Below are positions 1 to 47,329 of a stretch of 47,329 nucleotides of DNA, in pieces. The first letter of the stretch is position 1, and every line of letters starts with the position of its first letter. Under the pieces are notes generated by a model. That model saw only the letters and a program-made list of their open reading frames with translations. It searched no databases and was not told the DNA's origin. The stretch comes from Chitinophagaceae bacterium (GTDB lineage: Bacteria; Bacteroidota; Bacteroidia; Chitinophagales; Chitinophagaceae), in assembly GCA_004173355.1 (NCBI GenBank), contig SEAD01000023.1, forward strand, positions 1-47,329, in the 5' to 3' direction. A program made the translations under genes and the position numbers.

Positions 1-746
1 TCGAAGGCAAGGTTGCAATAGTTACAGGTGCTGCAAGGGGAATCGGTGAGGCGATTGCATTGAAATTTGCGGAGCATGGTGCGAGCGTGGCGTTTACTTA
101 TGTAAGCGACAGCAGCGCCTCAAAGGCAAAAGCCCTCGAAGAGAAACTTGTCGCGCTGGGTGTAAAAGCCAAAGCCTACCAGAGTAATGCCGGTAATTAT
201 GCTGCCTGCGAAGCCTTTGTGGCAGATGTGCTCAAAGAATTTGGCACCGTAGATATATGCGTAAACAATGCGGGTATCTCCAAGGATAACCTGCTGCTGC
301 GTATGACGCCCGAACAATGGGAAGAAGTGATCCAGGTGAATTTGAACGGTGTGTTTTATATGACCAAACAGATTATTAAACCCATGATGAAGGCCCGTTC
401 GGGTTCGATTATCAATATGAGTTCGGTGATTGGCGAGATGGGTAATGCCGGCCAGGGATCGTATGCAGCTTCGAAAGCAGGAGTGATTGGCTTCACGAAG
501 TCAGTAGCAAAAGAACTTGGCAGCCGGAATATCCGTTGTAATGCGATTGCACCGGGTTTTGTGGAAACGGATATGACTTCTTACCTGAAAGAAGGTGAGG
601 CAGCAGATAAATACAAAGCGGGTATTCCGCTCGGGCGTTTTGCTTCTGCCGAGGATATCGCCAATGCTACCCTCTTCCTTGCGTCCGATTTAAGCGCATA
701 TGTGACGGGACAGAGTATCAGTGTTTGCGGGGGGTTGAATATTTAA
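1..746 (+). CDS. fabG: 3-oxoacyl-ACP reductase FabG, 5' partial
   Basis: NADPH-dependent reduction of 3-oxoacyl-ACP in cytoplasmic fatty acid synthesis. The gene is cut by the window edge; reading begins in frame at base 3, so only the first few codons are missing. The Rossmann motif TGAARGIGE lies at the very start, NNAG follows, and the SDR catalytic set is present (Ser in NMSSV, then YAASK). The C-terminus (VTGQSISVCGG) is typical of FabG. It ends in TAA at 744-746, which overlaps the stop codon of the convergent gene at 743. Other classical SDRs can look similar, but the motif spelling and length strongly favour FabG. Confidence 0.93.
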   Translation, partial: EGKVAIVTGAARGIGEAIALKFAEHGASVAFTYVSDSSASKAKALEEKLVALGVKAKAYQSNAGNYAACEAFVADVLKEFGTVDICVNNAGISKDNLLLRMTPEQWEEVIQVNLNGVFYMTKQIIKPMMKARSGSIINMSSVIGEMGNAGQGSYAASKAGVIGFTKSVAKELGSRNIRCNAIAPGFVETDMTSYLKEGEAADKYKAGIPLGRFASAEDIANATLFLASDLSAYVTGQSISVCGGLNI

Positions 747-1183
747 TTTATTATCAGGCAAATCCCCAGCAGCAGGAATATCCCGGTGCCCACGGAATAC
801 AGGCCCAGCATGGGGTTCTCGCCAGTATACAGCACCGCATAGGATGGATCTGACGGGTTGTAACTGACACGGATGGGCTCTTTGTCCTTATACTTTTGCT
901 CCAGCCCGAAGACTATTTCCCGTCCGGGACTCGCGACTGCGGGACCAGCGTACAACCGGTGACCGGTATGTACTTTATCATCAACGAGGAATGTGAAAGT
1001 GATTGCAATCGACCATGAAGGCTCGGTTCCCCTCCGACTGCCCCAGATCCGGACAGACTCGATAACGGCATCCGTATGCGGCCATTCAGGCACTTTCTTT
1101 CCAAACTTGTACTGCCTGAAAAGATATCCTGCAAGGACCAGCGAAAGGCCGGTCAGAATAATTCCGATAGTGATTGATTCCAT
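743..1183 (-). CDS. DUF3592-like membrane-anchored protein
   Basis: A 146-aa protein of unknown function. A hydrophobic segment at each end (ITIGIILTGLSLVLAGYLF near residues 4-22 and a second over the last 20 residues) flanks a beta-rich soluble domain. The domain contains the VSYNPSDPSYAVL stretch that recalls the DUF3592 family, in which such a VxYNPxxP motif is conserved. I chose the ATG at 1183; the frame stays open to a TTG at 1216, but that would overlap the upstream gene. It is probably co-transcribed with the 68-aa membrane protein upstream, with a gap of 13 bp. Its stop codon interlocks with that of fabG. Confidence 0.7.
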   Translation of the reverse strand: MESITIGIILTGLSLVLAGYLFRQYKFGKKVPEWPHTDAVIESVRIWGSRRGTEPSWSIAITFTFLVDDKVHTGHRLYAGPAVASPGREIVFGLEQKYKDKEPIRVSYNPSDPSYAVLYTGENPMLGLYSVGTGIFLLLGICLIIN

Positions 1184-1196
1184 TAAAAGAGGGCTC

Positions 1197-1403
1197 TTAC
1201 TTCTTTTTTCGTGCAAACCAGTTCACCAGGATCACATTCAACACAGACACCACCAGGCAGATCGCAGCGATTGCAACCATCCATCCCCGTAATGAAGCAT
1301 CCGGAACCAGATGATCCCCATTATACATGATCCTCGGTACGAAATAAATTATCAGTAGTATATAAAAGAAAATCTGTGGAAGACGGTAGATATATTTATT
1401 CAT
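1197..1403 (-). CDS. Small two-helix membrane protein
   Basis: A 68-aa protein of unknown function, ATG start at 1403. It is made almost entirely of two hydrophobic helices: residues about 10-27 (IFFYILLIIYFV) and about 41-61 (WMVAIAAICLVVSVLNVILV). A basic tail, FARKKK, suggests that the C-terminus is cytoplasmic. Its gene sits just upstream of the DUF3592-like gene and may form a unit with it. I recognise no family. Confidence 0.6.
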   Translation of the reverse strand: MNKYIYRLPQIFFYILLIIYFVPRIMYNGDHLVPDASLRGWMVAIAAICLVVSVLNVILVNWFARKKK

Positions 1404-1462
1404 GGCAGGCAGTGTTTATTTATTCTGGAAACCGGGTAGATAATTCTCCCGACCCACTCTTT

Positions 1463-1990
1463 TCAATGGTCATGGTCATGGTGATGCCCATCGATCTCAA
1501 TTGCTATAAAATACCCAGGCTCTGCCCAGGGAACATGTTCGATAACCTCCACCCTTTTTTCCAGGCAGACAAATACTGTCCCGGAATGATGGGTATACTC
1601 CGTAGACGGGGTAATATAAGAAACCTTACGAAGTTTCTCCTGGCAGTAAACACGTTTCTCCGTTACCGGCCCGCACAACAGGTCATCGATCGTTGCCATG
1701 GCATCGGTAAACACCGTGTCAAGTGAAAGGTCCCAGTAATGCAGCACCGTGGCCTGGACACCGGGACTACCGACCATGAAAAAAATAGATCCGTACTCGC
1801 CCCGCTCAATCCAGATTGAAAAAGGACAGAGGCCCGCCGTATCATTCCGGAAATCATAGGTCAGGAATGCCGGCATCTCGCGGAGTTCAACCTGACAATT
1901 GCCAATGCGGTCTAACATTTCGTCAAGCCGCTCCAGCAGCAAAACAAGATGCGGATGTGCATCCCGGGTAATATCAAACACCTGTCTCAT
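1463..1990 (-). CDS. Hypothetical protein with His/Asp-rich tail
   Basis: A 175-aa soluble protein of no family I recognise. It has no signal peptide or membrane segment. The fold looks mixed alpha/beta, with an N-terminal helix rich in Leu, Asp and Arg. The last eight residues are GHHHDHDH, a likely metal-binding tail. The ATG at 1990 overlaps the stop of the upstream glycosyltransferase in an ATGA arrangement, so the two are probably translationally coupled. The context suggests a link to the surface-polysaccharide genes, but nothing in the protein shows a function. Confidence 0.65.
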   Translation of the reverse strand: MRQVFDITRDAHPHLVLLLERLDEMLDRIGNCQVELREMPAFLTYDFRNDTAGLCPFSIWIERGEYGSIFFMVGSPGVQATVLHYWDLSLDTVFTDAMATIDDLLCGPVTEKRVYCQEKLRKVSYITPSTEYTHHSGTVFVCLEKRVEVIEHVPWAEPGYFIAIEIDGHHHDHDH

Positions 1991-2757
1991 ACTGGTTTGT
2001 TTAGATCCTGCTGTTTGTGCAGCCGGTATAATTTCCTGTATTTCTCAAAATGATATTTCGTTTGTATAGTAGCGATTTTCCATCCACGCCATCCGCCTAA
2101 AAACCCTCCGCGGAACACATAATCCGAGATAAAAAACCAGGCAGGGCTGCCGATCATCTTCAGCCAGTTTGTTTTTATCCCCGCCTTGTAAAGACTACGT
2201 GAGGCAATGGTGCTGAAATTTCTGCTCCGGCGTTCATGCTCCTCCACCGTCTCACAGATATAATGCAGCAGGTCGCCTTTCATTTTGCCTACATTCACAC
2301 CCGCCGGCGGTATTACCCTGTCATGTGGGTCATAGCCGCCCCATTTCATACGGCGACGATCAAACAAGCGGAGCTTGGGTTCGGGATACCAGGCACCATG
2401 TGTGATATATGCACCGCAATAAAAGGCCCGGCGGTTCATCTTCCATGTCCCGGCCTTGTCCTGCTCTTTCATCCGGAGAATGGACTCAGCCAGTTCTTCA
2501 CTCAGCGCCTCATCCGCATCAAGACAAAGTACATAATCATTCGTTGCCAGTTCCAGTGCCCTGTTCTTTTGTGCCACATATCCGGCAAATGGCTGGCTAT
2601 ACACGACCGCACCATACCTACGGGCAATTTCAACGGTCCTGTCAGCCGAGATGGAATCAAGTACGACAATCTCATCCGCAACCTTTCCGACACTGCGCAG
2701 GCAACGCTCTATATGTTTCTCTTCGTTATATGTTATAATCACTACCGAGATCCGCAC
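1987..2757 (-). CDS. GT2 glycosyltransferase, WaaE/KdtX-like
   Basis: A 256-aa cytoplasmic GT-A family 2 glycosyltransferase. It opens with SVVIITYNEEKHIERCL, followed by the nucleotide-binding stretch VVLDSISADRT and the DxD-type motif LDADEAL (about residues 79-85). The size and the order YVAQKNRALE...LDADEAL...AYITHGAWYPEPKLRLF match the WaaE/KdtX branch, which adds a glucose-like sugar to LPS core in other bacteria; acceptor and sugar here are unknown. The start is GTG at 2757, because a stop codon occurs three codons upstream (2764-2766) and no ATG lies between. It is divergent from the O-antigen ligase gene, which begins at 2846. Confidence 0.85.
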   Translation of the reverse strand: MRISVVIITYNEEKHIERCLRSVGKVADEIVVLDSISADRTVEIARRYGAVVYSQPFAGYVAQKNRALELATNDYVLCLDADEALSEELAESILRMKEQDKAGTWKMNRRAFYCGAYITHGAWYPEPKLRLFDRRRMKWGGYDPHDRVIPPAGVNVGKMKGDLLHYICETVEEHERRSRNFSTIASRSLYKAGIKTNWLKMIGSPAWFFISDYVFRGGFLGGWRGWKIATIQTKYHFEKYRKLYRLHKQQDLNKPV

Positions 2758-2845
2758 TGTCTTCTACATTAACTATTTTACTTGAAAGTTTCCCTGCTGT
2801 TGTCTGCACGGAGCATTAATTTTACAACTGATCAAAGCCAGGTAC

Positions 2846-4108
2846 ATGTCCACGAAGGAACGGATACTTTTTATCCTTTGCATCATTTTTTTTGCCTCCC
2901 TGTTTTCACCGGTTTTTATCGCCCTGAAGACAATTTCCATGGCTGCCCTCGCTGCTTTTTCCATCGCATTTCCCTTTATCAGGCCAGTGTCACCCGTCAG
3001 GATCCACAAGCCTTTTATATTTTTCACCGCTGCATTTGCCGGCTGGTTATTACTCAGCACAACCTGGTCAGATAATGCCGGTGATTCGTCCCGGTTTATC
3101 GTGCTGCGGCTACCATTGATCATCCTTCCGTTTACACTCGGACTCGTCAGCACTTCCCTGGCATTCCGCAACCGGCTCCTGCTGGCACTTGCATGGATCG
3201 TACTGGTTGCAGTTTCTTTCAGTGCGGCATCCGCTACCATGTATGCCCTCCGGGAAAACAACCCCGACCGCTTTTACAATGATTACCTCTCGATGGCCAT
3301 CAACCAGCAGTCCATCTATACATCGGCACTGGTAAATATTTCCATTTATATTTTCACATGGGCATTGTGGCGGTCAAAAACTACCGCGCGCCGGGTCCTG
3401 TATATCTCTGCTATCCTGTTATTGCTTGTGCTTGGTTTCCTGCTTGCAAGCCGCAATATGATGGTATTACTTTACGGAAGTATTTTCCTGGCAGCGATCT
3501 ACCTCGTGATCTCGCGTAAAAAATATATTGCCGGTCTAGCTGTATTGGGCACGCTGGCCGGACTGCTGGTCATCATTTTTTCTTTCTTCCCCAAAACACT
3601 AAACCGTTTCAATGAACTAAGGTTCACCAGTTACTCTTTTAACAGCGAAGCTGGTGAAGCACATTATTCCGGCAACCTCAGTTCGGAACAATGGAACGGT
3701 GCCAATTTCCGGCTGGCTGCATGGTCATGCGGATGGGAGCTGGCCAAACGCGCACCTGTGGCGGGTGTCGGGATCGGTGACAAACGGGATGCCCTTTACA
3801 GCGTGTACCAGGAACGTGATTTTAAATTTGGCCTCCGGGCTAAAAAGAATGTACATAACAACTACCTGGACATCCTGCTGAGTCTTGGTGTCATCGGACT
3901 GGTGCTGTTTACCGTTGGATGGTTGCTGATCCCGGCGATGGTGTTTATCCGCCGGAAGGATTATCTCGCCCTCTGGATTACCATTACCCTGGCATTCGCG
4001 ATGATCACGGAAGTGTATTTTGACCGTAGCCTCGGTGGATTGATTTTTGGTTTTTTTATCCCGCTGTTGCTGATCGGGCGCGGACCACGCGACACACAAG
4101 CTTCCTAA
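2846..4108 (+). CDS. O-antigen ligase / polymerase family membrane protein
   Basis: A 420-aa polytopic inner-membrane protein with about 11-12 hydrophobic segments. Between residues about 260 and 345 lies a large hydrophilic loop with GANFRLAAWSCGWELAKRAP, GVGIGD and HNNYLDILLSLG. This R...W...G(V/I)G...HN(x)YL pattern is the hallmark of the Wzy_C / WaaL family, which ligates or polymerises undecaprenyl-linked glycans on the periplasmic side. Because the neighbouring exporter is of the ABC type, ligase is more likely than Wzy polymerase (inference). The ATG is at 2846. A 7-of-8 match to the -7 element, TAATTTTA, lies at 2817-2824. It is the only plus-strand gene in the locus, and its TAA interlocks with the Wzt stop. 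Confidence 0.85.
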   Translation: MSTKERILFILCIIFFASLFSPVFIALKTISMAALAAFSIAFPFIRPVSPVRIHKPFIFFTAAFAGWLLLSTTWSDNAGDSSRFIVLRLPLIILPFTLGLVSTSLAFRNRLLLALAWIVLVAVSFSAASATMYALRENNPDRFYNDYLSMAINQQSIYTSALVNISIYIFTWALWRSKTTARRVLYISAILLLLVLGFLLASRNMMVLLYGSIFLAAIYLVISRKKYIAGLAVLGTLAGLLVIIFSFFPKTLNRFNELRFTSYSFNSEAGEAHYSGNLSSEQWNGANFRLAAWSCGWELAKRAPVAGVGIGDKRDALYSVYQERDFKFGLRAKKNVHNNYLDILLSLGVIGLVLFTVGWLLIPAMVFIRRKDYLALWITITLAFAMITEVYFDRSLGGLIFGFFIPLLLIGRGPRDTQAS

Positions 4109-4842
4109 CTATTGTCGGCGTGATACAACTCGATCGCTTTGGCAGTATCGCCGATAAAGACCAGTTCCCCATTTTTCATATACATTGTCCGTCTGCAGTA
4201 ATTCTGGATAGTCTGCATAGTATGACTTACAAGCACTACCGTTTTCCCTTCAATCCAGGAGCTTTCAAAAACCTTCACGGCCTTTTCCTGAAACTTCATG
4301 TCCCCAACGGCAAAAATTTCGTCGAGGAACATAATATCTGCCCCGGCCTTGACAGCGATGGAAAATCCAAGCCTCGCGGTCATTCCCGAAGAAAAGTATT
4401 TGATCTTGGTATCCACGAAATCCCGTAATTCGGCAAAGTCGATAATCTCATCAAAAATTGCATCGATATCCTTGATTTTCATACCCAGCACAGAGCCCGA
4501 TACATAAATATTTTCCCTTGCCGTAAGCATGGTGCTCATGCCGACCCCGAGGTTCATCAGCATGGTTGTTCCGTCAATTTCAAGTGATCCCGCATCAACA
4601 GGATATACGCCGGCCAGCAATTTCACCAGTGTTGACTTTCCGGAGCCATTCCTGCCGATCAACCCGATACACTCCCCTTTTTCGATATGCAGGCTCAATG
4701 GTTTGATGGCCTGCACGATTTTGCGGGTAGGTGAATTAAACAGGTTGAATAAACGCTGCTTCACCGTGTTGTGACTGTCCTCCGTAATGTGAAAGCTCTT
4801 GCTTATAGTTTTTGCTTCAATGGCGTATTTAATATTCTCCAT
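4105..4842 (-). CDS. wzt: Polysaccharide ABC exporter ATPase (Wzt-like)
   Basis: A 245-aa ATP-binding subunit of an ABC-2 polysaccharide exporter. Seen: Walker A GRNGSGKST (63-71), signature SSGMT (151-155), Walker B IMFLDE (170-175) and H-loop His207. The family assignment rests on the stretch MLMNLGVGM after the Walker A region and IFAVGD after Walker B. It powers flipping of lipid-linked glycan across the inner membrane together with the permease next to it. Its length corresponds to the ATPase domain alone: the C-terminal carbohydrate-binding domain of O9a-type Wzt is absent, so substrate recognition must come from elsewhere. It is the last gene of the long minus-strand operon. Confidence 0.93.
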   Translation of the reverse strand: MENIKYAIEAKTISKSFHITEDSHNTVKQRLFNLFNSPTRKIVQAIKPLSLHIEKGECIGLIGRNGSGKSTLVKLLAGVYPVDAGSLEIDGTTMLMNLGVGMSTMLTARENIYVSGSVLGMKIKDIDAIFDEIIDFAELRDFVDTKIKYFSSGMTARLGFSIAVKAGADIMFLDEIFAVGDMKFQEKAVKVFESSWIEGKTVVLVSHTMQTIQNYCRRTMYMKNGELVFIGDTAKAIELYHADNS

Positions 4843-4845
4843 TTG

Positions 4846-5643
4846 TTACAGTTTTTCTGCGGCCTTTGAGCCAAGTATATTGAGAAGGTAAAGACCAAGG
4901 GCAAGCAGTGCACCCGCATAAAGCCAGCCGAATGCGAACAGGTTCCAGTCGGGATCCTGCCCATGCAGGAGAACATTCCGGGCGTTGATGATTATTCCGG
5001 AAATCGGGTTAATGTAATCCAGTCCGGGCAGCGCGTCCCGGAATTTATCCAGCCGGAACAGGATCGGGGAAAGCCAGAATCCAAGACCGGTGACGACCAT
5101 CCATACCTGTGTGATATCCTTTGCAACTATATAAATGTTGGACAGGATCAGCGAAAATGCAAGGGAGAACAGCCACAGGTTCAGGAAAATGGGGATGAAA
5201 TAAAGCGAATGCCATCCAAAGCCCGGCGTATTCTTCTCAATCAGGTGGAAGTAAAGGGAAAACATAACAAAATTGAAGAAAAACCCGATGCAGTTACTGA
5301 TAAGCGTTGCCAGGTAAATTTCAAGCTTGTTCATGTTCGTGTATTCATAGAGATATTTCTTGGCTGAAAGGATCTGTATGGTGCCGGATGTGGATTCAAC
5401 AAAAAAGTTCCACATGATGAGGCCGATAAACAGGAATGAAATAAAATTCGGAACTCCCTGTTTCATGATAACCTCAAAGGCCACATAATAAATAACGATA
5501 TCAGATACCGGTTTTATCAGTGCCCAGAGAAGCCCCAATTTGTTTTCGTAGTACCGAAGCTTGAATTCAATCTTCGCCATCAGCCACAACCTTTCCAGCT
5601 TATTGGTACGCCCGGACCAGTCCTTCACAATTCTGTTCAGCAT
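4846..5643 (-). CDS. wzm: Polysaccharide ABC exporter permease (Wzm-like)
   Basis: A 265-aa inner-membrane protein of the ABC-2 transporter family with about six hydrophobic helices. An N-terminal amphipathic stretch, LMAKIEFKLRYYENKLGLLW, is followed by the first helix, as is typical of Wzm/KpsM/TagG permeases. The PISGIIINARNVLLHG segment near residues 215-230 matches the family's conserved periplasmic re-entrant region. It pairs with the ATPase 3 bp downstream to export lipid-linked glycan. The ATG is at 5643, 3 bp from the glycosyltransferase upstream. Confidence 0.92.
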   Translation of the reverse strand: MLNRIVKDWSGRTNKLERLWLMAKIEFKLRYYENKLGLLWALIKPVSDIVIYYVAFEVIMKQGVPNFISFLFIGLIMWNFFVESTSGTIQILSAKKYLYEYTNMNKLEIYLATLISNCIGFFFNFVMFSLYFHLIEKNTPGFGWHSLYFIPIFLNLWLFSLAFSLILSNIYIVAKDITQVWMVVTGLGFWLSPILFRLDKFRDALPGLDYINPISGIIINARNVLLHGQDPDWNLFAFGWLYAGALLALGLYLLNILGSKAAEKL

Positions 5644-5646
5644 TAA

Positions 5647-7818
5647 TTACTTTTTTATCACTTTATAGGCCATGTAAGCCATTCGTTTTATAAACCTGTT
5701 TCTTTTCACTGCTGCAACCAGTCCCGCCGGTATTTTTATCCCGAATGGCAGCAGCGTATCCAGGGCCTTGTCCAGCGTTGGATTATCCAGCGAGAGACCT
5801 GATCCGTTTGCGTTCTGCAGGGCTAAAATACCGGCTGCAAATTTACTGTAAATAGCAGCGTGACCTGCCATGACATGGTTCAGGAGATGCTGCTTCTTTA
5901 CAATTGAAATACCCCTGATCATGGAGTCCTGCCTGACCCGGTAGTAAAACAGAGGCTCCGGGATGATCACCCCGTTTAACCCCGCTGCCACCATTCCAAT
6001 CACGCTGTCATAGTCTTCAAGCCCAGGATAAAGCATCTGCCCGTCGTTGAGGCCAGCAGCCATAAATGATTCCCTTTTATAGACCAGTCCGCTGGAATTC
6101 ACGGTATTGTGATAAAGGATGAGCGGGGGTTCCGGCTGGAAAGTGGGCCAGATCCGTTCCGAACCCTCAGTATACTGTACCCATGCACCGGCAAAATGGA
6201 TGTTGGCGTAAGCAGCAAGTATGCGAATCGCCCGTGAATGGTACGCTGCATGAATAGTATCATCCGCATCAAGGAACGCAAGGTATTCGCCTGCTGAAGC
6301 CGCGGCACCCGAATTCCGGGCAGCTGCTAGCCCCTCGTTTGTCTTGTCAATTACACGGATATTTTCTTTTTCCCTGTATTGCTGAAGCTGGCGGACGCTG
6401 TATTCATCACTGCTGCCATCATTGACGATGATAATCTCAGTTGGCTTGTATGCCGATGCCTCAATCGACCTGATAGTTTCATCGATATACCGACCCATAT
6501 TGTAATAGGGAACCACAACAGATAAAAGACCCTTCGCGGCAACGGCGTTCTCTTGCAATGCAACTGTTACCGGCTGGGCCCGCACCACGGGAAACCCATT
6601 CACAGCAGCTGGTTGTGCCAGCAGGTTTTCCAGCAACGGGATCTTGGCAGCTGCTATCACCGCAGGACTGAAATGGTTTTTTACCCTCATCCGTGCCGCT
6701 TCCCCTATCATTGCCCTTTGCGCGGGATCAAGCGCAAGTACCAGGCGGAGCCGCTCTTCAAAAGATCCTTCCAGCAGGTGGTCAAACACAAATCCGTCTA
6801 TGCCGTCGTTTACTATTTCAGCCTGGCCCCCCTGTTTTGAAACAAGTACGACAAGACCCAGCGACATCATTTCAAAAACAACGTACGGAAGGTTATCATG
6901 GTAACTTGGCACGATAACCACTGCGGCTCCCGCAAGTCGTTTCGCCACGTCCACATGCCTTATCGGCTGCTCCAGTTTCAAGAGACCCTGCTTTTCATAC
7001 CTGGCAAATCTCTTCCGTAACACTTCGCCCATCATCAACCCTTCCGGATGATAGACGATTTCCTGCCCGCCAATCATCAGCAACGGCCGGGTGAATCCGG
7101 CATCCCACATACCGGCGAAATACCGCAGCAGGTGGAAACTGCCTTTCTGAGGACTGAGTTTCCCGTAATAAATGATTTCCCCGCCTCCCGCTACATTGCC
7201 TGTATCCTGGATTCCCAGTGATTTTGCTTCGAATGGATTGGGGATGACAGTAACCTGCCTGTGCAGTGGAAAGCGCTTTTCGATCTCCGTTACAATGTAA
7301 GCACTTGGTGACAACAGGAGATCTGCCGCACGCAGACAAAACCGCTCCATCTCGCAGATCCAGTACACCGGATAAGCGGAAAGGTTGACTTCGTTATATT
7401 CCAGGTAAAGGAAGGTGGGTGAATGAATTGTCAGTACTACCGGAATATCCTTACACCAGTCTTCCAGCAACCATTTATACTGCAGGAGATAATAAGCTAT
7501 CCCGAGGTATTCCTGTGATTCTATGATATCAGGAGGCGATTCCTTTCCAACAAAATGTCTGATGATATGTGCAAACTCGTATGCAATATTCGTGACATGA
7601 CCGAGGTAGGCAGAGGACCCGGTACGGGATGTATTGAACCGGACCAGCCGCACACCGTTGTCAATTGATTCGGTAAAATCCTTTACCCGCACATCACTCA
7701 CAAAAATGGTCACATCATGACCAGCATCGGCAAGCATACGTCCCGTAATGACGCAGTAAGTACCAATGCCCCCTCCGTAAAACGGTGGATATTCCGTTGT
7801 CAGCAGCCAGTACTTCAT
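5647..7818 (-). CDS. Bifunctional glycosyltransferase, GT4 + GT2
   Basis: A 723-aa protein with two complete glycosyltransferase units. Residues about 1-400 are GT-B family 4: N-terminal TTEYPPFYGGGIGTY, then GKLSPQKG, PSYHDNLPYVVFEMMSLG (the E...E donor motif) and KQGGQAEIV. Residues about 430-660 are GT-A family 2: SVVVPYYNMGRYIDETI, IIVNDGSSDEYS and the DxD-like FLDADDT. Two linked transferases probably add successive sugars to the growing glycan on the cytoplasmic side; sugars are unknown. The ATG at 7818 overlaps the stop of the gene upstream (ATGA). No signal peptide is seen, and the basic C-terminus (KRNRFIKRMAYMAYKVIKK) could touch the membrane. Confidence 0.9.
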   Translation of the reverse strand: MKYWLLTTEYPPFYGGGIGTYCVITGRMLADAGHDVTIFVSDVRVKDFTESIDNGVRLVRFNTSRTGSSAYLGHVTNIAYEFAHIIRHFVGKESPPDIIESQEYLGIAYYLLQYKWLLEDWCKDIPVVLTIHSPTFLYLEYNEVNLSAYPVYWICEMERFCLRAADLLLSPSAYIVTEIEKRFPLHRQVTVIPNPFEAKSLGIQDTGNVAGGGEIIYYGKLSPQKGSFHLLRYFAGMWDAGFTRPLLMIGGQEIVYHPEGLMMGEVLRKRFARYEKQGLLKLEQPIRHVDVAKRLAGAAVVIVPSYHDNLPYVVFEMMSLGLVVLVSKQGGQAEIVNDGIDGFVFDHLLEGSFEERLRLVLALDPAQRAMIGEAARMRVKNHFSPAVIAAAKIPLLENLLAQPAAVNGFPVVRAQPVTVALQENAVAAKGLLSVVVPYYNMGRYIDETIRSIEASAYKPTEIIIVNDGSSDEYSVRQLQQYREKENIRVIDKTNEGLAAARNSGAAASAGEYLAFLDADDTIHAAYHSRAIRILAAYANIHFAGAWVQYTEGSERIWPTFQPEPPLILYHNTVNSSGLVYKRESFMAAGLNDGQMLYPGLEDYDSVIGMVAAGLNGVIIPEPLFYYRVRQDSMIRGISIVKKQHLLNHVMAGHAAIYSKFAAGILALQNANGSGLSLDNPTLDKALDTLLPFGIKIPAGLVAAVKRNRFIKRMAYMAYKVIKK

Positions 7819-8639
7819 ACTTTCCTCCCTTTATCCCCTGCCACCGGCACGGCTTTCCATTTTCTTTTTCCCATTACCCATTTCACGATATGCCCCAACC
7901 TTTTGTACCAGCGGGGCAGCACCTCATATTCGTTGTTATAAAATTCCTGTATTTCATTTCCCTCGTGCGACAACTGCAGCAACTTATTGTAATCCCTGAA
8001 ATTCCGGAGCTCCTGGTGCAGGGACAAATTTGCTGCCAGCAAAACCCGGTTTTCCGACTGCACTGCGGCAAGCTTCTCCCGCAATTGCCAGCCTCCGGGA
8101 TCATACTCCCGGATTTTTTGTTCCAGTGCAGGTATTGACAACAAAAGATGCGGAACTGTTGCAGGCTCCTTTCCCTGCAAAAAAATCAGGTTGGCGTGTA
8201 AAGGATGTTTTAACATTTCTTCAGGTGAAGGGACTGTGTCAAAGATGCGGGGAACACCGGTGTGTTGACCCATGCCCAACCGCAGTATGCGTGGCCCGGC
8301 GAAACCCTGTGCCTGAAGGGAGGCAGCAAGTTCATCCGGTTCCGTCATTCCTTCAGGAATGGTCACCCATAACTGTCCGTCAATCCTGTCTGATCCCGGC
8401 AGGAAAAAGAAAGGCAATAGCTGCCGGGCATACTTTTCAAACAGCGAGGGTTCCTCAAAATGGAAACTGAACCGGATTGCAGGATTACGATCCAGAAATT
8501 GATAGAGCAGGTCGATGAAGCCGGAGTCCGGAGCAACAGTGATGAGGTTGACATAAGCAGCATTGCCGGCGGGCAACCCGCCAGCAGGCAACACGACAAC
8601 CGGCAGGAAAAAAAGTCCTCCGGCGTCGTCCTTGTTCAT
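7815..8639 (-). CDS. Unknown polysaccharide-locus protein with coiled coil and basic tail
   Basis: A 274-aa protein of no family I recognise. The first about 170 residues look like an alpha/beta domain (LITVAPDSGFIDLLYQFL, LWVTIPEGMTEPDELAASL). Residues about 175-245 are predicted by eye to be a coiled coil rich in Leu, Glu and Gln. The end is aromatic and basic: PRWYKRLGHIVKWVMGKRK. That tail resembles the ends of other proteins in this locus, so it may be a scaffold or partner of the transferases rather than an enzyme (inference). I used the ATG at 8639; a TTG eight codons upstream is possible but less likely. Its stop overlaps the start of the GT4-GT2 gene. Confidence 0.7.
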   Translation of the reverse strand: MNKDDAGGLFFLPVVVLPAGGLPAGNAAYVNLITVAPDSGFIDLLYQFLDRNPAIRFSFHFEEPSLFEKYARQLLPFFFLPGSDRIDGQLWVTIPEGMTEPDELAASLQAQGFAGPRILRLGMGQHTGVPRIFDTVPSPEEMLKHPLHANLIFLQGKEPATVPHLLLSIPALEQKIREYDPGGWQLREKLAAVQSENRVLLAANLSLHQELRNFRDYNKLLQLSHEGNEIQEFYNNEYEVLPRWYKRLGHIVKWVMGKRKWKAVPVAGDKGRKV

Positions 8640-8671
8640 ATTATATGGTTGTTCCGTACTCAACTATCGCA

Positions 8672-9406
8672 TTATAATTCGAGTTCTGTGATGCTGCCAC
8701 CGGAAGCGGTGACAACTGCGCTCAACAGCCGTTCCCAGCTATGGGTAACGGTTTCACCTTCTTCGTCCATGACATTACCTTGTTCCATTGTGGCACGGAT
8801 TTCAAGTGGTGAATACCGGGTAAAAAAATCACGTACCGGCCTCGCACTGCACCAGAACATCGTGCCTGCCACAAATTCCGTGACGCGGCCATTCAACCCA
8901 TATCGTTCGGATAGCTGTTGCAGCAATGGGTTGGACGACCCATTCCGCATTACTGTGCCGGCTGCGGTAATGATTCCGATGCCAGGGTTTGCCCTGAACA
9001 TGGCCAGTGCGCGGAGCACAAATTCCGGTTCCCCAATCCCTAACAATTTCCTGCTCCATGTTCCGGGATCCGGTTTTTGCGGACTCCGTTTATCATGGAG
9101 AAAAAGTAATGGTCCTTCCGCTCCCGTATTTTTCAGCCAGCTGTCCAGTAACAGGAGTTTGCCCCCGATATCTTTCCCGAGGTTCGGCGAAAACCGGAGA
9201 TGGAAATCCTGCAAATCTTCCCCGGCCTTTTCTCTGAAAAGACGGGAGACTCCTGCTGCGGAAATCTCCTGGTTGTAGAGGCTGTTCTCCACAATATTAT
9301 AATAGAGGTCAAAGGGATTCCGCCAGCCACGCAGCATTTCTGCCCACCTGGCATGATCTCCATAATAATTATGGAAAAAAACCGAAGCCTGTTTTCCCTT
9401 GTCCAC
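8672..9406 (-). CDS. RgpF-like rhamnan synthesis family protein
   Basis: A 244-aa protein resembling the rhamnan synthesis protein F (RgpF) family, which occurs in rhamnose-containing polysaccharide loci. Supporting motifs are VFFHNYYGD near the start, RFSPNLGKDIGGKLLLLD, the family-typical LFLHDKRSPQ and FVAGTMFWCSARPVRDF. Family members are thought to act in glycan assembly; no catalytic residue can be assigned here. I chose the GTG at 9406, directly after the upstream methyltransferase stop. The frame is open to an ATG at 9484, but those 26 codons would lie wholly on top of the methyltransferase 3' end. Confidence 0.78.
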   Translation of the reverse strand: MDKGKQASVFFHNYYGDHARWAEMLRGWRNPFDLYYNIVENSLYNQEISAAGVSRLFREKAGEDLQDFHLRFSPNLGKDIGGKLLLLDSWLKNTGAEGPLLFLHDKRSPQKPDPGTWSRKLLGIGEPEFVLRALAMFRANPGIGIITAAGTVMRNGSSNPLLQQLSERYGLNGRVTEFVAGTMFWCSARPVRDFFTRYSPLEIRATMEQGNVMDEEGETVTHSWERLLSAVVTASGGSITELEL

Positions 9407-9410
9407 TTGT

Positions 9411-10250
9411 TTATTTTTTGGCAACAATAAAACTCTGTTCCCCTCCGAGGTAGCCATATACATCGGACCAGAGTAGTAATACATATGCGTCCCTGAAACC
9501 TGCTTTCTTTAACTGCTCCAGAACCTCCCATCCAAATACGGTGTAACAGAGTATACCATCCCCATTTACCGGATCGCCATGATATTCCGGCTCGGTCAGG
9601 TATGTGATCGTTCCATCAGGGTCTTCCCTTGCTTTTACCAGGTTTGAATCCGCATTTATATCGAAAGGGAACGTGCCCATGAACATACCTCCGGATCGCA
9701 GCACACGGTACATTTCGGGAAACACCCTTTCATAATGCGGGATATGTTCAAGACATTCAAAAGACAGGTACAGGTCCGTGGACCCGGTTCCGAGCGAAAG
9801 GTTTCGCATATCCTCGTGATTGATCCCATTGACTATGGTGCCGGGTTCCATGTCCGGACCGAGGAATTCTGAACCCCGCAATCCGGCATAGCGTTGTTGG
9901 AGGAAACTGAACAAAGGAGTGACCTGTTCGGTCACGTAAATAATACTTTCCGGGTAAGGCTCCAGCTCCATGTCAAGCACATGCACCGAGGCACGCAGGC
10001 GGTTGTTGAGGCCTGTCACCGGACATACAAGACGTTCCCTCCAGTTAATATCTTCACCATTCCCGTATTGGTAATCCACCTGGAGATCGACAAAACTATC
10101 AGCCGGATAGGAAATTGCCCTGACCTTGAATTCCTTCTTCCCTTTCACCGTAACCGCCTGCTGCAGCGAAACCCGCCGGGCATACTCCGCCCTGTTTTTT
10201 TCTACATGGGTTATGTAGTCACTAAGACTTTTTAAACGATGAACTATCAT
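9411..10250 (-). CDS. Class I SAM-dependent methyltransferase-like protein
   Basis: A 279-aa protein whose C-terminal two thirds resembles Methyltransf_11. The clearest pieces are LSFECLEHIPHYERVFPEMYRVLRSGGMFMGTFPF (motifs post-I to III, given here only as a landmark around residues 164-198) and the LGPD stretch near residue 130, which stands where SAM motif II is expected. The canonical glycine-rich motif I (GxGxG) is not obvious; the region CPVTGLNNRLRASVHVLD may be a zinc-less relative of the leader seen in some sugar methyltransferases. Substrate unknown, probably a sugar of the exported glycan. The ATG at 10250 overlaps the upstream stop (ATGA). Confidence 0.78.
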   Translation of the reverse strand: MIVHRLKSLSDYITHVEKNRAEYARRVSLQQAVTVKGKKEFKVRAISYPADSFVDLQVDYQYGNGEDINWRERLVCPVTGLNNRLRASVHVLDMELEPYPESIIYVTEQVTPLFSFLQQRYAGLRGSEFLGPDMEPGTIVNGINHEDMRNLSLGTGSTDLYLSFECLEHIPHYERVFPEMYRVLRSGGMFMGTFPFDINADSNLVKAREDPDGTITYLTEPEYHGDPVNGDGILCYTVFGWEVLEQLKKAGFRDAYVLLLWSDVYGYLGGEQSFIVAKK

Positions 10251-12409
10251 TCTGGTTTGCGTGGTTTTTTGGAAATAAATGGCACGGATTGCCGGATAAA
10301 GGATTTGATCATCCTCAAGCGGCTTGTTGAAAGCGAGTACACTTCATGTTCAAGGCCTTTGTTATGCTTATCCAGTCGTTGTTGCTCGGAGATCGCGTGC
10401 TGTACCTGCTGCCGGAGGCTCTCCGATTCCCGTTGCCATTGATCCTGTTGTGTCCGGAGGTCATCGAGTTGTTGCTGGTCCTGTTCCTTTTCCCTCCGGA
10501 GGATTTCCATCTGCTGCTGATCCCTTTGCTGCTGTTGCAGGGCTTCGGTCAGCAATTCACTCGATTTGAGCAACTGCTCCAGGTGTTCCTTTCCCTTTGA
10601 AGCAAGGAGCTGCTGAATTTCCTCAACCGATGTTGATGTGCCGTGTCGAAGCATACGTTCAAGTTCCTCCAGCCGCAGTATTTCCGCTTTCAATGCGTTC
10701 AGATCCGCCTGGTGTTCATTAATCCGTACAAGGTCCTGGCTGGAGGGCCGAACCCTGAGACTGCTCAGTGCGTCTTTTGTGCTCCGCGTGTCGGTTGTAC
10801 TGATTGCCCTTGCCAGCGTGGCATCCTCTTCATAGAAATGGTTTAATTCCTCGGGTGTCCCCGGGTAGTCGAGTAACCGGAAGACCCGTTCCATCAGGTA
10901 ACCGGCGTCCGCGAGCTGGTGTTCTGCCGGTCGTGCGACACTCGCCAGTCTTGTCAGGGACACAAAAAGTGCCCTGAACAAAAGATAGGAGAGTGGCTGT
11001 GTGCTGCCGTTATCCAGTTCCAGATCAATAAATGTGGCCTTGCCTTTATGCTGCAACACATTGATCGGAATAGCGTCCAGGTATTTTCCTGGCAGTCGTT
11101 TGTCAAAAAGTATTTTATCGCCCTGCAGGAGCTGGGTATCACTTTCAGTTTGCAGGAGCCTGATCCATTCCCTCAACCATGCTGCCACCTGCTCAGCGGT
11201 CCATGATTCACGATTTACCAGTTTCACCAGTTCAAAATGATGGAGCACACCGGGAAGCATTTTTTCCTGTGCAGGGAAATTCACCAGACCCGGCGATGCA
11301 TTTTCCTGTTCGCTGAGGAAACTGCGTTCGATCACACAGCCGGTACCGGTTGCATGGAAGGTAATAGACTTACAGAATTCCTTGCGACGCTCCGTAGCAT
11401 ATTGCTGCAGGAGGATATCCGCCGGTTCCCTCTGTACGGCGTCAGGCATCCAGGAAAGCACACAGAACGAATTGGTAAGCTCGCCAAGCAAACCATTGGC
11501 GGCTACCAATGGGAGTGATTTGTCCAGGGAAAAAAGCGGCACCTGTTTCTGCTGATCCTTGAAAGAAATATTGGAGAAAATGCTTTGCAGCTCTTCGCGG
11601 CCGAGCACCTCCTGTCCCTCAAACTTCGGATACACAACCATGGACGGAAGCTTATAATCGGGAAAGGGGAGGAATACCTCATTGCGCGGAAAACCGGCGT
11701 CAGCAAGGATTGACAGCAGTTGCTTCCTGCCCCAGGTGTTAGCCTCGCCACGCTGGTAATTGTCATTGACATTGTGCATCAGCACCCCATTGTGATCCTC
11801 GGCAAAACCGGAAAGGTATTTTAACCCAAGCTGGTTTTCGATCGCAGTGATCATAAAACCGTCCTTCTTCAGCAGGCTCTTCAGCACTGAAAGGAAAAAC
11901 TGCGGCTCGTCCGGATGTTTTGAATACTTGGTTGCATATTCAAGCACGCCTACCTGGATGATCCCGTCGTATTCATTGCTTCCGGAGAACGACTCAAGGT
12001 CATCACAGAAAACAGTTACCTCAGGCAGGTCGCGGCAACGTTCTGCGGCAATCCGTGCACGTTCCATACTGGGTTCAACCGCATGTACAACCGCTCCGCA
12101 TTCGCCAAGGAAGCGGGTGATCGGTCCTGCTCCACACCCTGGTTCAAGTATTTTTTTCCCTTTGAATAATGCGACAAAGGGCCGAAGGAGGTTAGCCCGT
12201 TTTTTGGAAAGGGAACAGAGACTGACCCAGTCAAAGATTTCCTTTTCCAGTTCGTCCGAAAGAGACGAAAGGTCACCCGCCCTGAGCACCGACTGGTAAA
12301 TCCGTTCTTCCACAGCCGTACCGTCGGAATAGGGGATCCTGTAATTGTAGTCAGGACGTTGCCAGACTTTGTACTCCTCATTAAACTGGTAATCCGTAGT
12401 CTTCTGCAT
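10247..12409 (-). CDS. Methyltransferase-kinase-coiled coil protein, WbdD-like
   Basis: A 720-aa protein in three parts. Residues about 30-260 are a class I SAM methyltransferase with motif I LEPGCGAG at 88-95 and the ENQLGLKYLSG stretch at 191-201. Residues about 300-515 look like a protein-kinase fold: the catalytic loop reads LDAIPIN with Asp445 and Asn450 spaced as in D-x4-N kinases, followed by FIDLEL with Asp462 in the DFG position. Residues about 560-690 form a long Gln/Glu-rich coiled coil, and the end is basic (RLRMIKSFIRQ...KKPRK). The order matches E. coli WbdD, which phosphorylates and methylates the glycan end and measures chain length with its coiled coil. Function here is inferred. 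Confidence 0.8.
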   Translation of the reverse strand: MQKTTDYQFNEEYKVWQRPDYNYRIPYSDGTAVEERIYQSVLRAGDLSSLSDELEKEIFDWVSLCSLSKKRANLLRPFVALFKGKKILEPGCGAGPITRFLGECGAVVHAVEPSMERARIAAERCRDLPEVTVFCDDLESFSGSNEYDGIIQVGVLEYATKYSKHPDEPQFFLSVLKSLLKKDGFMITAIENQLGLKYLSGFAEDHNGVLMHNVNDNYQRGEANTWGRKQLLSILADAGFPRNEVFLPFPDYKLPSMVVYPKFEGQEVLGREELQSIFSNISFKDQQKQVPLFSLDKSLPLVAANGLLGELTNSFCVLSWMPDAVQREPADILLQQYATERRKEFCKSITFHATGTGCVIERSFLSEQENASPGLVNFPAQEKMLPGVLHHFELVKLVNRESWTAEQVAAWLREWIRLLQTESDTQLLQGDKILFDKRLPGKYLDAIPINVLQHKGKATFIDLELDNGSTQPLSYLLFRALFVSLTRLASVARPAEHQLADAGYLMERVFRLLDYPGTPEELNHFYEEDATLARAISTTDTRSTKDALSSLRVRPSSQDLVRINEHQADLNALKAEILRLEELERMLRHGTSTSVEEIQQLLASKGKEHLEQLLKSSELLTEALQQQQRDQQQMEILRREKEQDQQQLDDLRTQQDQWQRESESLRQQVQHAISEQQRLDKHNKGLEHEVYSLSTSRLRMIKSFIRQSVPFISKKPRKPE

Positions 12410-12420
12410 TATGATTCTGT

Positions 12421-14427
12421 TTATCTCCTGATAGTAATACTTATGAAAGGGAACGATAAAACCCTTACATCCGGTGATGCATCAAAAACCTCTCCGGTTA
12501 ATCGCGCGCGGCTGATCAAACCCTTGCCTGATGCGTAACTCACATAGCGGAATGTATCCCCGCTGCGGTTCACGTGCCGGAGTGTAACGACTGTACCATC
12601 GCCCTGCTCCACATGCAATACCGGAACCACCGCCGCTGCCTTTTGGGGAAGGGTGGTTTCGAGGACAAATACAATGCTGTCACTGAAGTTAAGGCCTCCG
12701 GGAAATCCGATTTCTGCATTCCCGTTTGTCCATCTCATTATGCCCTCCGCATCATAAAACCCTTTTACCGGCAATTGCGAAAGGTCGTCGGCCGATAGCC
12801 TTACTTCCTTTCCGGAAAGGTTGATCCGGTTATAGTCCCGGAAGCCGGCTGCAATCGCAGCATCCAGTGTGCGTAATGAGTCCTGCAGGAACAGCGGAGT
12901 GATATCAACAAGGCTGTCACGCATCAGGATCAGCTGTTCATATTGGGGATCAAATCGATGGGCAACCCCTGAAAGGCTGTCTCCGGTATGGTGTATAACA
13001 CTGTCTTCGAATACGAAAGTTTTGGGATCCTCCAGGTAGGTGAACAGATAGCCGCCCCCAAGAACCCAGTTCACCCCGCTTTCCACATTGGGATCACGTT
13101 TCTGTTCCCAGAGATAGATCTTTTTTGTTTCCGGACGGATCTGGTCTGCGGCGAGCGCCGTTTCAAATCTTGAGGCGAGTTTTTCCGAGTGTACCAGGTA
13201 AATATTCTGTGCGCCTTTGTAGAGATAATTGTGGTTGACAAAAGCGCCAACAAGGAGATATCCAAACACTACAAGGTTGCGCTGGTTTGTCCTGAGCGGC
13301 AGGTCCGTAATTGCCAGCACCGCCATCATTACCGATATCGCCATTGGTGCAACGAGCCACCGGTGTTCAAGCCGGATGGTAACCACCGCTGGCAGCAACG
13401 TTGCCCCAAAAATGCACGACAGACAGAGGAATATGGCAAACCGGTTTTTAACAGCGGACTCATCCTCCCGGTATGCCCTGTCTACCCTGAGGAGATAAGC
13501 CACAAGGATAAACACAGCCGAGAGAACAAACAGGATTGCCGCAGCTTTCACGACCATCCGCGCCTGCGAAAAATCAATACCCGCCAAGTGTTGCGGGCCC
13601 TCATTGATGTTAAAAACCGACAATAATGCTTCTTTGAGGAATTGCAGGATTGAAGCGGAAGACACGCTGATCTCCGTTCCCGAGGTGCCGACCATAAACG
13701 GGATCCTGATGATGAAGATTTTTATGGCAACGTTTAACAGGATTGAAATAACAGCGGCAGACGCAATTAGCCCACGCCCTTTCCATCCATTTCCCCTGAG
13801 CACCGGCGACAGCAGTGCGGCGAGCGCGATGACCGGGAAAAGGACGAGGTAGCGCTCATGCGTATACATCGCCAGGTTTGCAAACAACAGGGATAACCAG
13901 AAATTTTTCAGCGGGCCCGGCCCAGGGTGGACAGGCTCCTGCAAAGCCCTGACCAGCGATGCTGTAGTGAGCAGGGCAAACAGAAATCCCATTCCCTCCA
14001 GGGCACCACCATTCATCAGCTGGGTCATGCTGAAAAATGAAAACCGGGAAAACCCGACAAGCAGGCCCGCCAGTACCGCCAGCAGTGCCGATTTTGTGAT
14101 CAGTCTCACGGTCCATGCCGTGGCAAAAACACAGGCAGACTGCACCAGCACATTAAAAATATAGTAGGCATGCAGGTGACGGCCAAACAGGCTGATCATC
14201 CAGTGTATATTGAGTCCGTGGACCGGTCGGTACTTATGGCTCAGGTTGGGCAGGTTGATTTTCTCAAGGGTACCATTCAGTGCCTGGTAATCATGGTAGA
14301 TCAGCAGGTCGTCGCCATAAATAGTACCGGTCTTCCAGTTAAGGAAGTACAGGTAAACCAGCACCGGTGCGAAAAGTAAAAATGCCGGCACCAGGTATTT
14401 CTCGGGCCGGCCCCTTTCTGTCTGCAT
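12421..14427 (-). CDS. GT-C-like integral membrane glycosyltransferase, putative
   Basis: A 668-aa protein. Residues 1 to about 415 carry about 10-11 hydrophobic helices; the rest (about 415-668) is a soluble, probably periplasmic, beta-rich domain. After the first helix comes TIYGDDLLIYHDY with Asp39-Asp40, in the place where GT-C enzymes (ArnT, PMT, GT39/GT83 type) carry their catalytic acidic residues. A second loop has THERYLVLFP. Such enzymes use polyprenyl-phosphate sugars as donors on the periplasmic face. Assignment is by architecture rather than strong similarity. It lies 11 bp upstream of the WbdD-like gene in the same operon. Confidence 0.65.
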   Translation of the reverse strand: MQTERGRPEKYLVPAFLLFAPVLVYLYFLNWKTGTIYGDDLLIYHDYQALNGTLEKINLPNLSHKYRPVHGLNIHWMISLFGRHLHAYYIFNVLVQSACVFATAWTVRLITKSALLAVLAGLLVGFSRFSFFSMTQLMNGGALEGMGFLFALLTTASLVRALQEPVHPGPGPLKNFWLSLLFANLAMYTHERYLVLFPVIALAALLSPVLRGNGWKGRGLIASAAVISILLNVAIKIFIIRIPFMVGTSGTEISVSSASILQFLKEALLSVFNINEGPQHLAGIDFSQARMVVKAAAILFVLSAVFILVAYLLRVDRAYREDESAVKNRFAIFLCLSCIFGATLLPAVVTIRLEHRWLVAPMAISVMMAVLAITDLPLRTNQRNLVVFGYLLVGAFVNHNYLYKGAQNIYLVHSEKLASRFETALAADQIRPETKKIYLWEQKRDPNVESGVNWVLGGGYLFTYLEDPKTFVFEDSVIHHTGDSLSGVAHRFDPQYEQLILMRDSLVDITPLFLQDSLRTLDAAIAAGFRDYNRINLSGKEVRLSADDLSQLPVKGFYDAEGIMRWTNGNAEIGFPGGLNFSDSIVFVLETTLPQKAAAVVPVLHVEQGDGTVVTLRHVNRSGDTFRYVSYASGKGLISRARLTGEVFDASPDVRVLSFPFISITIRR

Positions 14428-14433
14428 TCCTTT

Positions 14434-15201
14434 TTATTTTTTCAAAATGATGGTATATCCGAGCGGATCGTCTGTAGATCCCATCCCAAACCAGAGTGAG
14501 AGATGTGAGAGTATTATAAAAAATGCCACCAGCGGCAGGAAAATAATCCAGATTGGTACCAGTAACAACCGGGCATTCCAGCCAGGAAATAACCCCCGCA
14601 CGGTCGCAACAATTATTTTCGAGCCGATTACGGCGAGGTCATTGCCTCGGGGCGAGATCCGGACAGTGGAAAACGCGGCGAACATCGTGCGGAGCGTGCT
14701 GGGCGTGTAACGGAAAAAATCATAGGGAATGTAGTGGTAGCGGGCTGACCAGGGTATGGTCACCAGAACATCTGCACCGGGTTTGCATGTACGCCAGATT
14801 TCATTTACGAGAAACTGATAATCGGCGACATGTTCCAGCACTTCCGTGCAGATCACTGCATCAAACGTCCTGTCACCAAAAGGAATGTTGCTGCCGTCAA
14901 AAAATGTAACATCCGGATTATGGTAACCAAACGCCGTGGCTCCTTCGATATCAATGCCGTGGTAGTTCACCTTCGATTCATCCAGGTAAAAACGGTAGGG
15001 CGATTGCCCGCATCCGACATCAAGCAATTTGCCCCTGTAGGCAGGAAGCTCCCGCCGGACATCGCGTACGATGGTGAGGAATTGCAGGTCGAGGACCATA
15101 CGGCCATAATATTTCAGCTTGCCGATGAATCCTGTGGGCGGTGTGTTGGACACCGGCTGGAATCCCTCCCTGGGCGCTGCAGTATGTATTATTTCAGGCA
15201 T
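14434..15201 (-). CDS. SAM-dependent methyltransferase with C-terminal membrane helix
   Basis: A 255-aa class I methyltransferase. Motif I is LLDVGCGQSPYRFYL (about residues 58-72), followed by YHGIDIEG, the acidic residue that binds the SAM ribose, and CTEVLEHVADYQFLVNEIWR. After the catalytic domain, residues about 210-235 (LLLVPIWIIFLPLVAFFIIL) form one strongly hydrophobic segment, so the protein is probably membrane-attached. Substrate unknown; a lipid-linked glycan would fit. The ATG at 15201 overlaps the stop of the next methyltransferase by 8 bp. Confidence 0.85.
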   Translation of the reverse strand: MPEIIHTAAPREGFQPVSNTPPTGFIGKLKYYGRMVLDLQFLTIVRDVRRELPAYRGKLLDVGCGQSPYRFYLDESKVNYHGIDIEGATAFGYHNPDVTFFDGSNIPFGDRTFDAVICTEVLEHVADYQFLVNEIWRTCKPGADVLVTIPWSARYHYIPYDFFRYTPSTLRTMFAAFSTVRISPRGNDLAVIGSKIIVATVRGLFPGWNARLLLVPIWIIFLPLVAFFIILSHLSLWFGMGSTDDPLGYTIILKK

Positions 15202-15910
15202 CTGCGGTTATTAAAATTGACTGGCTGATTACCTTAAGCGGTGTTTTCTCCAGCAGGTTCCCAACCACGATCGATGGCCGGATGAGGAAAGAGGTAACAC
15301 CGGGCAACAGGAAGTCCTTGTAACGGGTATCAATATTCCTGAAACCCGCCGATTTCAGCTTTGCATTGATAAATGATCTGGAAAAAGCCATTTCATCGGG
15401 TTCCAGTTTCGCCCACTTCCGCATAGGAGCCACTTTAAAAATTGCGGCCACATATGGATTATAGATATTCGGCTCCATGAAAATGATGCGGCCTTCCGGG
15501 CGCAGCAGTTTACGGAACGACTGCAGCACTGCGTCCAGGTTATAGTACAGGTGATGGAGGATGCCATTGCCAATTATGTAATCATACTGATCATTAATCC
15601 CCGACGCTTCGGTGTTGAAATCAATCGTGTCGTATACGAGGTTGGATAGCGGGTATTTTATCCTTGCTTCCTCAATGAATGGTACGCAGAGATCTGAACC
15701 AGTAACCTGCATTCCCGTTTGGCGGGCAATATACCAGGATACAAAACCGGTACCGCATCCGATTTCCAGTACCTTTTTGTTTTCATCGCGATCCATAAGA
15801 TCGATCATCCACTGCGCGCGCCGCTCCATTCTCTTTCTGAGTGCAGGAGTTTCCCTGAATCCCTGGTTGTACCCGCGATCATCCACTATTGACGTCTTGT
15901 TTTCAAGCAT
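15194..15910 (-). CDS. SAM-dependent methyltransferase
   Basis: A 238-aa class I methyltransferase. Motif I is VLEIGCGTGFVSWYIA (about residues 47-62), then VTGSDLCVPFIEEA (motif II) and YDYIIGNGILHHLYYNLD and LRPEGRIIFMEPN (motifs III-IV). The HH-based signature is common in Methyltransf_11/25 proteins that modify sugars or quinones. In this locus it probably methylates a sugar or the glycan end. It overlaps by 8 bp both the gene upstream and the gene downstream, so the three are surely co-transcribed. Confidence 0.87.
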   Translation of the reverse strand: MLENKTSIVDDRGYNQGFRETPALRKRMERRAQWMIDLMDRDENKKVLEIGCGTGFVSWYIARQTGMQVTGSDLCVPFIEEARIKYPLSNLVYDTIDFNTEASGINDQYDYIIGNGILHHLYYNLDAVLQSFRKLLRPEGRIIFMEPNIYNPYVAAIFKVAPMRKWAKLEPDEMAFSRSFINAKLKSAGFRNIDTRYKDFLLPGVTSFLIRPSIVVGNLLEKTPLKVISQSILITADA

Positions 15911-17843
15911 CCTGAACAGATTGTAAAATTCTTCTTCTGATATATTTAGGTCGTTTTTTTACTTCTTCGAGGATTTTTGCCTGGTATTCACCAAGTATGG
16001 ATACAGCCAGCATATTCAGTCCGCCGAAGAAAAGCACCAGTACGATTATGGTTGTAATACCATGCGGAACGGGTGTGCCCGCCAGGTATAAAATAATCTG
16101 CAGCAGGGCTGCCAGTAATGACACTGCGGTCAGTGTCCATCCCAGGTAAGTCAGCAGTTCCAGCGGAACATAACTGAAAGAGAAAATCGCTTTTCTTGCC
16201 CATCCGATATTTTTCCGCCAGTTGTTGGTAGTGGTACCAAACATGCGCTCGGGCCGTACATACGGCACACCTACCTGTTTGAAACCTACCCATGCCCGCA
16301 GGCCGCGGAGGAACTGGTCCGTTTCGGGCAGCCTGACCAGTTCGGTAACCACTTTGCGGTCCATCATGGAAAAATCCCCGGCATCAAGTGGTATCGGTAC
16401 ATAGGACAGATTGCGGAAGATGCGGTAAAAAACTTTATACAGCCGGACCAGGAACCGGTTGCCCTCTCGTTTCACACGCTGTCCGTATACCACATCAAAT
16501 CCCTCCTTCCAGCGGGTATAAAAATCCGCGATCAGCTCTGGCGGGTCCTGCAGGTCACCATCCATCAGCACTACCACATCACCGGTTGAAATCTCCATAC
16601 CGCTCATGAAAGCGCTCTGCGATCCGAAATTCCTTGAATGTTCAATCCCGATCACATGCTTGTCTTTATGCACCAGGCCTTCCAGGATATCATTTGTGTT
16701 GTCGGGGCTGGCATCATTCACAAAAATGATCTCATAATCGACATTGATCTGCTGGCACACTTTCACAATCCGCTCATACATGATCGGAATTGCCTGCGCG
16801 TCCTTGTAGCACGCGATGACGGCGGTTACTTTATGTACGACAAGATCCTGGAATAATTTTTTTTCGTACAGGGGTTTTGAATACTGCTTCTGCCATTCAT
16901 ATGTTTTCAGCAGTCCTTCTTTCAGTGGAGTGAGCGATTCCCAGCCCAATGCTTTCTTTGCATATGCGGCATTACCGTACCATTCCCTGAGGTCCCATTT
17001 ACGATCGGCAAACTCGCCCCAGACAGGCTCCCGGGAAATATTGAAGATTTCCGCTGACACTTTCGCTATATCGCTGATAGTTGTTTTTTTATTGGAGGCA
17101 ATATTGATCGACTTGCCGCCGATCTCTTCATAATCGGCATTGGCTGCCAGCAGCGTTGCGTAGATGGCATCATCTATATATACAAAGTCGCGTGAGATGG
17201 CTGGCTGCACCAGCGGTGGGTAGGTGCCCTGCATTCCTTTTTCAATGATCTGCGGTATGAGACGGTCCGGTTCTTCGTATTCCCCGTAAATGGAATAGTA
17301 ACGAAGATTGACTACAGGTACCTGCAGGATAGTGCCATAGTAACGGATCATCTGCGCAGCTGAAGCTTTTGTCACAGAATAATGGCTGTTGGGCATCAGC
17401 TCGGCATTTTCAAGTGGCTCTTTTGCATTCAGTCCATATTCCGAGGAACTGCCGGCATGCACAAATGCGCGGAGGTTGTATGCGGATGATACCTGCAGGA
17501 GGTTGAGCAGCCCGATCACATTCGTCTGGTATGTCAGCTTCACATCCGATTGTTTGGAATACGCCCCATAGGCTGCCAGGTGAAAGATGGTCCGGAATTT
17601 ATACTTCGAAAAAATCCGTTCGATATCGGTTTCCCTTGTGATATCGGCATACAGAATCCGGTCTTCACGAAGGTCGTCGATCCTCCAGGGAATAAATGGT
17701 TGCTTTGAAGTGACAGCGTATACATCGTCGCGCTGCGCCAGGATAAACCGGAAAAGATTGCTTCCGATAAATCCTCCCGCGCCAAACACCACTATTGGAC
17801 CCTGCAGCCTGAGTATTTCCTTTTTTATAAGATTGGATAACAT
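15903..17843 (-). CDS. Fusion: NAD-dependent sugar epimerase/dehydratase + GtrB-like GT2
   Basis: A 646-aa protein with two enzymes in one chain. Residues 1 to about 325 are an extended SDR: GAGGFIGSN (21-29) binds NAD(P), SSSEYG holds the catalytic Ser region, and HYSVTK gives Tyr155 and Lys159. Residues about 337-646 are a GT2 of the GtrB/ArnC/DPM-synthase type: IFVNDASPDNT, MDGDLQDPPE (Asp428, Asp430) and two C-terminal helices (about 560-585 and 595-618). That branch makes polyprenyl-phosphate sugars. The SDR half may make the nucleotide sugar the GT2 half then loads onto the lipid (inference). ATG at 17843; the reading frame is continuous across the junction, with no stop codon or frameshift. 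Confidence 0.88.
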   Translation of the reverse strand: MLSNLIKKEILRLQGPIVVFGAGGFIGSNLFRFILAQRDDVYAVTSKQPFIPWRIDDLREDRILYADITRETDIERIFSKYKFRTIFHLAAYGAYSKQSDVKLTYQTNVIGLLNLLQVSSAYNLRAFVHAGSSSEYGLNAKEPLENAELMPNSHYSVTKASAAQMIRYYGTILQVPVVNLRYYSIYGEYEEPDRLIPQIIEKGMQGTYPPLVQPAISRDFVYIDDAIYATLLAANADYEEIGGKSINIASNKKTTISDIAKVSAEIFNISREPVWGEFADRKWDLREWYGNAAYAKKALGWESLTPLKEGLLKTYEWQKQYSKPLYEKKLFQDLVVHKVTAVIACYKDAQAIPIMYERIVKVCQQINVDYEIIFVNDASPDNTNDILEGLVHKDKHVIGIEHSRNFGSQSAFMSGMEISTGDVVVLMDGDLQDPPELIADFYTRWKEGFDVVYGQRVKREGNRFLVRLYKVFYRIFRNLSYVPIPLDAGDFSMMDRKVVTELVRLPETDQFLRGLRAWVGFKQVGVPYVRPERMFGTTTNNWRKNIGWARKAIFSFSYVPLELLTYLGWTLTAVSLLAALLQIILYLAGTPVPHGITTIIVLVLFFGGLNMLAVSILGEYQAKILEEVKKRPKYIRRRILQSVQDA

Positions 17844-17849
17844 ATTTTA

Positions 17850-18752
17850 TCAGCTTAAAAATTCAGTCAGACTTTCCAGCAAAGCATTTCCTCCCAGGGA
17901 ATTTTCTTCCTGGTGCCAGGCTTGTGAACCATACTTTCCACTTGGATAACCCGAAGCGTAGAGCGTGTGGTACCCGATTGGCACGGTCAGCGTTTTCAGC
18001 AGCAGGCTTGCCAGGGTCTCATGCATACCACACTGGCCCTGGTGCTCTTCTATAGTAATCAGCTTCCGTGTAGTTGTTATGGCCTCTGTCAGTCCGGCCG
18101 GGAGTTCCCTGACGGGGAACTCACTCAGTAACCAGACCTCCAGCTGACCTGTTACCGATTCCGGGAGTTTCGAAAGGTTTTCCACCACAGACCCGGTACC
18201 TACAACTACCGCCCTCCGATCTGCACCTGCAGCCAGTTTCCGCCACTGCGCAAATCCTGCAGTAGGCTGGTTTGACGCAAGATTCAGCCGCAGGTAGTTG
18301 GGCATCGGATCACTGATCATTTTTTCGAGCGCGGCACCGACATCACTTCCCGTGAATGGCACAAATACTTTCATATCCGGCAGGATCCGCATCGATCCGA
18401 TATCTTCTATATTGTGATGTGAGCTTCCCATTATCCCATATCCATACCCGCCGCCATTCGCCACAATTTTAACCGGAAGTTTGTGAAGGCAGATATCATT
18501 ACGGATCTGCTCATACGGACGTAGTGTGACGAAAGGGGATATGCTGTAAATGATGGGTATAAACCCTTCATGGGCGAGACCTGCGGCGATGCTTGCCATG
18601 TTCTGCTCTGCGACCCCGACATTGATAAACCGTTCGCCCAGTATCTCCCGCACTTTTTCAAGTGCCATAAATCCAAGGTCGCCGGTCAGGAACAAAACCC
18701 GCTCATCGTTTTGCGCAAGCCGCACTACAGCATCAGCAAATTCTTTTCTCAT
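17850..18752 (-). CDS. Transketolase, C-terminal subunit
   Basis: A 300-aa protein matching the pyrimidine-binding and C-terminal domains of transketolase. TGDLGFMALE opens the Pyr domain, INVGVAEQNMASIAAGLA contains the Glu that activates thiamine diphosphate, and GYGIMGSSHHNIEDIG follows as in family members. The full-length enzyme would be about 600-660 aa; here the N-terminal half is encoded just upstream with a 4 bp overlap (ATGA), so the two probably form a heteromer. It would transfer a two-carbon ketol unit. Being within a glycan locus suggests a special sugar rather than the pentose phosphate pathway (inference). Confidence 0.9.
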   Translation of the reverse strand: MRKEFADAVVRLAQNDERVLFLTGDLGFMALEKVREILGERFINVGVAEQNMASIAAGLAHEGFIPIIYSISPFVTLRPYEQIRNDICLHKLPVKIVANGGGYGYGIMGSSHHNIEDIGSMRILPDMKVFVPFTGSDVGAALEKMISDPMPNYLRLNLASNQPTAGFAQWRKLAAGADRRAVVVGTGSVVENLSKLPESVTGQLEVWLLSEFPVRELPAGLTEAITTTRKLITIEEHQGQCGMHETLASLLLKTLTVPIGYHTLYASGYPSGKYGSQAWHQEENSLGGNALLESLTEFLS

Positions 18753-19507
18753 GCGGGTATTATTAATTTATTGAAATCCTCCTCTGTAAGCGGAAGGTAA
18801 TGGCAATCCACTGTATCCTGCAGCAGGAGTTCGCGGCCTTTAACCGTGTTACAGATTACTGCCAGCGGCTTTTGTTTGTCCCATCCGTTTACGGCCGCCT
18901 CCATTGATTCAAAATCGTGGCCATCTGCCTTTGCAACGGTAAAACCAAAAGCTTCCAGTTTCTGGTCGAGGGGCTCCATACGGATCACATCTTCTGTGCG
19001 ACCGAATCCCTGGATAAAATTGCGGTCTATCATCCAGATCACATTTGTCAGGTTGTGGTGACTGATAAACATCGCAGCCTCCCAGATGCTGCCTTCATTC
19101 AGCTCGCCATCGGACGTAAGACAGAATATCTGTTTACTGGACTTGCGCAGCCGTGCTGCCAGTCCGAGCCCGGCGGCCACTGATAAGCCGTGGCCAAGAC
19201 TGCCGGTGGCAAAGGGAATCGACCGGACCTTTCCTACCGGCGGATGCGCGGGCAGCATCGTAGCATCCCTGTAAAAACTGCTGATCTCCTCGCGGCTGAT
19301 TTCCCCGGCCTGGGCCAGTACACTGTACAACAATGCGGCAGCATGCCCCTTCGACAGGATCATATCATCCCCTGCGCTATGCAACCTGAACCGTATAAAG
19401 ACGAGCATTTCCAGGCAGGACAACGAGCACCCCACATGGCCTGCGTTGGCAGACCTGTACATCCGGACCAGCCTGTCCCTTACTTCATCCCTGATTTTTT
19501 CCAGCAT
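18749..19507 (-). CDS. Transketolase, N-terminal (thiamine diphosphate) subunit
   Basis: A 252-aa protein matching the N-terminal thiamine diphosphate domain of transketolase. Seen: SANAGHVGCSLSCLEML, LSKGHAAALLYS, the GSLGHGLSVAAG stretch that contacts the diphosphate, and the metal-binding motif SDGELNEGSIWEA ending in WMIDRN. The first Gly of the usual GDG is Ser here, which is seen in other split transketolases. It is encoded immediately upstream of the partner subunit. ATG at 19507. Confidence 0.9.
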   Translation of the reverse strand: MLEKIRDEVRDRLVRMYRSANAGHVGCSLSCLEMLVFIRFRLHSAGDDMILSKGHAAALLYSVLAQAGEISREEISSFYRDATMLPAHPPVGKVRSIPFATGSLGHGLSVAAGLGLAARLRKSSKQIFCLTSDGELNEGSIWEAAMFISHHNLTNVIWMIDRNFIQGFGRTEDVIRMEPLDQKLEAFGFTVAKADGHDFESMEAAVNGWDKQKPLAVICNTVKGRELLLQDTVDCHYLPLTEEDFNKLIIPA

Positions 19508-19526
19508 ACACGGCTATTTTATTTTT

Positions 19527-22442
19527 TCAGGCAATTCCTGTCATAATTGTTTTCATTTCCTTTTCCACCACATCCACATAAAAACCTGCATTGATATACC
19601 TCACTGATGTTTCACTTATCTGCTGCAACGCTTCATCTGTGGCTCCATACAACGCCAGCACCTGTTTCCCGAATCCGGCTGCATCATCCGTGGCGCGGAC
19701 CACATCATCTATACCAGGTAATCCTTCCGTGCCGATAGAAGTACTCACGACCGGCAACCCATGAAAAAGGGCTTCGACGGTTTTTCCTTTCACACCTGCT
19801 CCGTACCGGAGCGGGATAATAACCATCCTCACGGATGCATATAACTTGGCAAGCTCTTCCTCCGTCACAAAACCAGGCACTTTTACACTGGCGGAAGCCA
19901 TATCCAGTATTTCCTGAGGAGGATTCGAACCGGCTATGATCAGGCGGACACCGGGTAATGCTTCACTTACTGCGGGCCATACGTCAGACATAAACCATTT
20001 TACGCCGTCTGCATTCGGACCGTGTCCAAAACCCCCGATGAATAAAAGGTCCTTTCGCTGGCTGAATCCGGATGCAGGCACGGCCGGTATATCATAGATG
20101 TAGGGCTTGATCGCATGCACCACACTGCTGACACCGAGGGAGCGGATAATAACGGCTTCATCCTCACTGGGGGTGAGTACCAGATCGGCGTGGTTGAACA
20201 GGTACATCTCCGTCTTTTTCCACTTTTCTGCAGATTCCAGCTGCTCCGGCCTGCGCTCCAGTTCATACTGCCGCATCTCCCTCATGAAATGCAGGTCATG
20301 GCCATAGTACAATATTTTACACGATGTATTCTTGCGGATGAAATCGATGTATTTAATGGAGATATGCGGCCGGTGCAGCCACACATAGTCGATGTATTTT
20401 TTATTGTCAAGTACCCACTGGCTCCAGTTGCGGGAAGCATGTTCACCATATAAAACTTCTATGCCCAGCTGGCCGAGTACGGTAGTATATGGTTCATGCC
20501 GGTAAAAATTATCGCCGATGAATTTGACATTGTAGCCGAGTTTAACAAGAAGGCGCAGGTAATGGAATACGGTCCTGGAACCGGCATCCTTATCGAAATG
20601 GGGTACATAGTGATCGATCACCAGTATCGTCTTCCGTCCCCTGCTCCGGTCACGTGCAATAAACACATCTTCGCCGTTGGGAAACTGATCCCGGTCGAGC
20701 ACATCCTTCCATTTCTCCCTGAATTTTGCATTGTTTATCCGCTGCAGCTCCCGACTCCGCTCGGACCCATGCGATGATCCTTCGAAATGAAGGAGCTGTG
20801 ACGCTGGCTGGTAGACCACGCGATATCCCCGTTTCCTTATTTCAAATGCAAGGTCAGAATCTTCACTGTAGGCAGGCCGGTATCGTGGATCAAAACCGCC
20901 GATTTCATTCCAGAGTGCCGTTCGCACAAGGATACTTGCTCCGGAAATGTAGTCGACATCCTTTACATAATTAAACTGTGGAAGCTGCGGATCCTGTGAG
21001 TGACCATAATTCCAGCCAGATGCATCCTTCCAGATAATGCCACCGGCTTCCTGCAACCGTCCATCGGGATAAATTAATTTGCTTCCCGTCATCCCGATCT
21101 GCGGGTCGCGATGCATCAGCTTCACGAGACTATCAAGCCATCCCGGAAGCACCTGTGTATCATTGTTCAGGAAAAGTACAAACGGACTTTTTACTTCGCT
21201 GGCAGCAAGGTTGCAGTTTTCCAGGAAACCCGTATTCTCTGCATTCCGGCGGATGGTGATATTGCTGATGATTTCCGCAGCCCCGGTGGTGCCGTCAGAT
21301 GAATTATCATCGGCCAGGATAATATGATAGGAGACCCCAAGGGCATTCACCCTGACTGACGCCAGGCAACGATATGTCAGTTCCCAGCTGTTGTAAACGG
21401 GTATGATGATAGTGACTTCCGGATTGATAAACACAGGGAATTCGATAGGGTCAAAACTGACCGGACCTGAATCGGCAGCAACAGTCGATGTAAATACCGG
21501 AGAAGTCACAATTGTTTTTTTCCTGCCGCGCACACGGTTGAAAACAGATCGCAGCAGCCGGTATTGCGGTGAACCCTCACGGAGCACCCTCCCTTTTAAA
21601 CGATAATATACCTTGAGCAGACGGAACCCCTCTGACTCATAAATTTCCTGCAGCCGGGCATTGGCTGCATCCAGCTGGTGTCGTTGTTGTGTGACCAGCT
21701 GCTTCTGGGCTTCCAGCAGGAGCACGGCATTCTCTGCTTCAATCCTGGCATCTTCAGGTTTTGTGTTCCGGTCAGCAGCCGTGATCGCCTGCACTTGTGT
21801 CTCAGGCTCAACCGGCAACCTGGCTTGTACAGTATCCAATCTTCCATCATCCGCGAAAGCAACTGGAGGCAACGAATCATTGTCACCGGTCTTATTGAGC
21901 CGATCCCCGAAAAAAATTGAACTGATGGCGGCAGGGGCCTCGCCGGCATCCGAACAAACCGCTAGAAGGAACGCAGGCGCAGAACCGCCCGTTACAGGCA
22001 CGGGACTGCCGGCCATAACCATCGTATACTCCGGCAGGATAACACTCGCAGCGCCGGATTGCTGCCTGAACAACCCGACATGCACAAAAAAACGGTTCAG
22101 GAACCGGTCCCATTCACCGATGGCGGTTTTGTGTTCTTCCGGTGAAACGTTATCCGTGCGGATAGACAGGACCGCAGTGCCGCCATGGCGGATGACGCGA
22201 CGGATATCCCGGATACATTTATCGCGTGTACTTTTATCGCCAAGTGCAGGAAGTTCGACAGCCAGCAGGAGGTCGGCAGAACCCGACACTGCCTGGATCC
22301 CGGTGGCCGGATCGTAAGTCAGGGGAACAGGATCCTTATGGCTTAGCTGCTTCAGTATTGTATTAAGGTGGGTAATTCGCAGCGCATCATCATCTTCCGG
22401 TTGCCGACCGGATAGTTGGATAAAATCGCCATTCATTTCCAT
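19527..22442 (-). CDS. Large glycosyltransferase, GT2 + GT4, with N-terminal extension
   Basis: A 971-aa protein. Residues about 50-165 look like the back half of a methyltransferase-type fold (IRRVIRHGGTAVLSIR) without a SAM motif I. Residues about 230-310 form a coiled coil and an aromatic/basic stretch (YESEGFRLLKVYYRLKGRVL). Then comes GT2 (about 343-600) with VTIIIPVYNSWELTYRCL, DDNSSDGT, FLNNDTQVLPGW and the GASILVRTALWNEIGGFD acceptor region, and GT4 (about 635-970) with HDLHFMREMR, LLFIGGFGHGPNADGV and LRYGAGVKGKTVEALFHGLP. It probably adds two sugars in sequence. I chose the ATG at 22442; another ATG follows at 22436, and a TTG three codons upstream is less likely. Confidence 0.88.
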   Translation of the reverse strand: MEMNGDFIQLSGRQPEDDDALRITHLNTILKQLSHKDPVPLTYDPATGIQAVSGSADLLLAVELPALGDKSTRDKCIRDIRRVIRHGGTAVLSIRTDNVSPEEHKTAIGEWDRFLNRFFVHVGLFRQQSGAASVILPEYTMVMAGSPVPVTGGSAPAFLLAVCSDAGEAPAAISSIFFGDRLNKTGDNDSLPPVAFADDGRLDTVQARLPVEPETQVQAITAADRNTKPEDARIEAENAVLLLEAQKQLVTQQRHQLDAANARLQEIYESEGFRLLKVYYRLKGRVLREGSPQYRLLRSVFNRVRGRKKTIVTSPVFTSTVAADSGPVSFDPIEFPVFINPEVTIIIPVYNSWELTYRCLASVRVNALGVSYHIILADDNSSDGTTGAAEIISNITIRRNAENTGFLENCNLAASEVKSPFVLFLNNDTQVLPGWLDSLVKLMHRDPQIGMTGSKLIYPDGRLQEAGGIIWKDASGWNYGHSQDPQLPQFNYVKDVDYISGASILVRTALWNEIGGFDPRYRPAYSEDSDLAFEIRKRGYRVVYQPASQLLHFEGSSHGSERSRELQRINNAKFREKWKDVLDRDQFPNGEDVFIARDRSRGRKTILVIDHYVPHFDKDAGSRTVFHYLRLLVKLGYNVKFIGDNFYRHEPYTTVLGQLGIEVLYGEHASRNWSQWVLDNKKYIDYVWLHRPHISIKYIDFIRKNTSCKILYYGHDLHFMREMRQYELERRPEQLESAEKWKKTEMYLFNHADLVLTPSEDEAVIIRSLGVSSVVHAIKPYIYDIPAVPASGFSQRKDLLFIGGFGHGPNADGVKWFMSDVWPAVSEALPGVRLIIAGSNPPQEILDMASASVKVPGFVTEEELAKLYASVRMVIIPLRYGAGVKGKTVEALFHGLPVVSTSIGTEGLPGIDDVVRATDDAAGFGKQVLALYGATDEALQQISETSVRYINAGFYVDVVEKEMKTIMTGIA

Positions 22443-22486
22443 CTTTTCCAAAATAGATTCAGTTAGTAAATTTTGAGAAAATGCTT

Positions 22487-23344
22487 TTATGCACGCAGCG
22501 TTGCCAGGTATTCAATCAGTCCTTCCTTCCAGGAAGGCATACTGTCAATACCGGCGCTTCTGATCTTGCTGTTGTCAAGTACGGAGTAAAACGGGCGCTT
22601 CACCACCATCGGGAAATCATTTACACTTGCCTTATGCAGGGGCGTTTCGAGTTTCATTTCATCCCAGATGGTACGGGCAAATTCGTACCACGAAACTTCC
22701 CCACCGGCACTGAGGTGATATAGTCCGAATGCATCAGTATGGATCAGTCGTGCTACAGCCTTCGCAATATGCAATGTTGGAGTCGGAGCCAGCACTTCAT
22801 CTGTCACCACCCTCACTTCAGGTTTTTCAGCCGCAAGCCGGAGCATCATCGATACAAAATTGTTGCCTTTTGCGCGGGAGGGCACAGTGCCATAAATACC
22901 GGATACCCGTACCACATAGGAGAGGTCGCTGTAGTTCAATACAAACTGCTCACCAGCCAGCTTGGTTGTGGCATACACATTTAAAGGATTCGGGCAATCC
23001 GTTTCCAGGTACGGCTGCTGTTTGCTGCCATCAAAAACATAATCGGTACTGAAGTGCATGAGCCGTATACCCAATGATGATGTGATCCTCGCGAGGTTGA
23101 GCGGCGCGCTTCCATTTATCAGGAAAGCTTTGTCAGGGTAGTTCTCTGCTTCAGGTACCACATGGTATGCTGCAGTGTTGAGAACGATGTCAGGTTTTAT
23201 TGCAGAAAAAACTTCGCGCAGGTTAACGGGATCGGTGATTTCGATATCAGCATGTGTGAGCCCCGTCACTTCCTCTGTCGCTGATAAAATATTCACGAGA
23301 TCTGTCCCTAACTGGCCGTTTGAACCTATGATTGCAACTTTCAT
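22487..23344 (-). CDS. rfbD: dTDP-4-dehydrorhamnose reductase (RmlD-like)
   Basis: A 285-aa extended SDR. RmlD makes dTDP-L-rhamnose from dTDP-4-keto-L-rhamnose using NAD(P)H. Seen: the cofactor motif GSNGQLG (7-13), NTAAY at 56-60, HFSTDYVFDG (97-106) with the catalytic Thr, and YATTK with Tyr124 and Lys128. Length fits the family. The NTAAYTAVDKAE-type stretch is changed to NTAAYHVVPEAE, so a related 4-keto-sugar substrate is possible. No rmlA, rmlB or rmlC is present in the window. It may begin the main transcript: a hairpin and a promoter candidate lie upstream. Confidence 0.85.
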   Translation of the reverse strand: MKVAIIGSNGQLGTDLVNILSATEEVTGLTHADIEITDPVNLREVFSAIKPDIVLNTAAYHVVPEAENYPDKAFLINGSAPLNLARITSSLGIRLMHFSTDYVFDGSKQQPYLETDCPNPLNVYATTKLAGEQFVLNYSDLSYVVRVSGIYGTVPSRAKGNNFVSMMLRLAAEKPEVRVVTDEVLAPTPTLHIAKAVARLIHTDAFGLYHLSAGGEVSWYEFARTIWDEMKLETPLHKASVNDFPMVVKRPFYSVLDNSKIRSAGIDSMPSWKEGLIEYLATLRA

Positions 23345-23412
23345 CGTTTCATTTTTCCCTGTGCATTATGTAAGCAGCAGGGATTGGATAATGGTAATTA
23401 GAATGGGCATGG

Positions 23413-23447
23413 CAAAAATATGATTTTACACCCTTGCACCGTTCAAA
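23413..23447 (-). promoter_or_regulatory. Candidate Bacteroidota-type promoter for rfbD
   Basis: On the minus strand TATTTTTG (23420-23413) matches the -7 consensus TANNTTTG exactly. A TTTG that could be the -33 element lies at 23447-23444, giving a 23 bp spacer, slightly longer than the usual 19-21. Transcription would start near 23405 and give a leader of about 60 nt before the rfbD ATG at 23344. Confidence 0.4.
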
Positions 23448-23453
23448 TAAATT

Positions 23454-23472
23454 TGCCGGATACAATCCGGCA
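23454..23472 (-). terminator. Hairpin, possible terminator between two units of the locus
   Basis: A perfect 8 bp inverted repeat, TGCCGGAT / ATCCGGCA with a 3-nt loop, follows the end of the coiled-coil gene at 23499. On the minus strand it is followed by AATTTATTT, a weak U-rich tract. With the promoter candidate just downstream, it could separate the GT4 and coiled-coil genes from the rest of the locus. Confidence 0.4.
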
Positions 23473-23498
23473 GCACACTAAAATAATCTTAAGTTGGA

Positions 23499-23867
23499 TT
23501 ACTTCCTCCACAGCTTCTGGCGAAGCGTGCCGAACAGACTTCTTTTTTCGTAAGTCCGCTTGTACCACTCGATATCCTGTGCAAGGCGATCAAGATCACC
23601 AAGCAGTTTGTTGATCAGCTGGCGATTTCCTTCACCGGTACGCATACACTCTGCGAGTTTTGTATTGGTCTCGAGCACGACACGGTTCTTATCTTCCACA
23701 AGCGCCTGCAGGCGCTGGATTTCGGCCTCCTGTCGTTCAATGGTATTCTGTTTCCCGATAATCTCCATGTCCAGTTTTTGGTCAATGATTTCCAGCGATT
23801 GCTGGATCTCCTCGATCTTGTCCTGGCCCACCAATTGTTTTGTCGTTATTGATATCGAATCTTTCAT
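23499..23867 (-). CDS. Small coiled-coil protein with WYKR tail
   Basis: A 122-aa protein of unknown function. Residues about 12-75 form a coiled coil (heptad-like IEEIQQSLEIIDQKL, then IERQEAEIQRLQALVEDK). A Leu/Asp-rich helix follows, and the end is aromatic and basic: EWYKRTYEKRSLFGTLRQK. Short proteins with this kind of tail are frequent in Bacteroidota polysaccharide loci in my recollection, but I know no assigned role. A scaffold for membrane-associated transferases is one reading. The ATG at 23867 lies 13 bp after the GT4 gene. Confidence 0.7.
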   Translation of the reverse strand: MKDSISITTKQLVGQDKIEEIQQSLEIIDQKLDMEIIGKQNTIERQEAEIQRLQALVEDKNRVVLETNTKLAECMRTGEGNRQLINKLLGDLDRLAQDIEWYKRTYEKRSLFGTLRQKLWRK

Positions 23868-23880
23868 AGTAAGCTTTTAA

Positions 23881-25005
23881 TTAAGCAAGCGTCCATTTTG
23901 CACGATTGCTCCCAGCTGTTAATATTGAACCTGCATACAATTCGCGGTAACTCTTGAAATTCTCCGCCATATCAAATTCATCCCGGCAGATTTCGGCCGA
24001 ATATTTTCCCATAATATCCAGCATCTCCGGATTGTTCTGGTACTGCATGATCTTGATGATCGCTTCCGATGCATTCCTGAACAGGTCACCATTCAGGCCC
24101 GTTTTTACCAGGTCGATATTGCCGGTGCATTCACTAAGCAATACCGGCTTCTTCAGCGCCAGTGCTTCAAGGGCTGCAAACGACATGCCTTCATAATCTG
24201 AAGTGGAAAGATATATATGCGACGCCGCTACATAATCATGCACGCCGCTTTTATCCAGCCAGCCGGTGACTGTTATATTCTTCGAAGTAAAATTATGTTT
24301 CGAACTGCCATCACCGATCCAGATAAATTCAATACCCGGTACATCCTGGAAGTATCCGGCAATGGTATTGAAGAGAGCCGGGTTCTTCTGCTTCTCGATA
24401 CGGCCACTCGTCACAATCCTGAATTTGCCGTCACGCAGTTTCAGCCTGCGTTCCGGACGTTCCTTCACGTTAATGCCGTTGTTTATATAATCGGCTTTTA
24501 TACCCATATCCAGGTAGTGTTGAAGCTCTGAAGGGGAACAGCACACCACGTTACCGCCGAAACGGTTGCCCAGTTTTTCCAGCTGCCTGTAAATAAAACG
24601 GGACACCTTATTGGAGGCTGAAAGGAATGACGCCCCATTCGGGGTATAAAACACATTTTTGATACCGACCATCCGGCAGGCCATGCGGCCCAGCAATCCA
24701 CTTTTCGACGAATGCAGGTGCACGGCATCAATCATCTCCTTGGCTTTCAGCCGACGGAGGATCTTGAATAACTCAAAAAATGCGAGGAAATCCTTGGGAA
24801 TATTGATCGAACGCTGGGCAGATCGCCAGCGGATAAAGCGCACATTTCCCCTTGGGAAATTTTTCTTGACCATATCGGCCGGAATCTCCTCCTTCCGCTC
24901 GCCATGAACGACGATGTGAAGGTCGTCGGGCATTGATTCTGCCAATGACTTGACAAAAACCGCTATCCCGCCGGCAAATGGTTCAACAATATGCACAATT
25001 ATCAT
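23881..25005 (-). CDS. GT4 family glycosyltransferase
   Basis: A 374-aa GT-B glycosyltransferase. The N-terminal acceptor domain begins MIIVHIVEPFAGGIAVFVKS and has VHLHSSKSGLLGRM. The C-terminal donor domain has FRIVTSGRIEKQKNP, WIGDGSSKH, STSDYEGMSFAALEALALKK (the E-x7-E motif) and a GLNGDLF stretch. It works in the cytoplasm on lipid-linked acceptors; sugar unknown. I chose the ATG at 25005, because the homologous beta strand begins there; the frame is open nine codons upstream to a TTG at 25032. It is the first gene after the paaZ operon terminator and so probably starts a transcript. Confidence 0.88.
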   Translation of the reverse strand: MIIVHIVEPFAGGIAVFVKSLAESMPDDLHIVVHGERKEEIPADMVKKNFPRGNVRFIRWRSAQRSINIPKDFLAFFELFKILRRLKAKEMIDAVHLHSSKSGLLGRMACRMVGIKNVFYTPNGASFLSASNKVSRFIYRQLEKLGNRFGGNVVCCSPSELQHYLDMGIKADYINNGINVKERPERRLKLRDGKFRIVTSGRIEKQKNPALFNTIAGYFQDVPGIEFIWIGDGSSKHNFTSKNITVTGWLDKSGVHDYVAASHIYLSTSDYEGMSFAALEALALKKPVLLSECTGNIDLVKTGLNGDLFRNASEAIIKIMQYQNNPEMLDIMGKYSAEICRDEFDMAENFKSYRELYAGSILTAGSNRAKWTLA

Positions 25006-25214
25006 AACTACACAGTTTTCTGATGCAGGCAACAGGTTGGTTTCTGTTACCTATATACTAATTCCGTCCGATACGGAAGGGGGTTCAAACCTGCCGTCGA
25101 TCCGGGTGACCTGGCTAACATAACCTACGGCGCATATAATGATGCCAGACCGTAAAAATTACATTCACCTGCTACTAAAAAAGGTGGAAAATCAGTTAAC
25201 TAAAGCCTCAACGA

Positions 25215-25249
25215 AAAAAGTATATATGACCAGCAACTACGTTGACAAA
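25215..25249 (-). promoter_or_regulatory. Weak promoter candidate for the GT4 gene
   Basis: On the minus strand TACTTTTT (25222-25215) matches TANNTTTG at all fixed positions but the last. A TTTG lies at 25249-25246, 23 bp upstream. The interval 25006-25253 holds no other gene that I can support, and a promoter is expected here because a terminator precedes it. Confidence 0.25.
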
Positions 25250-25253
25250 GATT

Positions 25254-25280
25254 GAAAAAGAAACGTTGCTTAAACGTTTC
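25254..25280 (-). terminator. Rho-independent terminator of the paaZ operon
   Basis: The inverted repeat GAAACGTT / AACGTTTC (25260-25267 and 25273-25280, 5-nt loop) is followed on the minus strand by TTTTTC. It starts within the stop codon of the GT2 gene (25279-25281), so it ends the operon paaZ to GT2 and separates it from the polysaccharide locus. Confidence 0.75.
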
Positions 25281-26091
25281 AGGCTTTTTTCTTCTTGAGC
25301 CACAAAATTAACCCTTTAGGCAGAAGAAACAAGCCTGCCAGGCGCAAGAAACCCCTTAATTTCAAAAGCCCGGATACGCCAAAACTACTCACCACCCGCC
25401 ATCTCGCCGCTAGTTGTTTACCCTTATTGGCAAACGAAATACCGCGTTTATTGATCTCGCAGGTCACCAGGAATTCGGCAATCATCCCTACTTTACCGTG
25501 TTTCATCAGGGTCCAGAAAAACGCATAGTCCTCGGCCAGCTCAAACCCTTTGGGGTAAAAACCGGTTGCGCCAAGCATACTGGTCCGGAACATAACGGTA
25601 GGGTGTATGAAAACATTGCGGTGGTACATTTCTCTAATGATATTCTCATTAGATATTGCCGTTATATAACGGTACTGTTCACCCGTATCATAATCCCTGA
25701 AAAAACACCAGGTTCCCGTCAGCACAAGACCGGGGTCAGACCGCATCCGCAACACCTGTTTGTCGAAACGCGAGGGGTCACATACATCCGCACAATCCAG
25801 CCGCGCAACAAACTCCGTGTACAGGTGCTCCAGGATCCAGGCCAGTCCGGCGTTCAGTGCATTCGTGATACCCTGGTTATGCTCCAGCCTCAACACTTCA
25901 ACCCTCATTCCCATGCCAATACCGTGCTGGATTTTAGCGGGCGAAACGGGCACGGCACTTCCATCATCCACCGCCAGCACCATGAACGGTCCACCGGTGT
26001 AATTGACCGTCCGCAGGGAGCGGATCAACCCTTCCTCGTTGTTAAAACAAGGCATGAGCAGGCAGAAATCAAGATTGGGACGGACAGCCAT
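25279..26091 (-). CDS. GT2 family glycosyltransferase
   Basis: A 270-aa GT-A glycosyltransferase. Seen: LDFCLLMPCFNNEEGLIRSL at the start, LAVDDGSAVPV, GITNALNAGLAWIL and FVARLDCADVCDPSRF, where the usual DxD is LDCADVC. RNVFIHPTVMFRTSML and GFYPKGFELAEDYAFFW are typical of the family's acceptor region. The ATG at 26091 is the first after the upstream stop at 26100; the frame stays open to 26196 but that would overlap the glycosylase gene. It is the last gene of the paaZ operon, although by function it belongs with the neighbouring polysaccharide locus. Confidence 0.83.
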   Translation of the reverse strand: MAVRPNLDFCLLMPCFNNEEGLIRSLRTVNYTGGPFMVLAVDDGSAVPVSPAKIQHGIGMGMRVEVLRLEHNQGITNALNAGLAWILEHLYTEFVARLDCADVCDPSRFDKQVLRMRSDPGLVLTGTWCFFRDYDTGEQYRYITAISNENIIREMYHRNVFIHPTVMFRTSMLGATGFYPKGFELAEDYAFFWTLMKHGKVGMIAEFLVTCEINKRGISFANKGKQLAARWRVVSSFGVSGLLKLRGFLRLAGLFLLPKGLILWLKKKKA

Positions 26092-26099
26092 GGAGATCG

Positions 26100-26753
26100 C
26101 TAGTGCTTTTTGTATGAATCCGGAAGTTTCACAGACCGGCGGCAGATATACGCATGCCACAGGATCATGCTGGCAATAGTACGCCATGGTTTCCATTCTG
26201 CAGCAATGGCCGCAAGGGTTTCGCGGGTCACGGCAGCGTCCAGTTTCTTTTCAAACCGGAGACTGTTGACCAATGCGATATCCCCCAGGGGGAAATAATC
26301 GGGCGACTGCAGGCAGAACATCAGGTACACATCCACCGTCCAGTCGCCAATCCCCTTTACTTCCTTCAGCCTGGTCCTGATTTCATGATCCGCCAACCCG
26401 GACAACCCGGCGAGATCAAGCCGGCCGTCCATGATCCGCCCTGCAAGATCGCGGACATAAGCGGTCTTCTGCCGGCTGAAATAACAGCCGCGCAGTTCCC
26501 CGTCGGTCATTGACAACAATGCCGGCGGGGTTATTTCACCAAGGAAATCTTTCAGTTTTGTAAAGGCAGCAAAGGCCGAAGCAAGCGATACCTGCTGCTC
26601 CAGGATAATCAGTACAAGGGTGGGAAAACCTTCCTCCCGTTCCCACATCGGGGGGTAGCCATAACTCTCCACCACGCGCCTGAGGTCAGCGTCCCGTGAT
26701 GTTAGTTCGTCGACCGCAGACCGGAAATTTTCCCTTGTAAAACGGTTGATCAT
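26100..26753 (-). CDS. DNA-3-methyladenine glycosylase, AlkA-like (HhH-GPD)
   Basis: A 217-aa base-excision repair enzyme that removes alkylated bases. The helix-hairpin-helix reads LKEVKGIGDWTVDVYLMFCL (about 129-148), and the catalytic Asp is Asp158 in PLGDIAL, as in AlkA. FPTLVLIILEQQVS near residues 43-56 is the family's other conserved stretch. It lacks the N-terminal domain of E. coli AlkA, which is normal for the short form, and has no Fe-S cysteine cluster (unlike Nth/MutY). The ATG at 26753 overlaps the stop of the hydratase gene (ATGA). Confidence 0.9.
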   Translation of the reverse strand: MINRFTRENFRSAVDELTSRDADLRRVVESYGYPPMWEREEGFPTLVLIILEQQVSLASAFAAFTKLKDFLGEITPPALLSMTDGELRGCYFSRQKTAYVRDLAGRIMDGRLDLAGLSGLADHEIRTRLKEVKGIGDWTVDVYLMFCLQSPDYFPLGDIALVNSLRFEKKLDAAVTRETLAAIAAEWKPWRTIASMILWHAYICRRSVKLPDSYKKH

Positions 26754-27511
26754 TTTTTGATAAACGCCGCAATAGCCGCACGGCTCTGCTCACCCAGCAC
26801 CAGCCTGCCGCTGATAGCTGCGCGTGTTTCCAGCAATTCATCCCAGTGTTCAGTCCCCGCCCAGGCCACTTTTTTCAATTCGGCCATCGCTTCAACAGAT
26901 GAATGGGAAAGGTTATTGAGCAGCCGCGCAATGGATTCGTCCATGCTGTCCGTGGTTGGATGCACTTCGGCAAAAAGTCCTTTACGGCGTGCCCATTCGG
27001 AGTTGCGCCACATGCCTGCATCAATTGCCAGCTGGGTAAATGCGGATAATCCTATTTTCCGTTCCACTGCCGGTCCGACTACAAAGGGTCCGATCCCGAC
27101 AGACAGTTCACTCAGTTTTATTTCCGCGGGTTCTACCGCAATGGCATAATCAACCGCAGCGGCAATACCTACACCACCACCTACACATTTGCCATGGATC
27201 CTTCCGATGATCAATCTCGGACAATGACGCATTGCATTGATCACTGCGGCGAAACCGGAGAAAAACCGAAGGCCTTCTTCCTTTGTGGTAATTGCTGCCA
27301 GTTCGTTAAATGATGCACCTGCGCAGAATACATCACCAGGTGATTTCAGGAGGATCACTTTTGTGTCGGGGTCAATCCCGGCCGCGTGGATAGCTGTTGC
27401 CAGTTCTTCCAGGAGTCGCAGCGGGAGCGAGTTTCCCTGTGGGCTGAAAAATTCGATATGAGTTACGCCATGATGCAGTTCGGCTTTTACATAGCCTGTA
27501 GTGTTCTCCAT
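26750..27511 (-). CDS. Enoyl-CoA hydratase/isomerase family protein
   Basis: A 253-aa crotonase-fold protein. The oxyanion-hole regions are AGASFNELAA (64-73) and HGKCVGGGVGIAAAVDYAIA (about 107-126). Of the two acidic residues of classical hydratases, one is retained (Glu135 in KLSELSVGIG) but the position after GGGx is Gly115 instead of Glu, so the reaction may differ from simple hydration (isomerase, or another CoA reaction). It stands 4 bp from paaZ, which suggests a role in ring-cleavage or beta-oxidation steps of aromatic acid breakdown (inference). ATG at 27511. Confidence 0.88.
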   Translation of the reverse strand: MENTTGYVKAELHHGVTHIEFFSPQGNSLPLRLLEELATAIHAAGIDPDTKVILLKSPGDVFCAGASFNELAAITTKEEGLRFFSGFAAVINAMRHCPRLIIGRIHGKCVGGGVGIAAAVDYAIAVEPAEIKLSELSVGIGPFVVGPAVERKIGLSAFTQLAIDAGMWRNSEWARRKGLFAEVHPTTDSMDESIARLLNNLSHSSVEAMAELKKVAWAGTEHWDELLETRAAISGRLVLGEQSRAAIAAFIKK

Positions 27512-27515
27512 TCTT

Positions 27516-29567
27516 TTAGTTTGCTTTTCGTTTAACCATTGTCAGTATTGTTGCTACCCCTACCATGGGTTCTTCGGTTGTGTCCAGTATTTCAACATAC
27601 CATTTTACAATGCCCCTGTTGATATCGTCCTCTTCTTTTTTATCATTCGGCAATTTTTCCTTACAGGTAAACCGCACAAAGATTTCAGTGCCGGGATACA
27701 CGGGTTTGGTAAACCGCAATTCATCGATACCATAATTCAGCAACACGGGATTTTTTTCATACCCGTCCACAAACAATCCCGCCGCTATACTCATCAGCAG
27801 GTATCCATGGGCTACCTGTTGTTCGAACATCGTGCCGGTAAAATCCGTGTCCCGGATATGGGCGTAAAAATGGTCGCCACTAAGATCGGCAAATTGATCG
27901 ATGTCTTGGCTGGTCACTACCCTTTTTGCGGTTACAATCTGGTCGCCGATCACCAGTTCATCATAATCCTTCGTGAACGGATGTTTGCCCGGATCCTTAC
28001 CCAGCGCATAGGGCTGGTACACGTCAGTAATTTCCGTCAGCATGGTGGGCGAACCCTGCAGGGCAGTCCGCTGCAGGTAATGTTTTACTCCCCGGATGCC
28101 GCCCATTTCCTCGCCACCACCCGCGCGGCCCGGACCACCATGCACCAGCAGCGGAAGGGGCGAACCATGTCCGGTCGATTCTTTTGCACAGGACGCATCC
28201 AGCACCAGGATCCGTCCATGGTGGGTGGCTGCACCCGTTACATAACTGCGGGCCTGTTTTGGATCGGCGGTTACGATGCTCGACACCAGCGATCCCCTGC
28301 CCATGCGGCTTAGTTCAATCGCTTCGTCCATATTTTTATAGGGCATGATCGTGCTCACCGGTCCGAATGCTTCCACTTCATGGGTAGCCAGATTGGTAAA
28401 TGGTGAATCATTGAGCAGCAGTAATGGTGAAATAAAGGCCCCCTTTTTTGCATCGGCATCAATCACGTCCACATCATCCGGATTGCCATAAAGCAGGCTG
28501 GAAGAAACCAGCAACTTATTTACCTGCTGCCGCACTTCGTCGCGCTGCGTTTGTCCGGCGAGGCTCCCCATCCTCACGGTTTCGTTTAATGGGTTCCCGA
28601 TGCTGGTGGAAGACAAGGCCCCGGTGATGGCTTTCCACACATCTTCCATTTTATTTTCCGGGACAAAGATCCGGCGGATAGCGGTGCATTTCTGTCCGGC
28701 CTTCGCAGTCATTTCGCGTTTCACTTCTTTTATAAAAATCTCCCATTCGGGTTTACCCGGCACCACATCCCCACCCAGCACGATACAGTTGAGCGAATCC
28801 GCCTCCATCGTAAATGGCACGGAACCCGCCAGCACAGCGGGGTGCGAGCGGAGCTTCAGTCCGGTGGACGCACTGCCCGTGAAGGTCACCACATCCTGCG
28901 AGTCCACATGGTCGAGCATATCACCTGCACTACCGCAGACCAGTTGTATGGCCCCTTCGGGAAAAATCCCTGACCGGATGATCTCGCGCACTACTGCTTC
29001 GGTAAGGAAGGAAGTGACCGTAGCCGGTTTCACAATCGCGGGCATCCCGGCAAGCAGGTTTACCGCTATTTTTTCCAGCATACCCCATACGGGGAAATTG
29101 AATGCATTGATATGGATGGCCACCCCTTCCTTTGGTGTGAGGATATGGGTGCCCATGAATGTATGGTTCTTTGAAAGGTCATGCGCCTCGCCATCGATGC
29201 AGAAGGTCTGGTCGGGAAACCGGCGGCGGAGCGATGCATTGGCAAAGAGGTTGCCGATGCCCCCTTCGATATCCACCCAGCTGTCGGCTTTTGTGGCGCC
29301 GGTCTGGTAACTGATCGCATAAAATTTATCGAGATGGTCGCGGAGAAACAGGGCCAGTGCCTTCAGGCGTCTCCCGCGTTCGTGGAAACCCAGTTTACGC
29401 AGCGCCGGGTTGCCGGTCTTCCGCGCATAACTGATCACCGATGCAAAGTCGACACCCGCCGTGGATGTATGCGCAATGATCTCACCCGTCACTGCATTAT
29501 ACAGTGGCTGCCCATCCCCGTCCCCACTGATCCAGCGCCCGGTGATATAGTTCTCCAGTTTTTTCAT
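27516..29567 (-). CDS. paaZ: Phenylacetate degradation bifunctional protein PaaZ
   Basis: A 683-aa fusion of an aldehyde dehydrogenase and a MaoC-type hydratase. In E. coli PaaZ, the C-terminal domain opens the oxepin-CoA ring and the N-terminal domain oxidises the aldehyde, giving 3-oxo-5,6-dehydrosuberyl-CoA. Here the dehydrogenase has Glu255 (FTMEADS) and the nucleophile Cys294 (GQKC); the E. coli numbers are 256 and 295. The MaoC part (about 530-683) has [10 protein letters not shown] with Asp565 and His570 and the AHGYLLMS stretch. Full length, all key residues present. ATG at 29567. No paaABCDE genes appear in the window. Confidence 0.95.
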
Positions 29568-29589
29568 TTAACAAGCATTTGTACGGGGG

Positions 29590-29622
29590 CGAAATTAGGT
29601 GAAAAGGGGATTTGTATCTTCG
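29590..29622. promoter_or_regulatory. Divergent promoter region between paaZ and the lipoprotein gene
   Basis: Two 7-of-8 matches to TANNTTTG face away from each other: TATCTTCG on the plus strand (29615-29622), 8 nt before the lipoprotein ATG, and TAATTTCG on the minus strand (29597-29590), 22 nt before the paaZ ATG. No good -33 element is visible for either. Confidence 0.35.
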
Positions 29623-29630
29623 CGGTTCAA

Positions 29631-30107
29631 ATGAAGACTATGAGAAGAATACTGATCGCCTCCGCCGTACTCGTACTCGCTGCATGTAACAATGATTCAG
29701 GGTCAACCGTGAAGTCGGGCCAGAAGACACTGGCTGATTCGCTGGAGATGGATGTGGACAAAGGACATAGCCAGGGGATGGGGAAAATGGGCAAGCTGAC
29801 CCGTTACCAGCAGTACACCCGCACGCTTCGTGATTCGATTAATGCCCTGCCGCCGGCTTCACGGGCAAAACTGGATGCAACATTAAAGCAACTGGATACC
29901 CTGCAGCGCCAGATTGATTCGGCTGACCTTGAAATGAATAAATGGATGGAAGCTTACCGGTACGATTCGCTGAAAGATAATCCCGAACTGCGGGCCACTT
30001 ACCTGAGTGGTGAAAAAATCAAGGTCGAGGCACTGGTTGGCCTGATCCTTTCTGCCATCAGCAAAGGCGACAGCCTGCTGCCGATTGCAAAACCTGCCGG
30101 CAAATAA
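29631..30107 (+). CDS. Lipoprotein of unknown function
   Basis: A 158-aa lipoprotein. The signal peptide MRRILIASAVLVLAAC ends in a lipobox LAAC, so the mature protein is anchored through Cys. The remaining chain is mostly helical, with a Leu/Asp-rich coiled-coil-like part (LDATLKQLDTLQRQIDSADLEMNKW). The ATG at 29631 and another at 29640 are both possible; the second gives a more standard signal peptide. The frame is open far upstream, but that region lies inside paaZ and does not code. It converges with adk. Confidence 0.75.
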   Translation: MKTMRRILIASAVLVLAACNNDSGSTVKSGQKTLADSLEMDVDKGHSQGMGKMGKLTRYQQYTRTLRDSINALPPASRAKLDATLKQLDTLQRQIDSADLEMNKWMEAYRYDSLKDNPELRATYLSGEKIKVEALVGLILSAISKGDSLLPIAKPAGK

Positions 30108-30113
30108 AAAAAT

Positions 30114-30145
30114 TACCCCGGCTGTGTTTCAGAACAGCCGGGGTA
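30114..30145 (-). terminator. Strong terminator hairpin between the lipoprotein gene and adk
   Basis: A perfect 12 bp stem, TACCCCGGCTGT / ACAGCCGGGGTA with an 8-nt loop. On the minus strand it is followed by AATTTTTTT, making an intrinsic terminator for adk. On the plus strand the hairpin directly follows the lipoprotein stop codon but lacks a T-run, so it may serve that gene only partly. Confidence 0.85.
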
Positions 30146-30168
30146 CACTATAAAGTTCATTGCGTACC

Positions 30169-30759
30169 TCAGGCCGCAAACGTATCCATGCGGCGATCGA
30201 TCTGCTGGGAAAGCTGGTCAAAGATATTGTCCACCGCACCCATTCCGTTTACCTGCACCACTTTTTTGTGTTTGCCGTAATGGCCGGCAACCGGAAGGGT
30301 TTCGTTTTTGTAAACTTCCTGCCTCTTGCGCTGGATATTTTCATCCGCATCATCACTGCGACCGGAAGTTTTTCCCCGGTTCACCAGGCGTTTGATCAGC
30401 TCTTCATCATCTACCTCGAGGAATAACACGAGGTTGATCGCAGAACGTTTTAAATCGAGGAGTTTATCGAGGGCTTCAGCCTGCGCCACCGTGCGCGGGA
30501 AACCGTCAAACAGGAAACCCGGTGCATCAGGATTGGCATCCAGTGCAGAGCTGATCATCCCGATAACAACCTCATCGGGGACCAGCTGTCCTTTATCAAT
30601 AAATTGCTGTGCTTCAATGCCCAAAGGGGTCTTGTCGGCCCTTTCCTTACGTAAGAGGTCGCCTGTTGAGAGATGGACCAGACCATATTTGTCAACGATA
30701 TTCGCCGACTGTGTTCCTTTCCCACTTCCCGGAGGTCCAAACAGGATCAAATTAAACAT
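30169..30759 (-). CDS. adk: Adenylate kinase
   Basis: A 196-aa cytoplasmic enzyme, AMP + ATP to 2 ADP. The P-loop is GPPGSGKGT (8-16), the AMP-binding stretch HLSTGDLLR follows, and DGFPRTVAQAEAL is the family signature. The LID is short (NRGKTSGRSDDAD), without the zinc-type insertion of about 30 residues seen in many bacterial enzymes; this short form is normal in Bacteroidota. ATG at 30759, with an exact -7 element upstream and a strong terminator downstream, so it is probably monocistronic. Confidence 0.96.
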   Translation of the reverse strand: MFNLILFGPPGSGKGTQSANIVDKYGLVHLSTGDLLRKERADKTPLGIEAQQFIDKGQLVPDEVVIGMISSALDANPDAPGFLFDGFPRTVAQAEALDKLLDLKRSAINLVLFLEVDDEELIKRLVNRGKTSGRSDDADENIQRKRQEVYKNETLPVAGHYGKHKKVVQVNGMGAVDNIFDQLSQQIDRRMDTFAA

Positions 30760-30782
30760 AAGCCTTATACCTTGGTGAAAAA

Positions 30783-30790
30783 CAAATATA
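30783..30790 (-). promoter_or_regulatory. -7 promoter element of adk
   Basis: TATATTTG on the minus strand matches TANNTTTG exactly and ends 23 nt before the adk ATG at 30759. No clear -33 element was seen. Confidence 0.5.
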
Positions 30791-30905
30791 GGCCACCGGG
30801 GCTGAAAAATGCCGGCGTCCGGCAGAAGATTTGCTGCATTACTGGTAAATTGTTAAGGTTCAATCGGCGGACAGGCATATTAAAACCATGCAAACAACGA
30901 TGACG

Positions 30906-30913
30906 TAAGTTTG
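30906..30913 (+). promoter_or_regulatory. -7 promoter element of msrB
   Basis: TAAGTTTG matches TANNTTTG exactly and ends 12 nt before the msrB ATG at 30926. Its position supports that ATG and argues against the in-frame TTG at 30911, which lies inside the element. Confidence 0.5.
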
Positions 30914-30925
30914 TTAAACAATAAG

Positions 30926-31492
30926 ATGAAGACCTTCAAAATGATAATGCTCCTGGTGCTTGCCGCAGGATTGCAGCAATGCAGTTACTCGCAGCAAAAC
31001 CCGGCAGCGGATAAAAAAACGAAAATGGACAGCACAAAGACAAATAACCCCTACTATTCAAAAGCCGACAGCGCGGAAGTAAATGTGCCTGATGCGGAAT
31101 GGCAGAAGATCCTGCCGAAAGATGTGTATTATGTAGCACGCCAGAAGGGCACCGAACGGCCCGGCACCAGCGCATTTGAACACAGCAAGGAAATCGGTAC
31201 CTACTATTGCGCGGTTTGCGGAAACGCACTCTTTAAATCCGATACCAAATTTGAAAGTGGTTGCGGATGGCCGAGTTTTTATGAACCAATCAGCAAGGCA
31301 AGTATCATCTACACTCCCGACAACACACATGGCATGCGCCGCACGGAAGTGCAGTGCGGAAAGTGTAAATCACACCTCGGTCACGTATTTGATGACGGGC
31401 CTCCCCCGACCGGGCTCCGCTACTGTATCAATGGCGTGATCCTCGATTTTGAAAAGGCAAAGGACGCCGCCAAAAAGTACGATAAGGAATAA
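30926..31492 (+). CDS. msrB: Exported peptide methionine-(R)-S-oxide reductase MsrB
   Basis: A 188-aa enzyme that reduces methionine R-sulfoxide in oxidised proteins. The MsrB domain (about 50-185) has both zinc-binding CxxC pairs (CAVCG and CGKCKSH), SGCGWPSF, HLGHVF and the catalytic Cys in LRYCINGV. Ahead of it is a signal peptide (MKTFKMIMLLVLAAGLQQC) with a Cys placed like a lipobox, so the protein probably works in the periplasm as a lipoprotein; LQQC is not an ideal lipobox. Promoter and terminator flank it, so it is a single-gene unit. Confidence 0.93.
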   Translation: MKTFKMIMLLVLAAGLQQCSYSQQNPAADKKTKMDSTKTNNPYYSKADSAEVNVPDAEWQKILPKDVYYVARQKGTERPGTSAFEHSKEIGTYYCAVCGNALFKSDTKFESGCGWPSFYEPISKASIIYTPDNTHGMRRTEVQCGKCKSHLGHVFDDGPPPTGLRYCINGVILDFEKAKDAAKKYDKE

Positions 31493-31510
31493 TTGATCCC
31501 GATACAACTG

Positions 31511-31541
31511 AACTCCCCCGGTTACCCCGGGGGAGTTTTTG
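31511..31541 (+). terminator. Rho-independent terminator of msrB
   Basis: An 11 bp stem, AACTCCCCCGG / CCGGGGGAGTT with a 5-nt loop, is followed by TTTTTGTTTG on the plus strand. It lies 18 nt after the msrB stop. Confidence 0.88.
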
Positions 31542-31579
31542 TTTGCCCTAACAACTGTAAGTATTTAACCCAACATCCT

Positions 31580-31587
31580 TATTTTTG
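31580..31587 (+). promoter_or_regulatory. -7 promoter element of the aminotransferase gene
   Basis: TATTTTTG matches TANNTTTG exactly, 36 nt before the ATG at 31624. It overlaps a TTG that would otherwise extend the reading frame, so it favours the ATG start. Confidence 0.5.
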
Positions 31588-31623
31588 CACCCCAAATCGC
31601 CATCGCGGCACAAATCGAACAGT

Positions 31624-32880
31624 ATGAAACTTTCGCATCTCTCCGAGACATTGATTGGTTCCGAAATCGTTAAACTGGGTGGAGAGATCCGCGAAAAGAT
31701 CAGGCAGGGCGAGAAGATTTACAATTTCACCGTCGGTGATTTTGACCCGGCCATCTTCCCGATCCCGAAAGAACTGGAAGACCTGATCGTGGATGCGTAC
31801 CGCGAGCATTTCACCAACTACCCTGCAGCGGAAGGCAACCTTGACCTGCGCCAGGCAGTAGTGAAATTTACAAAGGAGAAAGAAAACCTCGAATACACCG
31901 AAAACGAAACCCTGATCGCAGCTGGTGGCCGTCCATTGATCTATGCCGTGTTCCGTGCCATCTGTGATGCAAATGATAAAGTGATTTACGCGGTGCCGAG
32001 CTGGAACAATAACCATTACACCCATTTTATCGGTGGCAAACATGTGGTGATAGAAGCAACGGCAGAAAACAACTTCATGCCCATTGCCGCTGATATCCGT
32101 CCGCATATCGAACGGGCTTCGCTGATCGCACTGTGTTCACCGCAAAACCCGACCGGTACCACCTTCCGCAAAAAAGACCTTGAGGAAATCTGTGACCTCG
32201 TACTTGAAGAGAACAAACGGCGTGGTCCGGAAGAAAAGAAACTGTATGTGATGTACGACCAGATGTACTGGCATCTCACCTATGGCAATATTGAACATTA
32301 TAACCCGGTAAGCCTTCGCCCGGAGATGAAAGAATACACCATCTTTATCGACGCTATCAGCAAGGCTTTCGCAGCTACCGGCGTACGGGTGGGCTGGAGT
32401 TTTGGTCCGGCCACCGTGATCAATAAAATGAAAGCCATCCTCACACATGTGGGCGCATGGGCACCGATGGCTGAACAGAAAGCCGTTGCGAAATACCTGG
32501 CCAATACCACCGCGATCGCGGAATACCTGACTGGTTTCAAAAGCGAAATCGAACAACGTTTGTCTGCGATCTATAAAGGATTAACCGTGTTGAAAAAGGA
32601 AGGCTATGCCGTAGATGCGATCGCACCGGAAGCGGCCATTTACCTGACGGTGAAGATTGACCTTGCAGGTAAAAAAACGGCTGATGGCATAGTACTGGCT
32701 GACCAGGCCGCCGTTACTGCTTACATTCTCAATGAAGCAAAACTTGCACTGGTCCCGTTTTATGCTTTCGGCGCAGAAAAAACTTCAAGCTGGTATCGCC
32801 TGAGTGTGGGTACCTGCAAAAAAGAAGAGATCGGTGAAATGCTGGGTAAACTGAAAGAGTCCCTCGTTAAACTTTCCTGA
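31624..32880 (+). CDS. PLP-dependent class I/II aminotransferase
   Basis: A 418-aa fold-type I aminotransferase. Seen: FTVGDFDPAIFPIP near the start, NYPAAEGNLDLRQAV (where other members have Y-x-x-x-x-G), the SPQNPTGT motif, YDQMYWHLTY (the Asp that contacts the PLP nitrogen), and the PLP-binding Lys in AISKAFAATGVRVGWS, followed by its conserved Arg. The C-terminal Arg that binds the substrate carboxylate is in WYRLSVG. The family includes aspartate and aromatic aminotransferases; substrate cannot be named from sequence. ATG at 31624. It converges with a small unknown gene whose stop directly abuts its own. Confidence 0.92.
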   Translation: MKLSHLSETLIGSEIVKLGGEIREKIRQGEKIYNFTVGDFDPAIFPIPKELEDLIVDAYREHFTNYPAAEGNLDLRQAVVKFTKEKENLEYTENETLIAAGGRPLIYAVFRAICDANDKVIYAVPSWNNNHYTHFIGGKHVVIEATAENNFMPIAADIRPHIERASLIALCSPQNPTGTTFRKKDLEEICDLVLEENKRRGPEEKKLYVMYDQMYWHLTYGNIEHYNPVSLRPEMKEYTIFIDAISKAFAATGVRVGWSFGPATVINKMKAILTHVGAWAPMAEQKAVAKYLANTTAIAEYLTGFKSEIEQRLSAIYKGLTVLKKEGYAVDAIAPEAAIYLTVKIDLAGKKTADGIVLADQAAVTAYILNEAKLALVPFYAFGAEKTSSWYRLSVGTCKKEEIGEMLGKLKESLVKLS

Positions 32881-33123
32881 TCAGTTTTTATTAAGGAGAA
32901 ACTGGAATGGCTTAAGCTCTTTGGTACCTACAACCCGGAGCAGTTTCCGGTACTTGCTGGTGATCCGGTTGCGTTCAACCAGTTCGTGCGCTACGCAGAA
33001 TTTTTCATCTGACTCGGCACTCCGTAGAAGGTGATGGAGACACTGAACTTCGTAATCCAATGCCTGCTGACTCATGAATTCGTTGCGTAGCAGGACAAGC
33101 AAATCTCTGTTAGGGGCTTTCAT
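32881..33123 (-). CDS. Hypothetical 80-aa protein
   Basis: A small soluble, helical and rather basic protein of unknown function. It has no signal peptide or membrane segment. The ATG at 33123 lies 18 bp after the stop of the small lipoprotein gene, so the two probably share a transcript. The frame continues upstream to a TTG at 33135 but the ATG is preferred. No homolog family is recognised. Confidence 0.55.
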   Translation of the reverse strand: MKAPNRDLLVLLRNEFMSQQALDYEVQCLHHLLRSAESDEKFCVAHELVERNRITSKYRKLLRVVGTKELKPFQFLLNKN

Positions 33124-33141
33124 CGTTAATATCAAATGTCC

Positions 33142-33273
33142 TTACATTCTTTGACTGGGGCAACCACATTTGCTGCCCTTACCAGTACCGGAATAATAGT
33201 TCCTGCTGCATGATGAAAAAGACACCACTGCGGCAAGAAGAAAAAGAATGATCAGGTTGTGTTTTTTAAACAT
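33142..33273 (-). CDS. Tiny lipoprotein with CGCP tail
   Basis: A 43-aa lipoprotein. The protein begins MFKKHNLIILFLLAAVVSFS, followed by a lipobox Cys in SSC, so the mature peptide has only about 20 residues. The tail reads SRNYYSGTGKGSKCGCPSQR and ends in Met. The KCGCP element recalls small conserved lipoproteins that I associate with many Bacteroidota genomes; no function is known to me. ATG at 33273. It has the hallmarks of a real gene: a perfect signal peptide and lipobox, and an adjacent partner gene. Confidence 0.7.
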   Translation of the reverse strand: MFKKHNLIILFLLAAVVSFSSCSRNYYSGTGKGSKCGCPSQRM

Positions 33274-33414
33274 AGTTGGAAATTAAATAACCAATCTCAA
33301 TGACTTTAGTTTAAGGTACAGCCACGAGATTGTTTCGGCCGTCCTCAATTTAAAACTATTTTACGCAGGAATTAGTATTTGGAACGATATAAAAAACAAA
33401 AAAATTACGCCAGG

Positions 33415-34524
33415 ATGCACGCCGAACGGAGATTTCCGGGGAAACCCCGCGTTCTTGTGGCCCCGCTGGACTGGGGACTGGGCCATGCGACACGTTGCGT
33501 ACCTATTATCAGGGAGCTGATCCATCAGGGTGCAGAGGTTGTAATTGCCGCCGAAGGTGCTGTGGCGCAGCTTTTAAATGAGGAGTTCCCCTTAGTCGAA
33601 ACCATCCCGTTGAAGGGGTATCGTGTGTCATATGCAAAGACCGCATCCTTGCTGCCCATTAAGATCGCTTTCCAGATCCCGCGTTTGTTTTCCGTTATCC
33701 GTCGTGAGCACCGGTGGCTGCAACAGGTAATAAAAAACAACCATATCGACCTCGTGATTTCCGATAACCGTTACGGATTGTATTCCGGAGCGGTGCCCTG
33801 CATCTTCATCACCCACCAGCTTTCCATCATCGCCGGGAATAAAACCATTGAGAAACTGATCCGCTGGTTCAATTACCGTTGCATTAATCGCTTTACGGGC
33901 TGCTGGATCCCTGACACGGAAGGACCTGCTGATCTTGCGGGCAAGCTGTCACATGCGGTTGCCCGGCCGGGAATACCGCTGTTTTACACCGGCGTTTTAT
34001 CACGGCTCACCGCAACGGATAACACGGTGATACCCGGACATCTGTTTGTTTCGTTATCAGGACCGGAACCGCAAAGAAGTATACTGGAAGACAAACTGAT
34101 TGACCAGCTCAGTCATTACCGTTACTCAGCTACAATCGTGCGTGGACTGCCGGCATCGGGTCGGGTAATCCCATCGACCAACAGCCTGCAGTTTTTCAAT
34201 CACCTTCCTGCAGGACAACTGGGTGCCGAGATGGCAAAAGCGGAAATGGTAATTGCGCGAAGCGGATACTCTACTGTAATGGACCTTGCAATGATGGGAA
34301 AACAGGCCATCCTGATACCCACACCGGGACAAACCGAACAGGAATATCTTGCAGGATACCTGATGGGAAAAGGATTTGCATTACAACAGGACCAGGATTC
34401 ATTTGACCTGGAAGCTGCACTGGTAAAGGCCCGTGGCTTTTATTACAATAACCGTGATGTGATTGCGGTTGAAAGGACCAACAGGCTGCCGGAACTGGTG
34501 GCGGACCTGCTGGGGAAATCCTGA
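33415..34524 (+). CDS. GT28/MurG-like glycosyltransferase
   Basis: A 369-aa GT-B protein. The N-terminal half starts PRVLVAPLDWGLGHATRCVP, with the Gly-rich GLGHATR loop typical of MurG and the diacylglycerol glucosyltransferases; the C-terminal half has AKAEMVIARSGYSTVMDLAM, followed by IPTPGQTEQEYLAGYL, which corresponds to the donor site. The substrate is unknown; it is neither the canonical MurG nor a clear MGDG synthase. I chose the ATG at 33415; 12 more codons are open upstream to a TTG at 33379. It converges with sixA, 16 bp apart. Confidence 0.82.
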   Translation: MHAERRFPGKPRVLVAPLDWGLGHATRCVPIIRELIHQGAEVVIAAEGAVAQLLNEEFPLVETIPLKGYRVSYAKTASLLPIKIAFQIPRLFSVIRREHRWLQQVIKNNHIDLVISDNRYGLYSGAVPCIFITHQLSIIAGNKTIEKLIRWFNYRCINRFTGCWIPDTEGPADLAGKLSHAVARPGIPLFYTGVLSRLTATDNTVIPGHLFVSLSGPEPQRSILEDKLIDQLSHYRYSATIVRGLPASGRVIPSTNSLQFFNHLPAGQLGAEMAKAEMVIARSGYSTVMDLAMMGKQAILIPTPGQTEQEYLAGYLMGKGFALQQDQDSFDLEAALVKARGFYYNNRDVIAVERTNRLPELVADLLGKS

Positions 34525-34540
34525 TGGCCTGCCTGCTATA

Positions 34541-35038
34541 CTACTCCTCTGTTGCTTTTGGATAATCAGTGAACCAGAATTCCTTTGGCGCGTTCCTGAA
34601 ATCTTTCCAGCTCCTGATATCGGCTTTTATCGCAAAGATGCCACAGGTTGGCAGTTCGTCGATGCGTGCACTGGTCAGCTGGTTGGCAAAATCGGTGATG
34701 CCATTGTTGTGGGAAAACAGGGCGATGCTTTTGTGTGCATCAGGCAACCGGCTGATTACTTCAAAAAATACCGGTGGTTCGGCGAGGTATAACTCATCGA
34801 TAAAATGGATCAGGTCTTTATCGCGACCATATGACTTACAAAAGATCTCCGCCGTTTTACGTGCACGTTTTGCCGGACTGGATACAAACAGGTCGATGGG
34901 AATTTTCTTTTCAAGAAGCCTTGCTGCCATTACCGGTGCATCGCGTTTGCCGCGTTCATTGAGCGGACGGTCGAAGTCTGCCACGGAGAAATCGGCCCAT
35001 GAACTTTTTGCATGCCGGACAAGCAGGAGCTGTTTCAT
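34541..35038 (-). CDS. sixA: Phosphohistidine phosphatase, SixA-like
   Basis: A 165-aa protein of the histidine phosphatase superfamily. LLLVRHAKSSW carries the phospho-accepting His9 after Arg8, FDRPLNERGKRDAP follows, SSPAKRARKTAEI gives the second Arg, and the second His lies in LFSHNN. The short length and the RHAKSSW spelling fit SixA, which removes phosphate from histidine-containing signalling domains. It is encoded 10 bp after the purF-like gene and is probably co-transcribed with it. Confidence 0.87.
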   Translation of the reverse strand: MKQLLLVRHAKSSWADFSVADFDRPLNERGKRDAPVMAARLLEKKIPIDLFVSSPAKRARKTAEIFCKSYGRDKDLIHFIDELYLAEPPVFFEVISRLPDAHKSIALFSHNNGITDFANQLTSARIDELPTCGIFAIKADIRSWKDFRNAPKEFWFTDYPKATEE

Positions 35039-35048
35039 AACGGTCGTT

Positions 35049-36896
35049 TTAGTACCCCCTCGATTTGTTGCCTTCCATGTAGTTGATGAAGGCCTTATTC
35101 ACCACCTTATTGCCCCCTGGTGTCGGATAATCCCCTGAGAAATACCAGTCGCCCAGGTTATTCGGGCAACTCTTGTGCAGGTCTTCGATACTCTGGAAAA
35201 TCACGTCCACCGGGAGATCCAGCCCTTCGGGTGTGATCAGTTTCGCCACCCTTGCCGAAATTTCCTCAGCGGTGAATTTTTTATACAGCTGCTTCACCAG
35301 GTTCTCGGTGTGCAATTTATTATTGCGCTGGAGATCTTTACATTTTTCAAAGAGTTCGGTCAGGAAAGACTCCTCGCCCCGTTCTTTCAGCAGGCTTACC
35401 GCAGCATTGAACGCGATGAAATCACCCATGCGGCTCATATCGATGCCGTAACAATCCGGGTAACGGATCTGCGGTGAGGAAGAAACCACGATGATCCTTT
35501 TTGGTTTCAGTCGCGACAGCATCCGGATAATACTTTCCTTCAGTGTAGTACCACGCACGATTGAATCATCAATAACAACCAGTGTATCCTCACCCGGACG
35601 CACGGTGCCATAGGTAACATCGTATACGTGCTGCACCATCTCGTTGCGATTGGCATCTTCGGTGATGAAGGTGCGCATCTTCACATCCTTGATGGCAATC
35701 TTTTCCTGCCGGATCCGGCGATTGATCACCTGGCTCAGCTTCTCTTCATCAAAGTCCTTACCCCAGCTGAGGATGCGTTCAATTTTTGTCTTGGCAAGAT
35801 AATCCTCCATTCCCTTTACCATCCCGTAAAACGCTACTTCCGCAGTGTTGGGAATAAAGGAGAAAATAGTATTCTTCAGGTCATAATCAATCGACTTCAG
35901 CACCTGCTCACTCAGGTTGTACCCAAGTGCATTCCTTTCGCGGTAGATTTTTTCATCACTCCCACGGGAAAAATAGATCCGCTCGAAACTGCAGGCCTTC
36001 CGTTCTTTTGGTTCGATGACCTGTACGATTTTCATATCGCCGTGTTCGTCCACGATCAGTGCCTGTCCTGGCATCAGTTCCTTTACCTCATTCTCCCCCA
36101 CGTTGAATGTGGTGCGGATGGCGGCCCTTTCGGAAGCGGCCACAATCACTTCATCGTTTACATAGTAATACGAAGGACGGATGCCGTGTGCATCGCGGAA
36201 TACAAAACCGATACCATTGCCGGTCATGCCACCTACATGGAAACCGCCGTCAAACAAGGGTACAGCCTTCCGGAGCACAGCAGCCATATCGAGTACGCCG
36301 GGGGCATCTTCGTCAGCCTTCACCAGGAAATGGTGGACCACTTCCATCATTGCGGCGAGATCACTCTGGCGCTGGAATACACCCGGATCAATATTGATCA
36401 GCGAAAAGAGTTCTTCGGTATTGACCAGGTTGAAGTTTCCTGCGAGTGCAAGGTTGCGGGAGAGTATAGTGTCCCTTTTTATAAAGGGATGGCAGAATTC
36501 AGCATTGTTTTTTCCCTGTGTGCCATAACGGAGATGGCCAAGGAGCAGTTCACCCATAAAATCGAGGTGGCCTTTCATGAGGCCCGGGTGGTTGCGTATA
36601 TCAGGATTGTATTTTGCGAGATCATCGATTTCCTTACCGATATGGCGGAAGACATCTGCGATCGGCTGGGGCGCTACCGAGCGGTATCGGTGGAGGAACG
36701 GGTACCCGGGTTCCACGTTCAGTTTTACCGCTGCCACACCCGCACCATCCTGGCCGCGGTTGTGCTGCTTTTCCATCAGCAGGTACATTTTATTCAGGCC
36801 CCAGGTGACCGTACCGTAGCGCTGCTGGTAGTAAGAGAATGGTTTCCTTAACCTTATGAATGCCAAACCGCATTCGTGTTTGATAGCGTCGCTCAT
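35049..36896 (-). CDS. Amidophosphoribosyltransferase-like protein (PurF family)
   Basis: A 615-aa protein of the PurF family, which makes phosphoribosylamine from PRPP and glutamine. The N-terminal class II glutaminase would have Cys9 as nucleophile in HECGLAF after removal of a short propeptide, with HNRGQDGAGV and GHLRYGTQG following. The PRPP loop VVIDDSIVRGTT is at 440-451. At 615 aa it is about 100-150 residues longer than E. coli PurF (505 aa), with the extra sequence mostly inside the glutaminase part, so it may be the Bacteroidota-type variant. The ATG at 36896 is supported by a consensus promoter just upstream. Confidence 0.88.
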   Translation of the reverse strand: MSDAIKHECGLAFIRLRKPFSYYQQRYGTVTWGLNKMYLLMEKQHNRGQDGAGVAAVKLNVEPGYPFLHRYRSVAPQPIADVFRHIGKEIDDLAKYNPDIRNHPGLMKGHLDFMGELLLGHLRYGTQGKNNAEFCHPFIKRDTILSRNLALAGNFNLVNTEELFSLINIDPGVFQRQSDLAAMMEVVHHFLVKADEDAPGVLDMAAVLRKAVPLFDGGFHVGGMTGNGIGFVFRDAHGIRPSYYYVNDEVIVAASERAAIRTTFNVGENEVKELMPGQALIVDEHGDMKIVQVIEPKERKACSFERIYFSRGSDEKIYRERNALGYNLSEQVLKSIDYDLKNTIFSFIPNTAEVAFYGMVKGMEDYLAKTKIERILSWGKDFDEEKLSQVINRRIRQEKIAIKDVKMRTFITEDANRNEMVQHVYDVTYGTVRPGEDTLVVIDDSIVRGTTLKESIIRMLSRLKPKRIIVVSSSPQIRYPDCYGIDMSRMGDFIAFNAAVSLLKERGEESFLTELFEKCKDLQRNNKLHTENLVKQLYKKFTAEEISARVAKLITPEGLDLPVDVIFQSIEDLHKSCPNNLGDWYFSGDYPTPGGNKVVNKAFINYMEGNKSRGY

Positions 36897-36914
36897 GTAT
36901 TTCCGGGAAAGACG

Positions 36915-36945
36915 CAAAGGTAGGCCATTGGCCCCACAACCCAAA
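36915..36945 (-). promoter_or_regulatory. Consensus promoter of the purF-like gene
   Basis: TTTG at 36945-36942, a 19 bp spacer and TACCTTTG at 36922-36915 (minus strand) match the Bacteroidota -33/-7 promoter consensus with standard spacing. Transcription would start near 36908, about 12 nt before the ATG at 36896. Confidence 0.75.
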
Positions 36946-37105
36946 GCGCCCTTATTTGATTTCTGGAAAGGAAAAAATACATCCCTGGAAAGCCACACAA
37001 CTGGTCCGCCGCAAATCCTTCTGCCCTCCAGGAATGATATGCAGGTATAACGCGCAGGGGGAAAGAAAGTTTAAACATCGGATGCCTGCGGGCCGGGCTT
37101 CAATT

Positions 37106-37184
37106 GTCCTGAAACGGTCCCTCGCTTGATGGTGACTGAATGTTGACCCATCTTTTGCTGTTTGTAGTCAACCTATTTCAGGAC
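37106..37184. repeat. 79-bp element with inverted repeat ends
   Basis: The ends GTCCTGAAA (37106-37114) and TTTCAGGAC (37176-37184) are perfect 9-bp inverted repeats; allowing one gap the match continues (AAACGGT against AAATAGGT). Inside is a second pair, GTTGAC (37142-37147) and GTCAAC (37166-37171). This could be a miniature inverted-repeat element or the joined ends of a decayed insertion sequence. No target duplication is visible, and no transposase remains. Confidence 0.35.
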
Positions 37185-37196
37185 GGGTCATGGCAG

Positions 37197-37221
37197 CAAA
37201 AAGCCCCCTCGGAAGGGGGCT
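37197..37221 (-). terminator. Rho-independent terminator of surA
   Basis: An 8 bp GC-rich stem, AGCCCCCT / AGGGGGCT with a 4-nt loop, followed by TTTT on the minus strand. It lies 38 nt after the surA stop. Confidence 0.8.
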
Positions 37222-37259
37222 GCATATATTTTACGGATGCCCTGGGGCAACTGGTCTGC

Positions 37260-38645
37260 TTATTTCACACCTGCGGTGGATGAAGATTCTTCGCTGGCAT
37301 ATTTCGCCATACTTGGGCAGGACTTAACCGTGCCATCGTCCACTGAAATGTAGTAGGTCGGGATTTTTACATCCAGCCATTTATCCAGTGCGAGACGTTT
37401 CTTTTCTTCCAATGCGCCCTGTGCAATTTTGCTATAGTCATCCCGGAGATTCATCACGTGTGGTTCAGAACGTGATTTGAGGTAGATGATACGAACACCT
37501 TTTTTGGCCTGCTGGTCGGTAAACAAAACCGGCGCTGAATAGTCGCCCACTTTCATCTTGCTGATGGTGGCTACCATTTCCTTATCGAGCTGGTCGATAC
37601 GTACATACGGTGAGCCGTCGCGGTTCAGTTCAAATGCACCCTGGAATTTTGCAGCATCATCATCGCTGTATTTTTTCGCAGCTTCATTGAAACCGATCCG
37701 TCCTGCCATGATTGCGGTCCGGATGGAATCCAGTTTGCCTTTCGCCGCACTGATTTCCGCTTCGGTAATTGGTGCAGTACGAAGGATATGGCGCACATCG
37801 GCATCATCGCCATTCCTTTTCACCATCTGGATGATATGGTATCCGAACTTTCCTTTTACCGGGGCAGAAATTTCACCGTCTTTCAGGCGGAAGGCCGTAG
37901 TAAGGAAAACGGGATCCCAGCTTTTCTCGTTGCGGTTCAGCTGGTAGAACCCGCCACGCTCCTTGCTTCCGGGATCTTCTGAATAACGTTGTGCGAGTTG
38001 TTCGAAGGTGTACAGTTTCGTTTCAACCTGTTTTTTATACAGGTTCATTTCGGAAACGATATATCCTTCCAGGTCGCGTGAAGCTTTCGGGTAAACCACG
38101 ATACTTCCCACTTCCAGTTCAGATTCAAAATAAGGGAGACTGTCTTTCGGCAGTTTGTCGAAATAGGCTTTCACTTCCGTGGGAGTGATCTTTACCCCAC
38201 CCACAATTTTTTCCTGCATGGCTTCCGCCAGTTTACGTTCGCGGATGGTCACGCGGGAATCATCTTTCAGCTGGTAAATGGTTTTACCCGCATATTCTTC
38301 CAGTGCTTCCTTGCTTCCCACCTGGTTGATGAAGTAACGTACCTGCTGGTCGAGTGTGGCTTCCACATCTTCATCAGATACCGGCAGTGAATCTTTTTCG
38401 GCCTGCAGCATCATCACTTTGCTGATCAGGGATTGTTCCATCAGCAGGCACTCGGCACCATCCGGTACTGCCTGTCCATTACGGCGGGCATCATCCAGTT
38501 GGTTGCGGATGTCAGACTGGAGGATGATCCTGTCGCCGACAATGGCCACGATTTTATCAGCTACCACTTTAACGGCTGTCTGTGCCGAAGCTGCACCTGC
38601 AAAAAGCAGGGCAATGGCGATCATTAGTTTTGATGGAGTTAACAT
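37260..38645 (-). CDS. surA: Periplasmic peptidyl-prolyl isomerase, SurA-like
   Basis: A 461-aa periplasmic chaperone/foldase for outer membrane proteins. A signal peptide (MLTPSKLMIAIALLFAGAASA, cleavage after ASA) is followed by the SurA N-terminal helical region with VVADKIVAIVGDRIILQSDI, then two parvulin-like domains: one about 185-290, ending GKFGYHIIQMVKRNG, and one beginning ADVRHILRTAP. The second, with RHIL at its start, is the more canonical parvulin. The ATG at 38645 puts the signal peptide at the N-terminus; the frame stays open to 38702 but that part is unsuitable for export. Confidence 0.9.
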   Translation of the reverse strand: MLTPSKLMIAIALLFAGAASAQTAVKVVADKIVAIVGDRIILQSDIRNQLDDARRNGQAVPDGAECLLMEQSLISKVMMLQAEKDSLPVSDEDVEATLDQQVRYFINQVGSKEALEEYAGKTIYQLKDDSRVTIRERKLAEAMQEKIVGGVKITPTEVKAYFDKLPKDSLPYFESELEVGSIVVYPKASRDLEGYIVSEMNLYKKQVETKLYTFEQLAQRYSEDPGSKERGGFYQLNRNEKSWDPVFLTTAFRLKDGEISAPVKGKFGYHIIQMVKRNGDDADVRHILRTAPITEAEISAAKGKLDSIRTAIMAGRIGFNEAAKKYSDDDAAKFQGAFELNRDGSPYVRIDQLDKEMVATISKMKVGDYSAPVLFTDQQAKKGVRIIYLKSRSEPHVMNLRDDYSKIAQGALEEKKRLALDKWLDVKIPTYYISVDDGTVKSCPSMAKYASEESSSTAGVK

Positions 38646-38649
38646 AGTC

Positions 38650-38657
38650 CAAAAGTA
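38650..38657 (-). promoter_or_regulatory. -7 promoter element of surA
   Basis: TACTTTTG on the minus strand, an exact TANNTTTG match, lies only 4 nt before the surA ATG at 38645. If it is used, the mRNA would be leaderless or nearly so. No -33 element is clear. Confidence 0.5.
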
Positions 38658-38704
38658 ATTGTACCCTTTAATCGGCCCAGCCGGGCCGGGGGTATTTAAC
38701 AAAG

Positions 38705-38732
38705 ATTTGGCCGCCTGTAACAGCGGCCAAAT
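38705..38732 (-). terminator. Terminator-like hairpin after infB
   Basis: A perfect 10 bp stem, ATTTGGCCGC / GCGGCCAAAT with an 8-nt loop, 21 nt after the infB stop. The U-tract on the minus strand is poor (CTTTGTT), so it may be a weak terminator or a 3' end stabiliser for the rimP-nusA-infB mRNA. Confidence 0.6.
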
Positions 38733-38753
38733 TGTATGAAATGAGCTTAAAAA

Positions 38754-41612
38754 TTAAAGTGTCCGTTTAACTTCTTCCTGTTCGTACGCTTCCACCACGT
38801 CCCCGGCTTTGATATCCGAGTAGTTTTTGATGGTGAGTCCGCACTCCATACCGTTGAGGACTTCTTTTGCGTCGTCCTTGAAACGTTTGAGTGAAGCAAG
38901 TTCGGCAACGTTTTCTCCCAGCGGGTAAACCACGATACCATCGCGGATCACGCGCACTTTCGAATCACGTTTGATTTTACCATCGCGGACAAAACATCCG
39001 GCAACGGTAGCCTTGTCAAACTTGAACACCTCACGGATTTCAACGTTGGCCACAATGCGTTCCTGCATTTTCGGTTCAAGCATCCCTTCCATCGCACTCC
39101 GGATCTCATCGATCGCGGTGTAAATGATGGAGTAGAGTTTGATTTCCACGCCTTCGTTTTCAGCAAGCTTGTTGGCCTGTACAGAAGGACGTACGTTGAA
39201 CCCGATAATCACGGCATCGGAAGCGGCTGCCAGTACCACATCTGATTCTGAGATCTGGCCCACACCTTTGAGCAGTACGCGGACCGCGATTTCTTCGGTC
39301 GACAGTTTCTGCAGTGAGTCACTCAGGGCTTCAACCGAACCATCCACGTCACCCTTGATGATCACGTTCAGTTCCTTGAAGTTGCCGAGTGCCAGACGAC
39401 GGCCGATCTCATCCAGCGTAATATGTTTCTTCGCACGCATACCCTGCTCACGCAGGATCTGGGCACGGCGGTTGGCGATATCCTTGGCTTCCGCTTCATC
39501 GGTATAGACCTTGAATTTCTCACCCGCCTGCGGCGCACCGTTCAGGCCGAGGATTACAGCAGGAGCCGCAGGACCCGCTTCATCCTCGCGTTTGTTACGT
39601 TCGTTGAACATCGCTTTTACACGACCATAATACTGACCGCTCACCACGAGGTCACCCGTACGCAGGGTACCGTTTTCGACAAGCAGTGTGGCCACATATC
39701 CGCGACCCTTATCCAGGGAGGCTTCAATGATGGTACCTGTTCCTTCCCGTGCAGGGTTGGCTTTCAGGTCGAGCAGTTCTGCTTCAAGCAGGATCTTCTC
39801 GAGCAGTTTGTCTATATTAAGGTTCTTCTTGGCTGACAATTCCTGGCTCTGGAACTTACCGCCCCATTCTTCCACCAGGATATTCATACCCGAAAGCTGT
39901 TCGTATATCTTCTGCGGATTGGCGCCGTCCTTATCGATTTTATTGATCGCAAAAATCATCGGTACACCAGCCGCCTGCGCGTGACTGATTGCTTCACGGG
40001 TCTGAGGCATCACGGCATCATCTGCCGCCACCACGATCACTGCGATATCGGTCACCTTCGCACCACGTGCACGCATCGCGGTAAACGCTTCGTGACCCGG
40101 TGTATCGAGGAAGGTAATTTCCTTGCCGTTTGGCAGTTCCACCTGGTAGGCACCAATGTGCTGGGTGATACCACCCGCCTCACCGGCTACCACGTTGGCA
40201 CTGCGGATAAGGTCAAGCAGGGAGGTTTTACCATGGTCAACGTGACCCATGATCGTTACGATCGGTGAGCGCGATTGCAGGCTTTCTGCATCATCCACGT
40301 CATCCTCTTCCTCCAGTTCAAGTTGTTTTTCCATGTCGATAAACTCAACATCGAAACCGAATTCGCTGGCCACGAGTTCGATTACCTCTGCGTCGAGACG
40401 CTGGTTGATCGACACCATGATACCAAGGCTCATACACTTGCTGATCACTTCCGCAAAACTTACATCCATCAGGTTGGCGAGTTCACTCACGCTGATGAAT
40501 TCGGTTACCTGCAGTTTGTTGTCTTCGCCTGCTGCTGCCATTGAATCGGCGAGCTCCTGGCGTTTTTCCCTTCTTGCCTTGCCTTTCAGGTTACGGCCAC
40601 GGCCACCACCTCCGGAGAGTTTGGCCTGCGTTTCCTGGATCTTGCGCTGGATTTCCTTTTCATCGATCGTACGGTCACCGCCACGGTTGCCCGCATGGCC
40701 ACCCGGGCCTACGCGCGTAATGGTCGGACGGTTACCGGAGCGACCCTGGTTCGGGCGCTGGATCTGCGGACCGGTACCCGGTGCGCGACCCGAAGGCTGC
40801 TGGCCACCGCCACCCGGACGTACATCTTTTTTCTCGATAGGGATGCGTTTGCGCTTGCGCTTCTCATCCGCTTTCGGGCGTGTATCACTATCCACGGGCA
40901 ATTCGATCTTACCAAGGATTTTCGGACCCTCGATTTTTTCGGCCCTGATATTTTCAATTACTGCCGGCTGGTCATCTTCCTTCACTTCTACCACTGGTTC
41001 CTGTTTAACAACCGGTGCTTCCGGTTCTGGAACCGGTTCCGGGATTGGTTCCGGCTGTATTTCCGCTACCGGTTCCGCGGGACCCTCTTCTTTCTTTTTG
41101 ATCGTCTTTTTGGGACGGGTAGAAGAGTCAATAGCCGACAGGTCGATTTTGTCGATTACTTTCAGCGAAGGCGTTTCGGCAACTTCGGGTTTCGGGGCAG
41201 TGGTTGCTTCTACCACAGGCTCCGGTTCAGGTTCTTTTACCTCTGGGATTTCTTCTTCCACAACAGGGGTTTCCACCACGGGTGGTGGTACTACCACGGG
41301 CTCTTCTTTTTTAGGGGCCGCGACCTTCTTATCCTCTTTCCGGAAAAGGATTTCTTCCTCTTCCTTCTTTTTCTTCGGATCCTGTTGTGACCCCTTGGGA
41401 AGCTCCACGGTGTCACTCTTCATCTTGGCCGCTTTGTCGCTCTGGAATTCAGTCTGCAGGGACCGGTACATCTCCTCCGTCAGTTTTGACGTAGGCTTCA
41501 GGTCGTCCTTGCTGAATCCTTTGCTCACCAGGAAGTCCACCAGGGTATCTTTCCCGATGTTGAACTCCTTGGCTGCGGCCATTAATCTTACTGTTGTTGT
41601 TGTTTCTGACAT
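38754..41612 (-). CDS. infB: Translation initiation factor IF-2
   Basis: A 952-aa GTPase that brings initiator tRNA to the ribosome. An IF2_N-like region (about 5-55) is followed by a long low-complexity linker (about 70-350: first Pro/Glu/Val-rich, then Lys/Arg/Gly-rich), a second IF2_N motif (about 368-425), and the G domain with GHVDHGKT (456-463), DTPGH (503-507) and NKID (557-560). The remaining C-terminal half fits domains II-IV. Last gene of the rimP-nusA-infB operon, 30 bp after nusA. ATG at 41612. Confidence 0.97.
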
Positions 41613-41642
41613 TCAGTTTGTTTGTTATGCTAATGCTGCTTA

Positions 41643-42893
41643 TTATTCATTCGCCAGTTCGGCCTGCAACACTTTTCTTACGTCATCGATAGTTTCTTTT
41701 TCGAGGTCTGTCCTGCGTTCCAGCTCTTCCGCTGTCAGGTTCAGCACACTTCTCGCCGTATCACAACCCACACGTTTCAGCTCGTCAATAATCCATGTTT
41801 CGATCTCATCGCTGAATTCTTCAAGATCCACATCAAACTGTGCAGATTCCTGTTCATCCGATTCGCGGAATACATCGAGTTCATATCCGGTGAGTTCTGT
41901 CGCGAGTTTGATATTGACCCCGCGGCGGCCGATTGCCAGTGAAACCTGGTCAGGCTGCAGATACACACTTGCGTGTTTTGTATCATTGTTGAGGTCCATA
42001 TGACTGATTTTCGCAGGAGTAAGGGAACGCTGGATGAGGAGCTGGGTATTGGCAGTCCAGTTAATGACATCGATATTCTCATTCTTCAGCTCACGTACAA
42101 TACCGTGGATCCGGCTACCCTTCATACCGACACAGGCACCCACGGGGTCGATCCTGTCGTCGTAGGATTCTACTGCAACTTTCGCTCTTTCTCCCGGATC
42201 ACGCACGATTTTTTTAATCACAATCAGCCCATCGAATATTTCAGGCACTTCAATCTCCAATAATTTAGCCAGAAACTCAGGCGCGGTGCGGGAAAGGATG
42301 ATAACCGGGTTGTTGTTTTTCATGTCCACTTTCCGTACCACGGCCCGGATATTCTCGCCCTTTTTAAAGTAATCCTGCGGGATCTGTTCGCTCTTGGGGA
42401 GGATCAGCTCATTGCCTTCCTCATCCAGCAGCAGGATTTCCTTTTTCCATACCTGGTATACCTCGGCGCTGATGATCTCACCGATCCTGTCGCCATACTT
42501 CTTCGCGAGTACGTTTTTCTTCAGGTCGCTGATACGACTGGCCAGGGTCTGTTTGGCCGCCAGGATCGCACGGCGTCCGAAATCATAAAGGTCGATCTCC
42601 TGGAAGAGCTCTTCGCCCACCTCGAAATCGGGTTCAATCTTGGTAGCTTCCGAATACCCCACCTGTGCAAGCGGGTCTTCCACCTGTCCATCCTCCACGA
42701 TCATACGGTGACGGATGATTTCAAGGTCACCCTGCTCCGCATTTACGATCACGTCGAAATTTTCATCACTCCCGTATTTTTTACGGAGAAGTGTTTTGAA
42801 AACGTCTTCCACCACTTTCATCATCGTAGGACGATCAAGGCTTTCAGCGTCCTTGAATTCCTGGAACGCTTCTATAAGATTGATACTTGCCAT
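41643..42893 (-). CDS. nusA: Transcription termination/antitermination factor NusA
   Basis: A 416-aa RNA polymerase-associated factor. The N-terminal domain (about 1-125) starts MASINLIEAFQEFKDAESLD; S1 follows with IGEIISAEVYQVWKKE, then two KH domains with VGACVGMKGSRIHGIVREL and the second with LAIGRRGVNIKLATELTG. The C-terminus is a short helical region with one helix-hairpin-helix-like repeat (DELKRVGCDTARSVLNL), shorter than the paired acidic repeats of E. coli (495 aa). The ATG at 42893 was chosen; the frame is open to a TTG at 42947. Operon partner of rimP and infB. Confidence 0.96.
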   Translation of the reverse strand: MASINLIEAFQEFKDAESLDRPTMMKVVEDVFKTLLRKKYGSDENFDVIVNAEQGDLEIIRHRMIVEDGQVEDPLAQVGYSEATKIEPDFEVGEELFQEIDLYDFGRRAILAAKQTLASRISDLKKNVLAKKYGDRIGEIISAEVYQVWKKEILLLDEEGNELILPKSEQIPQDYFKKGENIRAVVRKVDMKNNNPVIILSRTAPEFLAKLLEIEVPEIFDGLIVIKKIVRDPGERAKVAVESYDDRIDPVGACVGMKGSRIHGIVRELKNENIDVINWTANTQLLIQRSLTPAKISHMDLNNDTKHASVYLQPDQVSLAIGRRGVNIKLATELTGYELDVFRESDEQESAQFDVDLEEFSDEIETWIIDELKRVGCDTARSVLNLTAEELERRTDLEKETIDDVRKVLQAELANE

Positions 42894-43027
42894 AAAACAA
42901 TTTTTAGAGTCGCAGGCCGCAGGCACATTTTGGGTGCACCCCGGCAATTATTGATTTTTTTGTTTTTTTATGATTGACAAATCCCGGCTGAAAACCGCTG
43001 CAGCAGCGGATCCGGCGGGAACTGTTT

Positions 43028-43492
43028 TTAAAACTTTACCTGTATAACCGTTGATTTGATTTCCGAAAGGGGAATGCTGTGCACCACAATTTCTTTCTTT
43101 TTTCCCTTACCTTTTTCCTCCTCGACAGTGATTGAATCCTCAACCGCCGTGAGCAGTTTGCCTTCCCTTTTCAGGCCATCCAGACCGGTTACCTCCACAA
43201 AGCGTCCGATATTTTTCTGGTACTGGCGGAAAAGTTTCAATGGCTCATCCAGGCCCGGGGAAGAAACTTCCAGTGAGAAGTCACCTTCGGGGAAAAGGTT
43301 ACTTTCTTCAAGGTCTTTGTACAACCGTCGGTTGAAACGGATCAGGCGGTCGATACTGATACCCGCGTCGGCGTCGAGAAAAACCTTGATATTATTGGTC
43401 GGCTTGATCCTGATTTCCACAATAAACACATCTGCATCCTCTGCGATCAGGGTGGCGACCTTGGTGTCCAGTAACTGAATTAATCCCTCCAT
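43028..43492 (-). CDS. rimP: Ribosome maturation factor RimP
   Basis: A 154-aa factor for 30S subunit assembly. The N-terminal alpha/beta domain has the typical VEIRIKPTNNIKVFLDADAG and SIDRLIRFNRRLY, followed by FSLEVSSPGLDEPLKLFRQY, the family signature around SSPGLD. The C-terminal SH3-like part is present (GREGKLLTAVEDSITVEEE-like region) and is Lys-rich. ATG at 43492. It leads the rimP-nusA-infB operon, the usual order in many bacteria, and its leader contains a strong hairpin. Confidence 0.95.
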   Translation of the reverse strand: MEGLIQLLDTKVATLIAEDADVFIVEIRIKPTNNIKVFLDADAGISIDRLIRFNRRLYKDLEESNLFPEGDFSLEVSSPGLDEPLKLFRQYQKNIGRFVEVTGLDGLKREGKLLTAVEDSITVEEEKGKGKKKEIVVHSIPLSEIKSTVIQVKF

Positions 43493-43509
43493 AAAAAATC
43501 CGGAAAAAG

Positions 43510-43537
43510 AAGAAGGGAACGTCTTCGTTCCCTTCTT
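43510..43537 (-). terminator. Terminator-like hairpin in the rimP-nusA-infB leader
   Basis: A perfect 12 bp stem (AAGAAGGGAACG / CGTTCCCTTCTT) with a 4-nt loop, followed on the minus strand by CTTTTT, lies between the promoter and the rimP ATG, ending 17 nt before it. Position and shape suggest attenuation of the operon. The hairpin is also nearly symmetric, but no plus-strand gene ends here. Confidence 0.65.
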
Positions 43538-43554
43538 TTGATTCGCTTACGTTG

Positions 43555-43587
43555 CAAAAGTAGGGTATTTAGGGTATACAAACCAAA
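43555..43587 (-). promoter_or_regulatory. Consensus promoter of rimP-nusA-infB
   Basis: TTTG at 43587-43584, a 21 bp spacer and TACTTTTG at 43562-43555 on the minus strand fit the Bacteroidota promoter consensus. The start would be near 43548, giving a leader of about 55 nt that holds the hairpin at 43510-43537. Confidence 0.7.
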
Positions 43588-43731
43588 TGTGTGGCAAGGC
43601 GGGCCAAAGGGGGAGCCCGGTACCCGGAAAACCGCCGGCAACTGACCGGTCCGATCCCGCATTTCACCGGAAACCGGCAGGTTCTTAACGAATCCTTAGG
43701 GCTGAAAGCCAGCCCTTTCCGGCTCAATGCT

Positions 43732-43739
43732 TAAATTTG
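43732..43739 (+). promoter_or_regulatory. -7 promoter element of the DUF4834 gene
   Basis: TAAATTTG matches TANNTTTG exactly and ends 7 nt before the ATG at 43747, again implying a very short leader. Confidence 0.45.
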
Positions 43740-43746
43740 CCGCACT

Positions 43747-44016
43747 ATGTTTACTTATATTCTATACGGTTTGCTGCTGTGGTTCCTGTACAACCTCATC
43801 TTCCGTTTTATTATACCAGTATACCGGGCCAGCCGCAAAATGAAACAGCAGTTCCGTGAAATGAACGCGCGTATGCGGGAACAGATGAACCCCAACCAGC
43901 ACACAACGGCTGCGGCAGGGGCGGCAGGGTCCTACGGCGGTGCGGGCGCCACGCCTGAAAAACCATCCGGCAAACCTGCAAAGGATGATTACCTCGACTT
44001 CGAGGAGATCAGGTAA
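43747..44016 (+). CDS. DUF4834-like small membrane protein
   Basis: An 89-aa protein. One N-terminal hydrophobic helix (residues about 3-24: TYILYGLLLWFLYNLIFRFII) anchors a short cytoplasmic part that is basic and Met/Gln-rich (MKQQFREMNARMREQM) and then Ala/Gly-rich, ending in DYLDFEEIR. The ending DY(L/I)DFEE(I/V) is typical of the DUF4834 family of Bacteroidota. Function is unknown. ATG at 43747. A tRNA gene follows. Confidence 0.8.
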   Translation: MFTYILYGLLLWFLYNLIFRFIIPVYRASRKMKQQFREMNARMREQMNPNQHTTAAAGAAGSYGGAGATPEKPSGKPAKDDYLDFEEIR

Positions 44017-44037
44017 TAAATCTTCAACCTAATTTTA

Positions 44038-44045
44038 TACTTTTG
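44038..44045 (+). promoter_or_regulatory. -7 promoter element upstream of the tRNA gene
   Basis: TACTTTTG, an exact TANNTTTG match, 26 nt before the mature 5' end of the tRNA. It suggests that the tRNA has its own promoter. Confidence 0.5.
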
Positions 44046-44071
44046 CGCGGCGGAGATGAGAACTCCGCACC

Positions 44072-44145
44072 GGACTCTTAGCTCAGTTGGTTAGAGCAGC
44101 TGACTCATAATCAGCGGGTCGCTGGTTCGAGCCCGGCAGGGTCCA
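44072..44145 (+). tRNA. tRNA with anticodon CAU (Ile2 or elongator Met)
   Basis: A complete cloverleaf: acceptor GGACTCT / AGGGTCC with one T-G pair, D-arm GCTC / GAGC, anticodon stem GCTGA / TCAGC with loop CTCATAA (anticodon CAT at 44106-44108), T-arm GCTGG / CCGGC with TTCGAGC loop, and discriminator A145. The CCA end is not encoded. The T-stem and the acceptor are closer to E. coli tRNA-Ile2 (lysidine-modified CAU) than to elongator Met, as I recall those sequences, so Ile2 is my first choice; initiator tRNA is unlikely because position 1 pairs normally. Confidence 0.93.
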
Positions 44146-44150
44146 CTACA

Positions 44151-44180
44151 CCGGATGCGTTTTACGTATCCGGTTTTTTA
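44151..44180 (+). terminator. Rho-independent terminator of the tRNA gene
   Basis: A 9 bp stem with one G-T pair, CCGGATGCG / CGTATCCGG, with a 5-nt loop, followed by TTTTTTA. It begins 5 nt after the tRNA 3' end. Its T-run overlaps the stop codon of the minus-strand gene at 44178. Confidence 0.88.
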
Positions 44181-44660
44181 TTTCATTTTTTCCAGGTAAA
44201 ATGTCAGCTTCTCTCCCCCTTCCTCCATCGTCATCTTCAGCTGACCCCCCTCAAAGGAGTACTTGAGATAGTCTTTGGTCTCCACCTTTGCCGTGTTGGC
44301 GTAAACCAGTGTAAGCATGGATTCATCATTGTACCGCTCAATTTTATAGGTGCCCTGGCGAAGCAGTTTTTCCCCCTTGATTTCCCGGTATGTGCCGTCG
44401 GCCGCAAACACATAACCGCCACCGGCCATTTCACCCGCCAGCATTTTGATCACGCCCATGGCCAGCGAACTGTCCGAACTCCCCTGCCAGCCCTGCCGGA
44501 TGGCGGCCGGTACAGTGATCGAATCGGTTCGGAAATCATACCGTGCCCCGGCTTCCACCACCGTGATTTTCCATTTACCGACAATCGGCTCCGGCTGGCA
44601 CCAGGCCAACACTGGCACAAAAAAGAATAAAAAGGGTAAAATGGATTTACGGATAGCCAT
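44178..44660 (-). CDS. Secreted lipocalin-like protein of unknown function
   Basis: A 160-aa exported protein. A signal peptide, MAIRKSILPFLFFFVPVLAW, probably ends near AWC/QP. The Cys is not in a proper lipobox, so I do not call it a lipoprotein. The mature part is beta-rich: VGKWKITVVEAGARYDF, then GYVFAADGTYREIKG, GTYKIERYNDESMLTLVY and a final sheet-forming end FYLEKM, a pattern like lipocalin-type small barrels that begin with a GKW motif. ATG at 44660; an ATG two codons earlier (44666) is possible. Confidence 0.72.
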   Translation of the reverse strand: MAIRKSILPFLFFFVPVLAWCQPEPIVGKWKITVVEAGARYDFRTDSITVPAAIRQGWQGSSDSSLAMGVIKMLAGEMAGGGYVFAADGTYREIKGEKLLRQGTYKIERYNDESMLTLVYANTAKVETKDYLKYSFEGGQLKMTMEEGGEKLTFYLEKMK

Positions 44661-44815
44661 GTGCATTGTTTTGTTGATCGGGTCATCCCAAATTACCAAA
44701 AAATCGGGATCGGTCAATAGCCCGCATGCCCACCGGACCATAAATGCTTCCGGTATGACATTTGATCCTCCTGCCACATGCGATTGCTGCCACCGGATCA
44801 CCTAATTTTAGTCGC

Positions 44816-46438
44816 ATGTTAAAACCCTCAGCAGTTCCCCTTACCGAAGAGCAGGTCCGCAAAGGCCTGCGGCTTGTAGTACTCGACGGACTGGCAGATG
44901 AAGCCCTGGTGGTGCTGACCAGCGGGACCTTCCTGGTAGCCCTGGCCCTGTCATTGGGTGCCAGCAACGTACAGATCGGACTGCTGGCGGGTTTGCCGGT
45001 ATTCATGAATCTTTTCCAGCTGATCGCCATCTGGCTGGTACAGAAATACCGCAACCGCAAACTCATCACCACTATTGGAAATTTTATGGCCAGGTTCCCC
45101 ATCCTTGCGGTGGGTACCATCCCCTTCCTTTTCAGCACCGGCACCAGCATCGGCACACTGATCATGCTGCTCGCCCTGCACTATTTTTTCGGCTCCATCG
45201 CGGGGGCCAGCTGGAATTCGTGGATGAAAGACCTGATCCCGCAGCAACAGCTGGGCAGCTTTTTCTCCAACCGCCTGCGACGGGTGCAGACCCTCAATGT
45301 GATCGCCAGTATTTTACTTGCGCTGATCCTCGACTGGGTGACAAAACATCACCCCGATATGGAGACCACCGCCTATGCCATCATGTTCCTCACCGGCGGC
45401 GCCATCGGGATCTGGGGAAGCTGGCTGCTCAGCCGTACCCCGGAACCTCCATCGGAATTCTCGAACGAAAATCTCTTCAAACTACTTGGACGACCGCTGA
45501 AAGACGCAAACTTCCGCCGATTGCTTTTCTTCAATGCATTCTGGGCCTTTGCACTGAACCTCGCCACACCTTTCTTTACCGTGTTTATGCTGAAGTCTAT
45601 CGGACTGCCGCTCATCACCGTCATTGCCGTGGGGATTGCGGGACAACTTGCCAGTATATTCTCGCTGCGGCTATGGGGACGGTTTGCGGATCAGTACAGC
45701 AATAAAACAATCATCCGCGTGGCAGCCCCGACCTATATCGTGTGCATACTCGGGTGGTCATTTGTTACCATTCCTGAAACCGATGCGGTGCAGATCGGAC
45801 TCATCGCACTGATCAGTATCCTGAGCGGTGCAGCCACCGCAGGTATCAATATGGCAATGACGAATATCGGGCTGAAACTCGCACCCCGCGATAGTTCCAT
45901 CGCCTACATCTCCGTGAAGAATATGACCGTCGCGTTTATTTCCGCAGCAGCGCCGATCGTTGGCGGATCACTTGCAGATTATTTCTCCGACCGTTTCCTC
46001 GCGGTAAATGTGGACTGGATAGGTCCCAACAGCCATCTGACGCTACACCTGATGGACCTGAACAACTGGAATTTCCTCTTTGTAATCGGGGGACTGCTGG
46101 CAATCGTGGCCTTGCAGACATTAAAAGTAGTGAAAGAAGAAGGCGAAGTGGAACGCTCACAGGCGATCCGTGAAATGCGTACAGTTGTCCGCGGCGAAGT
46201 GCGGCAACTCGCCACCAAAGAATCACTGATAGACTTTGTGTCCCTGCCCGTGACCATACCGATCCGGATCACCAAAAAGATCATCGAAACGCAACAGGCG
46301 CTGCAGGCGCGACTCTTCGCGGGATTCAACCAGCAAAACGGCCTGGCCGATGTGGACACACCGCTGGGCTCAGATGTAATCCCGGAAAAACCGGTAACCA
46401 CTACCAGCACGGAAGTGCACCAGGCAAACGGGGTCTGA
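44816..46438 (+). CDS. MFS transporter
   Basis: A 540-aa inner-membrane protein with about 12 hydrophobic helices and a cytoplasmic loop of about 55 residues between the two halves (around SRTPEPPSEFSNENLFKLLG). GLPVFMNLFQLIAIWLVQKYRNRK corresponds to the first MFS signature region, and FADQYSNKTIIRV to its repeat in the second half. The C-terminal about 100 residues are soluble. Substrate unknown; no family-specific motif was recognised. ATG at 44816, with a near-consensus -7 element (TAATTTTA, 44803-44810) upstream. It converges with galK, 2 bp apart. Confidence 0.87.
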   Translation: MLKPSAVPLTEEQVRKGLRLVVLDGLADEALVVLTSGTFLVALALSLGASNVQIGLLAGLPVFMNLFQLIAIWLVQKYRNRKLITTIGNFMARFPILAVGTIPFLFSTGTSIGTLIMLLALHYFFGSIAGASWNSWMKDLIPQQQLGSFFSNRLRRVQTLNVIASILLALILDWVTKHHPDMETTAYAIMFLTGGAIGIWGSWLLSRTPEPPSEFSNENLFKLLGRPLKDANFRRLLFFNAFWAFALNLATPFFTVFMLKSIGLPLITVIAVGIAGQLASIFSLRLWGRFADQYSNKTIIRVAAPTYIVCILGWSFVTIPETDAVQIGLIALISILSGAATAGINMAMTNIGLKLAPRDSSIAYISVKNMTVAFISAAAPIVGGSLADYFSDRFLAVNVDWIGPNSHLTLHLMDLNNWNFLFVIGGLLAIVALQTLKVVKEEGEVERSQAIREMRTVVRGEVRQLATKESLIDFVSLPVTIPIRITKKIIETQQALQARLFAGFNQQNGLADVDTPLGSDVIPEKPVTTTSTEVHQANGV

Positions 46439-46440
46439 AA

Positions 46441-47329
46441 TCAAACCAGGCTGGTACCATCCGCAGGCACGGCTACATAGGTCTTCAGCTCCAGGCCAAA
46501 CTTCTCTTTATAAACTGGTGAAAGACGTGTTACCAATGCGTCTATCGCATCGGCTTTCACAAGGTTGATAGTACATCCGCCAAAACCACCACCCATCATC
46601 CGGGCACCGGCAACGGCTTTGTCATCGCGTACCTCATCTACCAGGAAGTCGGCCTCGGGACAACTGACTTCATACATTTTGCTGAGACCATCATGGGTCC
46701 GGAACATCTTGGCGCCGGCAGCACTGAAGCGGCCTTCGGCAAGGTCATCCACCATTCCCATGATCCGCTGGTGTTCTTCCGTTACATAAATACAACGTTT
46801 CAGCACCACGGGATCATCGATGCTGTCGAGCATCATATCAACGGTAGCATCGGCGAGCTTTTCCACCTGGGGATAAGCGGCTTTGAGTATGCGCAGGCCT
46901 TCGGCGGTTTCGCGGCGGCGGTCATTATATGCTGAAGAAGCAAGGGAATGTTTTACCTGTGTATCAAGCAGGAGGACCTTGTATTCGCCTAATTCAAAAG
47001 GGAAATATTTGTACTGGAGTGTATCACAGTTCAGCAGGATCACCATGTCTTTTTTCCCCATTACACTGGCAAACATATCCATGATGCCACATTGCATACC
47101 GACGAAATTATTCTCCGCTTTCTGTGCAAACTTCACCATTTCGATGCGATCGAGCTTCAGTCCGTAGAGTTCATCAAGGCCGAATACGATACTCGACTCC
47201 AGCGCAGCCGAGGAGGACAGTCCGGCCCCAACCGGGATATCCCCGGTCACCGTTGCATTAAAACCACCGATTTTATAACCGGCACGCTGCAGCTCATCGG
47301 CCACACCCATTATATAATCCGGCCAGAGC
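46441..47329 (-). CDS. galK: Galactokinase, 5' partial
   Basis: The last 295 residues of galactokinase, which phosphorylates galactose at C1 in the Leloir pathway. The frame runs to the window edge with WPDYIMGV at the start; about 90 N-terminal residues with the GRxxEH(I/T)DY motif are missing. The GHMP kinase ATP motif GDIPVGAGLSSSAALE is present, followed by CGIMDMFASVMGKKD (catalytic Asp region) and the third GHMP motif MMGGGFGGCTINLV. The convergent MFS transporter ends 2 bp away. The missing start prevents promoter analysis. Confidence 0.95.
   Translation of the reverse strand, partial: LWPDYIMGVADELQRAGYKIGGFNATVTGDIPVGAGLSSSAALESSIVFGLDELYGLKLDRIEMVKFAQKAENNFVGMQCGIMDMFASVMGKKDMVILLNCDTLQYKYFPFELGEYKVLLLDTQVKHSLASSAYNDRRRETAEGLRILKAAYPQVEKLADATVDMMLDSIDDPVVLKRCIYVTEEHQRIMGMVDDLAEGRFSAAGAKMFRTHDGLSKMYEVSCPEADFLVDEVRDDKAVAGARMMGGGFGGCTINLVKADAIDALVTRLSPVYKEKFGLELKTYVAVPADGTSLV

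Follow-up and report, generated by a model that had tools for sequence, protein, structure and literature searches.

In the O3/O9a, O5/O8, O12 and O7 systems, a chain terminator goes with an exporter that accepts only terminated chains, and this tight link has been said to limit O-antigen diversification. In Escherichia coli O9a the terminator is WbdD, which carries a methyltransferase, a kinase and a coiled-coil ruler, and its partner Wzt has a cap-reading carbohydrate-binding domain (CBD). Klebsiella pneumoniae O7 uses ORF6-N, termed distinct from WbdD by its discoverers, in which a methyltransferase is followed by an APH/AmiN-like kinase and a coiled coil; for ORF6, AmiN (Z 7.4) and CgnL (Z 16.7) are the structural neighbours, and D441 is essential (Kelly et al., 2024; PMC11231755). 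The O7 prototype also contains an immunoglobulin-like CBM after the kinase and ahead of the coiled coil, which is not listed among the features common to all orthologs and is thus not defining. Losing the kinase step blocks export in both O7 and O9a, and removal of the CBD from CBD-type transporters abolishes the export of capped chains (excerpt of PMC9445017).

Capped chains are also known beside CBM-less exporters. The K. pneumoniae O1/O2a Wzm-Wzt, whose Wzt is a nucleotide-binding domain alone, has a permissive substrate range and in O1 exports both capped and uncapped chains, the O1 cap being a pyruvate without effect on chain length; coupling of export to synthesis in O2a has been described as a matter of stoichiometry. 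Vibrio cholerae O1 Ogawa joins a terminal 2-O-methyl group to an exporter without CBM, the available excerpt of the source mentioning a methyl only, and neither kinase nor ruler (PMC10629545), and in recombinants a capped O3a glycan was moved by a CBM-less exporter. What, then, is to be made of a ruler-bearing terminator lying beside an exporter of this kind?

Such a pairing is found in a 47,329-nt stretch of DNA from Chitinophagaceae bacterium (GCA_004173355.1, contig SEAD01000023.1), hereafter the window. In the literature on O-antigen loci, Chitinophaga was absent among the matches listed. The features of the locus are as follows, MTK standing for the methyltransferase-kinase-coiled coil protein.

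2846-4108 (+): O-antigen ligase family protein (PF04932), convergent to wzt, member of the fixed core
4105-4842 (-): Wzt, 245 aa, nucleotide-binding domain alone, without CBD
4846-5643 (-): Wzm, O-polysaccharide ABC transporter membrane subunit
5647-7818 (-): GT4-GT2 fusion, 723 aa, adjoining wzm in 27 of 28 clade stretches (the remaining one stops at a contig end)
7815-8663 (-): 282-aa protein with a variable N-part, a short helical part and a conserved C-terminal tail
7848-7961 (-): the conserved C-terminal tail, about 40 residues, Y..EYE.LP.W(Y/F)K..GH..K
8672-9484 (-): RgpF-like protein, start codon uncertain, without a Pfam match of its own but 32% identical to a Pontibacter protein matching PF05045
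9411-10250 (-): methyltransferase-like protein of the same operon, its start overlapping the MTK stop by 4 bases
10247-12409 (-): MTK, 720 aa, candidate chain terminator of the K. pneumoniae O7 ORF6-N type
11624-12331 (-): MTK class I SAM methyltransferase domain, about residues 27-262, LEPGCGAG at 88-95 (Pfam PF13649 etc.)
10766-11620 (-): MTK APH/choline-kinase-like domain, residues 264-548 as modelled alone
11015-11077 (-): MTK kinase catalytic motif, residues 445-465 (D445, N450, D462, E464)
10286-10741 (-): MTK coiled coil, residues 557-708, candidate ruler
10247-10339 (-): MTK basic C-terminal end, last 30 residues, stop codon included
23881-25032 (-): GT4, far flank, with relatives in 17 of 28 clade stretches
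25279-26196 (-): GT2, far flank, with relatives in 13 of 28 clade stretches

A candidate terminator of the O7 type

The MTK reading frame is intact, and the terminator architecture of the original prediction, a methyltransferase followed by a kinase-like part and a coiled coil over 720 residues, is upheld by Pfam, AlphaFold2 and a heptad score. LEPGCGAG and the catalytic residues lie where they had been placed, with D445, N450 and D462 in "YLDAIPINVLQ...FIDLEL". Homologs align across methyltransferase and kinase, and in an alignment of 23 sequences D445, N450, E464 and R479 are invariant, D462 being an aspartate in 21. Pfam recognises the methyltransferase as the sole part of MTK, and over the kinase region it gives nothing common to its members. 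The AlphaFold2 model is confident (mean pLDDT 84.4) and shows long helices at 557-589 and 595-708; the heptad-periodicity score of residues 557-708 was matched by none of 2000 shuffles. A coiled coil of about 130 residues with a basic end had been proposed: the basic end stands (8 K/R against 1 D/E in the last 30 residues), and the length is nearer 150. A coiled-coil-like C-terminal part with a basic end also occurs in the closest MTK homolog; a similar basic end is present in the Niastella vici homolog and absent from that of Pontibacter.

In structure searches, the methyltransferase domain reaches a best Z of 16.7 to methyltransferases, with CgnL at 15.8. The kinase region, folded alone (pLDDT 84.1), has as nearest structures AmiN (6sui; Z 7.5, rmsd 4.4, 183 residues aligned), then APH(3') and choline kinases, with some protein kinases ranking lower and without significance; these Z values of about 7 fall under 8, where according to the tool a match may reflect a common arrangement. 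Foldseek alone gave a best E of 0.036, not significant, for the kinase, and for full-length MTK a list filled by methyltransferases and uninformative on the kinase. The kinase profile shows marginal overlap with choline kinase and APH around the catalytic motif (E 0.49 and 0.68, neither significant), and its top PDB-sequence match, 8tm0 (NKG2-D, E 0.003), is taken as chance. The lack of a kinase fold, named beforehand as a result that would speak against the prediction, was not encountered, the support for the fold being middling.

The nearest characterised match of MTK is the K. pneumoniae O7 methyltransferase/aminoglycoside-kinase-like terminator, not WbdD, with AmiN and CgnL as structural neighbours common to both. 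The order of the three parts is the same, G91, G93, E112 and Y158 match in position, and the catalytic aspartate is 441 in O7 and 445 in MTK. Five of the six O7 SAM-site residues (Y28, Y66, G91, G93, E112, Y158) are found in MTK, equivalence being judged by position; in the MTK alignment Y27, G91, G93, E112 and Y158 are invariant in 23 of 23 sequences, while position 65, the sixth, holds a Y in 21 and a C in the window's MTK and one other. Unlike O7 ORF6, MTK has no C-terminal glycosyltransferases fused to it and, in the model, passes from residue 546 to the helix starting at 557 without an intervening domain; unlike that of O7, the exporter of its locus has no CBD.

An exporter clade without CBD in a conserved locus

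As had been predicted, Wzt ends at its ATPase domain: ABC_tran is the only Pfam match over cut-off. PF14524 (Wzt_C) has no match across the whole window genome, which argues against a Wzt_C domain elsewhere in it, and a separate Wzt_C partner, once named as a second refuting result, was not found in 29 genomes searched. As a control, PF14524 matched all five long Wzts tried (out of 49), but it scores Bacteroidota CBDs weakly, with 5 of 14 matches under its cut-off, so a very divergent cap reader may still exist. Unlike K. pneumoniae O1/O2a, which the window otherwise resembles in its CBM-less exporter, the window's Wzt falls below the cut-off of the galactan exporter equivalog NF050108 (134.7 bits against 400).

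The short Wzt is not a truncation or assembly artefact, since the same form, 72-81% identical, occurs in 25 other genomes out of 244. These CBD-less Wzts, carried by 26 of 244 family genomes with the window's included, form one clade in a quick tree, which was built from the top 95 of 116 BLAST-ordered rows and omitted 21, among them the Contendobacter short Wzt; no member seen carries a CBD. Together with Wzm and the GT4-GT2 protein (both in 27 of 28 clade stretches) and the ligase (likewise in 27, the gaps being contig ends), they make up the constant core of an O-antigen locus whose cassettes can be swapped. A genome of the same genus has the same core with a different cassette and no MTK, and only one of the 25 other family genomes carrying the clade Wzt has MTK. 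The idea of a Wzt that lost its CBD beside MTK hence gives way to that of a separate CBD-less clade, in a conserved locus mostly without MTK. Because the core is conserved while MTK is mostly absent, relatives would use the clade exporter without an MTK cap, and the single MTK among the 25 suggests that export is probably cap-independent.

The pairing itself is unusual. Among 51 MTK relatives with a Wzt in the examined stretch, 49 have one of CBD length ("long" meaning reading-frame length, with the domain tested in 5 of the 49), and with only 2 of 51 the notion that short Wzts are common near MTK relatives is rejected. It nonetheless recurs, as a check of related genomes shows, in two separated MTK lineages, one with the window and Niastella, the other with Pontibacter and the genome G577. 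This association is biased, as the Pontibacter and Niastella genomes were found through MTK, and the MTK gene of Niastella vici is located away from the exporter locus.

A conserved tail confined to the exporter clade

The 40-residue tail of the 282-aa protein is new here and may be an element coupling export to synthesis, a candidacy that comes from its distribution among sequences. It is present in 18 of 28 genomes with the clade Wzt and in none of 22 without it, a comparison whose Fisher value ignores phylogeny. The controls were verified to lack the clade Wzt, their matches reaching at most 44% identity and all lying in frames of 419-452 aa, and 12 of the 22 have a CBD-length Wzt instead. 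Of the 18 positives, 12 gave the 13 rows on which the tail model was built; the tail is also found in 6 of the 16 clade genomes that gave none, again against 0 of 22. In a draw across the phylum, the tail was found in 2 of 395 genomes, exactly the two with the clade Wzt, where a weak match to either could have escaped because only the best candidates were scored (up to 18 per genome for the tail, 7 for Wzt).

The tail rides on different proteins. It lies less than 10 kb from wzt in 16 of the 18 genomes, and in one (G655) its gene is about 2 Mb away. It matches no Pfam family. When the 282-aa protein was run in profile searches against Pfam and PDB, all matches were to coiled coils or due to chance, with no known family and no solved relative for the N-part. 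Within the clade, 13 of 13 loci that have an RgpF-like gene also have the tail, so its role may be with a glycosyltransferase.

Capping, chain length and export

From its sequence and predicted structure, MTK probably caps and measures a sugar chain. Its APH-like kinase would phosphorylate the non-reducing end of the lipid-linked O-polysaccharide, the methyltransferase would then methylate the phosphorylated end, and the coiled coil would keep the active sites off the membrane, restricting capping to chains that exceed a minimum length. MTK would have entered a conserved O-antigen locus as part of its variable cassette, the exporter there, Wzm and the CBD-less Wzt, being generic; because the exporter is generic and MTK a cassette acquisition, the cap most likely governs the length of the chain and the chemistry of its end and is not an export licence, export being coupled to synthesis in another way, as in K. 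pneumoniae O2a. We hold this explanation as a whole to be moderately probable. Several observations count against it: MTK's nearest characterised relatives use the cap as a licence, given that kinase loss blocks export in O7 and O9a; CBD removal has the effect cited above in CBD-type transporters; nearly all MTK relatives with a Wzt in their stretch (49 of 51) keep one of CBD length; the Niastella vici MTK is unlinked to the exporter locus; and the similarity of the predicted kinase fold is middling (Z about 7, Foldseek E 0.036).

Capped export without the known recognition step, as first suggested, is no novelty given the K. pneumoniae O1 and V. cholerae O1 precedents, but reading by another protein is a live alternative. 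The cap could be read in trans, with the tail protein or the GT4-GT2 protein docking on the CBD-less Wzm/Wzt and bringing the chain or its assembly complex, in place of the Wzt CBD. A CBD has been reported to work in trans, and the confinement of the tail to clade-Wzt genomes (also across the phylum), its usual proximity to wzt and its mobility between proteins fit such a role. Ten of the 28 clade genomes have no detectable tail, however, sugar binding by the N-part is putative, the distant gene of G655 fits poorly, and the link with RgpF-like loci may point to a glycosyltransferase instead; we consider this reading possible but unlikely.

MTK might also be a decorating enzyme, adding phosphate or methyl to part of the chains as a source of diversity, with no role in their length, as do WbbZ pyruvylation in K. 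pneumoniae O1 and the Ogawa methyl in V. cholerae O1. Both have CBM-less exporters, most genomes with the clade exporter do without MTK, and that of Niastella is unlinked; yet decoration has no evident need for a coiled coil of some 150 residues, kept with its basic end in the closest homolog, which makes this account rather doubtful. A strict WbdD homolog with a eukaryotic-type kinase, already disfavoured, is very improbable. The part order and the D-x4-N spacing are those of WbdD, which works as proposed for MTK, but a phmmer search of PDB chains brought up no WbdD at E<=1 (the library being assumed to contain WbdD), the nearest kinase folds are AmiN, APH and choline kinases, and the O7-type family is described as distinct. 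WbdD entries are likewise absent among the Foldseek matches listed for both MTK models, an absence that carries no weight according to the tool's own note. The WbdD-like label of the original prediction is thus replaced by O7 ORF6-N, whose structural neighbours MTK has.

An O7-type terminator occurs, in two separate enzyme lineages, in genomes with an exporter clade showing no CBD in any member seen, and this offers a clean test of whether the cap only measures the chain or also licenses its export. The clade-specific tail is a concrete candidate for coupling CBD-less exporters to synthesis. It is conceivable, though we think it improbable, that a portable docking tail of about 40 residues, on the cassette's assembly protein, functionally replaces the cap-reading domain of Wzt in a Bacteroidota lineage and anchors the complex for synthesis and termination to a single fixed exporter without CBD; if so, it would let a ruler-type terminator be swapped in without a matching cap reader.

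The methyltransferase-kinase and its type

The methyltransferase-kinase-coiled coil protein (MTK) is encoded by an uninterrupted frame of 720 aa at 10247-12409 on the minus strand, and all the motif positions originally claimed for it proved exact. Pfam recognises its methyltransferase part alone. Using 22 homologs, AlphaFold2 gave a confident model (pLDDT 84.4, pTM 0.77) with C-terminal helices at 557-589 and 595-708; the heptad score of the helical stretch 557-708 was matched by none of 2000 shuffles. In the alignment of MTK and 22 relatives, Y27, G91, G93, E112, Y158, D445, N450, E464, and R479 are invariant. When the kinase region was folded alone, its nearest neighbour was the amicoumacin kinase AmiN (Z 7.5, rmsd 4.4, 183 aligned), followed by APH(3') and then by choline kinases, with Z values below 8 that are not proof of the fold; Foldseek alone ranked APH first, with an E-value (0.036) that is not significant. 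The methyltransferase part has numerous class I enzymes as structural neighbours, with Z reaching 16.7 at best and 15.8 for CgnL.

Which known terminator does this describe? In the published account of ORF6 from K. pneumoniae O7 (Kelly et al., 2024, PMC11231755), the enzyme phosphorylates and then methylates the rhamnose end, and the substitution D441A abolishes phosphorylation. Its methyltransferase is closest to CgnL (Z 16.7), its unannotated domain is closest to AmiN (Z 7.4), and the protein is distinct from WbdD, the latter being described in PMC3482155. ORF6 and the modelled MTK thus have the same structural neighbours at similar Z; ORF6 has an immunoglobulin-like extra domain that MTK lacks. 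Because ORF6 is reported with these CgnL and AmiN neighbours and as distinct from WbdD, we place the MTK model, by comparison with the published description, with the O7 type and not with WbdD. The original observation of a WbdD-like terminator beside a Wzt devoid of a carbohydrate-binding domain (CBD) was sound, its label being corrected to O7-type.

A four-homolog alignment, run against a collection of genomes from 84,980 species, found at least 548 MTK relatives; the best 80, which were retained, belong to Pseudomonadota, Nitrospirota, Acidobacteriota, Bacteroidota, Chloroflexota, others, and one Methanosarcina MAG. MTK is rare in the phylum, being present only in the window and in genome G335 among 395 genomes drawn, and none of 98 relatives showed anything of it beyond the methyltransferase part. 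The G335 protein (locus L143, contig C79) carries about 600 residues of other sequence ahead of MTK in one frame of about 1250 aa, and the Wzt-like match of that genome is a long 449-aa frame on a different contig. Giant MTK frames of 2493-3496 aa occur in Methylophilus and Nitrospirales (loci L025, L029, L034, L036, L046, L048, L078, L096), with no Wzt in the stretches surveyed. The MTK of a “Bacteroidetes bacterium” MAG contig (L051) groups with that of a Sulfuritalea MAG (support 100), so this contig is probably mis-binned or recently transferred.

Pairing with an exporter ATPase lacking a carbohydrate-binding domain

As had been noted, the window's Wzt (4105-4842, minus strand) stops at the ATPase domain: it has 245 residues, and ABC_tran is the sole Pfam family above cut-off. 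The pairing was surveyed in 82 loci, made up of the best 80 of at least 548 MTK relatives and two plasmid loci. Wzt is 437-495 aa long in 49 of them, with the CBD family Wzt_C found in all five of these long proteins scanned, and it is absent from the surveyed stretch in 31; it is short in two, Contendobacter (243 aa) and Pontibacter (268 aa when a longer stretch is taken). Among the 395 phylum genomes, frames below 300 aa account for 5 of 90 Wzt-like matches, two of which (the window and genome G036) belong to the Wzt clade described below. A quick, midpoint-rooted MTK tree separates the window and Niastella vici (support 100) from Pontibacter and the family genome G577 (support 99), and Contendobacter takes a third position. 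The pairing is rare, yet recurrent, the paired MTKs occupying separate places in this tree. In Candidatus Contendobacter (locus L026, 9194-14077), an MTK-GT2 fusion of 1376 aa adjoins the CBD-less Wzt of 243 aa, and the same contig encodes, about 39 kb off, a second Wzt that does carry a CBD.

A cap combined with an exporter lacking a carbohydrate-binding module (CBM) is already known and not new, because of precedents in K. pneumoniae O1/O2 and V. cholerae O1. PMC10629545 describes the exporter of K. pneumoniae O1/O2 as relaxed in specificity: it exports chains whether or not they end in pyruvate, and it is able to export a terminated O3a glycan. According to the same paper, V. cholerae O1 has a CBM-less exporter and chains that may bear a terminal methyl. 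A native coiled-coil methyltransferase-kinase terminator with a CBM-less exporter was not found in a limited literature search that left subscription journals mostly uncovered.

The exporter clade and its fixed locus core

CBD-less Wzt of the window's type occurs in 26 of 244 genomes of the window's family, window included, the others being 72-81% identical. A quick tree, which took in 95 of the 116 Wzt ATPase domains, unites the clade in a single group (27 rows, support 100, a stem of 2.02 changes per site) standing apart from the CBD-length Wzts linked to MTK. The Niastella vici Wzt nests among those of the window's family, so this family is probably Chitinophagaceae. Across 28 clade genomes (the 26 family genomes, Pontibacter, and Niastella), the gene order GT4-GT2, Wzm, Wzt and a convergent ligase-family gene are each seen in 27, core genes being out of view in G634 and G539 at contig ends. 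Far-flank genes at 23881-25032 and 25279-26196 have relatives in 17/28 and 13/28 clade stretches, and the region between core and far flank is exchanged among clade loci. Genome G001, of the window's genus, keeps the core (Wzt 77%, GT4 83%) but carries a different cassette and no MTK. Only one of the 25 other family genomes with clade Wzt has MTK: G577, where it adjoins a near-copy of the locus start, on another contig. The closest MTK among the best 80 of at least 548, that of Niastella vici (50%), stands alone amid unrelated genes, away from that genome's CBD-less Wzt (76%).

The window's own cassette contains, on the minus strand, a split transketolase (17850-19507) whose N and C parts are two genes, which suggests an unusual sugar precursor, and a 646-aa fusion of a sugar epimerase/dehydratase with a GT2 glycosyltransferase (15903-17843). 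A methyltransferase-like protein (9411-10250, minus strand) matches only the second half of Methyltransf_11 and has no obvious glycine-rich SAM motif; in genome G049 its 59% relative adjoins RgpF-like and tail genes.

Cap recognition and the C-terminal tail

How, then, might a capped chain be handled by such an exporter? CBD-type transporters stripped of their CBD fail to export, and a CBD is able to work in trans (both according to PMC9445017). No separate Wzt_C partner came to light: the domain was not detectable in the window's whole genome, and an intact stand-alone Wzt_C was found in none of 29 genomes (28 clade genomes and Contendobacter). The 14 matches, in 12 of the 29, lie in frames of full-Wzt size (407-488 aa) in 13 cases and in a broken 111-aa frame in one.

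Next to the exporter, a 282-aa protein (7815-8663, minus strand) has relatives whose first 200 residues differ and whose C-terminal tail is common:

7848-7961, minus strand: C-terminal tail of about 40 residues, Y..EYE.LP.W(Y/F)K..GH..K

The tail has 14 invariant positions across nine sequences and no Pfam family, and it also terminates glycosyltransferases of 360, 790, 795, and 797 aa. Its bearers are polysaccharide proteins that otherwise differ from one another; besides the window, it is present in loci L155, L157, L159-L161, L165, L167-L169, L172, L139, and L094. A profile built from 13 tails matched 18/28 clade genomes, with no match in the other 10, vs. 0/22 family genomes verified to be without clade Wzt, 12 of which have a CBD-length Wzt instead (Fisher 7.7e-7, phylogeny ignored). 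Profile sequences came from 12 of the 18 positive genomes; outside the profile, 6 of 16 clade genomes were positive. In the phylum draw, the tail occurs in 2/395 genomes, the two with the Wzt clade. In 16 of the 18 positive genomes, no more than 10 kb separate the tail from wzt; in G655 the distance is about 2 Mb, and in G554, whose contigs are broken, the tail is unplaceable. All 13 clade stretches with an RgpF-like gene, window included, have the tail.

We read the clade-specific tail as a putative docking tail for the assembly complex and as a candidate replacement for the missing coupling. A generic, cassette-independent exporter best accounts for the recognition step that had seemed to be missing; in the simplest reading, this exporter serves changing glycans, and the terminator entered cassettes more than once.
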